NCBI RefSeq assembly: GCF_902762735.1
Contig: NZ_CACWPP010000003.1
Span: 1 to 64,000 of the forward strand
Reading direction: 5' to 3'
DNA: 64,000 nucleotides
DNA from: an uncultured Ruminococcus sp.
Lineage (GTDB): Bacteria; Bacillota; Clostridia; Oscillospirales; Ruminococcaceae
Below are positions 1-64,000 of the stretch, piece after piece. Position 1 is the first letter of the stretch. Each line of letters opens with the position of its first letter. Position numbers and translations under genes: made by a program. Below the pieces are notes generated by a model. The model was not told the DNA's origin, did no database searches, and was given only the letters and a program-made list of their open reading frames with translations.

Positions 1-2613
1 TGACCTCGGCGGCATATCCGACAGCGTATCAAAAAGTGCATCGGGAATGGTGCCGCCCTGCTTCGGGATATTGTCGAAATCTCCGGTGAACGGACGGGCA
101 TTGCTAAAGCCGCCCCTGTCAGCATAAGCAGGTGTGCCGTATACAGGCTGATAATTATTCTGCTGATAGCTATTGTTCTGCCTGCTGTTCTGAGAATACA
201 TCTGCTTGACCTCAGCAACAGCAGCTTCATAGCGAGGAATATCAGCCTTGTTTATGGTGATAGTTGTGGTGTAACCCTTACGCAATCCGCTGAAACGAAC
301 GCCGTACTCATTCAGCTTTGCCGCTATATTGTCGGCGTGTCTGTTTTTTAGGTTCGGATAATACTGCAAATCGTTCTTGCTGCCGAGCTGATCATAGGGT
401 GTATTGCCGATAACATTAGGATTGGTCTGCTGCTGATTGCTAAATCCGTTCTGCTGATAGCCGCTCTGCTGTCTGCTGTTCGTAAGAGCGCCGAGCCTTT
501 GCAGAATCGCATTGGCTTCACCCGACACCTGCGCGTCACCAACAGTATTCACGACCTTACTGAAAAAAGTGTTTAAGCTGTCAACATCGCCATTCGAGAT
601 ATTATTCGCTACACTCTGAACCCCGCGCTCACGGTCGCCTGCAACATTACGGTATCCATTGGTATTGTAGTTGTACATAAACGCTTCAATGTCCCGCGCA
701 AGCTGCTGTGGACTGTCATTATTCGGCTGATAACCGCCCTGTCTGCCGTTGTTGCGCTGATCGTACATCTGCTTGACCTTATCGACCGCCGCTTCATAGC
801 GAGAAATATCCGCCGAATTAATTGTGATCGTAGTTGTGCCGCCCTTTATCACGCCGCTGTATCTGATACCGTCCGCATCGAGTTGGCGGGCGATATTCTG
901 AGCGTGTTTGTTATTCAGCCCCTTGTAATACTGAAGCTGTCCCCTACCTCCTAGCTGATCGTAAGGTGTGTTGCCGATTATATTGTTATTCCTCTGCTGA
1001 TAGCCGCCCTGCGGATAATTCTGCTGATTATAGCTGTCATAAAACTGCTGATTTCTCACGTTTCCTAAACCTCCCTTGTCGAAATCAAGTTCTGCCGAAT
1101 ACTGAAATTCGCTTAGTGCTATGCTTGCCGTGTCCGGCGCATTACGCACTTCATCTATGCTAGTCGCCTGTTTTCCGTCGATGAAAACATCAAGACCCCT
1201 GCCCCACATCTCGATTGCTTCTGTCCTTGAAACAGGATACAGATCGGGATTGTCCTCGGCAGCAACCACTTGCTTCGGCTCCTTTTCTATACCGAATAGA
1301 CCTGAAAAGTTTTCGATCTCCTCACGGCTTTCAGCCATGCCCTCAGTACCGTCGGGGTACAGAAGATAGACAGCCTCGCCCCGATCATAAGCGGCAAGTG
1401 CTTCTTCGGTTGTGTCTATCGGATTCATATACTGAAAATCGTAGCCGTAGCTGTTGCGCTGATTTATGGTGTTGGCGGTATCGTCGATAGCCTTGAAAAC
1501 AGCCCCAATATCCGTTTCCTTTTCAGCCTGCTCCATGATTTTGGTTATGTCGCTTTCCTCGAAAACAATGCCGTTCTCCTGAACAATATCAAGATACATC
1601 TCGGCTTTCTGAATATTTGACAATTCCGTATCGTCCATTATCTCATTAACTGTCAAATCGCGCTTTTTGTATTTCAGCAATTCCGAGTCGATAGCATTGA
1701 AAAGTGTCTGTGAAGTCTTTTGTATTTCATCGAGAAACTTGTTCAGCTGATCGAGCTGCTTTCCCTCCGACCATGAAGCGATGTAGGGAAAAGAATAATC
1801 GGACGTGTCCACGCCGAGCTTCTCGCAGACGATGAAAGCTATACTCTCCGCCTGCACCTCTTTTTCGTTGCGGGGCGATTTTGTTGTAACGATCTTTTTA
1901 TCGGGGTCATGCAGCAGACAATGCGCCGATTCGTGTACAACGGTCTTTAGCACCTGCTCGCCGCTCATACCTGTCTTTATTATAATACTTTTTGCCGACG
2001 GGCTGTAGTATCCTTTTGCCCCACCGGTTATGGTGCGGTACTCGGGAGCAATACCCGTTGCTTTCTTTATTCCCTTGAAGATAACGTTCAGCTTCTCCTC
2101 GTCAATTTCACCGACAAGCTCCTGCACGGGATCGGGTATCGGCTTGCCGTCCGTCTGCGAGAGGTCAAAAACATACTGCTTTTTGAAGCGCATTTCGACT
2201 ATATTTTTCTCGACGGTTTCCATCTGCTCGGTGCCGTCATCGTTGTAGAGCTTGTTGCCCCACTCGTCCTCCGCCTGACGTTCTATCTCAACATACTGAT
2301 TTGTCTTGTGAGGTACGGGCGACATTATGACAATGCCGCTCTCCCCCTTATTTACGCTTCTGCCGAGCCTTTTCCAAAGTCCGAAAGAACCCACAAGGGT
2401 CGCGTCCGGACGCTGGAGATTTATCAGCATGGTGTTTCGCGCAGAATAATCGGTGAACTTCGATACGAATTTCAGATACTCCTTGTATTTGTCCGAAGAA
2501 AAGACTGCCTCCACGCCCTTGTCGATACGCTGAAAAATGTCCTGCATTTCCTGTGCCTGCCTACGCTGATATTCGGCACGTTCTTCGGGGGTAAAACTCT
2601 TTTTCCAAGCCAT
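1..2613 (-). CDS. ArdC-like DNA-binding / zincin metallopeptidase ICE protein, 3' end outside window
   Basis: The reading frame is open from an ATG at 2613 (AGGAGG-like site 9 bases upstream) to the left window edge, giving at least 871 residues without a stop. The N-terminal ~120 residues (SKFTDYSARNTMLI, then FGLWKRLGRSV) look like the ArdC-type single-stranded-DNA-binding domain of conjugative elements. Near residue 220 there is an HExxH-type zinc site (HESAHCLLHD) followed by EVQAESIAF, a typical zincin arrangement. The C-terminal half is rich in Gln, Asn and Tyr and holds two copies of a ~73-residue domain. ArdC-like proteins are associated with protection of incoming DNA from host restriction; that role is inferred here. 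It is the last ICE gene in the window and follows a small gene by 16 bases. Confidence 0.72.
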   Translation of the reverse strand, partial: MAWKKSFTPEERAEYQRRQAQEMQDIFQRIDKGVEAVFSSDKYKEYLKFVSKFTDYSARNTMLINLQRPDATLVGSFGLWKRLGRSVNKGESGIVIMSPVPHKTNQYVEIERQAEDEWGNKLYNDDGTEQMETVEKNIVEMRFKKQYVFDLSQTDGKPIPDPVQELVGEIDEEKLNVIFKGIKKATGIAPEYRTITGGAKGYYSPSAKSIIIKTGMSGEQVLKTVVHESAHCLLHDPDKKIVTTKSPRNEKEVQAESIAFIVCEKLGVDTSDYSFPYIASWSEGKQLDQLNKFLDEIQKTSQTLFNAIDSELLKYKKRDLTVNEIMDDTELSNIQKAEMYLDIVQENGIVFEESDITKIMEQAEKETDIGAVFKAIDDTANTINQRNSYGYDFQYMNPIDTTEEALAAYDRGEAVYLLYPDGTEGMAESREEIENFSGLFGIEKEPKQVVAAEDNPDLYPVSRTEAIEMWGRGLDVFIDGKQATSIDEVRNAPDTASIALSEFQYSAELDFDKGGLGNVRNQQFYDSYNQQNYPQGGYQQRNNNIIGNTPYDQLGGRGQLQYYKGLNNKHAQNIARQLDADGIRYSGVIKGGTTTITINSADISRYEAAVDKVKQMYDQRNNGRQGGYQPNNDSPQQLARDIEAFMYNYNTNGYRNVAGDRERGVQSVANNISNGDVDSLNTFFSKVVNTVGDAQVSGEANAILQRLGALTNSRQQSGYQQNGFSNQQQTNPNVIGNTPYDQLGSKNDLQYYPNLKNRHADNIAAKLNEYGVRFSGLRKGYTTTITINKADIPRYEAAVAEVKQMYSQNSRQNNSYQQNNYQPVYGTPAYADRGGFSNARPFTGDFDNIPKQGGTIPDALFDTLSDMPPRS
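190..412 (-). repeat. Second copy of a ~73-residue domain in the ArdC-like protein
   Basis: Encodes a unit running from GNTPYDQLG through HADNIAAKL and TTTITINKADI to AAVAEVKQMY. It is closely related to the unit at 759-976, and the two are separated by a Gln/Asn-rich linker. Confidence 0.7.
759..976 (-). repeat. First copy of a ~73-residue domain in the ArdC-like protein
   Basis: Encodes GNTPYDQLG, LQYYKGLNNKHAQNIA, TTTITINSADISRYEAAV and VKQMY. It matches the copy at 190-412 in order and spacing, so this is an internal tandem duplication with a low-complexity spacer. Confidence 0.7.
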
Positions 2614-2629
2614 TTACCATGCCCTCCAA

Positions 2630-3184
2630 TCAAAAATCATGAACGAAATTCGCTATGTAACTATCCTTAGTCACTTCTGAATATTCGTCCTCGGACACGT
2701 CAGTATCATCGTCAACAGAATAGCTTGTGTGCGGCTGATTGCTTATCGGTTCCAAAGGTTCCACTTTCGGAAGAATTGCAAGCGCCCTCTCCTCCAATTC
2801 CTTTTTCTCCTTATGACGGTCACGGCAATCTGCCCTCCTGCGCTGGCGCATTTCCAGTGCTACATCAAAGACCTTATAAACGTATCTGCTTACAAGGTCG
2901 GCAACGGTGCATCTGCCGTGGAGATACTGCCATTCAGTCTTGTCGATAATGACCGTTTCCTCATGGTCATTTTTAGACACGACATACTTGACAACGACCC
3001 TGCCGCTGATGTAAAATATAAGTACAGCGGAATATCCGTGCAGATATATCGTGACCTCTGTGCTGTGATTCCTTATGCTCACAGTGTACTCATTGAAGCC
3101 GCTCATCAGTGCTTCGCTCTCCACGACCTTCATGAGATTCTTCTGAAACTCACGGTATAATTCTAAACTTTTTATATGGATCAT
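2630..3184 (-). CDS. Hypothetical ICE protein, 184 aa
   Basis: The ATG start at 3184 overlaps the stop of the upstream gene (ATGA), and the stop lies 16 bases before the ArdC-like start, so the gene is translationally coupled in the ICE operon. The N-terminal half is mixed alpha/beta. The middle is strongly basic (EMRQRRRADCRDRHKEKKE) and looks helical. The C-terminus is acidic (VDDDTDVSEDEYSEV). No signal peptide or membrane segment is visible. I do not recognise a family. The basic helix could contact nucleic acid, but that is only a possibility. Confidence 0.6.
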   Translation of the reverse strand: MIHIKSLELYREFQKNLMKVVESEALMSGFNEYTVSIRNHSTEVTIYLHGYSAVLIFYISGRVVVKYVVSKNDHEETVIIDKTEWQYLHGRCTVADLVSRYVYKVFDVALEMRQRRRADCRDRHKEKKELEERALAILPKVEPLEPISNQPHTSYSVDDDTDVSEDEYSEVTKDSYIANFVHDF

Positions 3185-4296
3185 CTCCCTCTGTGTTTTG
3201 CAGGCTTCGGTATCCCGGGCTTGTCTGCGATGACCTTATCCTCGGAAAGCTCCTGCTTCTGTTTCTGTTCCATCATCTGCTTTACCGCCTGCGCCGTTCT
3301 AAGCCTGTACGCTGTGTCCTCGATAGCGATATCTATCTCGGCAACTCCGTGAAGCTGCGTCATCGTGTCCCACTCCTGATAAATTTCATCGAGAACATTA
3401 TCCGCATCAAGCAATACTTGCAGATCATCGGGACTTAATGAAGTCATATTGGTGTTGCAAAAATCTACAATATAGTCCTTGTTGTATATCTCATACGCTG
3501 ACTTGATTATCCTGTCGGGGTCGCCCTTTTTCAGTTCAGCGATATATTTTTCATACTCCGCCGAAACCTTATCCGCAAGTTTTGACATATCCCTGTTGAC
3601 CTGAAAATCGGAATACTTCCGGTCGAGAATATACGGCGTTAATTTGCCTATGTTCTCACCCATATTGCTTTTCAGGTATTCGCTGAACTGTAACCAGTCG
3701 GGTTGCTCCATTTTCTTGAATATAGCTGCCGCCAACCTATGATCGTCAAATCTCATACGGTCGCCCTCGGCAAGTGCAGCATCAATATCTTTGAAGGTGG
3801 ATAAATGCTCACCCGAATATTCAGAGGTCAGCGTCATACCAAGTGCCGCCATTTCTCGGGCAAGTCCGGGGTCAAGAAATAATCCCTTATCGCCAGCGTA
3901 ATATGCTCCCGATTTTACAAACTCCGAAAGCTCACGGTAGGTCTTTTGAGTATCATTTTCCGCCACAAACAGATTTACCGCAGTCCTGCGCGGCAGCTCT
4001 CTGTCTATGGATTCGAGAAAGGCACCGAGGTCACGCTCATTGCGGTTGGAATTGACCGAGCTGTGCGCTATCTGCATCACATCAAAATTATCTATCAGTC
4101 TTGTGTCGCAGGCGTGTATCAGCTCATCAACTGTTTTGGGGCTGTACCGTGTGCTCGCAAAAACAACAGCGGTCGGGGCGTAAGAAGAAATAAAATCAAG
4201 CGTTCTGTCGGAATAGTTCTTTTCCAGTATCTGAGCGAACATATACGGATCAAGCAGATTGGAAAGCTGTTTCAGGTTGTCATCTCTGCTGTTCAT
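3181..4296 (-). CDS. Tandem paralogue 4 of an unknown ICE protein family, 371 aa
   Basis: This is the last of four neighbouring paralogues. It starts at ATG 4296 with GGGGGAG upstream and overlaps the previous stop by ATGA. It shares with its neighbours the N-terminal pattern RDDNL...LEKNYSD, a central block VKSGAYYAGDKGLFLDPGLAREM, a helical second half, and a C-terminal tail (IADKPGIPKPAKHRGR) that is basic and proline-containing. No signal peptide, membrane segment or catalytic motif is apparent. Predicted soluble, largely helical, function unknown. Gene multiplication inside a conjugative element suggests a role with variable partners, such as host factors, but nothing in the sequence proves this. 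Confidence 0.7.
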   Translation of the reverse strand: MNSRDDNLKQLSNLLDPYMFAQILEKNYSDRTLDFISSYAPTAVVFASTRYSPKTVDELIHACDTRLIDNFDVMQIAHSSVNSNRNERDLGAFLESIDRELPRRTAVNLFVAENDTQKTYRELSEFVKSGAYYAGDKGLFLDPGLAREMAALGMTLTSEYSGEHLSTFKDIDAALAEGDRMRFDDHRLAAAIFKKMEQPDWLQFSEYLKSNMGENIGKLTPYILDRKYSDFQVNRDMSKLADKVSAEYEKYIAELKKGDPDRIIKSAYEIYNKDYIVDFCNTNMTSLSPDDLQVLLDADNVLDEIYQEWDTMTQLHGVAEIDIAIEDTAYRLRTAQAVKQMMEQKQKQELSEDKVIADKPGIPKPAKHRGR

Positions 4297-5387
4297 CTTG
4301 CTCCCCCTTTCTTTTTCGGCAGCTGCGGCTTATCCGCAAGTATATCTTCGTTTTTGGATTTTGACCTTTTCTGCTGTTCCAGAATACCGTCCGCCGCATA
4401 CTCCATAGCTTTCGGAATATCATCATAGGTTTTGAGATATTCACGTTTCAGCCAAGCGGAATATATCTCATCAAGAGGGTTCTCGGCTGACATCAGCGCA
4501 CCATACTGCTCCTCGGTAATATCCGCTGGCTCGGATTCGATATATGATTGAATGTTGGTTTTTACAGTGATCTCGTAACAACGGGAGATAGCTTCATCGA
4601 CACCCTGCTCACGAATACACTGAATAAAGACTTCAAAGTTCTTATCGACTTTACGGCTGAGTTCTATGTTCAGCTCCTCCACACGGTACTTCTGATAGGC
4701 TTCGACAAGTCCGTCAACGGTCAGGTGTTCAATGTCCTCCATATCTTCCGCAATATAGTTGCGGAAGTCCTCCCAATCAGGATTTACGCGCATTTCATTG
4801 ATTTTTTCAGCAAGAGCCGACCTTGAAAAAGTGATGCTGTCACCGTCCGCAATGGTCTGCTCGATGTCTTTTACAAAATAAAAATCGTTGCTTTTGTCAT
4901 AAGCGAAAAGTTCTATACCCAGCTTGTCGATTTCACGGGCAACATCGGGATTAAGAGCAACAAAAGTGTTGTCGCCAACCTGATATGCTCCCGATTTCAC
5001 CATCGAATATATCTCATTATAGCTCCAGTCCTCGAACTTCGCCGCAACCAAAATGCGTGATGCAGTTTGTGTATCAAGCCCTGCGGCAATTGATGAAAAA
5101 TAGTCGTTAAAATACTTTTCACTGCCGCCCGACACAAGGCTGTAATTCGTGATATGGAGAAGATCGCCCATAGTTATTATATTGCTGTCATAAGCCTTGA
5201 CAAGACGCTCCACACCCTCATTACTAAGTTTTGTATGTGCCAGCCTGTCGGCAAGCTCGCGGCTGTTGTTCGCCATCACCTCCAGAACATAGTCGGAAAA
5301 ATGATGACTTACGATCTTTGCGTACTCCGCATTATCGACCATGTTGCACAGCTTCTCCATGCTTTCTGCTCGTGTAATATTGCTCAC
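4293..5387 (-). CDS. Tandem paralogue 3 of the same unknown family, ~364 aa, unusual start
   Basis: Alignment with its neighbours places the true N-terminus just before TRAESMEKL. No ATG is suitably placed there. The AGGAGG at 5387-5392 is followed by GTG (5387, overlapping it) or ATT (5378, 8 bases away). The ATG at 5360 is too distant and would remove conserved residues. The frame is open further upstream to 5495, but that part reads the neighbour's 3' end in another frame. The protein keeps the family blocks VKSGAYQVGDNTF and LNPDVAREI and ends in the basic tail LADKPQLPKKKGGAR. Its stop overlaps the next start by ATGA. Function unknown. Confidence 0.68.
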   Translation of the reverse strand: MSNITRAESMEKLCNMVDNAEYAKIVSHHFSDYVLEVMANNSRELADRLAHTKLSNEGVERLVKAYDSNIITMGDLLHITNYSLVSGGSEKYFNDYFSSIAAGLDTQTASRILVAAKFEDWSYNEIYSMVKSGAYQVGDNTFVALNPDVAREIDKLGIELFAYDKSNDFYFVKDIEQTIADGDSITFSRSALAEKINEMRVNPDWEDFRNYIAEDMEDIEHLTVDGLVEAYQKYRVEELNIELSRKVDKNFEVFIQCIREQGVDEAISRCYEITVKTNIQSYIESEPADITEEQYGALMSAENPLDEIYSAWLKREYLKTYDDIPKAMEYAADGILEQQKRSKSKNEDILADKPQLPKKKGGAR

Positions 5388-6516
5388 CTCCTGAATATCT
5401 TTCCCGGCTTGAAATGCGGTTTGTCCTGCAAATCCTCGGATACCGCCTTTTCGCCAATTCCGCCGCCAGCTTCTGTTCTCGCTCCCGTGCAGCAATCAGC
5501 TTGTCTGCGGTATTCTCGATTATGACCTCAATATCTGTATCGGCAAAATCATCGTCGCTGCGCCACTGTTCATAAATGGCATTCAGAGCGTTATTACTTG
5601 ACATGAGTGCATCCGTTTTCTGTTCGGGTATCAGCTGCGGAACTTCCGTCATAAACATTTTAATCTGTTCCTTGATGACGATCTCATACGCCGACCCGAT
5701 TATTTCTTCCGGGGAACGTTTCTTCATATCTTCCATAAAAGCCGTATGCTCCGCCGCTACCTTATTCACCAGCTTGTCAGCATAACGTTCCATAGAAAAA
5801 TATCGGTACTGCGCTCCGAGTTCATCGCCCGTAAGCTGTGTTCTATCAATGCCCTGATGCAGCTGAAACCACGCTTTGAAGTCGTGCCAATCGGGGTACG
5901 CAATCATTTCATTGACAGCGACCGCCAGCTTCGGGAACTTGACCAGTTTTATTCTGTCACCATTTTTGACGGATTCATCAAACTCCGACTTCTGCGTGAG
6001 ATCATAATATGTGCCGTCCTTTCGCATAGCTGTCAGCGGCACACAGAGGTCACGCAATTCGGCGGCAACACCAGTGTTCAGACCAATACTTGCATACTGA
6101 GTCGGATAATATGCGCCGCTTTTCACAAGCGCCATAAGCCCATGATATGTATCTGGCTCATAGGCAGTTGCGGTGAGAATCCGTGCGGCGGTAGTATGGT
6201 TTATCTCCTTCGCCCTCAGTGAGCGGATAAAATCATCAATATATTCTTCGCACCCGAAATCATAGCAGGAGTATTCCATAATATGCAGAAGATCTTTCCA
6301 GTCGAACAGCTTATCGTCATAAGCAATTATCAGCTTTTCGATGCTCTCAACGTCAAATTTTGATTCTGCAAAACGCTCGACATAACCCCTATCAAATTCA
6401 GCCATGACCGCAATTGCCTGGTCGGAATAATCACAAGCGATTATCCTCGCCATCTGTTCCTTTGACAGCACCTCCGCCAGACTTGCAAGGTTGTCATCAC
6501 GATTTGTTTGTATCAT
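5332..6516 (-). CDS. Tandem paralogue 2 with a shifted C-terminal reading frame, 394 aa as read
   Basis: It starts at ATG 6516 with GAGGTG upstream and carries the family blocks NRDDNLASL, ACDYSDQA, VKSGAYYPTQY and DLLHIMEYS. After LAAELA (about 5450) the frame leaves the family pattern and runs into the next gene by more than 50 bases. In the -1 frame from the same point the sequence reads EKAVSEDLQDKPHFKPGK and stops at TGA just before the next ribosome binding site, which matches the DKP...K tails of the paralogues. So either one base has been lost near 5447-5458 or ribosomes shift there. The function of the family is unknown. Confidence 0.7.
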   Translation of the reverse strand: MIQTNRDDNLASLAEVLSKEQMARIIACDYSDQAIAVMAEFDRGYVERFAESKFDVESIEKLIIAYDDKLFDWKDLLHIMEYSCYDFGCEEYIDDFIRSLRAKEINHTTAARILTATAYEPDTYHGLMALVKSGAYYPTQYASIGLNTGVAAELRDLCVPLTAMRKDGTYYDLTQKSEFDESVKNGDRIKLVKFPKLAVAVNEMIAYPDWHDFKAWFQLHQGIDRTQLTGDELGAQYRYFSMERYADKLVNKVAAEHTAFMEDMKKRSPEEIIGSAYEIVIKEQIKMFMTEVPQLIPEQKTDALMSSNNALNAIYEQWRSDDDFADTDIEVIIENTADKLIAAREREQKLAAELAKRRYPRICRTNRISSRERYSGGEQYYTSRKHGEAVQHGR

Positions 6517-6519
6517 ATG

Positions 6520-7242
6520 TCACCTCTTTTTCGAGCGCACAGGCGCAGCCTTGTATTCGGAATAATATTTCTCCATATCCTCGGCAGAAATATCTTCTGT
6601 TTCTCTTGAAAGCAGATACTTGTAAAAGCTGTCCCAATCATCTTTACTCATGTACTCACAGATAGTCTGCACCAGCTTAGTGCTGCCGCCCCGGATACAA
6701 TCACCGTACTTGATACTGTCCTCGACATTTATTACTCCGCTCGGGATATTCCCCTTGCGACTTGCTCTCAGCGGTACTTTCAGCTTGAAAAGCACTCTTG
6801 CGACCTCATAAGACAGCGACAGCGTTCCGTACTTTGTAGGGAAATATGCGCCCGACTTCACCTTGCCTACAAGGGTATCGTAGTCCTCCTGCTCATAGTT
6901 ATCCGCAACAAAAATATTAGTCGCTGTCTTACAGCTCATGCCGCCGCCTTTTATGCACTCAATATATTTCTTCACATCGACCTCGTTGCCGTTGCGAAAG
7001 GTGGAATACCTCAAAATGTGCAGCAGGTCGGCACCGTCAATGATCTTTTCGGAATACGCTTTTGTAAGGATATCCACCGTTTCCGCAGAATACATTGTAT
7101 CGGTGAACACCTTTGCTTTCTTTTTATCAGCCACCGCTATCACCGAAAGCGTATTATCATCATATCCTTTGGCGATCACAGCGGCGAGAGCCTGACCGCC
7201 TTGTGTTTCGGCTATCTGCTCTATCGCTTCATCTCTTGTCAT
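6520..7242 (-). CDS. Tandem paralogue 1 of the unknown family, short form, 240 aa
   Basis: It starts at ATG 7242 (GGAG eight bases upstream), 4 bases after the stop of the giant helicase gene. It has the same N-terminal and central layout as the three following genes: ETQGGQALAAVIAKGYDD, DLLHILRYSTF, then VKSGAYFPTKYGTLSLSYEVARVL. It lacks the ~120-residue helical second half and ends in a basic tail (YKAAPVRSKKR). It is therefore a short member of the family, possibly the minimal unit. No known domain, signal peptide or membrane segment is seen. Confidence 0.7.
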   Translation of the reverse strand: MTRDEAIEQIAETQGGQALAAVIAKGYDDNTLSVIAVADKKKAKVFTDTMYSAETVDILTKAYSEKIIDGADLLHILRYSTFRNGNEVDVKKYIECIKGGGMSCKTATNIFVADNYEQEDYDTLVGKVKSGAYFPTKYGTLSLSYEVARVLFKLKVPLRASRKGNIPSGVINVEDSIKYGDCIRGGSTKLVQTICEYMSKDDWDSFYKYLLSRETEDISAEDMEKYYSEYKAAPVRSKKR

Positions 7243-7246
7243 TTTA

Positions 7247-10200
7247 TCATCTCCTACTTGTTTTAGTGGGGGTATTTACATTTGTTGGTGTACTTAAGAT
7301 AGTGACCTTTGACTTGTAATTCGGCATATCCGCGACTTCCTCGACTACCGACGGGATAGCGTCCTCGCCCTTGCCGCTGCTGAGTGCTTCATTCACTACG
7401 TCGAGCCTTGCCAGCTTCTGAGCCAGCTCGTCGGCACGGTCAAAAGGCTTTGTCAAGTTTTCTTTTGCTTCGGCAAGATTAGCCTTAGCCTTTTCAATGT
7501 CATTCTTGTACTGCACAATACGCTTGGCAATCTCGTTCGCCGCAAGATTTTCTATACGATGCATATTGCCCTGTTTGTTCTCAAGATTGACATCACAGGT
7601 GTATTTAAGTGAGCCGCAAAGTGAGATTACACACGGTGCGCCCTGATCGAAGAAAGTTAGATTTTGCGGGTTCTTTTCAAGCAGAAGATCGAAACCGAAA
7701 TAGCTTCCTACCCTCATGCTCTCGCCTGTTGTCGAAACCTTGATGATAGCCTTTTCAAGAGCTTCACCTGCTTCCTCACGAACGTGTTCACTTGTCGCTT
7801 CGGAATAAACTTTCCCGTCAATTTCTATCTGGAAAGCAGTTCCATCGGGATGATTCACGCTAAACTGTGCTATGTCAGCAGAAGCCTTTTCAAGATAAGT
7901 AGAATACTGTTCGATACGCTGCGGCAGCGTCCTTTCAGCCTGCTCCTGATACCGATACAACGATTTCTTGTACTCGGCTTCAAGCATTTTGAGCGTTGCT
8001 ACATCGTTGTCAAGCTGAATTTTCTCCTTTATCATGGGATTGCCCGAAGCAATAGCCTGCATTTCCGAGTAGGTAAGCACCATCTCGTCAACGTCCTCAG
8101 AAACACGAACAGGGTCTTTTGAGGTCATAATCTGAGATATGAATTTTGCTTTGTTTGTGATTATGCCCATCATATACGAATCGAAGGTGTTTTCCGTGAG
8201 ATAATGATAGATACCGACCTCCTTGAACATATTGCCCTGACGTACTCCTCGACCGTCCTGTTGGGTCAGGTCCGCAGGTTTCCACGGAATATCCAGATGG
8301 TGTATAGCGCATATCCTGTCCTGAATATTTGCGCCCGTGCCGAGTTTCGAGGTCGAAGCCAATATGAAACGCTTTTCGCCCTGCCGCAGCTGCTCGAACA
8401 TATCTGCTCTTGCTTTGTCGGTCTTTGCATCACCAGCAAAACATATCTCATCACGGGGAATGCCGCGTTTTACAAGATCGTCCTTTATCGCTTCATAAAT
8501 TGAGAAATGCTCTGCATCCTCGTTTATCGCAATATCACAGAATACTATCTGCACACCACGCTCCGCCATTGTCGAGTTATAGTTCTCCACCAGAATATCC
8601 AACAGCTTGTTCACCTTGCTGTCAGGTGCGGGAACTGCTTCCGGGTTCATACAGCGGCAATCCAGTCCGAGCAATCTTGCTTCGTGCGTAATGCGGAGCA
8701 TATTGTCCTCACGGGGATCCACGCCGCCGCAGTGTATCATTTCGGCTCGCTGGGCAAGCTGTTCCATATACTCCTTCTGGTATTCATCGGGTTTCGCGGA
8801 AATAACGATAGGCTTTCCGGTTTTAAGATCGGGGACGGGCAGCTTTATCATGTCGGGGGTCTGAATGTCTGCAAATTCTTTGTACATCAACATAAGTTCC
8901 GGTATATTCACAAATTTGCTGAAACGATTTTTCATCTGGAAACCGTTGCCCGCAGGCTTGATCTCCAACTGCGATACGACCTCACCGAATGTTGATGCCC
9001 AGTCATCAAATGTTTCAAGTCCAGCCTTTTCCAAGAGATCGGGACGTAGATACCGCTGCATAACATAGAACTCGACCATACTGTTCGTACAAGGTGTTCC
9101 CGTGGCGTATAAGATATTGTTGCAGCCGTACTTGTCATTCAGATACTGCGTTTTCATCAGCATATCCTCCGACTTCTGTGCGGCAGTTGTCTGAACGCCT
9201 GCGACATTCGACATTTTTGTAGCGACAAAGCAGTTCTTGTAGTAATGCGCTTCGTCGCAGACAAGATAATCGAAGCCGAGCTTCTCAAAACATAATGAAT
9301 TGTCCTTTTTGGAACTCATCAGCTTTTCAAGATGCTCCTCCAGCTTCTTTTTCTGACGCTCCAGAGCCTTGACAGAGATCCTGTCCGAACTATCTACTTC
9401 TTCAAGTGCAGCCATCAGTTCGTCAAGCTCGCGCTCCATAAACTGCTGCCGGTACTCGGTGGACATAGGTATTCTTTCAAACTGATTGAAAGACATAATG
9501 ACAGCATCGTAGTCGCCCGTGACACACCTTGCAATAAACCGCTGGCGGTTTTCCTTGGTGAAATCCTCGGGGCGGGCAACAAGCAGTTTTGCGTTTGGGT
9601 ACAGACGTATCCATTCTGATGCCATCTGTAACGTCAAGTGCTTCGGCACTACCACGCAGGCTTTAGATATAAGCCCCAAGCGGCGTTTCTCCATAGTTAT
9701 TGCGACCATTTCAAAGCTCTTTCCGGCACCAACACAGTGCGCCAGCAAGGTATTGCCGCCGAGCTTACCACGCATAATAGCGTTGTTTTGATGCGGACGC
9801 ATCTGTATCGCGGGGTTCTTTCCGGGGTAGGTCTGATGACTTCCATCATATTCTCTGCCCCTTATCGCATTGAAAAGATCATTGTACTTCTTTACATACC
9901 TCTCACGCCTTTCCATATTATCCCACAGCCAGGTCCGGAACGCTTCCTTGATGACACGAGCCTTGTCCTTGGCAAGCTGTGTTTCCTTTGCATTGATCTC
10001 ATACCATACGCGCCCGTCCTCTTCTCGCTTGTCGCGTACTACAATATCACGCTGATTCAAGAGGTTTTCGAGAATATGATAACTGCTCATACGGCTTGTA
10101 CCGTAAGTCTGCGTTGCCGCTACCGACCTGTCCTGATACCGTCCGTCTATCTTGTACTCGCCCATACGAGTACGGGTTATGGGGTGCGAATAAATGTCAC

Positions 10201-13200
10201 CTTTGAGTACCTCTCGCATAAAACGGTTATAGTCCTCGACATCTACCCAGTTTGCACCGATCCTTACGGATATTTCCGACGCTTCGAGGTCTTTTGGAAC
10301 AACCGCTTTCAGGGCTTCTACATTACGCTCAAAGCTGCTGTCGATATGCTTTGAATATTCCTCGGCAATCCTCAGCTTTTCACGGACGTTACCCGAAAGA
10401 TACTCGCTTGCGTCTTCGTATCCCGAAAGAGGATCATTGTCCTTTACCTTCTGAGGATTTCTGTAAATATCCGTTCCCAGCTCCGAAATGATCTCGGCAG
10501 GCTCAACGCCTACAAGTTCAGCCATAAATGCAATATCAACCTTGCCCTTACGGTCAATGGATATTTGCAGGGCTTCCTGGGGAGTTTCGCATGATACGAT
10601 TTCCACCTCCGGCATTATCGTGCGCTTTGAAAATATCTCCGCTTTCTCCACCGTCTTTTTCTCGGTATCTACAATTTCAAGAGCCGCCAAAGTATTGTAA
10701 TCATCATCATGCTGAAAAACACGCTCGTTTGCTCTGTCGGTGATTGCACCGTATGCCCTCTTGAAACGGTCATAGGTATAGTTAAGTTCCGCTTGAAGCT
10801 TTTTCAGTTCCGTATCATCGCAGCCCCTCGCCTGCGCATCAATTACCGCCATAGCCTTTTGACGTATCTGGTGCATACCCATCATACGGTCGAGAGTCTT
10901 GCCCGTTTCCTGAACTGCGACCATTATTTCGTTTTCTCTGAAAAACAGCTTGCCGTTTACAACGGTATGAGTGTAGTTTCTCACGGTCGGGTCAGCCGGA
11001 ATTATCTCAATATCTTGCTTGCCTTCCTCGACGATTTTCACCGTTTCAATCTTACCCCTGATTTTTGATATAGCCGCCTGTAACTGTTCGGATAGGGGCT
11101 TGCTATCGTCGGGAATACAAGTAGTGACACGGCTGTCATCGCCGTACTTGCCCTTCATGTGCTCGTCCCACGCCATTGTTCCGAGCACCATGTCGGGGTT
11201 ATCGACAAAATACTGATTGCAGGGTATGCCGTCCGCAGTTTCTCCGAAGTGTACCCAAGACGGTATCTCAACGGTCAGCGTTTCACGTTTCTGGAAGAAC
11301 AGAATATCCGTTGTGGTCTCCGTGCCTGCGTTCTTTTTGAAAGCATTGTTCGGCAGTCGCACTGCGCCTAAAAGGTCACAGCGTTCCGCAAGATGACGGC
11401 GAGCTTTATCGTTCTGCTTGTCCATAGTGAACTTACTTGTAACAATTGCAACCACGCCGCCGGGCTTCACTTTGTCGATACTCTTTACGGCAAAATAGTC
11501 ATGTATTTTGAGTCCCAGCTTATCATAAGCCTTATCACTGACACGGTAATCACCGAACGGGACATTGCCGATAACAACGTCAAAACTGTTATTATTGAAT
11601 CGGGTCTTTTCAAATCCCGTGATCTGTATTCTGTCCTCGGGGTTCAGAAGCTGTGCTATTCGACCCGAAATGCTGTCCAGCTCCACACCGTACAGCTTAG
11701 AACTATCTCTTATGTCATCGGGCATTTTAGCAAAGAAATTGCCGACACCCATTGACGGTTCAAGGATATTGCCACCCTCAAAACCGAGCTGTCGTAAAGC
11801 CTGAAATACGCCGTCCGTAACTTCCGGGGGCGTGTAAAAGCTCGTAAGCGTTGACTCCCTCGCCGCCTTGTATTCATCCTCCGAAAGCAGAGACCGCAGC
11901 TCCTGCTGTTCCTCCTCCCAGCCCGTCGGTGCGGCATCGCCCAGGTTGCCGCCGATACTGTCGGCAGCAAGATCGGTCGTAAACGCCTGCGGGATACCGC
12001 CCCAGCCGACGTATCCCGCAAGTATGGACTGTTCCTCGGGCGTTGCATAGCGGTTCTCGGCTTCTATCCTTTGAAGCGTTTTTATAGCTTCGATATTTGC
12101 CTTGAACTTGCTCTTTGCTCCGCCCTGAACTATATCACCTTCATTGAAATGGTAAGTGATCGGTGTGCCGCTTTTCGGAATTATGGGTGTAACAGTGACT
12201 CTTTCCGGGGCATTTACCGCAACCCTCTTAGGCTCCATTTCTTTTGGTGTATCCTCTGTCTTTTTCTTTGCACTTACAGATACAGTAGGCTCGTCCTCGG
12301 TTCCAGTAATATCTGTGAAATTCACATCTATCACTTCGGCTGCTTCATTCGGAAGATTGGCAAGAATATCTGCTTTCAGCTGTGCCAGTTCCCGAGGAAT
12401 ATCTAGGCTCGCGTCCATATCGACCAGCGCCATGAAGTGGTTATAGTCCTCGACCTCGGCAAGAGCGTTGCTTGTTGTAGCCAGTATCTCCGCCGCAGCG
12501 GTCAGCAGGCTCATGCTTTCTTCCATTTCCCATACTCCGCCATCTGTCAGAGTGAGGTCGGGGGCGTAAACAGAATACGAAATACCCTCATCGGTCTGAT
12601 GAAGCTCGATAAAACTCTCATCACGAATATCCATGAATACAGCCTGCTCCTGCTCAATCTTCTCGGCAGGCTCTCCGTTCCTGATCTCGACAGGGATATC
12701 CATATCCTGCGCCCGCTGTATGAGCTTTTCTACGGGCTTCTGCTCAACTGTTGCTATGCCTTCAACTACAATACCCTGTTCACCAAGAAATTGAAGTGCT
12801 TCATGATACCGTCTTCGCTCGTACTCCTTTTCAAAGCTATCGTAGCTTTCAGGGTCATAGTCCTGAACGATACGCTTGCAGTCATGAATTTTACTGTCAA
12901 TATCCTTTTGAGTAATATATTTACCCTCGGATACAAGCCGTGAAATGCGCTCTACAACCTCATTCCACTTCATGAGAACCTTACAATCGGGCTTTCCGAT
13001 TGTTTCGCCACGCACATAAGCGATACCTTTAGAATCGTGCCACTCATCACCTCCGCGCCTCGAACCGCCGCCCGTTCCGTATTCCGCTTTAAGGAACTTA
13101 ATCTGCTCGGGCAGGGTGTGATTATCCTTGAAGAATTTTTCTATTCTGAACTTACCGTCCGAAAATCCGCTGCCATATCCCAGCAGTGCGTCTTTCTCTC

Positions 13201-16093
13201 TTTCGGAAATGAAATAGTGACCCTTGAAAGCAAAATCGGGTTTTGTGACAAACTGCCTGCGCTCTATTTGTAAGTCTTTCAGACGATACAGCAGTTCCTT
13301 CGGTCTGTGAAAATGGAAACGCAGAATATCCCTGTTTTGCTCATAATCGTTCACAAGCTGTGTAAGCCCGTCTATGTACGATTGCAGGGTGTCTTTGTCG
13401 AGCAATGCTAATTTTATGCGCTCGGTGGAATCGGGGAAACCGCCCTTAAACATATCTTTCGGTATAAAATATTCATATATATCGTAATTGACATCCTGAT
13501 GAAGATACCAAAGTCTGTCAGCAATATCCTTTATCTCCTTTTCGGCGGCTCCGTCAATTATATCCTGTGAGCAGAAGTCACCGTTTTCAAGCATTTCTTC
13601 TATTCTTTCAACTGCATATTCCCAAGGTATCTTTGCCGATGAATATGGATTTACAACATTTTCTCCTGCGCTGATGATTATTCCCATATCGTCAAACCAT
13701 GAGCAGATTTTTTTAGTCTCCGAAAAATCCGGCGTGTTATATATGTAACCTCGACCGTCAGAGCCAAATTCTTTACGGAGAAACTCTGCATTTTCGGCAG
13801 CAGACTTGTCCTTCTGGAACTGCGCCACTATCCTTGACAGCGTACCCCTCTCCGGGCTTCCGCAGCGCAGGACAAAGTTTTTCATATCATCGGTGATAAG
13901 GAAATTAGGCATTGGAGTTTTTGCAGGGACACTCTCCTTACGAGTTTTCTTTGACTTTTTCTCTGTCTGCTCCACAGGTACAGGTTCACCGAAGAACGAA
14001 AGCTGCTCCGCACCTTCGTTATCATCTCTGTCAAAATCATTGACGGGCGCAGGAGTATCTATATCTTCATCGGATATTTCTTCCTCTGTTTCGTCCTCAG
14101 CTTCAAATTCCTCTGTCAGTTCCTCGAAATCGTCAATATCTTCCTCGGGCTCGGGATATTTCTTTTCTTCGGTCGGCTCTGCAAAAATCGGCTCATCTAT
14201 CTCCGATACAGCGGTATTAATCAGCAGCCCGCGCTCAACCATATCAGCATAAAAGCTCTGTACCAGATCCCAGCTAAAGCCTGACTCCATAGTGCGGGTG
14301 AGAAAACTGCCTTTCCAGATGTGGATACCCTCGTCATACGTCTTGTAGCCATAGCGAGTATCTTCGTTATCGCCCAGTAACAGTTCCGAGTAGTCGGAAT
14401 TGAATATCTGCTTAACAAAAGCCACACGCTCATCATGGTCGGTGTTGTTCTCGAAAAATGCCGCTATCTGATCTCTTTTTATAGCAAAGAACTGGTCATG
14501 CCGCAGTATCCCGAAGATTATATTTTCATCGGTAATGGGCGGCAATTCAGTTGTAATAACAGCTTCGTTCTTGACGATAACTGTATCGTCCTGCGGTTGA
14601 TTATCGACTATGCTTTCGACTTCTTCCTCAGTCGGTTCGGATAAATCTACTTCGGGAACTTCCTCCGGAGGGGTTATATCCTCGACCATCTCCGTCGGGA
14701 AAACAGGCTCCATATTGGTAGGTATATCTATGCCGGGATACGGATTTTCTGTTGGTTTTTCGGGCTCTTTTTCAACCTTTTCAACAGAGTTTTCAATATC
14801 CTGCTGACGCAAACGGAGCGCATTTTCTATGAGCAAAATTATCTCTGCCTGCTGACGTTCGGAATACTTGTATGCCTCGTGCTTCATGAAAAACTCTACA
14901 ATATTTACATCGGTATCAAGGAAATCCGCAAGAAAACGTCCCGCAATTTCATAGCTGTCGGGGCGGCGGTTGAAGTCGCTCTGAAGATAATGCTGGATAA
15001 GGGCATCAGCGGTCAGCTTCTCGGCTGATACACTATCTCCTCCATTATCCTGTGCTCTATTGTCAGCAGACGGTTCTTTTCCCACGCCTGCATTTCGCTG
15101 AACGTCACGGGGCGAGGGTTCTCTTTTCGGTAGAGTGCGTCCAGTTCTTTGAAGCGGCTCTCTGCCAGTCTGTCGATCTCCCTCGGGATCATGTTCCAGC
15201 GTCCCGTTACGATCAGCACCGTCACCTCTGTCAGATACTCCGTGCGCATCCACTGCTGCCACATTCTGCCCCACCTGCCTATCGGGGTTTTCAGCATTTC
15301 GAGTTCCTGCGGGTCGTCCGTGTATGCTACCTCTGCCAACATCTGTCCGGTCGGGCTTTGTCTGTAATTCATGCTCTTTCTCTCTCCTTTTTCTAAGTAT
15401 CTGTATGACCTCGCGCTCTATTTCAAGCAGACTGTCCTTTGCGCTTCGCTGAACCAAGTCACAAAAACGAATGACATCTCTTGTATCCTTAAAATAGTCA
15501 GCGGCATTGAGATTGATGTTCCCACTCAGTGGCATACCGCCGTTCTGCTCGCAGCGATTTGCAATTACGAAGCGAACTGCCGACACGACAGAACGCTGAT
15601 AATCTGCAACAGCTTCCTGCGGCATATCTATCTGCGAAATAGTGTACTGCATTTCCGAGTTATGAGCCTTGATGTTATCCACGGCAACAGCGGCAAGAGC
15701 TTCATGAATATCTCTGCACTCCCTGCCGTATTTTTCTGAGATAACATCAACAAGCTCTCCTGCTACATCTTCTGTCAACCGCCAGCCGTTCGGAACAGGC
15801 TTGCCGTTAGTCTGTGAGATGTCAAACAGGTGTCTGCACCTATCACCCTCGCCGAATACTGCAATACTGTGTGCGCCCCTGTTTACAAATCTGCCGAGCC
15901 TGTTCCATGTTTCAAGCTCCGCGACTTTTGTGGCGTTAGGGTCATGGTAGAACACAAGTGCCGCGTCGGGAAATCCCATCTTATAGAGAGAAGCCGAAAA
16001 ACGCAGGAAACGAGCTAAAGTCTGCTTGTCCCGTCTTAGCCTTTCGGTCACTTCCGACCAGTTGTAGCATACGCTTTGATACCGATTATTCAA
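7247..16093 (-). CDS. Giant N6-adenine methylase / superfamily 2 helicase of the ICE, 2948 aa
   Basis: A TTG start at 16093 follows AAAGGAG. The N-terminal ~230 residues resemble ArdC-like DNA-binding proteins. Long acidic and proline-rich linkers follow (about 430-720). Near residue 1320 begins FNEGDIVQGGAKSKF, then a methylase core with LEPSMGVGNFF (about 1444) and an NPPY-type NVPF motif in IGNVPFGDY (about 1510). The helicase part has a Walker A-like AHCVGAGKSFE (about 2119), a DEAH box VCDEAHYYKN (about 2280) and motif VI QQDGRGVRQGN (about 2616). Proteins of this architecture are standard cargo of Tn1549-like elements and are thought to modify or protect element DNA during transfer. That role is family knowledge, not shown here. 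Smaller frames inside are shadows. Confidence 0.93.
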   Translation of the reverse strand: MNNRYQSVCYNWSEVTERLRRDKQTLARFLRFSASLYKMGFPDAALVFYHDPNATKVAELETWNRLGRFVNRGAHSIAVFGEGDRCRHLFDISQTNGKPVPNGWRLTEDVAGELVDVISEKYGRECRDIHEALAAVAVDNIKAHNSEMQYTISQIDMPQEAVADYQRSVVSAVRFVIANRCEQNGGMPLSGNINLNAADYFKDTRDVIRFCDLVQRSAKDSLLEIEREVIQILRKRREKEHELQTKPDRTDVGRGSIHGRPAGTRNAENPDRQVGQNVAAVDAHGVSDRGDGADRNGTLEHDPEGDRQTGREPLQRTGRTLPKREPSPRDVQRNAGVGKEPSADNRAQDNGGDSVSAEKLTADALIQHYLQSDFNRRPDSYEIAGRFLADFLDTDVNIVEFFMKHEAYKYSERQQAEIILLIENALRLRQQDIENSVEKVEKEPEKPTENPYPGIDIPTNMEPVFPTEMVEDITPPEEVPEVDLSEPTEEEVESIVDNQPQDDTVIVKNEAVITTELPPITDENIIFGILRHDQFFAIKRDQIAAFFENNTDHDERVAFVKQIFNSDYSELLLGDNEDTRYGYKTYDEGIHIWKGSFLTRTMESGFSWDLVQSFYADMVERGLLINTAVSEIDEPIFAEPTEEKKYPEPEEDIDDFEELTEEFEAEDETEEEISDEDIDTPAPVNDFDRDDNEGAEQLSFFGEPVPVEQTEKKSKKTRKESVPAKTPMPNFLITDDMKNFVLRCGSPERGTLSRIVAQFQKDKSAAENAEFLRKEFGSDGRGYIYNTPDFSETKKICSWFDDMGIIISAGENVVNPYSSAKIPWEYAVERIEEMLENGDFCSQDIIDGAAEKEIKDIADRLWYLHQDVNYDIYEYFIPKDMFKGGFPDSTERIKLALLDKDTLQSYIDGLTQLVNDYEQNRDILRFHFHRPKELLYRLKDLQIERRQFVTKPDFAFKGHYFISEREKDALLGYGSGFSDGKFRIEKFFKDNHTLPEQIKFLKAEYGTGGGSRRGGDEWHDSKGIAYVRGETIGKPDCKVLMKWNEVVERISRLVSEGKYITQKDIDSKIHDCKRIVQDYDPESYDSFEKEYERRRYHEALQFLGEQGIVVEGIATVEQKPVEKLIQRAQDMDIPVEIRNGEPAEKIEQEQAVFMDIRDESFIELHQTDEGISYSVYAPDLTLTDGGVWEMEESMSLLTAAAEILATTSNALAEVEDYNHFMALVDMDASLDIPRELAQLKADILANLPNEAAEVIDVNFTDITGTEDEPTVSVSAKKKTEDTPKEMEPKRVAVNAPERVTVTPIIPKSGTPITYHFNEGDIVQGGAKSKFKANIEAIKTLQRIEAENRYATPEEQSILAGYVGWGGIPQAFTTDLAADSIGGNLGDAAPTGWEEEQQELRSLLSEDEYKAARESTLTSFYTPPEVTDGVFQALRQLGFEGGNILEPSMGVGNFFAKMPDDIRDSSKLYGVELDSISGRIAQLLNPEDRIQITGFEKTRFNNNSFDVVIGNVPFGDYRVSDKAYDKLGLKIHDYFAVKSIDKVKPGGVVAIVTSKFTMDKQNDKARRHLAERCDLLGAVRLPNNAFKKNAGTETTTDILFFQKRETLTVEIPSWVHFGETADGIPCNQYFVDNPDMVLGTMAWDEHMKGKYGDDSRVTTCIPDDSKPLSEQLQAAISKIRGKIETVKIVEEGKQDIEIIPADPTVRNYTHTVVNGKLFFRENEIMVAVQETGKTLDRMMGMHQIRQKAMAVIDAQARGCDDTELKKLQAELNYTYDRFKRAYGAITDRANERVFQHDDDYNTLAALEIVDTEKKTVEKAEIFSKRTIMPEVEIVSCETPQEALQISIDRKGKVDIAFMAELVGVEPAEIISELGTDIYRNPQKVKDNDPLSGYEDASEYLSGNVREKLRIAEEYSKHIDSSFERNVEALKAVVPKDLEASEISVRIGANWVDVEDYNRFMREVLKGDIYSHPITRTRMGEYKIDGRYQDRSVAATQTYGTSRMSSYHILENLLNQRDIVVRDKREEDGRVWYEINAKETQLAKDKARVIKEAFRTWLWDNMERRERYVKKYNDLFNAIRGREYDGSHQTYPGKNPAIQMRPHQNNAIMRGKLGGNTLLAHCVGAGKSFEMVAITMEKRRLGLISKACVVVPKHLTLQMASEWIRLYPNAKLLVARPEDFTKENRQRFIARCVTGDYDAVIMSFNQFERIPMSTEYRQQFMERELDELMAALEEVDSSDRISVKALERQKKKLEEHLEKLMSSKKDNSLCFEKLGFDYLVCDEAHYYKNCFVATKMSNVAGVQTTAAQKSEDMLMKTQYLNDKYGCNNILYATGTPCTNSMVEFYVMQRYLRPDLLEKAGLETFDDWASTFGEVVSQLEIKPAGNGFQMKNRFSKFVNIPELMLMYKEFADIQTPDMIKLPVPDLKTGKPIVISAKPDEYQKEYMEQLAQRAEMIHCGGVDPREDNMLRITHEARLLGLDCRCMNPEAVPAPDSKVNKLLDILVENYNSTMAERGVQIVFCDIAINEDAEHFSIYEAIKDDLVKRGIPRDEICFAGDAKTDKARADMFEQLRQGEKRFILASTSKLGTGANIQDRICAIHHLDIPWKPADLTQQDGRGVRQGNMFKEVGIYHYLTENTFDSYMMGIITNKAKFISQIMTSKDPVRVSEDVDEMVLTYSEMQAIASGNPMIKEKIQLDNDVATLKMLEAEYKKSLYRYQEQAERTLPQRIEQYSTYLEKASADIAQFSVNHPDGTAFQIEIDGKVYSEATSEHVREEAGEALEKAIIKVSTTGESMRVGSYFGFDLLLEKNPQNLTFFDQGAPCVISLCGSLKYTCDVNLENKQGNMHRIENLAANEIAKRIVQYKNDIEKAKANLAEAKENLTKPFDRADELAQKLARLDVVNEALSSGKGEDAIPSVVEEVADMPNYKSKVTILSTPTNVNTPTKTSRR

Positions 16094-16138
16094 TATTAGT
16101 TGTCTCCTTTCTCGCTCCTGCGCTTATATTTCAGTTAA

Positions 16139-16345
16139 TCAGGAATATATCCTGTCAAAATCGGGAATGTCGGCGCAAGTATCGCTGTCCTCATCGTACA
16201 TGACACAGCGCTTGCAGCCGCCCGCCATCTCCCCGTCATTCCAGCCGTCATCGTAGCCACTGTTCTTGCCAAGCTTATAGGCTATAGTGAGCGCAGCCGT
16301 GTTTACTGCTATACAAATAAGTGTTTTTATGACATTCTTTCTCAT
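16139..16345 (-). CDS. Small membrane-anchored ICE protein, 68 aa
   Basis: It begins MRKNVIKTLICIAVNTAALTI, a single N-terminal hydrophobic segment that is either a membrane anchor or an uncleaved signal. A short polar tail follows with three cysteines (GGCKRCVMYDEDSDTC) and many acidic residues. The start has a CGAGGAGGAC-like ribosome binding site. It sits between topoisomerase and the giant helicase with 45 bases to the next gene. No family recognised; the CxxC pair could bind metal. Confidence 0.6.
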   Translation of the reverse strand: MRKNVIKTLICIAVNTAALTIAYKLGKNSGYDDGWNDGEMAGGCKRCVMYDEDSDTCADIPDFDRIYS

Positions 16346-16484
16346 AATATCGTCCTCCTCGAATTTTTGGTTCCCTGTATGATTTTATTATTTTCGCTGT
16401 ATGATTTCCGAATACCTATTGACTTAAAAAGCCTGATGAGGTAAAATAGATATGTGGGATAACGTACCCGAAGGTACATCATCA

Positions 16485-18575
16485 TCACTCCTCCTTTGGC
16501 TTGCGTCTGCGCGTCTTTGCGTACTCCACAAACTTGAGGTTGACATACTCACCGCTGTCATCAAGCTCAAACACAGCAGCATACTTGTTGCCCTTGCTTG
16601 AAGTACAATTACGGAGCGTCACCTTGCCGTTAGCAAGCAGCTCGCTTATCTCGGCAGCCTTGTAATTTCTGCCGATACGCTTGTCATGCTTGTAAATGAA
16701 GAAATCGCAGTCCTCACCATTGGAGCAGAAAAACGCCTTCTTACCCTCACGGATAGGGCTGCCGCACCACGGACACTTGCCGATCTCGACAGGCTGTTCT
16801 GCCGCAGTATCTGCATCCTCCATATCTTCGGCAGCGGTATCCACCGTCACCTCTTCGCTTTCGATCACATCATTCACATTCTTGATTATTTCACCCATAA
16901 AGTCCTCCTCTCCGCACTTGCCCGATTCTATGTCAGAGAGCATCTGTTCCCAGTGTGCAGTAAGCTCCGGTGACTTGATATTTTCGGGAAGCGCATTCAC
17001 ATAATTTTTACCGAAATCGGTAATGTATAACTGCTTTTTCTTGCGGTAAATGTACTTTGCAGAAATAAGACCTTCGATAATAGAAGCTCTTGTCGCAGGC
17101 GTCCCAAGACCGCGCTCTTTAACAAAAGGCTTTAAATCCTTATCGTCGATGCGGCGGTCAATGTTCTCCATAACAGCAAGCAAACTTGCTTCGGTGAAGT
17201 GTGCAGGCGGCTTTGTCGAGCATTCGCGCACCTCAGCACTGTTTACAAGAACAGCCTGCCCCTTGTCATAAGAGATCATCGCCCCGGTGTCCCTGCAATT
17301 GTTGTATGCTCTCCACCCAAGCTCGATAGGCAGCTTGGTCGTGAGCTTAAATATCTCACCCTCGACCTCGAACTCATAACGCTTTTCAAGATAGGTGTAG
17401 GGCATATCAAGCGCCGACAAAAAACGGTTAATGACAAGAAGAACTACCTTCTTTTCCTCCTCGTTAAGGTCAGATGAATCCAGCCGACCTATAAGGTTTG
17501 TAGGGATAATAGCATGGTGGTCGGTTATCTTCTCATTGTTCACGACCCGCTTATCAAGGTTAAGCCCCTGAGAAAGCAGTTTGTCCGTCCTCTCCTTATC
17601 GTAGCTTGCAAGGCATTTCACAACGCTTTCGGCATAAGGCTTCATATCCTCGGAAATGCAGCAGCTATCCGTTCTGGGATAGGTCAGCAATTTCTTTTCA
17701 TAAAGCGACTGTGCCGCACGAAGTGTTGCCGCCGCTGTCATGCCGTAAATGTCATTGGCTTCTCTCTGTAACGATGTCAGGCTGTGCAGCTGCGGACGGT
17801 TTTCTTTCTTTTCCTCTCCGACCGCAAAGCATACGACAGTCTCCTTGCCGCTGCACTTATCAGCAACAGCTTCGGCTTCCTCTTTTGTGTCAAAGGTACG
17901 GGAACACTCCGCACCATTATCAAGCACCACCTTGAAATACGGCCTTTTCTCAAACGCCGATATCTGCGCTTCACGCTCGGCAATGATGCCAAGAACAGTG
18001 TTCTTGACCCTGCCGGACTTGTGGTGCTGATCTGTTTTAAGACTGTAATATCGGGACAGGTTCATGCCGAATATCCAGTCGGACTTGGCTCTGGCATATC
18101 CCGCCCGATACATATTATCGAAAACAGATGAATCCATAAGATTATTCATACCGTCTTTTATCGCTTCATCTGTAAGTGAGCTTATCCACAGCCGCTTTAC
18201 AGGCTTTTTACAGCCGATATATTCATAGATATATCTGAAAATACACTCGCCCTCACGCCCTGCGTCACAGGCATTTATGATCTCGGTCACATCGTTACGG
18301 AGAAACAGATTTTTAAGAAAAGCTATCTGCGAACCGTAACCATTTATAGGAAACAGTTTGAAATCGGGTATCATGGGCAGGTCTTTCAGCGACCACTTTT
18401 TGTAGCCGTAGTCCTCCGGATAACCGATACTTACCAAATGACCTATTGCATTGGTGACGATATATCCGTTGCCCTGCCAATAGAAACGCTTACCCTCGGA
18501 CACTTTTTCGGTCGCTCCCACGCAGTAGGCGGTCGTCAACGCGACGGAGGGCTTCTCACAAAGTATCAGGCGCAA
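16485..18575 (-). CDS. topB: DNA topoisomerase III (type IA), 696 aa
   Basis: A type IA topoisomerase that relaxes or decatenates DNA through a 5'-phosphotyrosine intermediate. The N-terminal Toprim domain starts RLILCEKPSVA and holds the acidic motif NACDAGREGE near residue 102. The active-site tyrosine is in LLTYPRTDS near residue 298. A C-terminal zinc ribbon (CPWCGSP...FFCSNGEDC, about 610-632) is present. Length fits the TopB-like enzymes encoded on conjugative elements. The TTG start at 18575 overlaps the previous gene by 10 bases, indicating coupled translation. In ICEs this enzyme is thought to help resolve transferred DNA; that is family knowledge. Confidence 0.95.
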   Translation of the reverse strand: MRLILCEKPSVALTTAYCVGATEKVSEGKRFYWQGNGYIVTNAIGHLVSIGYPEDYGYKKWSLKDLPMIPDFKLFPINGYGSQIAFLKNLFLRNDVTEIINACDAGREGECIFRYIYEYIGCKKPVKRLWISSLTDEAIKDGMNNLMDSSVFDNMYRAGYARAKSDWIFGMNLSRYYSLKTDQHHKSGRVKNTVLGIIAEREAQISAFEKRPYFKVVLDNGAECSRTFDTKEEAEAVADKCSGKETVVCFAVGEEKKENRPQLHSLTSLQREANDIYGMTAAATLRAAQSLYEKKLLTYPRTDSCCISEDMKPYAESVVKCLASYDKERTDKLLSQGLNLDKRVVNNEKITDHHAIIPTNLIGRLDSSDLNEEEKKVVLLVINRFLSALDMPYTYLEKRYEFEVEGEIFKLTTKLPIELGWRAYNNCRDTGAMISYDKGQAVLVNSAEVRECSTKPPAHFTEASLLAVMENIDRRIDDKDLKPFVKERGLGTPATRASIIEGLISAKYIYRKKKQLYITDFGKNYVNALPENIKSPELTAHWEQMLSDIESGKCGEEDFMGEIIKNVNDVIESEEVTVDTAAEDMEDADTAAEQPVEIGKCPWCGSPIREGKKAFFCSNGEDCDFFIYKHDKRIGRNYKAAEISELLANGKVTLRNCTSSKGNKYAAVFELDDSGEYVNLKFVEYAKTRRRKPKEE

Positions 18576-19117
18576 GGGAAATCACACACCTTTCCGAGAA
18601 ACTCCCTTGCGTTCCTGAGCCTGTCCGCAAGCTGAACGCCGAGAGCGATCATAAAGTCTATCGTGCAAAAGTCCTCTATGTAGTCACACTCTACACGATA
18701 AACGGAAGTCATATCACGGTCGGAAACAGTAACAGAATACACGGGGATCACCATGTCGGCATTGACGTCATAGATAATATCATAACCGCGCTCGATGAGC
18801 TTTTCACCATCATCGGTTGCAGAAATATCTGTCTGAATGGTCGCAAGGTGTACTGCCTCACAGCTGAGTACGCTGTTGTCGGCAGCGTCGGGCGGAAGTA
18901 TGTCCTTTGAGCCGTTTTCTTTTATCGTCAGATCGTATCTGTTTATCACTGTCACGGGCAGAACACCGTTTCTGATACCACGAAGCTGGGAGAAAACCGT
19001 GTCAAGCATATTTCTCACCTCATCGTCCATATACTCATACTGGCACTCGTCCTGCTCCATGCAGAAATTGAATACCGCGTCCATCAGCTTGTTGGTCATA
19101 GTAATAAATTTCATCAT
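18566..19117 (-). CDS. Hypothetical ICE protein upstream of topB, 183 aa
   Basis: I chose the ATG at 19117 because AAAGGA lies 8 bases upstream; an in-frame upstream extension would read through that site. The product begins MMKFITMTNKLMDAVFNF and is acidic, with a predicted alpha/beta fold and no signal peptide or membrane segment. It overlaps the topB start by 10 bases and follows the adhesin gene after a hairpin. I do not recognise the family. Its constant linkage to topB suggests a DNA-processing accessory, an inference from position only. Confidence 0.6.
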   Translation of the reverse strand: MMKFITMTNKLMDAVFNFCMEQDECQYEYMDDEVRNMLDTVFSQLRGIRNGVLPVTVINRYDLTIKENGSKDILPPDAADNSVLSCEAVHLATIQTDISATDDGEKLIERGYDIIYDVNADMVIPVYSVTVSDRDMTSVYRVECDYIEDFCTIDFMIALGVQLADRLRNAREFLGKVCDFPCA

Positions 19118-19140
19118 AAATATTTTCCTTTCAAAATATG

Positions 19141-19176
19141 GGATAGCTCCCTGCGGCAATCACCGCAGGGGTATCC
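19141..19176 (-). terminator. Stem-loop between adhesin gene and downstream genes
   Basis: CCCTGCGG pairs with CCGCAGGG around a 6-base loop, extended by GGATA/TATCC. It lies just after the adhesin stop (19203) with no strong T-run, so it may act as an RNA-stabilising or partial termination element in the ICE transcript. Confidence 0.5.
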
Positions 19177-19202
19177 GTTGTTGAAACCGTCTCGGTAAAA
19201 AA

Positions 19203-22200
19203 TCAGTCCTCGTTCTCGTCGTCCTTGTCCCTGCGAACCAGCATACTAACCAAAAGCAGCGCTCCCGCACAAGCAAGAATAACAGCCGCCTTGTTGGAAA
19301 CTTCGAGCGAGCCGGTGTGAGGGTTAATTGTAGTTGTGCCACCGCTCGGAGTGTCGGAATGAGGTGTGTCGCTGTGGGGAGTGTCCTCGTGAGGGGTATC
19401 TCCGTGAGAACTGTCATCGCCGTGCGAGTCGTCGTGAGGAGTATCATCATGGGGAGTATCCTCGGTGGGAGTATACTCATCATACATAATGACCTCGGTA
19501 ACGCTGCCGTCCTCGTTGACCTTGAAAGTGATGTCCTGAGCGATCTCATAGCCCTCGGGAGCGATTGTCTCGTGCAGTGTGTATTCCCTGCCGACGATCA
19601 GCTTACCCTCGATGATATGTTCCTCGTCGGTAGATACCCATTCCTCAATGATCTCATCGCCGTCAAGTATCTGTAAAGTAGCACCGGGCAGCTCCTCGCC
19701 GGTGGTTATATCACGCTTGGAAATATGAACCTTTGTGGTATCGTCATACATAACGACCTCGGTAACAGTGCCGTCCTCGTTTACGGTAAACTCAACGTCA
19801 TTGGCGATAACATAGCCGTCAGCAGGAACAGTCTCATGCAGAGTGTAGGTCTCGCCTGAAATCAGGACAGCCTCGATATAGTGAGCTTCATTTGTGGAAA
19901 TCCATTCCTCAATAACATTGCCGTCCTTGATTATCTGTAATGTAGCACCCGCAAGCTCTTCATCATTGGTAATGTCGCGCTTGGAAATGCGTACCTTTGT
20001 GGTATCGTCGTACATAGTCACCTTGTCGATCTCGCCGTTGTCGGAAACCGTAAAGGTAACATCACTCGCAACTACATATCCATCGGGAGAAACTTCTTCA
20101 TGCAGCGTGTAAGTGCCGCCCGAAATAAGCTGTCCCTCGATGATGTGCGCTTCATTGGAGCTTGTCCACTTGTCTATGACATTACCCTCGCTGTCGATAA
20201 GCTGAAGCTCCGCGCCCGCTATCTCTTTTTCTCCGGTAATATCGACCTTTGTGATATGCACCTTTGTGGTATCGTCGTACATTACGACCTTATCAATGGT
20301 GCCGTTGTCGGAAACAGTAAAGGTCACATCGTTTGCTACCACATATCCATCGGGAGCATATTCCTCATGCAGAGTATAAGTGCCGCCTACGGTTAGAACG
20401 CCCTCGATGATGTGTGCTTCGTTGGTGCTTGTCCACTCGTCAACGGTATTGCCCTCGCTGTCAACTATTCTGAGCTTTGCGCCCACGATCTCCTTAGTTC
20501 CGGTAATATCGAGCTTGGTTATATACACCTTTGTTGTGTCGTCCACCATAGTAATGGTAGAATTGCCGTTCTCGTCGGTGGAAAGTGCGTCAACATTTTC
20601 CACAGTCACAACATTATTTTCGTCAATGCTGAAATTGATTGTTGTTGCGATAACAAATCCGGCAGGGCTGGCTGTTTCTTTCAGAACATAGCTGCCGGCA
20701 GGAATATTTGTCACGGTATGGATAGTTCCGTCAGACACCCACTCGGTAAAGATATTGCCCTCGCTGTCGAGTATCTGCATTGAAGCACCTTTCAGCTCGT
20801 TGCCGTAAATATCCTTCTTGGATACGTTCAGATGTGTAGCCGAATTTATTGCGGTTATCTCAACGACCTGCTCATTTTCGGAAATAACAACATCGTATTT
20901 CTTATCGCTGAAAACATATCCGGCAGGCGCGGCTATCTCGGTAACGATATATTTTCCGTAGGGAATTTCATCAAAACCGAAATTGCCGTTTTCATCGGAA
21001 ATCGCAGTAACTATTGCACTTGCCGAATCAAAGGTTTCCGCATCAGCCTTGAACAGACCAAATACAGCGTTTGCAAGCGGCTCGTCATGCTCATTGACCT
21101 TAACGCCCTTGACCGACCCTCGCTTTATCTCGTTTACGAAAGTGCCACCATCAATATCGACTACCTCGATATCCTGTCCGGCGTACTCGAATGTTACGAT
21201 ATGCTTTTCTCCCGAAATGACATACTTGTCATCGGTGCTGATCTCCTGAATGTAGTATCTGCCAAAGGGCAGCTTCTGACCGAATCTTACGGTCATATCC
21301 TCGCCCACGCTTGCGTAATCCACAAGACCGTCCTTCGGGATTGAAGAACCGTTTTCAGCAACAAGCGCTTCGTCGGCATACAGACCGAATACAACATTCT
21401 TCGCGTCCTCGCTGCTGCCTACGCCGTATGTTTCGTCATGCTCCATAAACTTTGTGAGATGAATAGAAACACCCTGATAATCATTGCTGAAATCAGTATT
21501 TACTGTATCTCTGATTGCAACTTCCTGACCCGCATAGGTCAGCTCAACGATCTGCGGCTCATGATTGTTCACATAGCCGAAAGCAGCCTTTGTCTCGGTC
21601 ACAGTGTACTTGCCAAGATACAGCAGCGGAGTTTCCGCATAGCCCTTATTATCGGTGGTGATAGTTGCCACAACATCGCCCTTGTTCGCTCTTACAGTTC
21701 CGTCAGCGGTGATAATATCCTCTGCCGCAGTCACTTCAAACTCCGCACCCGAAAGGAATCCGCTTGCAAAGTGAGGAGTATAGATATTGTAACCTGCTTC
21801 ATGTACAGTGCCGTCCTCATCTATGGATATAGCAGAACCCAGCGCAGTAACAGCGCTGAAAATTTCACCCGTCTTGTGAACGGAAATTTTGCCCTGCTGT
21901 GAAGTATTGTCAAAGTCGATTCCGAGCTTTGTATATTCAAACTCGTTACCTGCGAAATTGAACGTAAATGTCTTGCTGTCGGAATTGAGTGTGTAGCCCT
22001 CCGGAGCGTTTATCTCGGTCAGAGTGTACTCCGCACCGATATACATTTCTGCATCACCCGAATCAGCATGACCGTCAGCACCCGTAGTCATGGTGCATAT
22101 AAGGTCGCCAGCCTTGTGAAGCTGCTTGCTGCCGATGGAAAAGTCCTTTGCGGCTCTAACCTCGAAAACAGCGTTTGCAAGGGGCTGCTTTGTTCCGTTG

Positions 22201-25200
22201 TCGGTCTTGTAAACATCAAGCACACCTGTCTGAACATCATCACTGATCGTCACCTCATGAGGGATAGTCAGCGTGTCAGCCTTTTCCGATCCTGCTGTGA
22301 ACGTAGTTACATTCTCTTTCGGAACAATGTACGGTTCGGGCGCAGATGTTTCCGTTATAGCATACTCAAAGTTCGGATAAATAGGCAGCACCTTTTCATA
22401 GCCCTGAGTGCCGTCACTTGCGTATTCGATATACTCGGACGAAGCCACACCGTTAGTGTCGGTAGTAAGAGTTCCGATGACCTCACCTGCCTTCTGAACG
22501 GTCTTGCCGTTGAAAACAACGTCCTGTGTGGGCGCAATATCAAAGCTCACACCCTTTACAGCATTGTCAAAGCAGTCCTTCTTGTGGACTTTCAGATCAA
22601 CAAGCTGTAAAGTATTCGGAATATCGGCAGTGTAGGTGATAACAGGGTTCGTCTTGCTCTCAATATCGTCAAGAGTTGTGACTATCTTTATCTCTCTGGA
22701 AGCGTTGCCGTTCTCATCAAGCATGATATACTTGTCGTTCTCACGTTCGGTAACAGTATAAACATTGGAGAAGGTATCGCCGTTCAGCTTGCCCAGCGGC
22801 AGCTCGGAGGCGCTTGCATAACCGTTCTTGTCGGTTGTGATAGAAGTGATTGGCTTGCCGTCAAGGGTAATATCAAAGGTGATGCCTTCGATTGAAATAT
22901 CGTTTATGATGTCATATTTATTCAGCTCGATTTTCAGCTCATATGGCTTGTCCTTGACCTCATAGCCGAAATCGCTGAGCTTGGAGTTCTGGAAAGTATC
23001 AAGATCATTTCCGACCGCATTTTCACGGTTGATCTTGTAATACTCGGTGTCCTGAACATAGCCCGCAGGTGCAGTAATTTCATGCACATAATAGTCGGTG
23101 TTCGGAATAAGGTTGTAGCTGAATTTCGCCTTGCCGTCTGTGCCGGTAGTAGCAGTTTTCAGCAGCTTCTTATTGCTGTTGTACAGACCATAGGTAGCAC
23201 CTGCAAGCAGGGTATCGCTATCGTCTTTCTTGGTGAGAACAAGCTCGTAGTTCACAAGCTCGTTTACGATCTCAGCGTCCGAGTGCAGCTTGTTGCTCTC
23301 CAGCTTATTGCCCGAAATGGGGTAATACTTGCCTTCGGAGATAACGTACTTGCTGCCGCTTGCGTCGGTAACGGTATAGCTGCTCGAAGTATCGTTTTTC
23401 ATCACGCCGTTTATATTTCTCTTATCGGAAACAGAACCGAGAGTGCTAAGGTTTACAGCCTTTGATACATCAATATCGTCATCATAGCCATAACCCTTAG
23501 CGCCGTTTACCTCGATAAATACTATCTCCTGCGATACGCCCGAAGCGTTCAGCGGCAGCAGATTCAGATACACCTGACCGAAATAGTCGCAGGTGTCCGA
23601 GCCGCTGTAATTGCTTCCGGCATCGAACACATAAGCCTTAGAAATATCGGTAGATGTTCTTGAACTGTCAAAAACGACCTTATGCTCGCTGTCGAGCTTT
23701 GTGGGAGCGTAATACATTCCGTCCCCGGTCTTGTAGGCGGTATCATTGAAATTATTCAGATCATCAAGGTTTCCGCTGAAAGCGTCCTTAGCGGACAGAT
23801 AACCGTTTGTAAGATAACGCATGGTAGTGCCGTCCCAATAACCGACGATAAATTTGGTGGTCTTGTAAATGCCCGCGAGGGTAGCTATATCGCTTTCATT
23901 ATCAGAGGACAATGCCTTGCCGTCACCGTTATGGACTACCTTATCAAGAGTAGCTGTGCCGACCTTTGCGTCATAGCCTTCCTCATTGTTATTGAGCTTG
24001 ACCGTTCCCGTGCCTGCATTGGTGGTAAAATCCGATGTAGGCGAGGGCAGCGAAACAGACTTTGTGAGCTTTTCATAGCGGTCATTATCGGGGACGCTGT
24101 ACTCGGTAACGGTGTATGTTCTGCCGCTTGACATTGAAGTAGGCAGGTCACACACTGTAAAAGTACCCTTGTTGCTGGTCTTGTTCAGCGTCTTGAACTT
24201 TGTGGCGTTCACTATGCTGTTGGTGTAATGGGAGAAATAATATCCTGTACCCGCGCTGTTCAGATCGGCAACAACATAATACTTCGTGCCGTCTATCGTA
24301 GTCGATACCACGAACGTTGTCTTGTCGAGCAGATCACTCAGTGCGGTAGCCGTTATAGCGTTATTGCCGCTGTCGGTGTAGGTCTTTTCCACGGTAAGAT
24401 TAGGCTCGTTGTAACAGCCGATAGCGGTATATCCCTTTACGCTGTCGAGCTTGGTGGACAGCAGGCAGGTCTGGTAATTGCTGCTTGCAAACAAAGATTC
24501 ACTCTCCGCAAGACCACTCATTATCTGCATTTCGATAGCAGAGGTAGAATACACGCCGCCGCTTGAAGTGCTTGTGAAAGGGCGCTCATTCGACCACACC
24601 ACGAACACAGAATATTCGCCGTCTGTTGAGGTATCTATACCGTAGTCGGTGCCGTAAGTGCCGCTGAAACGCTCCTTTACCATTTCTGTCAGTTTCGACT
24701 TAAAGGTGCTGTAGTTATGCTCCAGCGCGTCCTTCTTGATGAAAGCCGTCTTGATCTTAAAGGTAGCCTCATAACGCATTTTATCGGTCTTGAACTTCAT
24801 AATGCGAGGGTCTTCCTTAGCGAGAGCCGCGCTCTTTTCCATAATACCGGGAAGCGTGTAATGGGATTTTACATCTGCAACGATGGAATTGTACGCCGTT
24901 TCAACTCCCGACTTTGAGCACCAGCCGCCCGAAGGATAAGTAAAGTCGTTCCACAGAATATCGCTGCACGTTCCGAACGTTTCGGGAGTATGCCCACGAT
25001 AGCCGAGAATTATTTCCCATATAAGAAGCTGTGTTGCCGCATAGTAGTTGCCGTTCTTATGGCTCGAATAACCGTAATACTGCACCAGCCCCATGTACTT
25101 GGCAATATCGCCGTCCGTACCGCCGAGGGAATTCCAGTAGGCAGTCGAATCAGCCTTGAACTTGTCCGAGAGATCGAAAGTATCATACTCGGTAAAGCCA

Positions 25201-25517
25201 TACTGCGTGTACCATGTGCCGGAGGGCGTACCCTGCATACTCTTTGCAGGCTCGATACAAAACGCCCAATCGTTACCCGATGAGGGGACAAAGCGGCACA
25301 ACTGCTCGCCGTACTTCACAAACTGCCCCGATACGCCGTTTGAATTGGCGTACTTGCTTGTGTAAATAGTCGGATTCACGCTGCTGTCCCATGTGTACCC
25401 GATACTGATACCGGAGCTTGCAGCCGACACAGATGTTGCAAGGGTCGATAATCCCATAGCCGCAGCCAGCGCACCGGACACGCCCCTTTTAAAGAGTTTG
25501 TTGATCTTAATATTCAA
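19203..25517 (-). CDS. Giant sortase-anchored Cna-B/SpaA-type adhesin with thioester domain, 2104 aa
   Basis: A TTG start at 25517 follows AGGAGG. Residues 1-33 form a signal peptide ending SVSA. The N-terminal domain has the hallmarks of a TQXA thioester domain: Cys87 in AFCIEP and the Gln of ATQLLIWE near 162. A long series of SpaA/Cna-B-like domains follows, with repeated KxD...GA.F/LxI...G.xxxxLPxGxY..xExxAPxGY patterns. Four near-identical ~86-residue repeats occupy about 1660-2010. Then comes a spacer rich in Asp, His, Pro and Thr, and an LPxTG-like NPHTG signal near 2067 with a membrane helix and charged tail. It is expected to be covalently linked to the cell wall and to bind a surface. 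No sortase gene is in the window. It is ICE cargo, probably for mating contact or host adhesion. Confidence 0.92.
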   Translation of the reverse strand: MNIKINKLFKRGVSGALAAAMGLSTLATSVSAASSGISIGYTWDSSVNPTIYTSKYANSNGVSGQFVKYGEQLCRFVPSSGNDWAFCIEPAKSMQGTPSGTWYTQYGFTEYDTFDLSDKFKADSTAYWNSLGGTDGDIAKYMGLVQYYGYSSHKNGNYYAATQLLIWEIILGYRGHTPETFGTCSDILWNDFTYPSGGWCSKSGVETAYNSIVADVKSHYTLPGIMEKSAALAKEDPRIMKFKTDKMRYEATFKIKTAFIKKDALEHNYSTFKSKLTEMVKERFSGTYGTDYGIDTSTDGEYSVFVVWSNERPFTSTSSGGVYSTSAIEMQIMSGLAESESLFASSNYQTCLLSTKLDSVKGYTAIGCYNEPNLTVEKTYTDSGNNAITATALSDLLDKTTFVVSTTIDGTKYYVVADLNSAGTGYYFSHYTNSIVNATKFKTLNKTSNKGTFTVCDLPTSMSSGRTYTVTEYSVPDNDRYEKLTKSVSLPSPTSDFTTNAGTGTVKLNNNEEGYDAKVGTATLDKVVHNGDGKALSSDNESDIATLAGIYKTTKFIVGYWDGTTMRYLTNGYLSAKDAFSGNLDDLNNFNDTAYKTGDGMYYAPTKLDSEHKVVFDSSRTSTDISKAYVFDAGSNYSGSDTCDYFGQVYLNLLPLNASGVSQEIVFIEVNGAKGYGYDDDIDVSKAVNLSTLGSVSDKRNINGVMKNDTSSSYTVTDASGSKYVISEGKYYPISGNKLESNKLHSDAEIVNELVNYELVLTKKDDSDTLLAGATYGLYNSNKKLLKTATTGTDGKAKFSYNLIPNTDYYVHEITAPAGYVQDTEYYKINRENAVGNDLDTFQNSKLSDFGYEVKDKPYELKIELNKYDIINDISIEGITFDITLDGKPITSITTDKNGYASASELPLGKLNGDTFSNVYTVTERENDKYIMLDENGNASREIKIVTTLDDIESKTNPVITYTADIPNTLQLVDLKVHKKDCFDNAVKGVSFDIAPTQDVVFNGKTVQKAGEVIGTLTTDTNGVASSEYIEYASDGTQGYEKVLPIYPNFEYAITETSAPEPYIVPKENVTTFTAGSEKADTLTIPHEVTISDDVQTGVLDVYKTDNGTKQPLANAVFEVRAAKDFSIGSKQLHKAGDLICTMTTGADGHADSGDAEMYIGAEYTLTEINAPEGYTLNSDSKTFTFNFAGNEFEYTKLGIDFDNTSQQGKISVHKTGEIFSAVTALGSAISIDEDGTVHEAGYNIYTPHFASGFLSGAEFEVTAAEDIITADGTVRANKGDVVATITTDNKGYAETPLLYLGKYTVTETKAAFGYVNNHEPQIVELTYAGQEVAIRDTVNTDFSNDYQGVSIHLTKFMEHDETYGVGSSEDAKNVVFGLYADEALVAENGSSIPKDGLVDYASVGEDMTVRFGQKLPFGRYYIQEISTDDKYVISGEKHIVTFEYAGQDIEVVDIDGGTFVNEIKRGSVKGVKVNEHDEPLANAVFGLFKADAETFDSASAIVTAISDENGNFGFDEIPYGKYIVTEIAAPAGYVFSDKKYDVVISENEQVVEITAINSATHLNVSKKDIYGNELKGASMQILDSEGNIFTEWVSDGTIHTVTNIPAGSYVLKETASPAGFVIATTINFSIDENNVVTVENVDALSTDENGNSTITMVDDTTKVYITKLDITGTKEIVGAKLRIVDSEGNTVDEWTSTNEAHIIEGVLTVGGTYTLHEEYAPDGYVVANDVTFTVSDNGTIDKVVMYDDTTKVHITKVDITGEKEIAGAELQLIDSEGNVIDKWTSSNEAHIIEGQLISGGTYTLHEEVSPDGYVVASDVTFTVSDNGEIDKVTMYDDTTKVRISKRDITNDEELAGATLQIIKDGNVIEEWISTNEAHYIEAVLISGETYTLHETVPADGYVIANDVEFTVNEDGTVTEVVMYDDTTKVHISKRDITTGEELPGATLQILDGDEIIEEWVSTDEEHIIEGKLIVGREYTLHETIAPEGYEIAQDITFKVNEDGSVTEVIMYDEYTPTEDTPHDDTPHDDSHGDDSSHGDTPHEDTPHSDTPHSDTPSGGTTTINPHTGSLEVSNKAAVILACAGALLLVSMLVRRDKDDENED
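19480..20543 (-). repeat. Four tandem ~86-residue repeats in the adhesin
   Basis: Each unit begins DDTTKV, continues with IxKxDIT, then GAxLxI, EW.S(T/S).EAH.IE, YTLHE, and DGYVxAxDVxFTV, and ends (V/I)MY. Units are close to one another in sequence, pointing to recent duplication within the stalk. Confidence 0.85.
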
Positions 25518-25864
25518 TGCTTATCCTCCTGTGATTTATTATCATGGACAGCGGCAGCCGCAGGAACATCTTCCGGCTTTTCCGTTTCGGTGTCCATTTC
25601 TTTAGGTGTAGTTTCAGCCGAAAAATCTCCCTTTTCTATCGCAGCATTTAGAGCCGATATATCGCAGCCCTTGTCACGGACTGCCTTGTACAGATCGGCA
25701 AACTGCTCTCGCTCCAGCTTTTCTTCAAGCTCCGCTTCTTTTTTGCGGTAGATCTTCAGCATTTTCTTGTGGTACGCTATCAGCCTTACGGTGTTTTCCG
25801 TATTCTTTTTTGCACTTGCGAGTTTAGCTGATAGCTTCTCCACCCTCGCCGCTTTATCTGTCAT
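25514..25864 (-). CDS. Small coiled-coil ICE protein, DUF4315-like, 116 aa
   Basis: Residues 1-70 are a charged heptad-like helix (KLSAKLASAKKNTEN, YRKKEAELEEKLERE), followed by LYKAVRDKGCDISALNAAIEKG and an acidic Pro/Ala-rich tail. The layout, a coiled coil then a short helix after an (A/V)R motif, resembles the DUF4315 proteins that sit near the lysin gene in Tn1549-like elements; the match is from memory. It starts four bases inside the preceding gene's end and runs into the adhesin start by four bases, so it is coupled on both sides. Function unknown. Confidence 0.65.
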   Translation of the reverse strand: MTDKAARVEKLSAKLASAKKNTENTVRLIAYHKKMLKIYRKKEAELEEKLEREQFADLYKAVRDKGCDISALNAAIEKGDFSAETTPKEMDTETEKPEDVPAAAAVHDNKSQEDKH

Positions 25865-26121
25865 TTCTTACCTCTTTTCGTAATATAGTAGTAACCGCCC
25901 GCAGAGCCTGCAAGCATGATTCCGTCAAGGACGCTGAATTTCAGCGTATGCAGCTGTGAAGCTATCTCCGGGTCGAACAGTCCTCTGATGACCGTTAAAA
26001 GAATAGTTGCCGCGAACACGATAATTACAACGATAAAGCGCTTGTCCTTCTTAGGTTCACTTTCCCTTTCGGAGCCATCCGTGACCGGAAAGAAATTATT
26101 TCTCTTAAAAAATCCGAACAT
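25861..26121 (-). CDS. Small two-helix membrane protein of the ICE, 86 aa
   Basis: The ATG overlaps the preceding stop (TGATG). After a polar, lysine-rich N-terminus comes one clear membrane segment (FIVVIIVFAATILLTVI) and a second, weaker one (LDGIMLAGSAGGYYYI), ending in KRGKK. It lies in the conjugation operon between the CD1108-like protein and a coiled-coil protein, so a minor structural part of the mating channel is plausible. No family recognised. Confidence 0.62.
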   Translation of the reverse strand: MFGFFKRNNFFPVTDGSERESEPKKDKRFIVVIIVFAATILLTVIRGLFDPEIASQLHTLKFSVLDGIMLAGSAGGYYYITKRGKK

Positions 26122-27863
26122 CAGATACCCCCTTGTTCAAGCGCGTAATAGTAAGTCCAAAATAGATTTGTTTCATCTTCCGTAAATCCGAACTTGCCGA
26201 GCGCCGTTTCAACATCGTAATTCGTGACCTCGCCCTTGTATATCGTGTGGTCGGGGTTGTCACAGTAAACGGTAGTTGCCTTTATGGTAATATCGTTCCA
26301 GTCGATCTTATTAAAGCCGTCGCTGTCGATATTATATGTGACTTCCCAATCGAAGCCGCTCACGCCCGCGTCACAGGAGCCGGTTATCGTTCCTCCGTCA
26401 GTAGTGGCGATAACCAGGTCTGTCCACACGCTTGAAGTATACTCATAGCAAGTGCCGCGAAAGGAAACAGCATACTCATTTGAACTTGCGATATATGCCG
26501 TATTCGATACATAAAAATCACCGTTTGCAGCCGTAAGCTCGGTATCCTCGTCCTTCATGCAGTCGCAGCCGGGACAATACCCCGTTTCTGTGTCCTGCCA
26601 GTATTCATAGAAATTCTCGATAACATCGGCAATAGTTTCATCGGAGATCTTATCGTTTCCGTTTTTGTACTCGATAAGAGCCGCCGCAGCTATAACGCCG
26701 TTTTCATCGACCGAGATCGAAGTGTTTCCATATTGATTCAGAGAAGTTATCTCGCTGCCGTCACTGCGGTATTCGGGAGTATAAGTAAACACGCCGTCAA
26801 GCTCGGTCTGCTTTGCAGCTTCTATCGCCTGCACCTGCTCATGATAGCCTTGCAGAAAGATAGTCTTGTCTACGTTCGGGTCTTTCGGATCCATCCATGA
26901 AAACATTGAACTGATCGCTGTAATAATCATCGAAAGAAATCCCGACAATAGATTTACGCAAAGCAGTATCAGCAAAGCACCAAGCGCTACGACTATAAAT
27001 CCCTTTGACGTTATAAGTTTGCCAATAACGCTCGCGGATTTTTTAACAACCTCACCTGCTGCCTTGCCGCCTGCTTTTGCACCGCTTTTTGCAGCCCTCT
27101 TTGCATGATTTTTACGGATAATGTTCTCCCGTATCTTACGGATCTTCTGCACGTCCTGCTTGACAGCCTTCGGCGTTTCCTTTATATTTCGTGCAGTCTT
27201 TATACCTCCCTGAGCGGCATTGTAAATACCTCGTCCGGCATTCTCGATATATCTGACATCGGTCAGCCCCTGCTTTACAGCTTCCAATCCGGTATCGGTC
27301 GTTGTGGACTTGTCGATCTTGGTTTGCAGGAGTGACTTGCCGCCCTCCCTGACAGCGTTAGATACAGCACCTTTGGCTGCCGTTCCGATACTGCTAAAAG
27401 TCTTGCCCACATCTTTGACCGAACCGACCTTGACCCCGTTCTTCACAGCGGTCTGTATCCTGCCGACAGTATTTCGAGTGCCGCCAACAGCGGTACGAAT
27501 AGCTCCGCCGCTTTGTATGACACCGCCTGCCGCTTCAAGAGTGCTCTGAACGGTCGTAATATTATTAGGACTTTCTTCCTCGTCCTTTGCAGTAATATAC
27601 TTCTTGCGGGACAGTTCATTTTTCTTGAAATAGTCCTTACGCCGTCTTATATACCGAAGCTGTCTTACACGCTCCTCGCGGTTGACATTTGGCAGCTTCA
27701 GCACCAGATCGCGCCCGGCTGACTTGGTGTTCACCGCAGTCTTTTTTACCGATTTTATACGGTAGGTGTTTCTCACGCCGAGCGCATTTTTCTGCGTTTC
27801 GATACCGTCATGCTTTACGCTCATTTGGGGAGTATCCCTCGCCCGCCTTGTCTGTATCTCCAC
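26121..27863 (-). CDS. CD1108-like mobile-element membrane protein without a visible lytic domain, 580 aa
   Basis: The N-terminal ~280 residues are very basic and Ala/Gly-rich with repeated TAV/KTGKS-like stretches (TRNTVGRIQTAVKNGVK, KNHAKRAAKSGAKAGGKA), followed by one strong membrane segment (FIVVALGALLILLCVNLLSG) and an extracytoplasmic part with the cysteine pair CPGCDC. This matches the start of CD1108-family proteins of CTn elements, which normally continue into a wall-degrading domain. Here the gene stops after ~230 residues past the membrane segment, and no NlpC/P60 or lysozyme motif is visible. It follows VirB4 by 13 bases. The expected site of action is the cell envelope. Confidence 0.72.
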   Translation of the reverse strand: MEIQTRRARDTPQMSVKHDGIETQKNALGVRNTYRIKSVKKTAVNTKSAGRDLVLKLPNVNREERVRQLRYIRRRKDYFKKNELSRKKYITAKDEEESPNNITTVQSTLEAAGGVIQSGGAIRTAVGGTRNTVGRIQTAVKNGVKVGSVKDVGKTFSSIGTAAKGAVSNAVREGGKSLLQTKIDKSTTTDTGLEAVKQGLTDVRYIENAGRGIYNAAQGGIKTARNIKETPKAVKQDVQKIRKIRENIIRKNHAKRAAKSGAKAGGKAAGEVVKKSASVIGKLITSKGFIVVALGALLILLCVNLLSGFLSMIITAISSMFSWMDPKDPNVDKTIFLQGYHEQVQAIEAAKQTELDGVFTYTPEYRSDGSEITSLNQYGNTSISVDENGVIAAAALIEYKNGNDKISDETIADVIENFYEYWQDTETGYCPGCDCMKDEDTELTAANGDFYVSNTAYIASSNEYAVSFRGTCYEYTSSVWTDLVIATTDGGTITGSCDAGVSGFDWEVTYNIDSDGFNKIDWNDITIKATTVYCDNPDHTIYKGEVTNYDVETALGKFGFTEDETNLFWTYYYALEQGGI

Positions 27864-27876
27864 TCAGATCACCTCT

Positions 27877-30711
27877 TTACGACAACTCTTCTAAGCGAGT
27901 TGTCATTAAATCATAGAGCTTATTCTTCGGGAACTTATCCCTGAACGGAATAATAGAACCGCCGCAGCAGATAAGACCCTGACCCGAATCGCTATTTGTA
28001 ACGTAAGACAGCAGGTTGTCCGAGATATTCAGTATCTTCGCCAGCTGTACCCTATCGCTTGTCGCCTGATTGAGCATCATAACAAAATCGGTATTGGAAA
28101 GCATTGAACGAGCCGTTTCCGATTTCAGCAAGTCCTCAACATTCTGCGTGATTCCCGTCGGAACGCCGCCCCATTTACGCGCTCTTTTGTAAAGCTCGTA
28201 AAGGAAATTTGCGGAATATTCGTTAGCAAAAAGCAAATATATTTCGTCCATATAGATCCATGTACGCTTACCCTGCGCACGGTTGAGCGTTATCCTGTTC
28301 CAGATATAGTCCAGAACAATGAGCATTCCCAGCGTTTTGAGCTGCTTGCCCAAGTCCTTTATATCGTAAGACACCACCCTGTTTTGTACATTGACATTTG
28401 TCTTGTGAGCAAACACATTCAAGTTTCCCTTGATGTAAAGCTCAAACGACAGCGCCAGTCCCTTTGCTTCCTTTTCCGGCTGCGCTTTGAGGTTCTCATA
28501 GAACTCCATGAGAGTCGGTATCTTGTCGGGGTCGAACTTGATGAGATACTCGCCGTAGGTCATAGTCAGGCAGCGGTCAATTATTGCCTTTTCCTTTGCC
28601 GTAAGCCCCTGCTTTCCGACCAAACACTCACAGAATGAAAGAATAAAATCCGACTTCATAACAAGCGGCGATTCATCATCGGAATAATCCTTTGACATAT
28701 CCAGCGGATTGATGTAGTTGTTGCTCGCAGGTGATACGAATATCGTTTCACCGTTTAATGCGGCAACAAGGTTTGTGTACTCACGCTCCGGGTCGATGAT
28801 AATAATGTCATCGTCTGTTGCAAGAAATACGTTGAGCATTTCACGCTTTGCAGAGAATGATTTACCGGAGCCGGGGCTTCCTAAGATAAAGCCATTAGGA
28901 TTTTTAAGCTGTAAGCGGTCGAAAAGTATCATATTATTCGACAGCGCATTTAAGCCGTAATATTTTCCGTTCTTATGGTTTATCTCCTTGCCGCTGAACG
29001 GCATCAGCACCGCCGTGCTTTCGGTAGTCAGCGTCCTACGGATTTTTAGCGTACAGTTACCAAGAGGAAGAACGCTCTGCAAGCCCTTCTCCTGCTGGAA
29101 TTTCAGCGTGGACAGCGAGCAGATATGCTTTCTGACAACAGCTTCTATTGCTTCGGTGTTGCTTTCAAGCTCCTCCATGTCCTTTGCTGTCACCATTATG
29201 ATGATATTGTCAAGGAACATTTTCTGATTCTTTGAACGGAGATCGTCCAGCAGTTCCTCGGCTTCTATCAGCGAGTGCTTCAAGTCCTCATTGATAACAT
29301 CAGAAGTGTACCCCGACTGAATAGCCTTTTTCTCCGCTTGCAGCTTGTTTGCCCTCATGGAAGTCAGCTGATGATTTACGATTTTCAGCGCCTTGTAAGG
29401 GTCAACTGGCGTTATGTTTACGCTCACCATAACATCAAGGTTCGTATTCGCAATATCCGTCAGCATACAGTCTTTCAGGCTTGCGGGCATATCCTTGATA
29501 AACATTGTCCTTGCGTACTTGTCGCCCCACATGAAATAGTCCTTTTTGAACTCCATATAATCGGGGCAGCAGTAGGCACGTTCCGCCTGCCGCTTGAAAT
29601 GCTTCTTTGTAAGCTCCGGTATCTCCTCGTCAACATTTCTGAAAATATCCTTTAGAAGATTTACACGCTCATTAGATGTCAGCGGCTTTATATTGGAGCC
29701 GATCTTCTTGAAAGCGTTCAGCAGTTCAAGATCAATGGTGTTGAACTTGGTCTGCGCATTTTCAAGGTCGGCAGCCTGCAAGGTGACGGTAATATACTTG
29801 TTTCTGATGATACCGTTCTGCCCCTGCTCCATTTTCTCAATGAGCATATCGTTATACTCATCGCGGTAGTTATCGTAACCGTCGCCCTTGTGCTTGATCA
29901 GCACCATGCGCTCGAAGTCGGCACGATTCACACGGTTATTATGAACCGTTATCTGAATATCGGCGTTAGTATCGAAGCTGTTCAGCACCGAGCAATAGCC
30001 TAAGAAAATGCTCTCCTGCTCGTCCTGCTTGGCAATCTGATAATTTATATCCTCAAACTTATATGTTTTGGAATATCGGTTATCGTCCACCTTGAAGATA
30101 TAGTCGTCGCACACCCTCTGGTATGGCAAAGTTTTCTGCACCGTTTTGGGTACGACACGCTTTTTCTTTATCTTTTTTTCCTTCGGCTTTTTGCGGCTTT
30201 CCTCACGCAGGCGTATCTCGTCGCGCTCCTTCGCCGTGAGTGCGGATAAATCGGACTCTTCCTTCTTTTTCTTACCGCGCATCTTTACCATGATTACCGC
30301 CGCAGCGATCACCACGCCAAAAGCCCCGGCATGCAGAGTAAATGCCTGCGCCTGCTTTGCGTTAAGAGTTATGACCGGCTGCTCCGTGACGGAAGAAATC
30401 TCCGTCACGCTCTCGCTTTCGGTATCCGATGAAAGAACCGTTTCCGCACTCACTTCTCCTTCCGATGAAACTGTCTCGGATATATCTTCTTCCGACGTGT
30501 ATCCGCTCTCATAAGGTGAAGCTTCGGAATGACCGGAATACGTTGTCTGCGGATAATAGGTCGTGGTCTGCTGTACTCCGGTCTGTGCATAGCTGTCAAC
30601 TCCCTCATATACGTTATCGGCTGAACTCTGCGGAGAGGTATATGTAACCGGCGCAGCAGTTGTGACCGTTGTGGTTGTAGTAATAGTTTCGGGCGCAGAC
30701 GCTTCTGACAT
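27877..30711 (-). CDS. VirB4-like conjugation ATPase (CD1110 family) with Thr/Ser-rich N-terminal extension
   Basis: An ATPase that powers the type IV secretion channel. Walker A is GSPGSGKSFSA near residue 613, Walker B-like IYMDEIYLLFA lies downstream, and the N-terminal VirB4 domain (RYSKTYKFEDINYQI) begins near 215. The first ~125 residues are Thr/Ser/Glu-rich (TTTTTVTTAAPVTYTS) and end in one membrane segment (FGVVIAAAVIMV) followed by a lysine-rich stretch, an unusual anchor for VirB4. ATG 30711 has no ribosome binding site. The frame is open up to 30792, where GGGGG precedes non-standard ATA and ATT codons, so the true start may lie there. It follows the secreted protein gene directly. 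Confidence 0.92.
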   Translation of the reverse strand: MSEASAPETITTTTTVTTAAPVTYTSPQSSADNVYEGVDSYAQTGVQQTTTYYPQTTYSGHSEASPYESGYTSEEDISETVSSEGEVSAETVLSSDTESESVTEISSVTEQPVITLNAKQAQAFTLHAGAFGVVIAAAVIMVKMRGKKKKEESDLSALTAKERDEIRLREESRKKPKEKKIKKKRVVPKTVQKTLPYQRVCDDYIFKVDDNRYSKTYKFEDINYQIAKQDEQESIFLGYCSVLNSFDTNADIQITVHNNRVNRADFERMVLIKHKGDGYDNYRDEYNDMLIEKMEQGQNGIIRNKYITVTLQAADLENAQTKFNTIDLELLNAFKKIGSNIKPLTSNERVNLLKDIFRNVDEEIPELTKKHFKRQAERAYCCPDYMEFKKDYFMWGDKYARTMFIKDMPASLKDCMLTDIANTNLDVMVSVNITPVDPYKALKIVNHQLTSMRANKLQAEKKAIQSGYTSDVINEDLKHSLIEAEELLDDLRSKNQKMFLDNIIIMVTAKDMEELESNTEAIEAVVRKHICSLSTLKFQQEKGLQSVLPLGNCTLKIRRTLTTESTAVLMPFSGKEINHKNGKYYGLNALSNNMILFDRLQLKNPNGFILGSPGSGKSFSAKREMLNVFLATDDDIIIIDPEREYTNLVAALNGETIFVSPASNNYINPLDMSKDYSDDESPLVMKSDFILSFCECLVGKQGLTAKEKAIIDRCLTMTYGEYLIKFDPDKIPTLMEFYENLKAQPEKEAKGLALSFELYIKGNLNVFAHKTNVNVQNRVVSYDIKDLGKQLKTLGMLIVLDYIWNRITLNRAQGKRTWIYMDEIYLLFANEYSANFLYELYKRARKWGGVPTGITQNVEDLLKSETARSMLSNTDFVMMLNQATSDRVQLAKILNISDNLLSYVTNSDSGQGLICCGGSIIPFRDKFPKNKLYDLMTTRLEELS

Positions 30712-30801
30712 TGAAGCAGTGGTTACAGTAGTTGTCGCCGTCTTTCGCGTCGTTTCCGCCCTCGAACTGTCATTGTTAGTAGGAATCTCTATCGCCCCCT
30801 A

Positions 30802-31665
30802 TTAGTATTCGACAGGCTCACCATAATTGATCTTCTTGATACTCTGTATGTTGCTGCTAAGGTCAAGACCGTACCAATTATAGTAGCCCCATGAACCGCT
30901 GTAAGCCACACACCCCGGCAGGCTCGCGTCATCGTAGATAAACTCTATGATACACTTTCCGTTGCCCTCGCCGCCGAACCAGTGCCACTTGCCTTCGCCG
31001 TCATCTGCCCAGCCCTTGCTGTCGCACTGTTTGACGGTGAACTGTGTCCCGTCCTCCATACAAACGAGATAACGATCCCCGTCAAGCCCGAAGTGCAGAC
31101 CCATAGCAACACAGTAATCTCCGTATTCATCACGGCGGATACCTGTATGCGTTACGGGGTCGGGGACAGAGCCGTATATAGCTCCCGATGCAGGCTGCGC
31201 CGCCAAGCCGCTTGCTCTCTCGCCAGCCATTGCCGAAGTCCAGCCGTCGATATGCTCAAATTCCCATATAACCTCAACGGTTTCAGTTTCAGCCTTCACG
31301 GTCTGACCTTTCAGCCTGGTTGACTTGTCCTCGTTTTCTTTAAGCTCCGGTGTCACGGTGATCTCATACTCCGTGCCTTCCCGAAGCCCATTTATGTAGC
31401 ACATATCGTTGCCCCGGAACTCGAAGTACATATTATCGGCGTACTCGCCGGCGGTCTCGGTACTGCACTCAACATAATAGTCACGGTCTTTCTCGGCTTT
31501 CCATGTCACCTTGATAGTGGACACGGAAATGGTACTTGCTTTCAGATCGGTGACAGCAACTATTGGTGCCGCTTTCGGCACACTCGCCGCCTGAGAGGAC
31601 ACCGCCATCGTTCCTGCCATTATCATTCGTAAAATGTGATTTACAAGCGGTTCAATACTTAACAT
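30802..31665 (-). CDS. Exported protein with fibronectin type III-like domain, 287 aa
   Basis: It begins MLSIEPLVNHILRMIMAGTMAVSSQAAS, a probable signal peptide ending near residue 27. Residues ~35-115 have the fibronectin-III pattern (STIKVTWKAEKDRDYYVECS, then YINGLREGTEYEITVTPE). The C-terminal ~150 residues are Trp- and Gly-rich (KWHWFGGEGNGKC, GSWGYYNWYGLDL) and unrecognised. It lies between PrgI and VirB4 in the mating-channel operon, so a surface role in cell contact is plausible. The stop is followed at once by the VirB4 frame. Confidence 0.75.
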   Translation of the reverse strand: MLSIEPLVNHILRMIMAGTMAVSSQAASVPKAAPIVAVTDLKASTISVSTIKVTWKAEKDRDYYVECSTETAGEYADNMYFEFRGNDMCYINGLREGTEYEITVTPELKENEDKSTRLKGQTVKAETETVEVIWEFEHIDGWTSAMAGERASGLAAQPASGAIYGSVPDPVTHTGIRRDEYGDYCVAMGLHFGLDGDRYLVCMEDGTQFTVKQCDSKGWADDGEGKWHWFGGEGNGKCIIEFIYDDASLPGCVAYSGSWGYYNWYGLDLSSNIQSIKKINYGEPVEY

Positions 31666-31674
31666 TTTGCCTCC

Positions 31675-32070
31675 TTACTTTTTCCTGAAAAGCCGCTTCT
31701 TCCGGGACTTCTTTTCCTCTGTTTCAGTGGTAAGCTCCTCGGTCATGTATCCGTTTCTCAGCTCCATAAAGGGCGGTTCATACGAATATATCCTTTGCTG
31801 CGGAGAGGTATAGAATCTTATGATCTCCAGTGCGAACTGCTCAAACGCCATATCGTTATACCGGAAAAATCCCGTGAACATCAGCGGAACAGCGATAAGG
31901 ATAACCACCCAAGAAACAGCCTCCTGCGGCAGAAATCTGTTGCCGAAAATGTATATCGGCACACAGATCAGCAGCGCTATCGCCGTACAGATACATTGCC
32001 GCAGAGTAAGTCCGAAAAACAGCTTTTCTCTATAGTTTTTTATCTCTTTAGGAATACGGATCTCTATCAT
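31675..32070 (-). CDS. PrgI family type IV secretion membrane protein, 131 aa
   Basis: It begins MIEIRIPKEIKNYREKLFFG and has two adjacent membrane segments (LRQCICTAIALLICVPIYIFG and WVVILIAVPLMFTGFF), then a conserved-looking cytoplasmic part (YNDMAFEQFALEIIRFY) and a basic tail. This is the PrgI pattern. The family sits beside VirB4 in Gram-positive conjugation operons and is the likely VirB3 counterpart. GAGGTG lies 7 bases before the ATG. The start lies inside the 3' end of a tiny upstream gene. Confidence 0.88.
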   Translation of the reverse strand: MIEIRIPKEIKNYREKLFFGLTLRQCICTAIALLICVPIYIFGNRFLPQEAVSWVVILIAVPLMFTGFFRYNDMAFEQFALEIIRFYTSPQQRIYSYEPPFMELRNGYMTEELTTETEEKKSRKKRLFRKK

Positions 32071-32176
32071 AGCCGTACACCTCGCTGAAATATTCCGTCA
32101 ATCTGCCAAGCACGTAAGCGGTGTAGAGAATCCCCGCAGCGCCCACGAACGCGGCAGCCCAGAACAAGAACTGCAT
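32048..32176 (-). CDS. Tiny membrane protein of the conjugation operon, 42 aa
   Basis: An ATG at 32176 preceded by AGGAGG with 9-base spacing encodes one hydrophobic segment (MQFLFWAAAFVGAAGILYTAY) and a short acidic tail. Its 3' end overlaps PrgI by 23 bases. The strong ribosome binding site and coupled layout support a real gene. Function unknown, probably a small channel subunit. Confidence 0.6.
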   Translation of the reverse strand: MQFLFWAAAFVGAAGILYTAYVLGRLTEYFSEVYGYDRDPYS

Positions 32177-32179
32177 CAC

Positions 32180-32266
32180 TTATCTCCTCCTTACCCTGCG
32201 CACGATAAATGCGCATACTGTTCCGGCAGCGATGACCGCTGCGGAAACAATTATCTTCTTGACCAT
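32180..32266 (-). CDS. Tiny single-helix membrane protein, 28 aa
   Basis: ATG at 32266 follows AGGTG with 6-base spacing. The product has a basic start (MVKKIIVSAAVIAAG), one hydrophobic helix and an Arg-rich end (RRVRRR). It lies between VirB6 and the 42-residue protein, 3 bases from the latter. The shape is that of a minor membrane peptide. Confidence 0.5.
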   Translation of the reverse strand: MVKKIIVSAAVIAAGTVCAFIVRRVRRR

Positions 32267-32287
32267 TCACATCACCTACCCTCTGTA

Positions 32288-33085
32288 CTAACCACATCCG
32301 ATAGCTTGACGCGCCCATTGCCCCGATTTCGCAACACCCATAGCCAATGACAGCGCCACTATTGTTATTCCTACCTTGTCCGAGCCTCCCATCAGGTCAA
32401 TGACCTGCGAGAAGGAATAGAACATCAGCACCACTACTAACCCTTGCAGGCAGACAGCGGCATAGGACTTCAGAAAAGCCTTTGCGCTGTCGTGCCAGCC
32501 CTCTGCCGCGAATGTAGCAAGCGGTATAGGGGAAACGGCGGTGTAGACAACTATCTCGAAAATACGCCCGATAAGTATAAGGTTTATCACCCAGCAGGCA
32601 CCCATGAGAATGAGAAAGGTAGGCATGACCTCTAAGTATTTTACAAGGTAGTTCAGATTCATGAAACCCTCCTCGGCAGGCTCGCTGAGGATAGCATCCG
32701 TTTCAAAGCTTGATAAGAAACCATAGCTTTCTTCAACGAGCCCTGCCGCAAGTCCATTGAAACTGTTGTAGATTATCCCCATCAAAGCGCTCGCATTCTG
32801 TACGATGACCTTAGCGAGAATAAATCTGAAAAATACCTTGAAGACCTGTTCGTATGATTGTAACTTCAAAAGCATAGCCTCGTTGCAAAGCTGCATTGCG
32901 AAAAACAGCGATACAAGCACAAGAGCCACGCCCTCAACAGCCGACATCGCCGTGCTTACGGCGGTTATCGAGCTGTTAAAAGGAGATATCGTGAGGGTCT
33001 CCATTGCGGTGTCGAAGGCGTTGTTTATCATGCAAAGCCAGTCGTACACCCAATCCTCGACGGTTTCCCATTCAATAAAACTCAT
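32288..33085 (-). CDS. VirB6/TrbL-like conjugal transfer membrane protein (CD1112 family), 265 aa
   Basis: A polytopic inner-membrane channel component. After a polar N-terminus (MSFIEWETVEDWVYDWLC) there are about five or six hydrophobic segments, including VEGVALVLVSLFFAMQLC, FLILMGACWVINLILIG and LQGLVVVLMFYSFSQVI. The sequence EIVVYTAVSPIPLATFA is typical of the CD1112/VirB6 group. It sits between the Maff2-like protein and PrgI as in Tn1549-like elements. The stop is followed by the tiny membrane-peptide genes. Confidence 0.9.
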   Translation of the reverse strand: MSFIEWETVEDWVYDWLCMINNAFDTAMETLTISPFNSSITAVSTAMSAVEGVALVLVSLFFAMQLCNEAMLLKLQSYEQVFKVFFRFILAKVIVQNASALMGIIYNSFNGLAAGLVEESYGFLSSFETDAILSEPAEEGFMNLNYLVKYLEVMPTFLILMGACWVINLILIGRIFEIVVYTAVSPIPLATFAAEGWHDSAKAFLKSYAAVCLQGLVVVLMFYSFSQVIDLMGGSDKVGITIVALSLAMGVAKSGQWARQAIGCG

Positions 33086-33120
33086 GTGTCACCACCCCAT
33101 TTCGACAAGAGAAAGGGAGC

Positions 33121-33549
33121 TTACATGGTGAACATATCGTAAGCCTTAGCGACCGCGAACACGATGAAGCCCGATGCCAGACACATAAGACCTCTTGTCT
33201 TGCCGTCTGCCGAATCGTCCTTGAAGCCGAGTGCAAACTGGATAGCTCCGATAAAACCGATAACAAGACCTATTCTCGCTACCCAATCGACGATGAACTG
33301 AACAACGGTATTGAACGTTTCAACGCCGTCACCGCCGCCGTCTGTTGTCGCTGCCTCGGCAAAAGCAGTAATGCCGAACATGGACGAGAGCATCATCACC
33401 GCCATCATTCCGGCGGTTATCCTGCTCACCGCGCGGCTGCGCTTTCTGTCACGCTGCTCTGCGGTCAGCTCACTGTTTTTTGTAAAATCCTCTTTGAAGG
33501 CAGCTTTAATGTCAGCCGCCTTGTTACGAATCCACTTCGTAAGCATCAT
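33121..33549 (-). CDS. Maff2/VirB2-like small membrane protein, ~143 aa
   Basis: The start is uncertain: AAGGAG ends immediately before ATG ATG (33549 and 33546). The N-terminal 50 residues are charged, then comes a signal-like helix with an Ala-rich cleavage region (MMAVMMLSSMFGITAFAEA), then two hydrophobic segments (WVARIGLVIGFIGAIQFALG and LMCLASGFIVFAVA). This is the pilin-like layout of Maff2/VirB2 proteins, expected to line the conjugation channel. It follows VirD4 by 4 bases and precedes VirB6. The long charged N-terminal extension is more than the short Maff2 form has. Confidence 0.75.
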   Translation of the reverse strand: MMLTKWIRNKAADIKAAFKEDFTKNSELTAEQRDRKRSRAVSRITAGMMAVMMLSSMFGITAFAEAATTDGGGDGVETFNTVVQFIVDWVARIGLVIGFIGAIQFALGFKDDSADGKTRGLMCLASGFIVFAVAKAYDMFTM

Positions 33550-33553
33550 CTCC

Positions 33554-35794
33554 TTAAAATTCATCATAATTGTCAAGGTAATCATATGCGTTTACGCAAA
33601 TGTAGTCCTTATCATCTTCTATTTCCGGCTCTGTTGTCACAACAGTATCCTCGTCATCAAGGCTTGCCGGCTCTGGTTTTCCGTTCTTCGGCTTTTTCGG
33701 GATATTTGCAAGCCTTTTGGCTGCTTCCATTTCGGCTATTCTGCTGTGCGGCTGCTCCGAATCTACCGATATATCCTCGACATGACAATCAAGCTCTTTT
33801 TCTTCATTATTATTTTCGGGGGCTGATTCATGTTCGGTATTATCATCGGTTTCATTATCTTCCGTAGACTCACTGTGCAAATCCTCATCATCGGTTTCTG
33901 CCGCCAGACCGAATTTCACGGTCTTGACATCCTTTACAAGATAAGCGTTATCGCCGTTGAAATCCTCCAGCAGCTTGTAATTCGGGTGCTTTTCGATCTT
34001 GAACTTATTGCAGAAAAACGGGAAAATACCTCTGACGAACAGGATACATTCGTTATCCTTCATCGTTTTCAGCTCATCAACTGTCATAAGCTCGCGTCCG
34101 AGAATACCGTCATTTTCCGATGTCGAACCCTGCCGTCCGCGTGTGCGGTTATGCGACCTTGTATCTATTGTTTCTTTTCCGAGTGTCTTTGAAATATGCT
34201 CTAATGTAGTCGGCTCCTGACCGCCCAAAAACAGCAGGCTGTCGCAGTTACCAAGTACATTCTCCCAGCTGTCCTTGTACATCTTTTTGAGCTGAGAAAG
34301 GTTCTGGATTATGACGTTAGCGGATATTTCCATAGAACGCATAGTTGCCAAAAGCTCCTCAAAACGCGGAATTTGACCAAGATTTGCGAACTCATCGAGC
34401 AGACAGCGCACATGAACGGGCAGCCGCCCGCCGTACTTGAAATTCGCTCTGTCGTACAGCACATCAAAAAGCTGAGTGTACATCATAGCCGCCAGAAAAT
34501 TGAACGTATCGTCCGATGACGGGATTATGATATACATAGCTGTAGGTCTGTCACCTATCGTTTCAAGGTGGATATTATCGCAGCAGGTGAGGTCCATTAC
34601 TTCGGGGATATTGAACGCCTGCAAACGCACTGCCGTCGAGATCAGTATCGACTTTGCCGTATCTCCGGCTGCTTTTTTGAAATCCTTGTAGTATTTGATA
34701 CACATATACTCATGTGGCTGCTTGTCCTTTTTTGCAAGATCAATAAGGTTTAAATCCTTGACCCTCTTATCTAAATTTGCAGCCTCTTTTGTATATTTAT
34801 CCGGATTTTCAAGCGCGTCGAAAATAAGGTCGAGATCGGACATATATGCGTCGTCACCCTCTTTGACTTCAGCTTTTTTCAGCAGCTTCATGACCTCAGA
34901 AAAGTTTTGGCGGCTTTTGTCCTCGCACTCCACCAAATAGAAGCAAAGTGCCGCGAGCAGAGCTTTTGTGCTGTCATCCCAGAATTGGTCTCCACCGCTG
35001 TTTTCCTTTGATGTGTTCTTCATTAGGACGTTCACCATTTTGATAACAGCGGTCGCACTATATTTTCCGTCCACATCGTAGATGTATTGGAAAGGGTTAT
35101 AGTTGTTGCTGTGCGCCATATCTATCAGATTAAAAACTCTGATGTCATATCCGTAATGCTCCAACATCTTTCCGGTTGACCGCAGCAGCTCACCCTTCGG
35201 GTCGGTACAGACATAAGAGGTATTTGCCTGCATGAGATTTGGCTTAACGTAGAATCGGGATTTGCCCGAACCGGAACCGCCTATGACCATAACATTCAGG
35301 TTTTTCCTCGTCTGCCTTGTGTTCAGCGACATTTTTACTTCGTTTGTCAGAACCACGTTATTATCAATGGTGTAGGTCTTATCTTTCTTTTTCCAGAATT
35401 TCAAACGCTCGAAGAAATTATGCACCTTGACCTTGAACGGCAGCTTTTGTTTCTTGGGCTTGTCCAGCAGGCTCTTGACCTCTTTCGAGTTTGCCCACCT
35501 TGCCGAGCCGTGTTCCTCACCTTTACGGTGGAATTTCTTTTTACTGGTGTACTTATTCAGCGCATAGAGTGCGATGCCGAAAGCCGCAAACATAGGTAGC
35601 CTTGAAGCATAACCGCCAGCCTTCACAAGCTCGAAAACAAGGTGAGTATCCTTCAATGTACTATCCAAAGATTTGGACAGCATATCTAAATCTACCTTTC
35701 CCCTATCATCAGCAGCTATATCCATACAGGCACCAAGCGCAGCCGACATAAACACCGTAAATCCCGCAAGAGCCGAATAGATACTGACCGTCAT
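33554..35794 (-). CDS. VirD4/TraG-type coupling ATPase (CD1115 family), 746 aa
   Basis: The coupling protein that brings the relaxosome to the secretion channel. Two N-terminal membrane segments (up to about residue 80) are followed by Walker A GGSGSGKSRFY near 175, the TraG motif YVCTDPKGELLRSTG, and the conserved block LLDEFANLGQIP with the Walker B acid. The C-terminal ~130 residues are acidic and Glu/Asn-rich (EDNETDDNTEHE), probably unfolded. Length is slightly above the usual because of that tail. It follows PcfB by 26 bases, as in other Gram-positive conjugation operons. Confidence 0.95.
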   Translation of the reverse strand: MTVSIYSALAGFTVFMSAALGACMDIAADDRGKVDLDMLSKSLDSTLKDTHLVFELVKAGGYASRLPMFAAFGIALYALNKYTSKKKFHRKGEEHGSARWANSKEVKSLLDKPKKQKLPFKVKVHNFFERLKFWKKKDKTYTIDNNVVLTNEVKMSLNTRQTRKNLNVMVIGGSGSGKSRFYVKPNLMQANTSYVCTDPKGELLRSTGKMLEHYGYDIRVFNLIDMAHSNNYNPFQYIYDVDGKYSATAVIKMVNVLMKNTSKENSGGDQFWDDSTKALLAALCFYLVECEDKSRQNFSEVMKLLKKAEVKEGDDAYMSDLDLIFDALENPDKYTKEAANLDKRVKDLNLIDLAKKDKQPHEYMCIKYYKDFKKAAGDTAKSILISTAVRLQAFNIPEVMDLTCCDNIHLETIGDRPTAMYIIIPSSDDTFNFLAAMMYTQLFDVLYDRANFKYGGRLPVHVRCLLDEFANLGQIPRFEELLATMRSMEISANVIIQNLSQLKKMYKDSWENVLGNCDSLLFLGGQEPTTLEHISKTLGKETIDTRSHNRTRGRQGSTSENDGILGRELMTVDELKTMKDNECILFVRGIFPFFCNKFKIEKHPNYKLLEDFNGDNAYLVKDVKTVKFGLAAETDDEDLHSESTEDNETDDNTEHESAPENNNEEKELDCHVEDISVDSEQPHSRIAEMEAAKRLANIPKKPKNGKPEPASLDDEDTVVTTEPEIEDDKDYICVNAYDYLDNYDEF

Positions 35795-35820
35795 AAAATC
35801 AAGTTTCTTAGGCTCGCGGC

Positions 35821-37188
35821 TTATTTTCTCGACCCCCTGTTCCTTGTTTTGTTTGTCAGCGGATTGGTCGGCTTGGCAATCTTCGCCTTAGCTCTCTGCA
35901 AGGTGTTCATTGAAACACTCTGCTTCTGCGCCTTGCCGAATATCTTTTCAGCCTTTTTCCTGCTCATGCCGAATGTGTCGGTCATCTGCTTTATTGCCGA
36001 TTCCTTATCGGTCAGATCAAGCCGCAGCACCGTGTTGCCGCCCGTGACCGTAAAGCTGTTCTGCGATTCTCGCTCTATCGTGTACTCCTTGAAGTTGATG
36101 GCTATTGCCTTTTCCGCAAAGCCCAACTTTTCAGCCTTAGCCAAAATAGCGGCAATGGTCTCGTTATCATTGACCTTCAAGTAATCGCGGATATTCCGTT
36201 CCACGTCCTCGCGCCTGATATTCGCCCCGGACAGTACGACAAAATTGCCCTCGCTGTCTGTTATGGTAAGGTGCGGCGCTTTTTCGTTCTTGAACTTCAT
36301 TCTCGCAAAGGAAAACTTCTCGGTGAGGATATTATCATCATCGAATTTAATATCCTTTTCAAAGTAGTCCATCTGCTCGACCGTCCGGGAGCCGCTGTAA
36401 TAGAACTTCTTCTGCTCATCTGTCAGACGCCCTGCAAGGACATTTGCGACCTCCGCTGCCTTGAACGGCTTGAAGCTCATGCGCTCACCCAGCATACGCT
36501 CCAGACGCGCTTTAGTACAGAAATTCATGGTCAGTTTTTTGCCGTCGTTCATATCGGTTATAACGATCTTAGGCTTGCCCTTTTCCTTTACGACCTCCAC
36601 CGATATTTTAGACAGTTCCGCCTGCATTTTTCTGTAATTCACAAGCGCCCGGTCTATCTGCTTTTCGTAAGCCGCATTGAAGATACACTTAACGCCGTCC
36701 TGCGATTCCATGAAATTCACGGGAATATCGTGGTCGGCGCAGTACATCTGAAAGCCCTCGACATTAGCCTTATCAAAGGTTATCATCTTTTCGGCTTGCT
36801 CCGGCGGACCCTGCGCTTTCATCGCATGAATATCTTTTACGATATTATCAAGCGTTGGCTTGTCCTTTAGGTTGAAGAACACGGATAAGGTGTTTTCCTT
36901 GCCCCTTTCCTGAATACCCGCCACAGGTATGCCGAGCTTCTTGGCTCTCTTTGCAAGCTCCTTGAAGTCCTCTTTGCTGTAAGACGGCAGCATACCTATC
37001 TCGCCGCCGGATTTCAGCTTCTTCAAACTGACATCGCCGCGATACTCCTTGGGTTTCTTGACCTTCGGACCCTTCTGACGTTCTTTGTCGAAATGTATCT
37101 TGATTATTTCCAGAATTATCTCGTTAGCCTTCGAGACAATATCTGTTGTAACAGTAACACCGGCACTTGCAACGTCGTCTCCGTGCAT
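35821..37188 (-). CDS. PcfB-like protein (DUF3801) with C-terminal extension, 455 aa
   Basis: The N-terminal ~130 residues have the PcfB/DUF3801 pattern (EIILEIIKIHFDKERQKG, GEIGMLPSYSKEDFKEL, AKKLGIPVAGIQE). PcfB works with the relaxase and coupling protein in conjugation of pCF10-type plasmids. The remaining ~320 residues contain repeated DLTDKE/NF(C/K)-like alpha/beta units and a basic end (KTRNRGSRK), not assigned. It lies just upstream of VirD4. It is longer than the usual PcfB (~140-170 residues), so it is likely a fusion with an extra nucleic-acid or relaxosome-binding part. Confidence 0.8.
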   Translation of the reverse strand: MHGDDVASAGVTVTTDIVSKANEIILEIIKIHFDKERQKGPKVKKPKEYRGDVSLKKLKSGGEIGMLPSYSKEDFKELAKRAKKLGIPVAGIQERGKENTLSVFFNLKDKPTLDNIVKDIHAMKAQGPPEQAEKMITFDKANVEGFQMYCADHDIPVNFMESQDGVKCIFNAAYEKQIDRALVNYRKMQAELSKISVEVVKEKGKPKIVITDMNDGKKLTMNFCTKARLERMLGERMSFKPFKAAEVANVLAGRLTDEQKKFYYSGSRTVEQMDYFEKDIKFDDDNILTEKFSFARMKFKNEKAPHLTITDSEGNFVVLSGANIRREDVERNIRDYLKVNDNETIAAILAKAEKLGFAEKAIAINFKEYTIERESQNSFTVTGGNTVLRLDLTDKESAIKQMTDTFGMSRKKAEKIFGKAQKQSVSMNTLQRAKAKIAKPTNPLTNKTRNRGSRK

Positions 37189-37324
37189 ATTTTCACCACT
37201 CCTTTCATGATAGGATATTCGCTGTTAAGAGAGACTTGCCTTTCTTGCCCTCTCATAAGTTAGGGGTCGGGAAGCCGTTTTTTTGAGGTCAGACGAGACA
37301 AGTTCTCCGTTCTGCACAAACAGA

Positions 37325-38056
37325 TTATATTCCAAAGTATTCTCTACCAGCATTTTTAACAATGCTTTTGATTTTTTCAACCGATTCCCATGCGGAGTGA
37401 ACGCTTATACCCTCATGCCTTGCGATCATGGTCGGGGTCTGTGCATGGCAGAGATACATCACGGCTCTGTTGGTCAGTATCTCGCCGTAGGGCTTGAAAA
37501 GTTCTCTGACAGTTATCAGCAGGTCGATCTTTTTGGTATTATCCTCCTGATACATACCGTTCATCTCACCCCTCGCCGCTTCATCAAAGCCCTTTCCGTC
37601 GCGCTTTCTTCTCAGCTTTTCTTTCTCATATATATCCTCGTTTCTGTATTTTGCAAGCTGCATACAGATCTTGTTATCGACCTCCATGAAATCGGGGCAA
37701 TCTCTGTAATCCTCCATAAGATCACAGATCTTTACGAGCACCGTCCTGCGGCAATTGATGTGGTCGAGCTGGCTTTCATACATTTCGGGAGTAACATACA
37801 CCCATGTTTCTTTTTTGCAAAGGTGCGGATAGAATCTCCTGACATCCATCTTTACCGCACCCTCGTCAAACTCGCCCACAAGCGAAGCCATAAGCTGCTT
37901 ATACTGGCAGAGGTCGTTATATGCCTCCAGACCAACGTCGAAATACTCCACGCCCGAATTGTCCTCGGAGAAGTATTCCTTAACGGCGATCCTTATGGTA
38001 ACGCTGCTCTTGCTGCCGTTTTCCTTTGTACCGATTACCTTAACATTCTTATTCAT
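37325..38056 (-). CDS. First gene of the ICE transfer operon, hypothetical, 243 aa
   Basis: ATG 38056 has AGGAG upstream; the longer frame to 38155 reads through a terminator-rich leader and is not used. The protein starts MNKNVKVIGTKENGSKSSV, is soluble, charged and Cys-containing, and has a C-terminal helix-turn-helix-like stretch (MIARHEGISVHSAWESVEKI), where 'AxxxxISxxSVW' recalls replication or sigma-like proteins. I do not assign a family. Its place at the head of the PcfB-VirD4 operon, behind two terminators, would fit a regulator or replication initiator. Confidence 0.65.
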   Translation of the reverse strand: MNKNVKVIGTKENGSKSSVTIRIAVKEYFSEDNSGVEYFDVGLEAYNDLCQYKQLMASLVGEFDEGAVKMDVRRFYPHLCKKETWVYVTPEMYESQLDHINCRRTVLVKICDLMEDYRDCPDFMEVDNKICMQLAKYRNEDIYEKEKLRRKRDGKGFDEAARGEMNGMYQEDNTKKIDLLITVRELFKPYGEILTNRAVMYLCHAQTPTMIARHEGISVHSAWESVEKIKSIVKNAGREYFGI

Positions 38057-38174
38057 GATAAATTCCTCCGTTTTGAAAATTGTTTTTGATTGATTTTTGT
38101 TAAGCCCAAATTCAAAACGGAATATCAAGGATAACGAGCTGTCAAGCACAGCCATTTTGCATATATAAACATAA

Positions 38175-38209
38175 AAAGCCCTTTCCCGAGCAACTCGGAA
38201 AAGGGCTTT
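38175..38209 (-). terminator. Strong terminator at the head of the ICE operon
   Basis: AAAGCCCTTT and AAAGGGCTTT pair almost perfectly, with CCGAG/CTCGG inside and a 3-base loop. On the minus strand it is followed by TTTTT, so it would stop leftward transcripts entering from the boundary region. Confidence 0.8.
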
Positions 38210-38257
38210 CCAATGCAGTACGAAACAAGCAAGCGAGCTTTTTTAGGCAACAAAAAA

Positions 38258-38372
38258 AGCGCCGTACAAAACGAATGGTACAGCGATAAAACGTATCGGC
38301 GCAGTTATCCTATCATGTGATAGGGTACACCTATACTATTATCCTGTTATCCATTCGGTTTCGCACGGCGCT
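38258..38372 (-). ncRNA. Candidate structured RNA or long-range hairpin ending in a T-run
   Basis: AGCGCCGT (38258-38265) pairs with ACGGCGCT (38365-38372). An inner pairing joins ACGAATGG (38271-38278) to CCATTCGG (38351-38358), and a compact hairpin CCTATCA/TGATAGG sits at 38309-38324. On the minus strand the outer stem is followed by seven T residues, as in an intrinsic terminator. The ~115-nt structured span is too long for a simple terminator, so a small RNA, an oriT-like element or an ICE-end structure are all possible. Confidence 0.4.
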
Positions 38373-38450
38373 TGGCAGCCTGACACATTATGTGCCTTCT
38401 CCGCTTGCTCGATTAGAAATCGTATGAATTATTCTATTGTGAATACAGCC

Positions 38451-38678
38451 TCAGCAGCTGTATCGTTTTTGCGTTCTGAAATACTGCAAGTTGAATATGA
38501 GATCACGCTTGCATTTGTGGCATTTCGCCATTATATGTCCCTGCCTGCAATCGTTATACACCGTCTGCACCTTGAAATTGCAATGCGGACAGCGTATCAC
38601 TCTGTATTGCAGGCTTTCTGCGTCTACCTCCATCTCGGAAACGCCAAGCAAGTGCTTGTAAATATCCTCGCTGGTCAT
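38451..38678 (-). CDS. Small zinc-ribbon protein, 75 aa
   Basis: It overlaps the upstream metallopeptidase gene by four bases (ATGA). Two Cys pairs, CPHC and CHKC, spaced ~25 residues apart, form a zinc-ribbon pattern (RVIRCPHCNF ... MAKCHKCKRDLIF). It resembles the Com/zinc-ribbon proteins of phages and mobile elements. It is probably a DNA- or RNA-binding accessory co-expressed with the ImmA-like protein. Confidence 0.7.
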   Translation of the reverse strand: MTSEDIYKHLLGVSEMEVDAESLQYRVIRCPHCNFKVQTVYNDCRQGHIMAKCHKCKRDLIFNLQYFRTQKRYSC

Positions 38679-39388
38679 TCAGCCGCACCTCCAAAAATGT
38701 TGGCAAAGCCCTCAAATTCATCGATACTGTGCTTTTCAAGCAGTCGAAGTGTTTTTAATCGTATTGTCAGAGCCATAACAGACACCTGCATAAAATCTGC
38801 TATTTCTTCCAGCTTGCTCTTGGTATCATCATCAAAATTATCCTCGCCGTAAACCTTAATGGGCTTGTCGTCCATAACGCTTCTGACAGTATTTACAACC
38901 AGCTTACGGGGCATAAGGAGTGAAGCCGCAGCTTTGTTTGCCAGCTTTTCTTCATTTGACAGTATCCTCTTCATCTGCTCGTAGGAACACTCATTGTCGC
39001 AGTCAAGCTCCGTCAGATATGCTTCTTCGGCAGCTTTACCTGTCATAAGCGTCCTTATATGGTGTCCTGTCTCATGACCTACGGTAAATCTCAATTTGTT
39101 TATGAGTTTTGCAGCTCTCAATTCATCCGAGATAAGTATCGTATTCTTAGGGAACACCTTACTTACCGGACCGTTCTTCGACATTACCGTGACCGCTGTC
39201 TTTCCGTCGGAATAGAAGCCCAAACGGGTCAGATCGTCACAGAATGTAACAAACAGGAGCTTAAGTCCCAAAAACTTTGCAAACCCTATTATGTCAACAG
39301 GTTTATACGGATAATATATGCCTGCAAATTTCCTGATAAGTGCCTCGCATACCTCGTCCTGCGCTTTTTCTTCGAGATATATGTTCAT
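38675..39388 (-). CDS. ImmA/IrrE-like metallopeptidase, 237 aa
   Basis: The zinc site GHETGHHIRT is near residue 105 and is followed at a typical distance by a Glu-containing helix (EEAYLTELDCDNECSYEQM). A helix near residue 150 (NKAAASLLMPRKLV) is the usual ImmA/IrrE second motif. ImmA proteins cleave their paired XRE repressor to release a mobile element. A consensus promoter (39488-39516) lies upstream, divergent from an XRE gene. The GGGAGG site precedes ATG 39388. A second ImmA-like protein is encoded at 40160-40663, so the pairing with the repressor is not certain. Confidence 0.85.
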   Translation of the reverse strand: MNIYLEEKAQDEVCEALIRKFAGIYYPYKPVDIIGFAKFLGLKLLFVTFCDDLTRLGFYSDGKTAVTVMSKNGPVSKVFPKNTILISDELRAAKLINKLRFTVGHETGHHIRTLMTGKAAEEAYLTELDCDNECSYEQMKRILSNEEKLANKAAASLLMPRKLVVNTVRSVMDDKPIKVYGEDNFDDDTKSKLEEIADFMQVSVMALTIRLKTLRLLEKHSIDEFEGFANIFGGAAE

Positions 39389-39487
39389 AGCGTTCCTCCC
39401 TTTTAGTGTCTGTATTTATCCTTCAATTTTACTTTCTTTTCCACATCAGCTCCCGTGACCGGGGCTTGCACGTTTGCTGCGATATGA

Positions 39488-39516
39488 ATTATATCACCCG
39501 AAAAATGAAATGTCAA
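39488..39516 (-). promoter_or_regulatory. Sigma-A promoter for the ImmA-like/zinc-ribbon operon
   Basis: TTGACA (39511-39516) and TATAAT (39488-39493) are both perfect, with a 17-base spacer, reading leftward. A TGATTTGTAAGTTT element lies just upstream and resembles TGATTTGTATGTTA inside the XRE promoter, so both may be repressor operators. Confidence 0.85.
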
Positions 39517-39607
39517 TAGGTGATTTGTAAGTTTGTTCGATATTACAAAAAGCGGAAGTTTGTTTTTATAAACGTGCTATATTTTCTACAATCCTCCACT
39601 AAACCTC

Positions 39608-39636
39608 TTGACAATCGTTGATTTGTATGTTATATT
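39608..39636 (+). promoter_or_regulatory. Promoter of the XRE repressor operon
   Basis: TTGACA (39608-39613), 17-base spacer and TATATT (39631-39636), 40 bases before the XRE start. The spacer holds TGATTTGTATGTT, a near repeat of the sequence at 39521, which suggests autorepression. Confidence 0.82.
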
Positions 39637-39675
39637 CATTATACCGACAAGGAAACCACACCGGAGGTAATAGTT

Positions 39676-40086
39676 ATGACATTTGCAGAAAAGATCAAGC
39701 ATCTCAGAAAAGCACGTCATCTCTCACAGAGCGAGCTTGGAGAAATGATCGGCATCACAGGCAAAAGCATTCGTGAATATGAATCGGGAAACAGCTTACC
39801 AAAAAGCGATAAGCGGTATGAAAAGATTGCAGAGATCTTTGACGTTCCCGTTGACTTTTTGAAAAACGATACAGAGGACGATTTTGTACTTGCTTCACGC
39901 TTTGCTCATGGAGAAAGCGGTGTTGTTGAAGCAGAGAAGCTCGTCAATCAGATCGCAGGGTTGTATGCGGGCGGAAGATTATCCGATGGAGATGCCGCCA
40001 ATCTTATATTAGCACTTCAAAAGGCTTATTGGGAGATAAAAGAAGAAAAAGACAAGGCTGCTTCCAAAAAGGATTACGAAGATTAA
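39676..40086 (+). CDS. XRE-family helix-turn-helix repressor, 136 aa
   Basis: The N-terminal domain is a classic Cro/CI helix-turn-helix (EKIKHLRKARHLSQSELGEMI, TGKSIREYESGNSLP). The C-terminal ~60 residues are helical and charged, without the Ser-Lys autocleavage site of LexA/CI. A GGAGG lies 9 bases before ATG. Divergent from an ImmA-like gene and followed by a second one, it is the likely switch protein of this mobile region: ImmA-type cleavage of such repressors relieves repression after DNA damage. That link is family knowledge. Confidence 0.9.
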   Translation: MTFAEKIKHLRKARHLSQSELGEMIGITGKSIREYESGNSLPKSDKRYEKIAEIFDVPVDFLKNDTEDDFVLASRFAHGESGVVEAEKLVNQIAGLYAGGRLSDGDAANLILALQKAYWEIKEEKDKAASKKDYED

Positions 40087-40159
40087 ATAATCATTTTTTG
40101 TTTATGTGTAAAAATTATTCGCTGTACATCGGTTACATTTATTCGGAGGAAATAACCAA

Positions 40160-40663
40160 TTGAGCAGAAATTATATATATAATACCGTCATGGAACTTAT
40201 TGACAAGAATGGGACGAGGCAGCCTTATGAGCTTGCCGACGCTCTTGGAATAAAGATAATTGAGACATCTATTCGTCCCCTGCAAGGTGCTTTTTACATA
40301 ATATTCAACCAGCCGACTATCTTCATAGAGGAATCATTGAGAGAAGATCAAAAGCTGATAGTTTGCGGTCACGAGGACGGTCACGCAGTTCTTCACCCCG
40401 AACTTGTAAGAACCGGAAACCTTGCCGAGTTTGAGGTCTTTGATATGCGTGAACCTGTCGAATACGAAGCCAATATCTTTGCGGCTCATCTTCTGATAGA
40501 CGAGGACGAGTTGCTTAACTATCTCAGAATGGGATATTCGGTATTTCAGACAGCTATGTTGATGAAAGTCAACCCCAATCTTGTAAACATCAAACTCTCG
40601 GAAATGAACTGCTGGGGGTACAATTTTGATACATCATGGGGCAGCCACGAGCTTTTCAGATAA
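40160..40663 (+). CDS. Second ImmA/IrrE-like metallopeptidase, 167 aa
   Basis: TTG 40160 has GGAGG upstream. The zinc motif CGHEDGHAVLHP is near residue 75, and the downstream helix (VEYEANIFAAHLLIDEDELL) supplies the usual third ligand and the ANxFAAxLL pattern of ImmA. The N-terminal part (ELADALGIKIIE) is also typical. It is only ~70 bases after the XRE gene and on the same strand, the standard repressor-protease pairing (as ImmR/ImmA of ICEBs1). It is therefore the better candidate for the XRE partner than the divergent homologue. Confidence 0.9.
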   Translation: MSRNYIYNTVMELIDKNGTRQPYELADALGIKIIETSIRPLQGAFYIIFNQPTIFIEESLREDQKLIVCGHEDGHAVLHPELVRTGNLAEFEVFDMREPVEYEANIFAAHLLIDEDELLNYLRMGYSVFQTAMLMKVNPNLVNIKLSEMNCWGYNFDTSWGSHELFR

Positions 40664-40696
40664 CTGATTTATAGAGTTATGAAGGGAGGGAGTGCA

Positions 40697-41956
40697 ATGG
40701 CAGAACAATGCTATATGTGCGTGGATCTCAAGCGCTATTTTGCGAGTGCGGAATGTGCCGCAAGAGGTCTTGATCCGTTTAAAACAAATCTCGTTGTTGC
40801 GGACGAATCACGCGGCAAGGGAGCATTGTGTCTTGCTGTTACTCCCGCATTGAGCAAATTGGGAGTGAAGAACCGCTGCCGCCTATATGAAATACCCGAT
40901 AACATTGACTTTATTATCGCCAAGCCCCGAATGAGAATGTACATGAACATTTCGGCGCACATATACGGCATTTACAAGAAATTCGTGGCTGCCGAGGACG
41001 TTTATCCCTATTCCATCGACGAGGTTTTCCTGAACGCCGGACCGTACCTCTCGTTATACAAGATGACCCCGAAGGAGTTCGCCAATGCGATAATGGACAA
41101 GATAATGGAAGAAACGGGCATCACCGCGACCGCAGGAATCGGTACTAATATGTTTCTTGCAAAAGTCGCACTTGACATAACGGCGAAGCACGTTCCAGAC
41201 CACATCGGGTTGCTTGACGAGCAGACTTTCAGAGAAACGCTTTGGAAACATCAACCCATAACTGATATATGGGGCATCGGCAGCGGTACGGCGAAGCGTT
41301 TGGCGCGTTTCGGCGTTTATGACCTTGAAGGGATCACACATATCCCCGAACAGAGCCTTTACCGCACCTTCGGCAAGAACGCCGAAATACTGATAGACCA
41401 CGCATACGGCAGAGAGCCTTGTACGCTTGCAGACGTTCAGAATTATCAGACCAAGACCCGTTCTTTGTCAAACAGTCAGGTGCTTTTCAAAGATTATTCA
41501 CATTCAGGCACTCGGCTTATCCTTAAAGAGATGGTTGACAGCCTGACGAACGAGCTTGTGGGGCAGGCGATGTACACCGACCACGTTTCATTATATATAC
41601 GGTACAGTAACGACGTTATCGCTCCAACGGGCGGCTCTAAGAAGCTGGAGCAGCATACCAATTCTTACAAGGACATCTCCGAGATTATGCTGAAAATATA
41701 CGACAGCACTACCAACAAGGGATACAGTATCCGTCAAATCGGGATAAGCTACGGCAATCTTGTTTACGAGCATTGTGAGCAGCTATCATTTTTCAAGGAC
41801 GATGTTAAGGTGCAAAAGGAGCAGCAGCTTCTTCATGCAGTCTCGGTCTTAAAGGACAGGTTCGGCAAAAACTCCGTCCTTCGAGGAATGAGCTTGCAGG
41901 AGGACGCAACGGCAATGATAAGAAACACACTTGTGGGAGGTCACAGCGGTGGATAG
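40697..41956 (+). CDS. Y-family DNA polymerase (UmuC/UvrX-like), 419 aa
   Basis: ATG 40697 is preceded by GGGAGG; the longer frame to 40679 lacks this support. The catalytic motifs are CVDLKRYFASAE near the start and YSIDEVFLNAG near residue 105, holding the palm-domain acids. Little-finger patterns such as KTRSLSNSQVLF follow. This enzyme copies damaged DNA. Together with the XRE/ImmA pair and a YolD-like gene it makes a damage-response cassette seen in Firmicute prophages and ICEs. Its 3' end overlaps the next gene by 8 bases. Confidence 0.93.
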   Translation: MAEQCYMCVDLKRYFASAECAARGLDPFKTNLVVADESRGKGALCLAVTPALSKLGVKNRCRLYEIPDNIDFIIAKPRMRMYMNISAHIYGIYKKFVAAEDVYPYSIDEVFLNAGPYLSLYKMTPKEFANAIMDKIMEETGITATAGIGTNMFLAKVALDITAKHVPDHIGLLDEQTFRETLWKHQPITDIWGIGSGTAKRLARFGVYDLEGITHIPEQSLYRTFGKNAEILIDHAYGREPCTLADVQNYQTKTRSLSNSQVLFKDYSHSGTRLILKEMVDSLTNELVGQAMYTDHVSLYIRYSNDVIAPTGGSKKLEQHTNSYKDISEIMLKIYDSTTNKGYSIRQIGISYGNLVYEHCEQLSFFKDDVKVQKEQQLLHAVSVLKDRFGKNSVLRGMSLQEDATAMIRNTLVGGHSGG

Positions 41957-42284
41957 AGCAGAACGGGCAAAGATTTTTATGCCTTTTGCCAGCCTGAAAG
42001 GTTACTATGACCTTATCCTCGCACAAGAGGACGGGCAGGAGGTCAAACGGCAGGTGGATGATGAAACAGCGGCAAAGATCTCTGATAAGTTGAACCGTAT
42101 CAACAAGGGCAGCAGTATCAAAGTCGAGTATTTTGAGTGCGGCAACTATATCACCGAAAAAGGCAAGGTCAGCCGCATTGATTACTCCTACAAGTTCCTT
42201 GTGGTGAATGAGCAGAAAATATGGTTTGATGATATTATGGACATTGATGACTATGTTCCCTACGGTCGGGAAACGTGGCTGTAA
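41949..42284 (+). CDS. YolD-like protein, 111 aa
   Basis: I chose GTG 41949 because GGGAGG lies 8 bases upstream, inside the polymerase 3' end. The sequence (DRAERAKIFMPFASLKGYYDLI, then GSSIKVEYFECGNY, then GKVSRIDYSYKFLVV) follows the YolD pattern: a PF..L.GY box and a beta-rich Sm-like C-terminal half. YolD proteins are encoded next to Y-family polymerases in Bacillus (yqjX-yqjW) and are thought to control them. Confidence 0.85.
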   Translation: MDRAERAKIFMPFASLKGYYDLILAQEDGQEVKRQVDDETAAKISDKLNRINKGSSIKVEYFECGNYITEKGKVSRIDYSYKFLVVNEQKIWFDDIMDIDDYVPYGRETWL

Positions 42285-42303
42285 AGCCTGCTTCAAATTA
42301 CAC

Positions 42304-42332
42304 TTGCAGTATGAGATAAACTGTGCTATAAT
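42304..42332 (+). promoter_or_regulatory. Promoter for the 121-residue membrane protein
   Basis: TTGCAG (42304-42309), 17-base spacer, TATAAT (42327-42332), 51 bases before the start codon at 42383. Confidence 0.7.
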
Positions 42333-42382
42333 CTTAATAATGATTGTTATGTTTGGAAATATAATTCAAGGAGAATACACCA

Positions 42383-42748
42383 ATGGACGACAGCAATAAT
42401 ATTGGAATCAGAATAGTAACGCTTTTTGACATAATTGTGGCAATAGTGGTCGGGATCAAGTTCGTACCTTCCAATGTTCATCTTATTCTGCGAATACTCA
42501 TTATTATCGGCATATTCTTTGCGGCTTTCTTTATAATGAACATAAGGAAATTCGGCATCGGCTTGATAGCCATAATCGCACTAAGCATATTATTCACATG
42601 GGTCGCAAACGGTATCATTATTGCACCTAAAGTGGAAGATACTGTATGGAAATGGGTATTAAGAGCGTGCGCTTTTCTGATATGCTTTCTCGGACACATC
42701 AAACTTACAGTTTGGGACGAGGAAATCAAGGACAAGTTTTTTGCTTAA
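42383..42748 (+). CDS. Hypothetical four-helix membrane protein, 121 aa
   Basis: ATG 42383 is preceded by AAGGAG. Four hydrophobic segments are visible: IVTLFDIIVAIVVGIKF, LILRILIIIGIFFAAFFIM, GIGLIAIIALSILFTWV and WVLRACAFLICFLG. The loops are short and the C-terminus is charged (DEEIKDKFF). It has its own promoter and a terminator (42754-42785). No family recognised. It could be an immunity or small transport protein, but nothing visible decides this. Confidence 0.7.
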   Translation: MDDSNNIGIRIVTLFDIIVAIVVGIKFVPSNVHLILRILIIIGIFFAAFFIMNIRKFGIGLIAIIALSILFTWVANGIIIAPKVEDTVWKWVLRACAFLICFLGHIKLTVWDEEIKDKFFA

Positions 42749-42753
42749 AAGAT

Positions 42754-42785
42754 CTATCCCGACATCTGTGGAGATGTTGGGATAG
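42754..42785 (+). terminator. Intrinsic terminator before the cassette region
   Basis: CTATCCC and GGGATAG pair, with ACATCT/AGATGT inside and a GTGG loop, followed by a T-rich stretch. It also insulates the first silent cassette from upstream transcription. Confidence 0.75.
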
Positions 42786-42851
42786 GTTTCTTAATATAAA
42801 ACGATGCTATGAGAATTTTCTTGCATAAACAAGTTCATCTTTTTTACCGAG

Positions 42852-43874
42852 GTGGCATATGCTTGGTTTACGATGAGCAGAGAGGTTGAGGTTAAGAATA
42901 TTCAGATGGTTGCAACTGTTCCTGAAGACATTCAGATTTCGCTTGGTGCATTAACCGGTGGAGAATTAAACCTTAATACTGGTTATCTTGCTGAAACTAG
43001 TAAAACAGCATCTGCACTTGCGACTGTTGCTGCTCCTGCTAAAGATACAGACTGGTCTAACATGGTGGATATGGGTAAGTACTATGAATTCGGAAGACTT
43101 ATACCAGCTTCTTCTGTGGATGGTGTTGACGTATTCTTCACGCCTGATGCAAATGGCGTAGGTAAGACGGTTAAGACAGATGCTACCTTCATTCAGGCGA
43201 ATGGTGGAACGGATTCAGCAGATATTTCTTACCAGGCAACAGCACACACATTTACAGCTGCTGAAGCAAACGGTGCGACTACTCCGTGGGGTGTTACTGG
43301 AAAACTATATACTCCAAATACTGGTTGGAACACTACTAACGATGATGGTTACTACATAGATATTCCTATATGGTTTAGAACATCTAGTAAATCTCAGGTT
43401 GATCTTCAGGTTCAGGGTTATGTTCTTCCTGGCGATACGGATGCAAGTAAGCCTACTGCTGCTTCATCAGTAACTGGTTATGAAGATACCCTCTGTAAGG
43501 CTGTTCGAGTTGCAATATTGGATTCTACTGCTGCCAACAGTGTATCGAAGATTATTCCTTTGACTGATACAAATTTCGGTACTGGTACAGCAATTACAGG
43601 AAACTATTACAACAGAGCCGGTCAGGTTGGTGCAGTTGCTGGTGACGATGGATCATATTCTGCCCCTGATATAGGAGTATTAGCTACAGATACAATCGCT
43701 GTAACAGCTGCAACTTCTTCTCAAAATGGATATGGAACTCCTATAAAGTATGTTATTAGAGTATGGCTTGAAGGTGAGGATCAGGATTGCTGGAACGCTA
43801 CAGCAGGTCAGGATTGGAAGATTGCTCTGAAATTCACTAATCCTGCTGGTGATCCGATTCCTACTAGTCCGTAA
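42852..43874 (+). CDS. Silent cassette 1: promoterless TasA/camelysin-like mature domain, 340 codons
   Basis: The frame begins in the 32-bp shared site (42858) with YAWFTMSREVEV and has no signal peptide, ribosome binding site or promoter; a terminator lies just upstream. It carries the scaffold blocks common to all four cassettes: DWSN, YYEFGRLIPASS, FFTPDANGVGK, DDGYYIDIPIWFRTSS, LCKAVRVAIL and IRVWLEGEDQDCWN, ending LKFTNP. Sequences between the blocks differ from the other copies. It would be secreted only after joining to the leader at 51365-51470, through inversion of the whole 42858-51365 segment. Followed by a hairpin at 43905. Confidence 0.75.
   Translation: MAYAWFTMSREVEVKNIQMVATVPEDIQISLGALTGGELNLNTGYLAETSKTASALATVAAPAKDTDWSNMVDMGKYYEFGRLIPASSVDGVDVFFTPDANGVGKTVKTDATFIQANGGTDSADISYQATAHTFTAAEANGATTPWGVTGKLYTPNTGWNTTNDDGYYIDIPIWFRTSSKSQVDLQVQGYVLPGDTDASKPTAASSVTGYEDTLCKAVRVAILDSTAANSVSKIIPLTDTNFGTGTAITGNYYNRAGQVGAVAGDDGSYSAPDIGVLATDTIAVTAATSSQNGYGTPIKYVIRVWLEGEDQDCWNATAGQDWKIALKFTNPAGDPIPTSP
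42858..42889 (+). repeat. Recombination site A (32-bp cassette core)
   Basis: A 32-bp sequence starting TATGCTTGGTT and ending AGAGAGGTTGA, present four times with at most two variable positions. A and C (plus) face B and D (minus). The preceding ~25 bases (GTTCATCTTTT...GAGGT) are shared by A, B and C but not by D. Confidence 0.85.
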
Positions 43875-43904
43875 TTCTATTCAAAAACAACTACACAACT
43901 TAAC

Positions 43905-43944
43905 TAATTATATCCCCCTCATTTCGGTGAGGGGGATAATTATA
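43905..43944 (+). terminator. Terminator after cassette 1
   Basis: ATCCCCCTC pairs with GAGGGGGAT around ATTTCGGT, extended by AT pairs (TAATTAT/ATAATTA). The same core hairpin follows cassette 3 at 50196. Confidence 0.8.
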
Positions 43945-43950
43945 TACCTC

Positions 43951-43986
43951 AAAAACCCCCACCGGACTATTGTCAGTGGGGGTTTT
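43951..43986 (-). terminator. Terminator after cassette 2
   Basis: AAAAACCCCCAC pairs with GTGGGGGTTTT. The T-rich arms make it bidirectional. It lies between the convergent cassettes 1 and 2. Confidence 0.8.
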
Positions 43987-44022
43987 AGGTGTTTAGTTAG
44001 TCTGTGTTAGTTCAAACACTTA

Positions 44023-45192
44023 TCACGGAGAAGGAGGAGTTGTGCTTGCAGTTCCGCTAATATCCTTGCCATCAGAAGTTGTGCCATTCAGGAACTTCAG
44101 GTTGATTGACCAATTCTGACCAGCGGTATCATTCCAGCAGTCGGGATCTTCGCCTTCGAGCCATACGCGGATAACAGCCTGAACTGCATCACCATAACCA
44201 GTACCAGAAGCAGCAGCAAGCGTAACAACTGCAGCAGAACCATCATACTCAGTAGCAGAACCATAAATCGCCTCATCAAATCTGTAACCACTAAGAGTGC
44301 CATTAGCCTTAACAGCTACATTATTTGTCTTTGCTCCGCCATACCAATCGTTCACAGAAGAACCGGTAAATGGAGTAGTAGAGATATTTCCATATGCAGT
44401 TGTAGTCATTCCAGTCCAACCATCATGTACTGGTAAAAGGTTAGATGCGGTCACACTTCCACCAGTTCCTACCTGAGAATCAGGGCTAAGAACTGCTACA
44501 CGAACCGCACGATACAAAGCCTCACCAGCATCGTTCTGCCTGATAGAATCATCATTAGGAATAACATATGCTTCAACCTTTAATGTAGCTCCTGCTGTAC
44601 TTGAAGTTCTGAACCATACAGGAATATCCACATAATAGCCATCATCCTTAGTATCATTCCAGCTTACAGACTGAGCATAGGCACCACCACTCGCACTCCA
44701 ACCATCACTTTCGGTTGTATTAGCGTGCAGTGTTGTCTTAAATGTTTTAGTGGTATCGGCACCAGTTCCAGATTGGGTTGCTCCGGCATCATTTACTGCC
44801 GTACCATTTGCCTTAATGTAGGAAGCATTTGCCTTAACAGATTTACCAACACCATCAGCATCAGGTGTAAAATAAATATTTGCACCCGTTGTCGAAGATG
44901 CAGGAATCAACTTACCAAGCTGATAATAAGCAGAAATATCAGCTGTATTCGACCAGTCCCAATCATTTACAGGAGCATGTACCTTACCATCGCTTGCACC
45001 AGCATTCGCAGTAGTTTCCATAAGGACTCCAGAACTCGATGCAAGTGACTTTCCAGATGCTGCCGTTGCTGCCGTACCAGGAGCTGTACCAATCTGCCCA
45101 AGAGAAATCTGGACGTTTTCAGGCGTGGTCGCTGTCATCTGAATATTCTGCACTTCAACCTCTCTGCTCATCGTGAACCAAGCATATTCCAC
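44023..45192 (-). CDS. Silent cassette 2: promoterless TasA/camelysin-like mature domain, ~389 codons
   Basis: Lies directly downstream of the recombinase operon on the same strand and begins with site B (YAWFTMSREVEV). It has no signal peptide; the ATG-like start inside the site has no ribosome binding site, though readthrough from the recombinase gene could transcribe it. It keeps DWSN, YYQLGKLIPASS, FTPDADGVGK, DDGYYVDIPVWFRTSS, LYRAVRVAVL and IRVWLEGEDPDCWN, with long Thr/Ala/Gly-rich variable stretches between. It is in the same orientation as the expressed gene, so it needs two inversions (A-B, then A-D) to reach the leader. Confidence 0.75.
   Translation of the reverse strand: MEYAWFTMSREVEVQNIQMTATTPENVQISLGQIGTAPGTAATAASGKSLASSSGVLMETTANAGASDGKVHAPVNDWDWSNTADISAYYQLGKLIPASSTTGANIYFTPDADGVGKSVKANASYIKANGTAVNDAGATQSGTGADTTKTFKTTLHANTTESDGWSASGGAYAQSVSWNDTKDDGYYVDIPVWFRTSSTAGATLKVEAYVIPNDDSIRQNDAGEALYRAVRVAVLSPDSQVGTGGSVTASNLLPVHDGWTGMTTTAYGNISTTPFTGSSVNDWYGGAKTNNVAVKANGTLSGYRFDEAIYGSATEYDGSAAVVTLAAASGTGYGDAVQAVIRVWLEGEDPDCWNDTAGQNWSINLKFLNGTTSDGKDISGTASTTPPSP
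45155..45186 (-). repeat. Recombination site B (32-bp cassette core)
   Basis: The same 32-bp core as site A with C instead of T after TTGGTT. It is minus-oriented, at the head of cassette 2 and the left edge of the recombinase block. Confidence 0.85.
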
Positions 45193-45228
45193 CTAGGAAA
45201 ATAAGATGACCTCAAAGATGTCAAAATA

Positions 45229-46827
45229 TTAAACCTTAACAGTCACTTTTTCTCCCCCGCAAAACTTCACAACGACCCGATCAACTCTCTTGACAGTAAT
45301 CTCCTCCACAAGCTGCCTGACAAGATCGTTATCGAACTCACCAAGTGCCTCGATACCATGAGTAAGCTCCCTTGCGGCTTTGATGCGGTACATATCATGC
45401 CGTCCCGAATCACGCTTGCGGTTCAGTTCATCAAGCTCGGCTTTCAGCTCCTGTTCCTCTGTATGCAGGAGCTTTAAATTGTTTCCGAGAATATTGGCAG
45501 GAATAGCAGAAATATCAGCAAGCAGGCTGTTTCGTTCACTCTCAATATCTTCAAGTCTCGTACTGATAGCAGAGATACGGCGTTCAAGGTCGGCATTCTC
45601 GTTTTCGAGGGAATTTGCAGAAATCGAGGACTGTCTGTCAAAACCGCTGCTGTCAAGTATCTGCGCATTTATCGCTCTCACTATCGCGCTGTGCAGGGCT
45701 TCTTCATGCAGGCTGGGCGAATCGCACCTAGCCTTACCGCCGTCAAGAGTGCTCTTGCAACGCCACACGGCACGCTTGTTGCTGCCGCTTTTCCACAGCA
45801 CACGCTTGTAATTGCAGCCGCAGTTGCCACAAACAAGTAGCTCACTCAGGGCATACTCGGTGCGGTATCTTCCCCCGCGAGCGTTGCCCTTAGTCATAGC
45901 ACTTCGGCGGGAAAGCTCTAACTGCACCTTGTCCCAAGTCTCACGGTCGATGATCGGGGCGTGACAGTTCTGCACCAGATATTTCGGCTTCTGACCGTTG
46001 TTCTTAGCACTTTGATGTGTCAGGCAGTCCACAGTGTAATACTTCTGCAAAATGGCATCGCCCACATACTTCTCGTTTTTGAGGATAGCGTTCACATGGT
46101 CGCGGTTCCAGACGGTGCTTCCGTTCCTGCGGGCTGCACCCTTTTCGGTCAGACGCTCGGCAATCTTACGCATACTCATTCCGCCCGCAAAAAGGGTGAA
46201 TATCTCCCTAACGATTGCGGCTTCGTCCTCAATTATCTGTGGGACGCCATCCACAAGCCGATAGCCCAGCGTGTACCTCATCTGATAGCGGACATTGCCC
46301 TCCTTGAAAGACTTCTCAATGCCCCAAGTTATATTACGGCTGATACTCTCGCTCTCCGCCTGCGCGAAGCTGGCATACAACGTTATAGCAAACTCCGAAC
46401 TGACCGAAAGCGTGTTGATGTTCTCCTTTTCAAACTGCACCGCCACATTCAGTCTTTTCAGCTCGCGGACATAATCAAGGCAATCGACGGTATTTCTCGC
46501 AAAACGGCTTATCGACTTACAAAGAATAAGATCAATTTTACCCTTGCGGCACAGCTCGATCATGCGGTTGAACTGTGTACGGTTCTCGGTCTGCGTACCG
46601 CTGATGCCCTCGTCCGCAAAAATGCCTATCATTTGCCAGTCGGGACGGCTGCCGATGTAGTCGGTGTAGTACGCAATCTGCACCCCGAAGCTGTTAAGCT
46701 GCTCCGTTTCATCGGTGGACACCCTCGCGTAAGCCGCCACTCTCATTTTTTTGCCCGTGTACACGTTGTTCGCCTGCTCCTTCGCGGGGATAAGCGTCAC
46801 GTTCGCCGCCGTCTTTATATCACTCAT
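45229..46827 (-). CDS. Large serine recombinase 1, 532 aa
   Basis: ATG 46827 is chosen for its AAAGGAG site 8 bases upstream; it overlaps the stop of recombinase 2 (ATGAGTGA). The resolvase domain has the catalytic serine in AAYARVSTDE (about residue 36), with GISGTQTENR and LCKSISRFARNTVD. A recombinase domain (GYRLVDGVPQII) follows, then a zinc ribbon (CGNCGCNYKR ... WRCKST) and a coiled coil (NADLERRISAISTRLEDIES). This is the layout of TndX/phiC31-type integrases, which join two short att sites by 2-bp staggered cuts. It is flanked by inverted sites B and C, so inversion of the cassettes is its likely job. Confidence 0.93.
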   Translation of the reverse strand: MSDIKTAANVTLIPAKEQANNVYTGKKMRVAAYARVSTDETEQLNSFGVQIAYYTDYIGSRPDWQMIGIFADEGISGTQTENRTQFNRMIELCRKGKIDLILCKSISRFARNTVDCLDYVRELKRLNVAVQFEKENINTLSVSSEFAITLYASFAQAESESISRNITWGIEKSFKEGNVRYQMRYTLGYRLVDGVPQIIEDEAAIVREIFTLFAGGMSMRKIAERLTEKGAARRNGSTVWNRDHVNAILKNEKYVGDAILQKYYTVDCLTHQSAKNNGQKPKYLVQNCHAPIIDRETWDKVQLELSRRSAMTKGNARGGRYRTEYALSELLVCGNCGCNYKRVLWKSGSNKRAVWRCKSTLDGGKARCDSPSLHEEALHSAIVRAINAQILDSSGFDRQSSISANSLENENADLERRISAISTRLEDIESERNSLLADISAIPANILGNNLKLLHTEEQELKAELDELNRKRDSGRHDMYRIKAARELTHGIEALGEFDNDLVRQLVEEITVKRVDRVVVKFCGGEKVTVKV

Positions 46828-48859
46828 GATGTTTGCTCCTTTCACTTTTGACCGTCTTTCCGTTGATGAACTTCACGCGCACTCTATCGGGCGTGACATA
46901 GATATGCTTGACTGTTCTCGTGAGAAACTCCGGCAACTCCACACAATTCCTGATAGCGTCCTCTATCTGCGCCGTCTGCTCGGTTTTCACGTTGTACTCT
47001 ATACAGAGGATTTTTTCCTCCGCAAGATTAACCGCAGCTTTTGTAAGTATTTCTGCGTTTTCACCCGAAGCTATAAGATTTTCAAGACCGTCCTGCATTA
47101 TGAGAACTCTTTCCGTCGGACGATACTCTGTAACTCGGCAATTCAGCCTTATCAAACGCGGATCATTGCATACCCTTGTAAATACAGCATTAGTGAAACT
47201 TATCATATCTTCATCGGTATGCTTTGCCCTCCAATACGAACAGTGGCGGTTTGAGCATTTCCAGAGATATACGCCCTCAATCTTGCGCCTTGAAAGCCGA
47301 CCGCCGCAGCCACCACACAATGCAAGTGAGCGAATCGCAGTTATCGGCTCATGTGCAGAAATACTTCGTTTTTCATGATGTGGTATATTCATAGGGATAT
47401 GTATTCCGCCAATAAGCTCAAAATCGACAGTATCGTGAGCAAATCGGATTGCTTTAAGAATATCAGTACCTCCATCATTCTTGACAGCAGAAACCGTCTT
47501 ATAAAGCGTTCTTAGATCGTTTATCAAAAGCGCATTATGTTCCGCACGTTTCCAACGCTTTTCGGTCAGCGCGGCATACTCGGCATTGAGTTCGGTCTCG
47601 GAGGCTATGACCTCCCCATAAGAAATAAGACCCTCCGCGCACATTTTGCGAAGGGTCATTTTCTGTTGCATTATTTCTTCAAGGCGACCGCTTTCTGCAT
47701 TTTCGGAGACCTTTTCAACGATCCTTTCAAGCTGCCCGATAAGCGGCAGAAGAACATCATCGGCATGGTTGGTGAGCTTTGTCCATATCACTCGCCACAA
47801 ACCGGAAAGCGTTTCGTTATGCAGAATATCGTTCGTGCAGGGTTTCACAAGGTCAAATCGCCCTGTGCATTGCCAGTAAGGACGAGCCGCACCAATTAGG
47901 TAGTAAGACCGCCCACAAACAGCACAGATGACCTTTAGACGAAACGGGCTATTATTTGTCCTAGTCGCAGAACAGGCATTTTTCAACCGCAAAGTCTGCG
48001 CCGATTCAAAGGTGTCTCGGTCGATTATCGGCTCATGGCTGCTGCTGACATAGAAGCTGTCAGCCTGTCCCGTGTTTGGACGGCTAGTCCCCATGAACAC
48101 GGAAACGGTTTTCTGCCAGCGAATATCACCGAGATACATCTCCTGTGCGAGCATTTTGTAGATTGTGACATTGTTCCACGCGGCAGATTCGGGCGCGGCA
48201 AGACCCTCGGAATTAAAAAGGGCGGCGATACGCCTTGCACCCATTCCGCCGAGATACAGCGAAAAAATGCGCCGGACGACCGCCGCCTGTTCATCGTTTA
48301 TTACGAGCCTGCCGTTCACCTTGTCATAGCCGTAAGGCACACGGGCAACGCCGAGCGTCCCTGCCGCCATTTTGCGGTGCAGGCTCCAGCGAATATTTCT
48401 CGAAATGGACTGCGATTCCTCCTGAGCAAGACCGCCCATAATTGCTATCATCATTTCGTCGGCAGACCGCGCCGTGTCGATGTTTTCTTTCTCGAAGAAC
48501 ACCGTCACGCCCATTTCCCGAAGCTCACGCAGAATCGCAAGGCAGTCACGGGTGTTCCTCGCAAAGCGGCTTATCGACTTGGTGAGTATGCGGTCGATGC
48601 GCCCACGCCTGCAATCGTCGAGCATACGCATGAACTCGGGGCGTTCGGCAGTTGTGCCGCTTATCCCCACGTCCGCGTAGATGTCCACAAGCTCCTCATT
48701 GGGCGAACCGTTCAGCAGGTTAGTGAACCAAACTCGCTGCGCCGCGTAAGAGTGCAGCTGCTCCGCGCTACTCGTCGATACGCGGCAATAGGCTCCGCAG
48801 CGCAGCTTTTTCCCCCGCAAAACTAAAGGTATTGGCTGTATAGTTGTTATTTCAGCCAT
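46820..48859 (-). CDS. Large serine recombinase 2, 679 aa
   Basis: ATG 48859 (MAEITTIQ) has AAAGGAG 8 bases upstream; the longer frame to 48904 would include that site. The resolvase domain has GAYCRVSTSS with the catalytic serine near residue 26, GISGTTAERPE and LTKSISRFARNTRD. A recombinase domain (VPYGYDKVNGRLVI) follows, then two zinc ribbons (CAVCGRSYY and CGGCGGRLSR ... KCSNRHC) and helical stretches. It is the first gene of a two-recombinase operon. Paired serine recombinases may form a heteromer or divide the work, for example integration direction versus reversal; which applies is unknown. Divergent from silent cassette 3 by about 100 bases. Confidence 0.93.
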   Translation of the reverse strand: MAEITTIQPIPLVLRGKKLRCGAYCRVSTSSAEQLHSYAAQRVWFTNLLNGSPNEELVDIYADVGISGTTAERPEFMRMLDDCRRGRIDRILTKSISRFARNTRDCLAILRELREMGVTVFFEKENIDTARSADEMMIAIMGGLAQEESQSISRNIRWSLHRKMAAGTLGVARVPYGYDKVNGRLVINDEQAAVVRRIFSLYLGGMGARRIAALFNSEGLAAPESAAWNNVTIYKMLAQEMYLGDIRWQKTVSVFMGTSRPNTGQADSFYVSSSHEPIIDRDTFESAQTLRLKNACSATRTNNSPFRLKVICAVCGRSYYLIGAARPYWQCTGRFDLVKPCTNDILHNETLSGLWRVIWTKLTNHADDVLLPLIGQLERIVEKVSENAESGRLEEIMQQKMTLRKMCAEGLISYGEVIASETELNAEYAALTEKRWKRAEHNALLINDLRTLYKTVSAVKNDGGTDILKAIRFAHDTVDFELIGGIHIPMNIPHHEKRSISAHEPITAIRSLALCGGCGGRLSRRKIEGVYLWKCSNRHCSYWRAKHTDEDMISFTNAVFTRVCNDPRLIRLNCRVTEYRPTERVLIMQDGLENLIASGENAEILTKAAVNLAEEKILCIEYNVKTEQTAQIEDAIRNCVELPEFLTRTVKHIYVTPDRVRVKFINGKTVKSERSKHHE

Positions 48860-48930
48860 GCTATCAACTCCTTTCAAGGAAATTATAACACGGCTTTGTG
48901 ACATGGTTATTATGAGAATATTCTTATAGT

Positions 48931-50160
48931 TTGCAGTTCATCTTTTTCTCCGAGGTCGAATATGCTTGGTTTACGATGAGCAGAGAGGTTGAAGTACAGA
49001 ATATTCAGATGGTAGCAACTACTCCTGAAGATATTCAGATTTCGCTCGGCAAGATATATTCAAACAACACTAAAACAACTGCATCTGCTAGTGAGGAATA
49101 TACTCTTGGAGATGGTACGGGTTGGCTGAAACTTGATGGTACAATGGCTGAAGCACCGAGAGGTGTTACAGTCAGTGGAACAACATATACAGCAGATGCT
49201 CATGATGAACTTGACTGGTCTAATATTGCTGACATTTCAGCATATTATGAATTTGGTAAACTGATTCCTGCTTCTTCCCACAATGGTGTAAACGTATTCT
49301 TTACTCCCGATGCAGCAGGTTCCGGTCGTACTTTGAATGCTCAGGCAAAGTTCTATCAGGCAGTTGCAGGCTTAACCCCGAATCTGTGGAAGAGCGCAGC
49401 AAACACCTTTGCAAGCGATGGAACAGGTGCGAGTGCTCAGGCAACTGCGCATATCTATGGTGACGACAAGACTAATGCTACCACGCATACATGGGGTGTG
49501 TATGACGAAGACGATAATGCAGATGGTTACAAGAAGTCAACTGAGTGGAATGTAACCAATGATGACGGCTACTACATTGATATTCCTGTATGGTTGAGAA
49601 CATCAAGCACGGAGACCACAAAGCTGTATGTCACCGGCTATGTTACAAGTCAGGGAACATCGAATGCAGATGAGGATACCGATGACTTGTATAAGGCTGT
49701 TCGTGTTGCTATCCTGACAGATGCTGGTGCAGTTGATCAGGGTTGCTTGGCTTTGAATGATGGCTTAGATAAGTATATTGATCCTGTGACTGGGCAGGCA
49801 ACACACGCTAACAAGTTCCCGACCACAGCGGGTGGTGTTGGTATCCTTGATTCCTTGAACTATAACAACAGACATGATGATGTAACAACTGGAATTTTCG
49901 GCGTAAGCGACACGACTAATGCTGCTAACGGCAACTTTACCGATGTAGGACACACAGCTCTTGTAGTGAACGATGGTGGCACTGGCAAAGAGGTTGCAAC
50001 TCTTGCTGTTGGCAACGGTGCAGAATACGGTCCGGCAACAAAGCTCATCATTCGTGTATGGCTTGAAGGCGAAGATGAAAACTGTTGGAATGAAAACGCA
50101 GGTCAGAACTGGAATATTGCTCTGAAATTCTCTAAGACTCCGTTGGCTGCTGGTTCCTAA
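48931..50160 (+). CDS. Silent cassette 3: promoterless TasA/camelysin-like mature domain, ~409 codons
   Basis: The frame opens a few codons before site C (VEYAWFTMSREVEV) and has no signal peptide, promoter or ribosome binding site. Scaffold blocks are conserved: LDWSNIADISAYYEFGKLI, FFTPDAAGSGR, DDGYYIDIPVWLRTSS, LYKAVRVAIL and IRVWLEGEDENCWN. Intervening stretches are unique and polar (Asp/Asn/Thr/Ala). It is convergent with the expressed gene. One inversion between sites C and D (48961-51365) would put it behind the leader. Its 30 bases upstream of the site match those of cassette 1 (TATGAGAAT, GTTCATCTTTTT). Confidence 0.75.
   Translation: MQFIFFSEVEYAWFTMSREVEVQNIQMVATTPEDIQISLGKIYSNNTKTTASASEEYTLGDGTGWLKLDGTMAEAPRGVTVSGTTYTADAHDELDWSNIADISAYYEFGKLIPASSHNGVNVFFTPDAAGSGRTLNAQAKFYQAVAGLTPNLWKSAANTFASDGTGASAQATAHIYGDDKTNATTHTWGVYDEDDNADGYKKSTEWNVTNDDGYYIDIPVWLRTSSTETTKLYVTGYVTSQGTSNADEDTDDLYKAVRVAILTDAGAVDQGCLALNDGLDKYIDPVTGQATHANKFPTTAGGVGILDSLNYNNRHDDVTTGIFGVSDTTNAANGNFTDVGHTALVVNDGGTGKEVATLAVGNGAEYGPATKLIIRVWLEGEDENCWNENAGQNWNIALKFSKTPLAAGS
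48961..48992 (+). repeat. Recombination site C (32-bp cassette core)
   Basis: Identical over 32 bp to site A. Plus orientation, at the head of cassette 3 and the right edge of the recombinase block. Confidence 0.85.
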
Positions 50161-50195
50161 TATCCATACTGAACTACTTACCACACAGCTAATCC

Positions 50196-50223
50196 TATCC
50201 CCCTCATTTCGGTGAGGGGGATA
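50196..50223 (+). terminator. Terminator after cassette 3
   Basis: TATCCCCCTC pairs with GAGGGGGATA around ATTTCGGT; same core as the hairpin after cassette 1. Confidence 0.8.
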
Positions 50224-50241
50224 TTTATATACTGAAAAAGA

Positions 50242-50270
50242 ACCCCGTCAAACAAAATGTCTGACGGGGT
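50242..50270 (-). terminator. Terminator after the expressed cassette
   Basis: ACCCCGTCA pairs with TGACGGGGT around an A-rich loop. On the minus strand it is followed by a T-rich run. Confidence 0.75.
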
Positions 50271-50312
50271 GTGTTTATCTAGTTAAATGAATGCAATTTC
50301 ACATCATAAACC

Positions 50313-51470
50313 TTACTGATTAGCAGCTGTTGGAGCCGCCATTGTGCCGATCTTTGTGAATGTTAAATCGATAGTAAAGGATTGAGCAGCATTTGAATCC
50401 CAACAATTTATATCTTCACCTTCGAGCCATACACGGATAGTCTTCTGTACAGCAGTGCTATAATTGTTAGTGCCAGTAGGAGCTGCAAGGGCTACAACTG
50501 CATCACCAGAAACAGTACCTTCATCCTCCGAAGTCTGTGTCAAGAATGAAACAGTTCCATAAATGCTGTCAGCATTTGTTATTGCGACTGCTGCAGTAGT
50601 ACCAGTTGCATAATGTCCATTAAGAGTTCCCGCAGCCTTTACCGCCTGCGGAGATGTAATAGCTGTATCATCACTTGTTTCATCAGCAGTATACCTATTG
50701 TAATATGCACCCTGTAGAGCCGTAGCGTTTGCATACACGGTAGAATCTGCGATAACTTTGTCTGCTGTAGAGGTATTAGCAGTACCATTGGCATCAAGGA
50801 TAGCAACACGGGCTGCCTTGTACAAATCACCTGTGCCAGTTGCACCAGAGCCATCATTTCTGCCAGCGGTAATTTTTACTTTTACGCCGAGAGTCGATGC
50901 TGTCTTTGAACTGGACCTAAACCATACAGGAATATCAATGTAGTAACCCTTAGTATGTGTTTCCGCATAATTTGCCGCATGAGTAGCACTTGTGATTTTG
51001 TTATAGCTTGTCATAATTTCAGAACCACTTGCATCTGCCTGTGCAAAAACACCATCTACATCGACAGACTTACCAGCCTGAGTAGCATCACTTGTGTACC
51101 AAATATCTGTACCATTTACAGATGAAGCAGGAAGCAAATATCCAAAATCATAATAATCACACACTGCAACAGAATGTGTCCAATCTGGATCATCGCCTGT
51201 ATTATTGGCTGGTGCGTCTACCAATGTCGCATTACCTGTTCCATCAGCAAGCACTGTGGACGAGAGCATACCTTTTCCCAGAGACACTTCATAACCTTCC
51301 GGTACAGAAGCTGTCATCTTAATACCAGTCACTTCAACCTCTCTGCTCATTGTGAACCAAGCATACGTACTTGTCGAGAGCATGGCAGCCGAGATCATGA
51401 GCGAGCCGGCAGCCGGTATGAGCTTCTTTCTTGCGGAGCTCTTTTTATTTGTATTAGTTTTAGCTTTCAT
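50313..51470 (-). CDS. Expressed TasA/camelysin-like secreted protein with SipW-class signal peptide, 385 aa
   Basis: ATG 51470 is 8 bases after AAAGGA. Residues 1-35 form a signal peptide: basic KSSARKKLIPAAG, hydrophobic core, then STSTYAWFTMS, the motif of SipW-dependent substrates such as TasA and CalY. The mature part has the same scaffold as the silent cassettes (DWTHSVAVCDYYDFGYLLPASS, KGYYIDIPVWFRSSS, LYKAARVAIL, IRVWLEGEDINCWD). Site D (51334-51365) spans the junction of leader and mature domain. It is the only copy with a promoter (52019-52047), reached through two mini-leaders. TasA-type proteins build extracellular fibres; that function is inferred. The SipW-type peptidases at 54.0 and 58.9 kb are the probable processing enzymes. 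Confidence 0.88.
   Translation of the reverse strand: MKAKTNTNKKSSARKKLIPAAGSLMISAAMLSTSTYAWFTMSREVEVTGIKMTASVPEGYEVSLGKGMLSSTVLADGTGNATLVDAPANNTGDDPDWTHSVAVCDYYDFGYLLPASSVNGTDIWYTSDATQAGKSVDVDGVFAQADASGSEIMTSYNKITSATHAANYAETHTKGYYIDIPVWFRSSSKTASTLGVKVKITAGRNDGSGATGTGDLYKAARVAILDANGTANTSTADKVIADSTVYANATALQGAYYNRYTADETSDDTAITSPQAVKAAGTLNGHYATGTTAAVAITNADSIYGTVSFLTQTSEDEGTVSGDAVVALAAPTGTNNYSTAVQKTIRVWLEGEDINCWDSNAAQSFTIDLTFTKIGTMAAPTAANQ
51334..51365 (-). repeat. Recombination site D (expression site)
   Basis: The 32-bp core with two differences from site A (C and A at the two variable positions). Its upstream arm is the signal-peptide coding sequence (ending CTCGACAAGTACG) rather than the arm shared by A, B and C. 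Confidence 0.85.
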
Positions 51471-51564
51471 AATCATTTTCCTTTCTTATAAAGATTTTAG
51501 CTTTAGGTATGCTAATCACCTATCTAAATCTTAAAGTTGTAATCGTGTGAAAAACAAGTGAAAC

Positions 51565-51592
51565 CCGTCAACTATTTGGTATCAACGAGTTA
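51565..51592 (-). repeat. 28-bp tail repeat, copy 1
   Basis: On the minus strand it begins TAACTCGTTGATACC and ends AGTTGACGG. It follows mini-leader 2 directly and supplies its stop codon. An identical copy is at 51792-51819. Confidence 0.8.
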
Positions 51593-51697
51593 CGTACTTG
51601 TCGAGAGCATGGCAGCCGAAATAAGTAACGAACCGGCGGCGGGTATGAGCTTCTTCTTAGCGGAACTCTTTTTGTTAGTGTTTATATTAGCTTTCAT
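51590..51697 (-). CDS. Mini-leader 2: stand-alone SipW-class signal peptide, 35 aa
   Basis: ATG 51697 has the same AAAGGA context as the expressed gene. The product matches the expressed leader almost fully (KSSAKKKLIPAAGSLLISAA...STST) and then meets TAA where the mature domain should start. DNA identity with the expressed locus is lost exactly after CAAGTACGTA, within one base of the cassette junction. So it is an empty leader slot or a remnant left by cassette exchange. Confidence 0.7.
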   Translation of the reverse strand: MKANINTNKKSSAKKKLIPAAGSLLISAAMLSTST

Positions 51698-51791
51698 AAT
51701 CATTTTCCTTTCTTATAAGAATTTTAGCTTGCGGTAAGCTAATCACCTATCATAACTCTACGTTAAAAATCGAATGAGAAAAGAGCTTAAT

Positions 51792-51819
51792 CCGTCAACT
51801 ATTTGGTATCAACGAGTTA
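51792..51819 (-). repeat. 28-bp tail repeat, copy 2
   Basis: Same 28 bases as copy 1, joined to the end of mini-leader 3. The two tails are the candidates for a second, cassette-free half-site. Confidence 0.8.
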
Positions 51820-51918
51820 AGTAGAGGTAGCCAACATTGTAGCAGAGATCGCGAGCATACCGGCTGCGGGTACTAACTTCTTCATGGGATTACCCTTTTT
51901 CTTTGTATTAGCTTTCAT
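51817..51918 (-). CDS. Mini-leader 3: stand-alone SipW-class signal peptide, 33 aa
   Basis: ATG 51918 follows AAAGGA. The sequence (KKKGNPMKKLVPAAGMLAIS...LATST) is a divergent version of the same leader and also stops after the ST(S)T motif. It is the promoter-proximal leader. Short hairpins (51944-51960 and 51985-52000) precede it in the transcript. Confidence 0.65.
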   Translation of the reverse strand: MKANTKKKGNPMKKLVPAAGMLAISATMLATST

Positions 51919-51943
51919 ATTCATGTTCCTTTCATAATGGATT

Positions 51944-52000
51944 TCGGCTCTCGCAGCCGATCATTCAAATTTTCCACGAATGTTACCACTTTGGAGTGGT
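51944..52000 (-). promoter_or_regulatory. Two hairpins in the 5' leader RNA
   Basis: TCGGCT/AGCCGA (51944-51960) and ACCACT/AGTGGT (51985-52000) would form in the untranslated RNA between the promoter and mini-leader 3. Smaller stems (for example TTAGC/GCTAA) precede the other two leaders. Confidence 0.45.
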
Positions 52001-52018
52001 TTTCTTTAACTCGACATA

Positions 52019-52047
52019 ATTATACAGTATTTTGTTTTCAGTGTCAA
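52019..52047 (-). promoter_or_regulatory. Consensus promoter of the expressed cassette
   Basis: TTGACA (52042-52047), 17-base spacer, TATAAT (52019-52024), a perfect sigma-A promoter reading leftward through both mini-leaders into the expressed gene. No comparable promoter precedes the silent cassettes. Confidence 0.9.
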
Positions 52048-52443
52048 GAGTTTAGGATTTTATTCATATTTTTAACAAGCAAAATCAGTTAATTGCACAA
52101 ACAAGGTAGACAATGTTGTGCAGTATTACCAGTTAATTATATAATAATCAGGCTTATTAGCTAAAAGTTATTTGTTTCAACATAAAAATCAGCATACAAA
52201 CAATATATGTTGAGCAGGATAAAAATGTTAAATACAATATTTGGGAGTCAAGGTATTTTTACATTTTTCCATTTTTTAAATCAATATTCTATTTTGTGAC
52301 AATGAAATGCCTAAATGCTGAACATTCTGGCAACAATAGCAAAATTTAGATAAATATTTAAAAAATAGCCAATTTAGATTGACATTATTAAAAGAATGTT
52401 GTATAATATAATAGAGTAAAAATATGTGAAGAGGTGAAAAGCC
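52048..52443. other. AT-rich divergent regulatory region
   Basis: About 400 bases between the shufflon promoter and the EAL gene. Very AT-rich, with no gene supported on either strand. It contains the rightward promoter at 52379-52407, and its even spacing between two consensus promoters suggests shared control, but no clear operator repeat is seen. Confidence 0.7.
52379..52407 (+). promoter_or_regulatory. Consensus promoter of the EAL/SipW/AAA operon
   Basis: TTGACA (52379-52384), 17-base spacer, TATAAT (52402-52407), 37 bases before the TTG start of the EAL gene. Divergent from the cassette promoter. Confidence 0.9.
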
Positions 52444-53202
52444 TTGAAATTAAATGAAAAAAGCACAGTCGGCGGCATGCGGGCAGTCGAACTATTTTAC
52501 AGACCGATAAGAAATATCTCCGCAGGCAATACGTCCTTCTACCAGTCACAGACAAGGCTGAACACCCCCGGACTGGGCACACTGATGCCTGAAAATTTCA
52601 GAGATGTCAGCGAGATAACTCAGCAGTGCATCAACTTGTTTGAGCTGGAGATCATACAGGCTTTGGAAGCGATCAAGACCTTTAATGAGCGTGAATTGCT
52701 GTTCAACTGGGTATCCGTATACATGCCCGCCAAGTATCTGCGTGATATTGGCGCTGAAAACAAGCTGATGGATATTACCGAAAAGATGGGTGTCAAGACC
52801 TCGCAAGTCTGCTTTACACTATCCGAAAAGCTCTTTGAAGAGAGCGAACCTGAAGTCGCAGATAATATAAAGAAGCTGAGAAACAGAGGCTTTCATTTTA
52901 TGCTGACCGATTTTGGAAGTATAAGTTCGCCTATAATGAAGCTGTCGGAATATGAGGTCGATCATGTGATGTTCTCGCCTGAGATAACCCAGTATCTCGG
53001 AAAAGACGAACGTTCGGACAGCGCGGTGAAGTCGCTTATCGACTTTGTATCAGGATTAGGCGCTGAGCCAATTGCTGACGGCATTTCCAATGTGCATCAA
53101 GCTGAATCACTTTACGAGTTTGAGTGTGATTATTGCGCAGGTTCTCTTGCAGGCAGCTACTCTGCTGAAAGGTTCATCAGGAGGCCAAGTAAGGAAGATT
53201 AG
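52444..53202 (+). CDS. Degenerate EAL-domain protein, 252 aa
   Basis: TTG 52444 follows GAGGTG. The fold of an EAL phosphodiesterase is recognisable from VELFYRPIRNI at the start, LTDFGSISSPIMKL (family DDFGtG), VDHVMFSPEITQ (family KiDxxfv) and GAEPIADGISN (family AEGVE). Catalytic features are missing: the EAL signature position reads SFYQSQTRL, the second Asp of DDFG is retained but the first is Thr, and the KID lysine is replaced. It should not hydrolyse c-di-GMP and may instead bind it or a partner. It is the first gene of the secretion operon, so a regulatory input is likely. No membrane segment. Confidence 0.8.
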   Translation: MKLNEKSTVGGMRAVELFYRPIRNISAGNTSFYQSQTRLNTPGLGTLMPENFRDVSEITQQCINLFELEIIQALEAIKTFNERELLFNWVSVYMPAKYLRDIGAENKLMDITEKMGVKTSQVCFTLSEKLFEESEPEVADNIKKLRNRGFHFMLTDFGSISSPIMKLSEYEVDHVMFSPEITQYLGKDERSDSAVKSLIDFVSGLGAEPIADGISNVHQAESLYEFECDYCAGSLAGSYSAERFIRRPSKED

Positions 53203-53275
53203 CGACAAGGTGATTTGCTTTACAGCATTTTTGATCGACCGTGCTGATATAAAAATATGAAAGGGAGATATAGAT

Positions 53276-53992
53276 TTGGCAGAAACTAGAGTTATAGATG
53301 TTCTGGAGCTGAGACGTACTGCTAAAGAAACTAAAAGGCATGTCGTTGTAATGCGTGTCCTCGGGCTTTTGGTGATATTATTGGTGGCAGTCATCGCAAT
53401 TGCATATGCGATCTCATACTTTTATGACAAGTATGGCAGCTTTACAGTTAAGATCAATAAATATGACATGATGAGACAAGGTCTTACATTGTCGGAAGTG
53501 CCCGAGTATGACAGAACAGTTTCAGTTCTGAATGCAAATATCGTTTATGATATGACTAACATCAGCGGTGAGGACCTTCCTGAAAACATCGACATGATAA
53601 ACGGAAGCCACAACGGTGAAAGTTATATCGCATATACATTCTATCTTATCAATGCAGGCGATGACACGATAAGCTATGAGGGCGAAATGTCGCTGGAAAA
53701 TGTTACTAATAACGTTGATGAAGCCGTGCGCATCGCTGTATATAAAAATGGTGAAAAAACTGTTTACGGCAAAACAAAGTCAAACGGTAAAGGCAAAGAG
53801 AGTGACTGTGACAGCGAGTTTACCTCTTCAACGATCGTAATGACAACTGACCACAAAGGTTTCAAACCGCAGGCTAAGGACAAATACACAGTTGTTGTCT
53901 GGCTTGAGGGCAACGACCCCGACTGTACCGATGCGCTTATCGGCGGGACTTTGAAGCTGGGCATGGATTTTAAAATAGTTGAAACAACTTAA
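53276..53992 (+). CDS. Membrane-anchored protein with cassette-type C-terminal motif, 238 aa
   Basis: TTG 53276 follows GGGAG. A ~35-residue basic cytoplasmic start is followed by one membrane segment (VLGLLVILLVAVIAIAYAIS) and a ~175-residue outside domain. That domain ends VVWLEGNDPDCTD ... LGMDFKI, matching the RVWLEGED..CW ... LKF end of all four cassette proteins, and has a middle block like VRIAVYKNG (cassette VRVAIL). It is therefore a distant relative of the TasA-like proteins held in the membrane, possibly the base of the fibre (TapA-like role). Next gene begins 18 bases downstream. Confidence 0.75.
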   Translation: MAETRVIDVLELRRTAKETKRHVVVMRVLGLLVILLVAVIAIAYAISYFYDKYGSFTVKINKYDMMRQGLTLSEVPEYDRTVSVLNANIVYDMTNISGEDLPENIDMINGSHNGESYIAYTFYLINAGDDTISYEGEMSLENVTNNVDEAVRIAVYKNGEKTVYGKTKSNGKGKESDCDSEFTSSTIVMTTDHKGFKPQAKDKYTVVVWLEGNDPDCTDALIGGTLKLGMDFKIVETT

Positions 53993-54009
53993 AGTTAGGA
54001 GTTATATGT

Positions 54010-54681
54010 ATGAAAACGGTATTGAAAGTAGTAGCAAATGTGTTGGTGTGGATCATTCTGATACTGGCACTGCTGGTGACGATAATGGTTTTTTCTTCGG
54101 GAAGGAACAACGGTGTTGCAAACCTTTTGGGTTACATACCGATGACCGTAGAATCCGACTCGATGAAGCCCACATTCAAGAAAGATGACCTGATAATGTG
54201 CAGGGAGATAGATGATGTATTTTCACTCCAAAAGGGCGATGTCATCACATTCTGGACGATAATCGACGGTAAGAAAGTCAAAAACACCCACCGTATCGTG
54301 GAAATTACCGAGCTTGATGGTTCGAGAAGTTTCGTCACACGCGGTGATAACAACCAGCTGGACGATACTGTACCTGTTCTTCCGAGCGACATTATCGGTA
54401 AGTGGACAGAGTTCAAGATCAGCGGTTTCGGCAAGGTGATGAGCTTCCTCAGGACAAAGACAGGCTTCTTTGTATGCATAGTCATACCGATGGCGGTATT
54501 CTTCCTGGTCGAGCTGTACAAGTTCATCGTTACGCTGATAGAGCTGAAAAAGCCTGCACTCAGCGAAGAAGATGAGGAAGAGATCAAAAAACGTGCTATT
54601 GAAGAGTATCTTGCTCAGCAGAAGAAAGAGCAGGGTGAAAGCGACTCTGAAACACACAATGTATCTGAAAACGAAACGTAA
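54010..54681 (+). CDS. sipW: Signal peptidase I of SipW (ER) type, 223 aa
   Basis: One N-terminal membrane segment (9-28) is followed by the catalytic Ser51 in VESDSMKPTF. His94 in NTHRIVEI takes the place of the usual lysine, the hallmark of the SipW/ER type. Asp113 lies in TRGDNNQ. A second membrane segment (GFFVCIVIPMAVFFLVELY) and a long charged tail end the protein. SipW peptidases specifically process TasA/camelysin-like precursors, the family encoded by the neighbouring cassettes. AGGAG precedes ATG 54010. Confidence 0.92.
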   Translation: MKTVLKVVANVLVWIILILALLVTIMVFSSGRNNGVANLLGYIPMTVESDSMKPTFKKDDLIMCREIDDVFSLQKGDVITFWTIIDGKKVKNTHRIVEITELDGSRSFVTRGDNNQLDDTVPVLPSDIIGKWTEFKISGFGKVMSFLRTKTGFFVCIVIPMAVFFLVELYKFIVTLIELKKPALSEEDEEEIKKRAIEEYLAQQKKEQGESDSETHNVSENET

Positions 54682-54732
54682 TGTGTCACATCCGTTTTAC
54701 GGTTTGGCATCATAATAAAACAGGAGAATGCT

Positions 54733-56322
54733 ATGAACGGATTTCTCAAATGGTTTTTTGTGTTTATCTCAGAGATGCTAAAAGGGTTTGCGACCATTTT
54801 CAGCGGTCTGTGGAACGGGATAAAACAGATATTCAACATAAAAAATTATATAGACATTTTCAAGACTTATTCCACTGATTTCGGCGCTGTCGGCTGGATA
54901 ATGTCGATACTCGCGATAATACTGGTCGTTGCGGTATATGTGCTGCTGGGCTTTATGATAGTACTGGCTGCACGCAAGTACATTCGGTTCAGACACTCTA
55001 TCGTCAGCAACGAAGATCTGCTCGAAGAGATAGCCGATCTCCAGAGACAAGTGCTGAAAATGACCAAAGAAAAAGACGAGATCATGGCTATGAAAGTCTC
55101 ACAGATGGGCATACCTACCAGCGGCGTTCTGTCACTGGCAGGCGCGGACGGCACAGGTGCTGTAACTACTGCCGCTGACGGTCAAAGCGGTGCGCCTGTT
55201 GTTGAGGGCGAGATAGCTGAGGACGGCGTTATCCAGACCGCTGACAGAAGATTTTCGCGCCTTATGGAAGTGGACAATTTCTACAAGACTTATACGCCGC
55301 CCGAGTATGACACAGGCATAACGCTTGCAGGGCTGTGCGACACTTACAGAAATTTTGCCTGTTCGAGAATGCACCTGTTTTATGAGCCTAAGACCATCAG
55401 GCTGTTCATCGCAGGCATGGCTTCAACAAAGCTCATTATCCTTCAGGGCATCTCGGGTACAGGTAAAACTTCACTTCCCTACTCTTTCGGTAAGTTTTTG
55501 CAGCATGACACGACGATCGCTTCAGTACAGCCTTCGTGGCGTGACAGGACCGAGCTTTTCGGCTACTTCAACGAATTTACCAAGAATTTTAACGAGACCG
55601 AAGTTCTCAAGAGAATTTATTCATCAAGCTACAACAACGATATAAACCTGATACTGCTCGATGAGATGAACATCGCACGTGTAGAGTATTATTTCGCAGA
55701 AATGCTTTCCATACTCGAAATGCCGAATGCTGACGAGTGGGAGCTTGACCTTGTGCCCAATGTGTGGAGCACCGACCCCATAAACCTCGACAGAGGCAAG
55801 CTGCGCATCCCGCAGAACGTATGGTACATCGGTACGGCGAACAACGATGACTCCACATACGCTATCTCTGATAAGGTATATGACCGTGCCCAGCCCATCA
55901 ATCTCGATGCTAAGGGTATCGCTTTCGATGCGCCCGATACAGGTCCTGTCAATCTGGGATTTGACCATCTGGATATGCTTTTCAAGGAAGCGTTCGACAA
56001 GTACCCTATCTCGCAGGAAAGCCTGAAAAAGATACAGCAGCTTGATCTCTGGGTGATTGAAAAACTGCGTGTGGCTTTCGGTAACCGTATCCTTAAACAG
56101 ATGGGACTGTTTGTACCCGTTTACGTTGCCTGCGGAGGCGATGAGCTGGAAGGTATCGACTACGTTCTGGCTACCAAGATATTCAGAAAGTTTGAATCAC
56201 TGAACCTTGCGATGCTGAGAGATGAGCTGAGAGAGCTTGTGGTCTACATGAATAAATCCTTTGGCAAGAACAAGATGAAGGAATCCATCGAATATCTCGA
56301 AAGACTGCAAAAGCTGTTCTGA
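54733..56322 (+). CDS. Membrane-anchored McrB-like AAA+ ATPase, 529 aa
   Basis: ATG 54733 follows AGGAG. A hydrophobic helix near residues 55-80 (SILAIILVVAVYVLLGFMIVLA) anchors the protein, then comes a coiled coil (EEIADLQRQVLKMTKEKDE) and a Gly/Ala-rich linker. The AAA+ core has Walker A GISGTGKTSLP (about 238), Walker B INLILLDEMNIAR (about 306) with the McrB-type EMN, sensor 1 WYIGTANND, and an arginine in KVYDRAQPINL. McrB-like motors normally use GTP or ATP to drive a McrC/DUF2357 partner; the next gene encodes a DUF2357-like protein. Here the pair sits in a secretion operon, so a membrane remodelling or fibre-assembly motor is plausible. Confidence 0.88.
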   Translation: MNGFLKWFFVFISEMLKGFATIFSGLWNGIKQIFNIKNYIDIFKTYSTDFGAVGWIMSILAIILVVAVYVLLGFMIVLAARKYIRFRHSIVSNEDLLEEIADLQRQVLKMTKEKDEIMAMKVSQMGIPTSGVLSLAGADGTGAVTTAADGQSGAPVVEGEIAEDGVIQTADRRFSRLMEVDNFYKTYTPPEYDTGITLAGLCDTYRNFACSRMHLFYEPKTIRLFIAGMASTKLIILQGISGTGKTSLPYSFGKFLQHDTTIASVQPSWRDRTELFGYFNEFTKNFNETEVLKRIYSSSYNNDINLILLDEMNIARVEYYFAEMLSILEMPNADEWELDLVPNVWSTDPINLDRGKLRIPQNVWYIGTANNDDSTYAISDKVYDRAQPINLDAKGIAFDAPDTGPVNLGFDHLDMLFKEAFDKYPISQESLKKIQQLDLWVIEKLRVAFGNRILKQMGLFVPVYVACGGDELEGIDYVLATKIFRKFESLNLAMLRDELRELVVYMNKSFGKNKMKESIEYLERLQKLF

Positions 56323-56391
56323 TCTTTATTGCAGTCAATAATCTTCCAATTTTGATGTGTATTGCTGATGATACAAGATGGCTGTTCTTTC

Positions 56392-56426
56392 GTATTGTTT
56401 CCCCACCTTCGGCGGGGGAACAATAC
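56392..56426 (+). promoter_or_regulatory. Long stable hairpin between the AAA+ and fusion genes
   Basis: GTATTGTTTCCCC pairs with GGGGGAACAATAC around a TTCG tetraloop. No T-run follows, so it more likely stabilises or splits the mRNA than ends it. It lies in an unusually long 148-base gap of the operon. Confidence 0.65.
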
Positions 56427-56470
56427 ACAACCAAATTGGGATCCAATAATAAAAAAGGCAGGTGAGGCGA

Positions 56471-59461
56471 TTGGATAGCTTGTATGGTAAGTGGTATGAG
56501 GATTTTAAGCAGTCAACTGAGCTTTTCGATGATGACGAGCTGTTCAGTTCGCTGGATCAGCTGCTGCATTCAAGCAAAAACACATTCGCGATGAACCGCA
56601 AGCTAATGGCTAAGGCGATAGACGTAAGCTGGGTCGAAGCCATTGAGAATGGTCTGGTACATCTGGATAACGTGCTGAGAAATCCCAGACGTACCATTGA
56701 GGACGTGGAAGAGATAGTGCCGATCGCTCTTTCAAGGAAGATCACCGTCGAATCGGTAAAACATCTGGCACAGCACACAGATCTCATACAAAGTTTTGAT
56801 GCAAAGACCAAGAAAATAACCCCGTCAAAAGTACTCAATGTTCATAAGGAAGAGAGCTTTATGACATACGAGAACAAGTTTGTAAACACACTTGTTGACA
56901 GGCTTTACATATTCATTTCAACGAGATATGAAAAGCTGGCGCAGGTGGCGCGTGATGAAGAAGTTTTCACGCTGGGATACGATACTTCAATAGATGACGG
57001 TGCAGGCGGCAAGATGAAGATCGAGGTCAAGCTGGAAACGACTTCCAGTCTTGACAGCTATAATCAAAGCGGGTATACTGTCTGGCAGAGAGTTGAGAAG
57101 CTGAAAAAAGCAATTGAGGGCTATAAAGGTTCGGAACTTTGTCAGGCGCTGGGCAACACTTATGTCAGACCGCCCATAATGCGTACAAACGCGATAATGA
57201 AAAACGTTGACCTCAAAGCATGTCTTATGCTGTGGCAGTATATCGAAAGCTATGAAAAAGTCGGCTATGAGATCAATGTAAAGGACACTGCTGTAAAGCC
57301 CGAAGATAAGTATATCGAGGATTTTTACAAGCTGGTCATTTTAAATCTGCTGCTTTTCAGAAATTACACTGAGGACGATGAAAAAGCAAAAAAACTCGTC
57401 GAGGTCAGCAGACCAAGAGGCAGGAGCATCACGCCGAAGGTGGTCAAAAGGTTCAACGGTGAACTTTCGGGCGACTATGGCGTTATCGCAGAAGGCGTTG
57501 CAGGTTATGTTGCAAGCGAAGCAGATTACAAGATCAAGAAAAATCTCCCTGATGACATCAGAAAAGTCTTTGACGAGGTAAACATCGTCATTGACGTTGA
57601 GCGCGAATTTATCAAACAGCAGGAAGCTGAAAGACAGAAGGCTGAGCTGCAGCGGCTCGAAGAAGAAAAACGTCAGGAAGAGCAGCGCCGTATCGAAGAA
57701 GAAAAGCGAAAAGAGCTGGAAAAGATACGTCTGCGAAAGGAAGAAGAAGAGCGGCGGCTCAAAGAAATGCTCGAACAGAAGCGAAGAGAGCAGGAGGAAG
57801 CCGAGAAACAGCGTGAACGCGAAGAAGCTGAACGTCAGGCGAGACTGGAAGATATGCGGCGGCGTGAAGAGGAAGAACGACTTCGCCGCGAGGAAGAAGA
57901 GCGTATCGCCGCCGAGCGCGAGCGCATAAGTCAGAACAAGAGCAACGTCCGAAATGAACTGGGCGAGGCTGAGGGTCTTGATAAGGAAGAGCTGAACAAC
58001 GAGCCGACGGAAGAAGAGCTTGAAAAACAAGCCTATGATGAAGTTACCGATGAAGAGGTAAAAAAAGTCAGAGAAGCTATGGAAGAGCAGGCTGAGGAGT
58101 CCGAAAAAGAACAGGAATTTGAAGATCCGAGGGCTGTGGCGGCAAGGCTCAAACTGGAACAGCAGCGCAAAGAAAAAGAACGGCGTGAAGCTGAGCGGGC
58201 GCAAAGGCTCAAAGCGGAGCGCGAATATTTCGAGAACAAGCCGTTCTGGACGATATACAAAGAGTATTCACGCAACCCGATATATGCTGTCCCGCGCCTG
58301 ATACGGTATCTGCTGGCAGTGATATTCGGTATCATACCAAAAGATACAGACGATCCCGATCTCAAGCGCATGCTTGCCGAGCGCGAAGAGAAAAAGCGCA
58401 AAAAGGCGGAAGAACTGGAAAAGCGCAACGCTATGGAGGTCTACTACAAAAAGTATGCACAGACCTACAAGTACCGCTTGATGCGAAGCATAGACAACTA
58501 CAAGTTCAAAAAGCGCAAGAAGGCACAGATGAAGGGCAAGCCAAAACCTGTATTCGTGCCGCCTAACAGAACTCCCGAAGAACAGCTTGCCATAGACAAT
58601 GAGATGAAGCGCCTGTATAAGCAGTATCATGTCAGCGTTGCTGTAAAGATAGGCAGATGGTTCGAGGAACAGCAGAGAATGTATGACCTCAATCACAGAA
58701 ACAAGCGTGCGGAAGAAGAGAAAAAGCTCATCGCAAAGATCGAGAACAGAGCGCTTGATGAACCTGTAAACAGCTCCAAAAAAGAAGTCAAAACCAATAA
58801 GATCGCAAATATCATAACTACGGTGATACTTCTGGCAGCTATTGCATTCACGGTATATGTGATGATCTGTACAGCCGGGAACAAGGTAGTTGACATTTTC
58901 GGGAAGAGCATACTAAGAGTTGTTACAGGCAGTATGGAGTCCTCTATACATGTCGGTGATTACATCATAGTTGAAAAGACCGATCCCGATGAACTTGCTG
59001 TGGGAGATGTTATCTCGTTCTACTCAGAACAGTCCGATATTTACGGCATGCTGGTGACACACCGTATCGCTGAGATAACCAATGACCACACATTCATCAC
59101 AAGGGGCGATGCTAATCCTGTCAACGACAGCGTGGAAGTCAGACCCGAGAAGATCGTGGGCAAATACACAGGCAAAGCAAGGTTCTTCATCTGGGTGAAC
59201 TCATTTGCAGACCCACGTAAGATATTGCTGATATGTGTGATAATACCGATCGGTATAGTCAGCATATTTGAACTGAGAACGCTGGCAAAACTCAGCATCG
59301 AAGTAAGCCGTAAAAAGCACGATTCCGCCGAAGAACGCAGACAGCAGATCATACGTGAGGCTATCGAAAAAGAAAAACAGAGACTGGCAGAAGAAGGTTA
59401 TCAGCCTGATGCAGAAGAGGAGGTGACAGCGGTTGAACCAAGAGAAGATAATGAAACGTAG
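56471..59461 (+). CDS. DUF2357-like domain fused through a coiled coil to a SipW-type signal peptidase, ~996 aa
   Basis: TTG 56471 is favoured by AGGTG upstream; GTG 56462 is the alternative. Residues 1-370 match the DUF2357/McrC-partner pattern (KVLNVHKEESFMTYENKFVNT, VWQRVEKLKKAIEGYK, YIEDFYKLVILNLLLFRNY). Residues ~376-590 are a highly charged Glu/Arg/Lys/Gln coiled coil. A hydrophobic stretch (YAVPRLIRYLLAVIFGIIP) and another charged region follow. A membrane helix near 780 leads into a second signal peptidase I: Ser in VTGSMESSIHVGD (about 821), His in VTHRIAEIT (about 863), Asp in TRGDANPVND. No PD-(D/E)xK nuclease motif is visible where DUF2357 proteins often have one. It overlaps the next gene by 29 bases. 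Confidence 0.85.
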   Translation: MDSLYGKWYEDFKQSTELFDDDELFSSLDQLLHSSKNTFAMNRKLMAKAIDVSWVEAIENGLVHLDNVLRNPRRTIEDVEEIVPIALSRKITVESVKHLAQHTDLIQSFDAKTKKITPSKVLNVHKEESFMTYENKFVNTLVDRLYIFISTRYEKLAQVARDEEVFTLGYDTSIDDGAGGKMKIEVKLETTSSLDSYNQSGYTVWQRVEKLKKAIEGYKGSELCQALGNTYVRPPIMRTNAIMKNVDLKACLMLWQYIESYEKVGYEINVKDTAVKPEDKYIEDFYKLVILNLLLFRNYTEDDEKAKKLVEVSRPRGRSITPKVVKRFNGELSGDYGVIAEGVAGYVASEADYKIKKNLPDDIRKVFDEVNIVIDVEREFIKQQEAERQKAELQRLEEEKRQEEQRRIEEEKRKELEKIRLRKEEEERRLKEMLEQKRREQEEAEKQREREEAERQARLEDMRRREEEERLRREEEERIAAERERISQNKSNVRNELGEAEGLDKEELNNEPTEEELEKQAYDEVTDEEVKKVREAMEEQAEESEKEQEFEDPRAVAARLKLEQQRKEKERREAERAQRLKAEREYFENKPFWTIYKEYSRNPIYAVPRLIRYLLAVIFGIIPKDTDDPDLKRMLAEREEKKRKKAEELEKRNAMEVYYKKYAQTYKYRLMRSIDNYKFKKRKKAQMKGKPKPVFVPPNRTPEEQLAIDNEMKRLYKQYHVSVAVKIGRWFEEQQRMYDLNHRNKRAEEEKKLIAKIENRALDEPVNSSKKEVKTNKIANIITTVILLAAIAFTVYVMICTAGNKVVDIFGKSILRVVTGSMESSIHVGDYIIVEKTDPDELAVGDVISFYSEQSDIYGMLVTHRIAEITNDHTFITRGDANPVNDSVEVRPEKIVGKYTGKARFFIWVNSFADPRKILLICVIIPIGIVSIFELRTLAKLSIEVSRKKHDSAEERRQQIIREAIEKEKQRLAEEGYQPDAEEEVTAVEPREDNET

Positions 59462-59885
59462 AATGATAACTGCGTTTGTTCTTTTTGGGATAACGCTGGC
59501 AGCACTTCTGGTATTTATAGGACTGTACATTGATGAAACGCACAGAGTACAGGAGACCTACCGAAAGCAGTTTCAGACAGAGATAAGCCACGCCAGCAGG
59601 GAGATCGAGCTTTATATAGCACATCAGGGCGATACAGAGGAAAGGTACAAGCGTATAACGAGCTTTGTTACCTGCGCAAACTCATTTCTGTTTATGATGG
59701 ATGAGACCTCAGATAAGCAGATAGTTCTTAACGAAGTCACAACCTGTCTTATAAAGTATCCCGAGCAGATGCCCGAAAAGATGGAAGACCTTAAAAAGGC
59801 TTTTGATGACATTTATGCAAATCTTGACAAGGGATATGATGAAGCTAAAGAGGTCGTCAACTCGGTTGACAAGATGGGACGATAA
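59433..59885 (+). CDS. Small single-pass membrane protein of the operon, 150 aa
   Basis: TTG 59433 has GAGGAGG upstream inside the previous gene. One membrane segment (MITAFVLFGITLAALLVFIGLYI) is followed by an outside domain of ~115 residues, helical and charged (RKQFQTEISHASREIELYI, FDDIYANLDKGYDEAKEVV). The layout recalls four-helix sensor or chaperone domains. No family recognised. Coupled to the fusion gene, so part of the same complex by inference. Confidence 0.7.
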   Translation: MNQEKIMKRRMITAFVLFGITLAALLVFIGLYIDETHRVQETYRKQFQTEISHASREIELYIAHQGDTEERYKRITSFVTCANSFLFMMDETSDKQIVLNEVTTCLIKYPEQMPEKMEDLKKAFDDIYANLDKGYDEAKEVVNSVDKMGR

Positions 59886-59911
59886 CAGAAATATAGTAAG
59901 GAGTGAGAGAC

Positions 59912-60136
59912 ATGAATGAAAAAAGAAAACTCAAACGCGAGATAAAAATATGCAGACAGACTATCGAGGAGATCGAGCGCAAGCGTTCAAGATCACAGTC
60001 AGCGCTGGTACAGGCTGTGCTTTTGCAGGAAGAACCTGACGAGAACGATGTTGAGTGGTTCAACAAATATACAGGTGAGATAACCGCCTGCCGCAACCAC
60101 ATGATAGAACTCCAGAAGAAACTCAATTCGCTTTGA
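59912..60136 (+). CDS. Small coiled-coil protein, last gene of the operon, 74 aa
   Basis: ATG 59912 follows AAGGAG. The product is charged and helical throughout (KLKREIKICRQTIEEIERK, ACRNHMIELQKKLNSL), a short coiled coil with no membrane segment. It ends just before a bidirectional terminator. Function unknown; perhaps it binds the coiled coils of the AAA+ or fusion protein. Confidence 0.6.
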   Translation: MNEKRKLKREIKICRQTIEEIERKRSRSQSALVQAVLLQEEPDENDVEWFNKYTGEITACRNHMIELQKKLNSL

Positions 60137-60160
60137 GGACTTCCCTTTTACTAAATGCAA

Positions 60161-60189
60161 AAAGCCGCAGACTTGAGTTCTGCGGCTTT
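60161..60189. terminator. Bidirectional terminator
   Basis: AAAGCCGCAGA pairs with TCTGCGGCTTT around a 7-base loop, with T-rich flanks on both strands. It separates the plus-strand operon from the minus-strand DUF1810 gene. Confidence 0.85.
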
Positions 60190-60191
60190 CT

Positions 60192-60623
60192 TTATAGCTC
60201 ATTTATCAGTTTTACAGTCGAACTGCGCGGCTTGCCATCATAAAATTTTTCCAGCACCAGCTCAAAACATTTTTTATCCGGGCAGATATTGCCAAACAGC
60301 GTCATACATGCATGCAGCTTTTTTACATCTATATCAGAAGCCATCAATTCTGAGATGGGTTTGTCATGGGCGAGCAAAGCATCTGTTATAGTGACCAGCC
60401 GTTCAAGCAGAATACTATCTGCGGCATATGCTTTGGCATCGTCAACGATTTCAAAGGCAAAGTATCTGCTGTAAAAGTCTGCCATTAGTTCTTCTTCTTT
60501 CAATATCGGAAAAACATACCATATCCAGCAGCTGCGCTTTCTGCCCATACGTATCTCATCGAGTGCTGCGCTGTAACTGTTGACATTATCATTCTGAGCA
60601 TTTATATATATATCGTTATCCAT
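60192..60623 (-). CDS. DUF1810 family protein, 143 aa
   Basis: ATG 60623 is chosen for AAAGGTGG 8 bases upstream. The family pattern is clear: ALDEIRMGRKRSCWIWYVFP near the start, LLERLVTITDALL in the middle, and DVKKLHACMTLFG, then FELVLEKFYDGKP at the end. DUF1810 proteins (COG5579, calpastatin-like by old annotation) are small cytoplasmic proteins of unknown function. The usual HW of the signature is CW here. Single gene between terminators. Confidence 0.85.
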   Translation of the reverse strand: MDNDIYINAQNDNVNSYSAALDEIRMGRKRSCWIWYVFPILKEEELMADFYSRYFAFEIVDDAKAYAADSILLERLVTITDALLAHDKPISELMASDIDVKKLHACMTLFGNICPDKKCFELVLEKFYDGKPRSSTVKLINEL

Positions 60624-60682
60624 TATCTGCACCACCTTTCATTTCCCGGGAAACGCTGAGAGTCAGACCTTGATACTAAAAA

Positions 60683-60722
60683 AGAGCAGGCGGATATTCC
60701 ATCTGGAAAACCTGTCTGCTCT
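60683..60722 (-). terminator. Terminator after spoVS
   Basis: AGAGCAGG-C-GG pairs with CCTGTCTGCTCT, followed on the minus strand by TTTTTT. Confidence 0.8.
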
Positions 60723-60808
60723 GTCTTATAACCTGCTGTAAAGGTACTGCAAATAGTAGTCAGAATAGATCTTCTATATTTTCACAGTTATCCCTCTGCG
60801 GCTGAATA

Positions 60809-61072
60809 TCATCTCTGCTCACATATCAGCTTGATAGCCGTTCTTTCCTCGCCGTCGATCTCGACGTTTGCAAATGCAGGAATGCAGATCATATCAATAC
60901 CGACAGGAGCCAGATAACCTCTGGCAATAGCGATCGCCTTTATCGCCTGATTTGCAGCACCTGCGCCGACAGCCTGAACTTCAACAGCGCCCTTATCTCT
61001 TATAACGCCCGAGATAGCGCCTGCAACCGAATTAGGTACAGATCGTGATGAAACCTTCAGAACCTCCACCAT
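60809..61072 (-). CDS. spoVS: Stage V sporulation protein S, 87 aa
   Basis: The sequence (EVLKVSSRSVPNSVAGAISG, VEVQAVGAGAANQAIKAIAIARGYL, VDMICIPAFANVEIDGEERTAIKL-like) matches SpoVS over its full usual length (~86 residues). It is a small nucleic-acid-binding-type Alba fold protein needed for late sporulation in Bacillus, also kept in non-sporulating relatives. It has its own promoter (61128-61156) and terminator and lies next to ymdB, the common Firmicute order. Confidence 0.95.
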   Translation of the reverse strand: MVEVLKVSSRSVPNSVAGAISGVIRDKGAVEVQAVGAGAANQAIKAIAIARGYLAPVGIDMICIPAFANVEIDGEERTAIKLICEQR

Positions 61073-61127
61073 CTAACCCTCCTTATACTCAAAATAACGC
61101 TCCGTGCTTTTATCACTTTACAGTAAT

Positions 61128-61156
61128 ATTATACTACATTTTGAAAGAATTTGCAA
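61128..61156 (-). promoter_or_regulatory. spoVS promoter
   Basis: TTGCAA (61151-61156), 17-base spacer, TATAAT (61128-61133), 56 bases before the spoVS start. Confidence 0.78.
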
Positions 61157-61185
61157 TAGTTATTTGCGCATTTTCCTTATTTTGT

Positions 61186-61956
61186 TTATTTGCGACTAAT
61201 TAATCTGGAAATATTTGTCGATTTTCCCGATTTTTCATCAAACGCTACCACTACGCCATTTAAAAAAGAAGGATTTTTGCTTTCCTCAAATTTTACAGGC
61301 ATGTGATATTTGAATTTATTTATAATAAGTTCACTGTCAACGCCAAGCACCGAGAGTTCAGGACCTGTCATGCCTGCATCGGTTATATAGGCAGTGTGAC
61401 CGCCGAGAATGCACTCATCCGCCGTCTGGACATGAGTATGTGTACCCAGCACAGCAGTCACGCGCTTTTGAAGATAAAAGCCCATCGCCTTTTTTTCACT
61501 GGTCGCCTCAGCATGAAAATCAACGATTATATTCGGCGTATCAATATCTTTAAGCAGTTCATCCATCTTAATGAACGGATTGTCGAGACTTTCAAGGAAC
61601 ATCGTACCCATCAGGTTGACGACAGCTATCCTTACAGGGCAAAGATCAATATAAGTGACTCCCCTGCCGGGCACGCCTTCGGGGTAATTGGCGGGTCTGA
61701 TAAGAAACTCACTGCTGTCATACAGGTCAGCAGTTTCCTTTCTTCTGAAACAATGATTGCCCGTAGTGACCACATCTACCCCCATACGCATCAGTCTGTC
61801 AAAAGACTCGGGAGTTATGCCGTTGCCCTGGGCAGAATTTTCGCCGTTAACAACAGTCACATCTATATTATACTCTCTTTTGATGTCATATAAGCAGCTT
61901 TCAAGATAATCGCAGCCTGAGCGTCCAACAACGTCACCGATAAACAACAGGTTCAT
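61186..61956 (-). CDS. ymdB: YmdB-type metallophosphoesterase, 256 aa
   Basis: Motifs of the TIGR00282/YmdB family are in order: FIGDVVGRSG (metal ligands), VVNGENSAQGNGIT, VDVVTTGNHCFRR (GNH; the family usually has GNHxWD), IIVDFHAEATSEK and VLGTHTHVQTAD. It is a cyclic-nucleotide phosphodiesterase that in Bacillus subtilis controls the switch to biofilm and fibre (TasA/SipW operon) expression. Usual length. A -10 (61990-61995) lies upstream and an IS is inserted just beyond. Confidence 0.93.
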   Translation of the reverse strand: MNLLFIGDVVGRSGCDYLESCLYDIKREYNIDVTVVNGENSAQGNGITPESFDRLMRMGVDVVTTGNHCFRRKETADLYDSSEFLIRPANYPEGVPGRGVTYIDLCPVRIAVVNLMGTMFLESLDNPFIKMDELLKDIDTPNIIVDFHAEATSEKKAMGFYLQKRVTAVLGTHTHVQTADECILGGHTAYITDAGMTGPELSVLGVDSELIINKFKYHMPVKFEESKNPSFLNGVVVAFDEKSGKSTNISRLISRK

Positions 61957-61989
61957 ATCAATACCTCTTCTATTTTTTCAGATAAATGT

Positions 61990-62018
61990 ATTATACTACA
62001 AATCAACGAAAAAAGCAA
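61990..62018 (-). promoter_or_regulatory. Probable ymdB promoter
   Basis: TATAAT (61990-61995) with a weak TTGCTT (62013-62018) at 17 bases. The IS target duplication begins only 10 bases further upstream. Confidence 0.55.
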
Positions 62019-62027
62019 TAGAAAGCA

Positions 62028-62036
62028 GCAAAATTG
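62028..62036. repeat. 9-bp target duplication of the insertion sequence (left copy)
   Basis: GCAAAATTG directly abuts the left end of the IS; the same 9 bases abut the right end at 63267-63275. Confidence 0.9.
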
Positions 62037-63266
62037 CACGGAAATCAATTTTCAAAAACGACCCGTAAAATCATCTGCGGCTCCATAAGACATTCAAACA
62101 TGATATTCGAGAGAGCGGCTTTGGAATTGTTTCTTGTTTTAAAGCTCTTAATGAAATTGATCGCTGCTTTTCTGAACATATTCAGGCATTGCTGAACGTC
62201 CTTGCTCTCGACTCTGCACCAGTCCTCTTCAAAATGCACGTCAAGCAGCCAGTGCATCGACTCCACCGACCACTCCATTCTCGCATGATGAAGAAGCTGT
62301 TCTGCCGTTAATTCCCGACTCGACAGATAATAGTGCCATTCGCTTGAAGTACCTTTTTTCGTAGTAAATTCAGAGTGTATCGCTCCTATACACATCAAAT
62401 TTGCCCACTCTTTTTTCTGATCCAGCCAACCAATATCTGTTGTTACAAACGCTGTCCGTGTTTCGATCCTGCCATGATTTTTCTCTGTTTTTGAAGCCGT
62501 CTGCATTGTGCTTTGCAAGGCTTTATCCTGCACATAATCCTCAATATCTTTTTTTAGGTTTGGGTGATTGTCCTTCACACAAAGCAGATAATCCGCCTTC
62601 TGTTTTACGATAATTTCAGCGGTTTCTTTCTGACAGTTCAGAGCATCGGCAACAACGATATTCTCCTTGATTTTCAACTCCTTCAGAAGCTCCTGCACCG
62701 CAGGTATCTCATTGCTTTTATCGTCTGTACTGCGCTGTGCAAGAGTCAATCCAAGCTCACATACCTGTGCGCTGATTATGTGCAAAGGGCTTTCGATTTT
62801 GTCCATTTTGAGTGTTGAGCAAACAGTTTTTCCGTCAAGAGAAATTGTCATATCCCTCGATTTTTCGGGCATAAATGAATAGACCCAATCCGCAAAACAG
62901 CGGTTGAGCGATTCAGGCTTGACGTATTTAAGCAGGCTCAATATCCAGTAATAGCAGGGGACATGACCGATTCCGAATTTCTCCTTCAAAAACTCGCTTA
63001 CTCTGTCATTTGTCGCCCACTGGTGTATCTGATGAACGTTCCTAAGACCGCAGATACTTCCAAGAATCGCTATTGTGATAACATCGGGTACACTGCAAAA
63101 ATAGCCGTCGTATTCCTCATAAAGCTCTACATCTTCAAAATACTCGGTTATTCCATTATCCATGCTTATATTATAGCACCCAGCTGCTGCTATGTCCAGC
63201 ATTTTGTACACTTTGTAATATTTTTGTGACTTTTATCGCTTCTTATTTTGAAAATTGATTTCCGTG
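62037..63266 (-). mobile_element. Complete ISAs1-family insertion sequence, 1230 bp
   Basis: Bounded by 21-bp perfect inverted repeats (CACGGAAATC at the left end, 62037-62057; its complement at 63246-63266) and flanked by a 9-bp direct duplication. It carries one transposase gene whose stop lies in the left repeat. Intact ends and duplication indicate a fairly recent insertion between ftsH and ymdB. Confidence 0.93.
62045..63163 (-). CDS. ISAs1-family DDE transposase, 372 aa
   Basis: ATG 63163 (MDNGITEYF) gives the usual ~370 residues; a longer frame to 63211 extends toward the IS end and is less likely. The N-terminal DDE_Tnp_1-associated domain (VPDVITIAILGSICGLRNVHQI) is followed by the catalytic core with ISLDGKTVCS, VVADALNCQ and the late Glu in RMEWSVESMHW. 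ISAs1 enzymes move by cut-and-paste and make 8-10-bp duplications, in agreement with the 9 bp seen here. No frame breaks. Confidence 0.95.
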   Translation of the reverse strand: MDNGITEYFEDVELYEEYDGYFCSVPDVITIAILGSICGLRNVHQIHQWATNDRVSEFLKEKFGIGHVPCYYWILSLLKYVKPESLNRCFADWVYSFMPEKSRDMTISLDGKTVCSTLKMDKIESPLHIISAQVCELGLTLAQRSTDDKSNEIPAVQELLKELKIKENIVVADALNCQKETAEIIVKQKADYLLCVKDNHPNLKKDIEDYVQDKALQSTMQTASKTEKNHGRIETRTAFVTTDIGWLDQKKEWANLMCIGAIHSEFTTKKGTSSEWHYYLSSRELTAEQLLHHARMEWSVESMHWLLDVHFEEDWCRVESKDVQQCLNMFRKAAINFIKSFKTRNNSKAALSNIMFECLMEPQMILRVVFEN

Positions 63267-63275
63267 GCAAAATTG
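63267..63275. repeat. 9-bp target duplication of the insertion sequence (right copy)
   Basis: GCAAAATTG, identical to 62028-62036, directly after the right inverted repeat. Confidence 0.9.
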
Positions 63276-63302
63276 GCTATAACTTCATAACACAAATCAA
63301 AA

Positions 63303-63330
63303 TGCCGACACCCATAGACGGGCATCGGCA
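63303..63330 (-). terminator. ftsH terminator
   Basis: TGCCGA..CCC pairs with GGG..TCGGCA around ATAGAC, followed on the minus strand by ATTTTG. It lies 7 bases after the ftsH stop. Confidence 0.75.
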
Positions 63331-63336
63331 AAATGA

Positions 63337-64000
63337 TCATTCTTCTTCCTTATCATCAAAAAGGAAAGGCATGTCAAGTTTAACTTCCTGCTTGGTCTCT
63401 TCATACTCAGATGCAGGCATCTCGCCTTTCATCAGACGCTCGAAGTTAGAACCGTCGATCTTTTCGTGCTTCATCAGATATTTAGCGATCATATGAAGCT
63501 GATCCATATGATCTTTAAGAATAGTTTCCGCTTCCTCAAAAGCATTCTCCACGATAGTTCTGATCTCGTTGTCGATCTCAGCTGCAACGTTGTCGGAATA
63601 GCTTGGTGTATTGGTGTAATCTCTGCCGAGGAAAACTTCATGCTCGCCCTGTCCGTAAACAACAGGACCGAGATTATCGCTGAAACCGTATCTTGTGACC
63701 ATATTTCTGGCAGTAGCGGTTGCCCTTTCAAGGTCATTGGACGCACCTGTGGAAATATCGTCAAGTATCAGCTTTTCAGCCACACGGCCGCCCAGCAGAA
63801 CAACGATATTATTATACATCTCATTCTTGCTGACGAAAGCCTTATCCTTTTCGGGAAGGCTCATTGTAAAGCCGCCAGCCTGACCTCTCGGTATGATAGT
63901 GACCTGATGCACCTTATCCTGCTTCTGTGCATAATAAGTGCAGATAGCGTGACCGCCCTCGTGGTAAGCAGTGAGCTTCCTTTCCTGTTCGGAAACCACC
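63337..64000 (-). CDS. ftsH: ATP-dependent zinc metalloprotease FtsH, C-terminal part
   Basis: The M41 peptidase domain is present: YHEGGHAICTYY (zinc HExxH with Gly where HEAGH is usual), VTIIPRGQAGGFTM, LLGGRVAEKLIL and GASNDLERATATARNMVTRYG. The frame is open to the right window edge, so the membrane and AAA+ parts lie outside. FtsH degrades membrane and short-lived proteins. Minus strand, terminated by the hairpin at 63303-63330. Confidence 0.95.
   Translation of the reverse strand, partial: VVSEQERKLTAYHEGGHAICTYYAQKQDKVHQVTIIPRGQAGGFTMSLPEKDKAFVSKNEMYNNIVVLLGGRVAEKLILDDISTGASNDLERATATARNMVTRYGFSDNLGPVVYGQGEHEVFLGRDYTNTPSYSDNVAAEIDNEIRTIVENAFEEAETILKDHMDQLHMIAKYLMKHEKIDGSNFERLMKGEMPASEYEETKQEVKLDMPFLFDDKEEE

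Follow-up and report, generated by a model that had tools for sequence, protein, structure and literature searches.

We describe a locus of an uncultured Ruminococcus sp. in which two large serine recombinases, LSR1 and LSR2, probably exchange leader or arm joins at a single TA dinucleotide and thereby change the exported mature domain; judged from sequence, we put the probability of this reading at roughly 0.6. The DNA analyzed is positions 1–64,000 of NZ_CACWPP010000003.1, called the window here, and its features are listed in Table 1. Comparison across genomes and across proteins supports exchange at the TA join, and from these comparisons we infer that LSR1 and LSR2 could catalyze it and that switching could occur within one strain.

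Table 1. Features of the Ruminococcus cassette locus (coordinates in the window)
Feature	Coordinates	Strand	Remarks
Conjugative-type element, right end	30000..42857	+	Flanks the cassettes
P-like (recombinase-type) arm of site A	42830..42857	+	Reads into the TA core
Silent cassette A	42858..43874	+	Without leader; TA core 42858-42859
Silent cassette B	44023..45186	-	TA core 45186-45185
P-like arm of site B	45187..45214	-	Adjoins LSR2 3′ end
LSR2, 538 aa	45229..46845	-	91% identity in R. albus 7
LSR1, 694 aa	46820..48904	-	82% identity in R. albus 7
P-like arm of site C	48933..48960	+	Adjoins LSR1 5′ end; 21/26 matches to B arm
Silent cassette C	48961..50160	+	TA core 48961-48962
Predicted expressed cassette D	50313..51365	-	TA core 51365-51364
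Leader 1	51366..51476	-	Predicted signal peptide fused to D (MIMKAKTNTNKKSSARKKLIPAAGSLMISAAMLSTST)
X arm after leader 2	51567..51592	-	Stop codon and half-site-like stretch
Leader 2	51593..51703	-	Without mature domain
X arm after leader 3	51794..51819	-	
Leader 3	51820..51924	-	Without mature domain
Promoter-like site	52047-52019	-	TTGACA-17-TATAAT
EAL-domain protein	52444..53202	+	PF00563; conserved chromosomal flank
Predicted exported protein	53276..53992	+	Conserved; adjoins signal peptidase
Signal peptidase I	54010..54681	+	SipW/archaeal type

Four related mature domains in the orientations A+, B−, C+ and D− had been described in a sequence-only reading of this DNA, and that description is borne out. 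Each cassette opens at a common 32 bp start, TATGCTTGGTTYACRATGAGCAGAGAGGTTGA, which at ≤3 mismatches occurs four times in the window (42858+, 45186−, 48961+ and 51365−) and has a maximum count of 0 across 100 shuffles, so we reject a chance origin. The mature domains of A, B, C and D are 338, 387, 399 and 350 residues long; A, B and C are 40–41% identical among themselves, and D is 32–35% identical to them. All four are free of internal stops, and the silent cassettes are therefore not decayed genes. Leader-bearing relatives reach 77% identity to A (P0002), 76–77% to B (P0068 and P0107) and 83–87% to C (P0123–P0125). Family profile searches with the cassette proteins assigned them to no family, be it TasA, camelysin or another, their sequence profile had 0 hits in the PDB, and a structure search gave nothing at E ≤ 0.001. 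The 32 bp encode protein sequence (YAWFTMSREVE) that is strongly conserved across the cassette protein family, so their conservation by itself is no proof of a recombination site.

Among cassettes A–D, a signal peptide and ribosome binding site (read by eye) precede D only, as had been noticed earlier, but two additional leaders had been overlooked. Leaders 2 and 3 each terminate in a TAA codon whose first two bases are the join TA, and an identical 26 nt stretch, TAACTCGTTGATACCAAATAGTTGAC, directly follows both; in P0009 an A-type cassette is joined to the leader 2 sequence from MKANINT onward. Ahead of all three leaders is the promoter-like site, which matches the consensus at 12/12 positions, in a scan where the site count over the whole stretch is no higher than in shuffles.

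The two genes between the cassette pairs do encode large serine recombinases, as had been proposed: in each product Resolvase, Recombinase and Zn-ribbon domains, the domain set of this family, exceed the Pfam cut-offs, and both proteins retain the RVS motif with its serine, Ser43, and align to the solved domain 3g13. Ccr models match them far below cut-off. Relatives of LSR2 above 52% identity are confined, among 295 genomes, to the window genome and R. albus 7, and none of its 28 relatives in viral contigs exceeds 45% identity; for LSR1 a search of genome contigs, which may omit near relatives, gave one relative at 29% identity.

Every join is a TA within the codon after the leader, and at A, B and C this TA meets a common arm whereas at D it meets the leader. 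The A arm, which is conserved in R. albus 7, matches the C arm at 22/26 positions and the B arm at 21/26, and the B and C arms form an inverted pair that brackets the LSR block; by comparison, 17/26 is reached by 0 of 20,000 random TA pairs in the window and at least 16 by about 1 in 10,000. The leader-side arm of D has just 6–7/26 matches to the A, B and C arms. Because the likeness between the silent cassettes reaches upstream past the 32 bp core into this second arm, the suggested exchange point is the TA between the arms and not the full 32 bp. The core, earlier taken to be the exchange site, thus stands as a start common to all four cassettes but represents one half-site and not a shufflon site. 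Arm pairs are symmetrical around the central dinucleotide, as in att sites (21/26 for B/C, 17/26 for the X pair and 16/26 for the S pair), although the LSR1-side arm of R. albus 7 has only 8–11/26 matches to other arms of its type. Silent joins with an LSR1/LSR2-type arm exactly at the TA number five (A, B, C and two in R. albus 7), and two additional arm types, S and X, meet the same TA. The P-arm pattern is found in 2 of 394 genomes and the X arm, among 29 genomes of the genus, in the same two, those of the window and R. albus 7; the core and X-arm patterns have 0 matches in viral contigs, and the X-left arm has 0 matches in a search of the window's own genome. That LSR1 and LSR2 merely mark the end of an element with no relation to the cassettes is rejected, since P-like arms and TA joins are common to block ends and cassettes.

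One further protein shows what appears to be D in another setting. In P0231 a mature D identical over 350 aa has, where the leader would stand, the residues MGVIFFSEVE, which resemble translated arms, but P0231 bears the same source mark as the window's own proteins, which limits its use as evidence from a separate genome. The same ten residues stand ahead of a different cassette in P0331.

The LSR block (45098–48953) aligns in inverted orientation to R. albus 7 259186–255337 (84% over 3857 columns), and both of its flanks are collinear with that genome. R. albus 7 has no counterpart of cassette C, and its LSR1-side arm is degenerate and unattached to a cassette, so the two loci are more than one inversion apart. 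Cassettes of the two genomes are 31–45% identical and none is clearly orthologous, so the inversion is either old or coupled to cassette replacement. The conjugative-type element beside cassette A aligns in four pieces, at 90.8% identity, to pRUMAL02 230851–254242, where VirB4/VirD4-type genes lie. In addition, R. albus 7 carries a 35.57 kb element, S, with its own LSR, at a junction of the leader-mature type. S ends in TA joins, whose other partners are a cassette, a leader and the two halves of an ABC gene; this gene is unbroken in 7/7 relatives examined.

It may be asked whether such nested integrations of LSR elements at the leader-mature junction are the whole story, each supplying a new leader and pushing out the mature domain already there, with the silent cassettes as relics and no present switching. 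S occupies a leader junction and itself carries a leader and a mature gene, the window has two empty leaders with X arms behind them, and the arm of leader 2 has 17/26 matches to that of a lone cassette, distant on pRUMAL02. We nevertheless think this account unlikely, given that all four cassettes are stop-free, that LSR1 and LSR2 are both intact, that their block is inverted between genomes, and that an identical D is found both leader-joined and arm-joined.

Exchange between leaders and mature domains is visible well beyond the window. The last 28 residues of leader 1 occur in seven proteins, including D, whose mature domains are 33–89% identical, and 36 of 39 groups with a common 28-residue leader contain a pair with <60% mature identity (the three exceptions have 70%, 79% and 87–90%). 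For 241 pairs with leaders at least 27/28 identical, median mature identity is 0.48, vs. 0.47 in other pairs. The Spearman correlation of the leader with the two halves of the mature domain is −0.03 and 0.00, against 0.62 between the halves (184/230 proteins); across these 184 the leader shows no correlation with the mature domain. In a second protein set (106/120, one lineage dominant) the two are linked (Spearman 0.73), and in the pooled sets (290/350 proteins) the value is 0.16, so exchange of leader and mature domain does not hold everywhere. Whether Tyr or Phe comes next after the leader depends on the leader in 39/39 groups, and a crossover at the TA fits this only if partners must match in the core. 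Since LSR2 relatives above 52% identity and the P-arm pattern are found in two of the genomes searched and exchange is much wider, other recombinases would have to act elsewhere.

That wider spread, the Tyr/Phe residue that goes with the leader and the family-wide conservation of the first mature-domain residues are what one would expect if RecA-dependent homologous recombination or gene conversion acted through the YAWFTMSREVE start, with the LSRs as mobile-element bystanders. We regard this route as very improbable, because LSR1/LSR2-type arms meet a cassette exactly at the TA in five silent joins, the S and X arms share that TA, and the LSR block itself has been inverted.

We favor integrase-type exchange by LSR1 and LSR2. 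By analogy with serine integrases, A, B and C would be hybrid sites (P-like arm plus cassette arm), D would be an attB-like site (leader arm plus cassette arm), and the LSR block between its two P-like arms would be a unit of 3.8 kb, able to move or to invert, whose junction is attP-like. The LSR block, or another P-P junction, would first enter a leader-TA-cassette site (attP × attB) and silence D; recombination of leader-P with P-cassette (attL × attR, for which an RDF would be required) would then place the leader on a different cassette. Since the TA is its own complement, nothing would fix the orientation of the partners, and the outcome could be an inversion or an excision. An S-type element at the leader junction would bring its own leader, and cassettes could in this way be added by horizontal transfer.

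The sequence-only reading had proposed a simpler course, in which the four 32 bp cores are equivalent sites for LSR1 and LSR2 and direct C–D, A–D and A–B inversions switch expression. Site orientations do permit these inversions, P0231 has D behind an arm, and in our reconstruction a single A–D-type inversion turns the R. albus 7 order into that of the window, cassette C aside. The sites are nonetheless of two kinds, P-like arm with cassette and leader with cassette, and by the published rules serine integrases do not recombine pairings of the C–D or A–D kind (PMC3783163). We consider the one-step course quite unlikely; the two-step route fits the LSR rules better. A broader proposal, which we hold tentatively and at somewhat less than even odds, is that the TA of the junction tyrosine codon is an attachment site common to several unrelated LSR systems, at which small LSR blocks flip or hop within the locus and conjugative or phage-like elements integrate, and that Ruminococcus populations trade leaders and bodies as free modules.

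Several known systems resemble parts of this one. R64-type shufflons have alternative coding segments in both orientations beside a recombinase gene, and are defined by several equivalent repeated sites between segments; Rci, the R64 enzyme, is a tyrosine recombinase, and the C-terminus is what is altered. The Ruminococcus locus shares the alternative segments in both orientations next to recombinase genes, but its enzymes are large serine recombinases, its sites are hybrid half-sites, and exchange would follow an N-terminal leader. The earlier label of shufflon-like does not fit in two respects: the recombinases are of the serine type and the sites are not equivalent (one half is common and D's other arm differs). 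The arrangement also resembles composite SCC islands, in which insertions are stacked at one site. With serine integrases and SCC/Ccr it has in common the LSR domain set and S and X arms that are alike in pairs and meet host sequence at a dinucleotide; it differs in that attachment is at the signal peptide/mature junction of a predicted surface-protein gene and in that the inserted DNA supplies a leader to replace the old one. The Campylobacter fetus sap locus varies a surface protein through DNA inversion, and neither it nor cwpV of Clostridioides difficile is known to rely on paired LSRs at a codon of the signal peptide. DNA inversion likewise underlies surface-protein variation by cwpV (PMC2784873), and Rci is described as acting on sfx sites (PMC11852207).

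The closest case found is vsa of Mycoplasma pulmonis, where site-specific inversion sets the promoter, ribosome binding site and 5′ coding region before silent 3′ cassettes (PMC3047005, PMC2268961) and the recombinase, HvsR, is of the tyrosine type (PMC2268961). Both loci would have a single expression site served by silent 3′ cassettes, but the vsa promoter carries 714 nt of coding sequence along, where here only the signal peptide would move, and the Ruminococcus locus has two kinds of half-site arms and serine recombinases. Switching of a promoter plus leader between silent surface genes is already known, with a tyrosine recombinase in vsa; no LSR system of this kind was among the literature matches listed, in a search that extended to a minority of subscription papers and to no bioRxiv preprints. 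If our reading is correct, normally one-way integrase-type enzymes would serve repeated exchange; one half-site would lie within a conserved stretch of coding DNA, and the self-complementary core would lift orientation control. It would also explain predicted surface-protein diversification in fiber-degrading rumen bacteria, tie surface variation to conjugative elements, and offer natural LSR half-site systems open to direct testing.

A signal peptidase gene lies in the neighborhood upstream of the leaders. The signal peptidase scores 95.8 against TIGR02228 (cut-off 51.85) and falls below the cut-off of the SipW model (111 vs. 190), and its gene adjoins the leader gene in 5/7 fetched relatives, a SipW-type neighborhood. 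The predicted exported protein beside it gave no match in family searches and is 72–90% identical in 5/7 fetched relatives, and the EAL-domain gene adjoins the leader gene in 5/7 as well.

For one part of the family, comparative evidence gives good support to an exchange where leader and mature domain meet, and active switching by the large serine recombinases LSR1 and LSR2 is likely. The locus itself is real, compact and unusual. The four shared cassette starts have the places and orientations claimed in the sequence-only reading (0 in 100 shuffles). Cassettes A, B and C are 40–41% identical pairwise, and D is 32–35% identical to them. By eye, D is the sole cassette with a signal peptide and ribosome binding site, as had been claimed, and a consensus scan finds a perfect TTGACA-17-TATAAT match upstream of it on the same strand. 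The two recombinases described between the cassette pairs (together, the LSR block) each have all three domains, and the catalytic serine motif is present in both.

Coordinates of the cassette locus and of related features elsewhere
Feature	Window	Elsewhere	Strand
Cassette A	42858–43874		+
Cassette B	44023–45186		-
LSR2	45229–46845		-
LSR1	46820–48904		-
Cassette C	48961–50160		+
Cassette D (expressed)	50313–51365		-
Leaders 2 and 3	51593–51924
Conjugative-type region	30000–42947	pRUMAL02 230851–254242	same
Collinear with R. albus 7 chromosome	51322–60022
hsd genes, tyrosine recombinase		L054 19557–28858; pRUMAL02 244556–253857
Segment S		pRUMAL02 261546–297114; R. albus 7 chromosome 2524077–2559646
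Lone-cassette arm		pRUMAL02 about 100278
Leader-bearing gene near LSR		L045 55–4428

Every join listed in the locus falls on a TA, which opens the codon directly following the leader. Three types occur in the window: leader-TA-cassette (leader 1 with D), arm-TA-cassette (A, B and C, each preceded by a P-like half-site, or arm) and leader-TA-stretch (leaders 2 and 3). The latter two leaders, which lie upstream of D and are absent from the earlier reading, are each closed by TAA and then an identical 26-nt stretch; retained without bodies under the promoter-like site of the expressed gene, they would, if translated, yield short orphan signal peptides. Beside TA, the A, B and C arms match one another at 21–22 of 26 positions, and none of 20,000 random TA pairs reached 17. 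It follows that the 32-bp core proposed as the recombination site is coding and makes up a common half-site, not a complete shufflon site. Arms B and C flank the LSR block, inverted relative to each other, and would take the positions of two attP halves that border an inserted element.

The proposed one-step C-D and A-D inversions fare less well. According to PMC3783163, serine integrases recombine attP with attB, a recombination directionality factor (RDF) is required for attL x attR and for antiparallel like-with-like hybrids, and the remaining att pairings are unreactive; on this basis the pairings C x D and A x D, each a hybrid paired with a leader-cassette junction, would be poor substrates. 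A two-step route may apply, in which the LSR block, which has a P-like arm on either side, or a different P-P junction would enter a leader-TA-cassette, and the product would resolve with another arm-TA-cassette; because TA is self-complementary, either alignment could be ligated. No RDF was identified.

The assortment of leaders and mature domains was compared in two protein sets. Set 1 (230 proteins) combined the best 120 of 660 from the A search with the best 120 of 1047 from the C search, ten being common to both. Among its 189 leader-bearing proteins, in the matches listed, identical 28-residue leaders form 39 groups, 36 of which contain a pair below 60% mature identity (the other three: 70%, 79% and 87–90%). 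Of the 230 proteins, 184 were usable for pairwise comparison. For their 241 pairs with leaders at least 27/28 identical, median mature identity is 0.48 versus 0.47 for the rest, and for the 193 pairs with mature identity of at least 0.85, median leader identity is 0.57 versus 0.54. Rank correlations of the leader with the mature halves are -0.03 and 0.00 in these 184 proteins, against 0.62 for one half of the mature domain with the other. Judged from these sequences, leaders and bodies assort freely in set 1. Leader 1 of the window (from MKAKTNT on) is also found on an A-type (P0008) and a C-type body (P0142), leader 2 (from MKANINT on) on an A-type body (P0009), and D-type bodies (81–84%) stand behind four different leaders, one close to leader 1 (P0232–P0235). 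In set 2 (best 120 of 816 from the D search, scoring confined to the 7991 candidates sharing most words) the leader-mature correlation is 0.73 (106/120 usable), and one 24-residue leader end, to which the bodies are linked, is common to 82 of 107 leader-bearing rows (P0249–P0350); the family seems fixed in some lineages. Pooled, the sets give 0.16 (290/350 usable). The Tyr or Phe after the leader follows the leader in all 39 groups, which the TA-crossover route does not by itself explain, and close mature domains occur with both residues (P0123 Phe/P0124 Tyr, 89%; P0040 Phe/P0047 Tyr, 92%). Either recombining partners need identical cores (TA or TT), with mature domains exchanged in some other way, or the crossover is placed just after the codon.

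Protein P0231 (five member sequences on two contigs, with a maximum length of 4315 bases, compared with 77,362 for the contig of the window) carries all 350 residues of mature D, letter for letter, after MGVIFFSEVE, which resembles the translated window arms (QFIFFSEVE at C, EVILFS-stop-VE at B). No such start is encoded before D in the window, and D is present once in the window's own genome. In P0331, encoded on a separate contig of 47,516 bases, the ten residues MGVIFFSEVE precede a different cassette. At the protein level, P0231, which is flagged in the database as proteins of the window are, reads like the arm-joined form of a cassette, D, that also exists leader-joined.

Ruminococcus albus 7, of the same genus as the window genome, has relatives of LSR1 (82% identical) and LSR2 (91%). 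The conjugative-type region of its megaplasmid pRUMAL02 (NC_014825.1) matches the window in four pieces that are 90.8% identical and cover 44% of the 24-kb query. A look at related genomes for other arrangements of the same cassettes had been suggested: in R. albus 7 the LSR block is inverted between two collinear flanks (84% over 3857 columns). The cassettes differ (31–45% identity between genomes). The order there is c1(+), LSR1(+), LSR2(+), c2(+), c3(-), with three cassettes at the locus. Arm A, on the outside, and arm B, beside LSR2, occupy the same positions in both genomes; the lack of a counterpart of cassette C and the degenerate LSR1-side arm of R. albus 7 speak against a simple picture. 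In reconstruction, the window order (minus C) is obtainable from that of R. albus 7 by one A-D-type inversion. We also note that beside the R. albus 7 locus lie hsdS, a tyrosine recombinase, hsdS, hsdM and hsdR, arranged as in an invertible type I restriction system; no ORFs of this type occur in window flank 42300–42850.

Mobile elements occur at the same junction. Segment S, a 35.57-kb LSR element of R. albus 7 encoding recombinases of its own, is present in two copies, 99.99–100% identical over the pieces compared. Its ends form TA joins to a cassette, a leader and both halves of an ABC permease gene, its end arms agree with each other at 16 of 26 positions, and its right end has a leader with a mature domain. 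The permease halves are adjacent, in one reading direction and with the same 24-base spacing, in 7/7 relatives examined, and two loci (L122, L123) have the joined motif with TA and one mismatch. In another genome, G002, the S arm plus leader is 85.6% identical in DNA, reaching 18 bases into the cassette, while identity of the whole proteins, with the leader counted in, is 32%. At 17 of 26 positions the lone-cassette arm in pRUMAL02 matches the stretch that follows the empty leaders, and because of this resemblance we infer that in R. albus 7 the conjugative element itself, about 161 kb without S, is integrated at leader 3. One half of the split permease gene is on pRUMAL02 and the other is chromosomal (L038, L039, L052, L120); the megaplasmid also carries dnaK, dnaJ, grpE, hrcA, pyk, purF, prfA, coaE, spoIIGA and sigE. 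Though finished, it looks like a chromosomal stretch, excised between the two S copies or split off by assembly. In G063, of another genus, a few kb separate a leader-bearing family gene from an LSR with 72% DNA identity to one LSR of S, so the gene-LSR association reaches past the genus.
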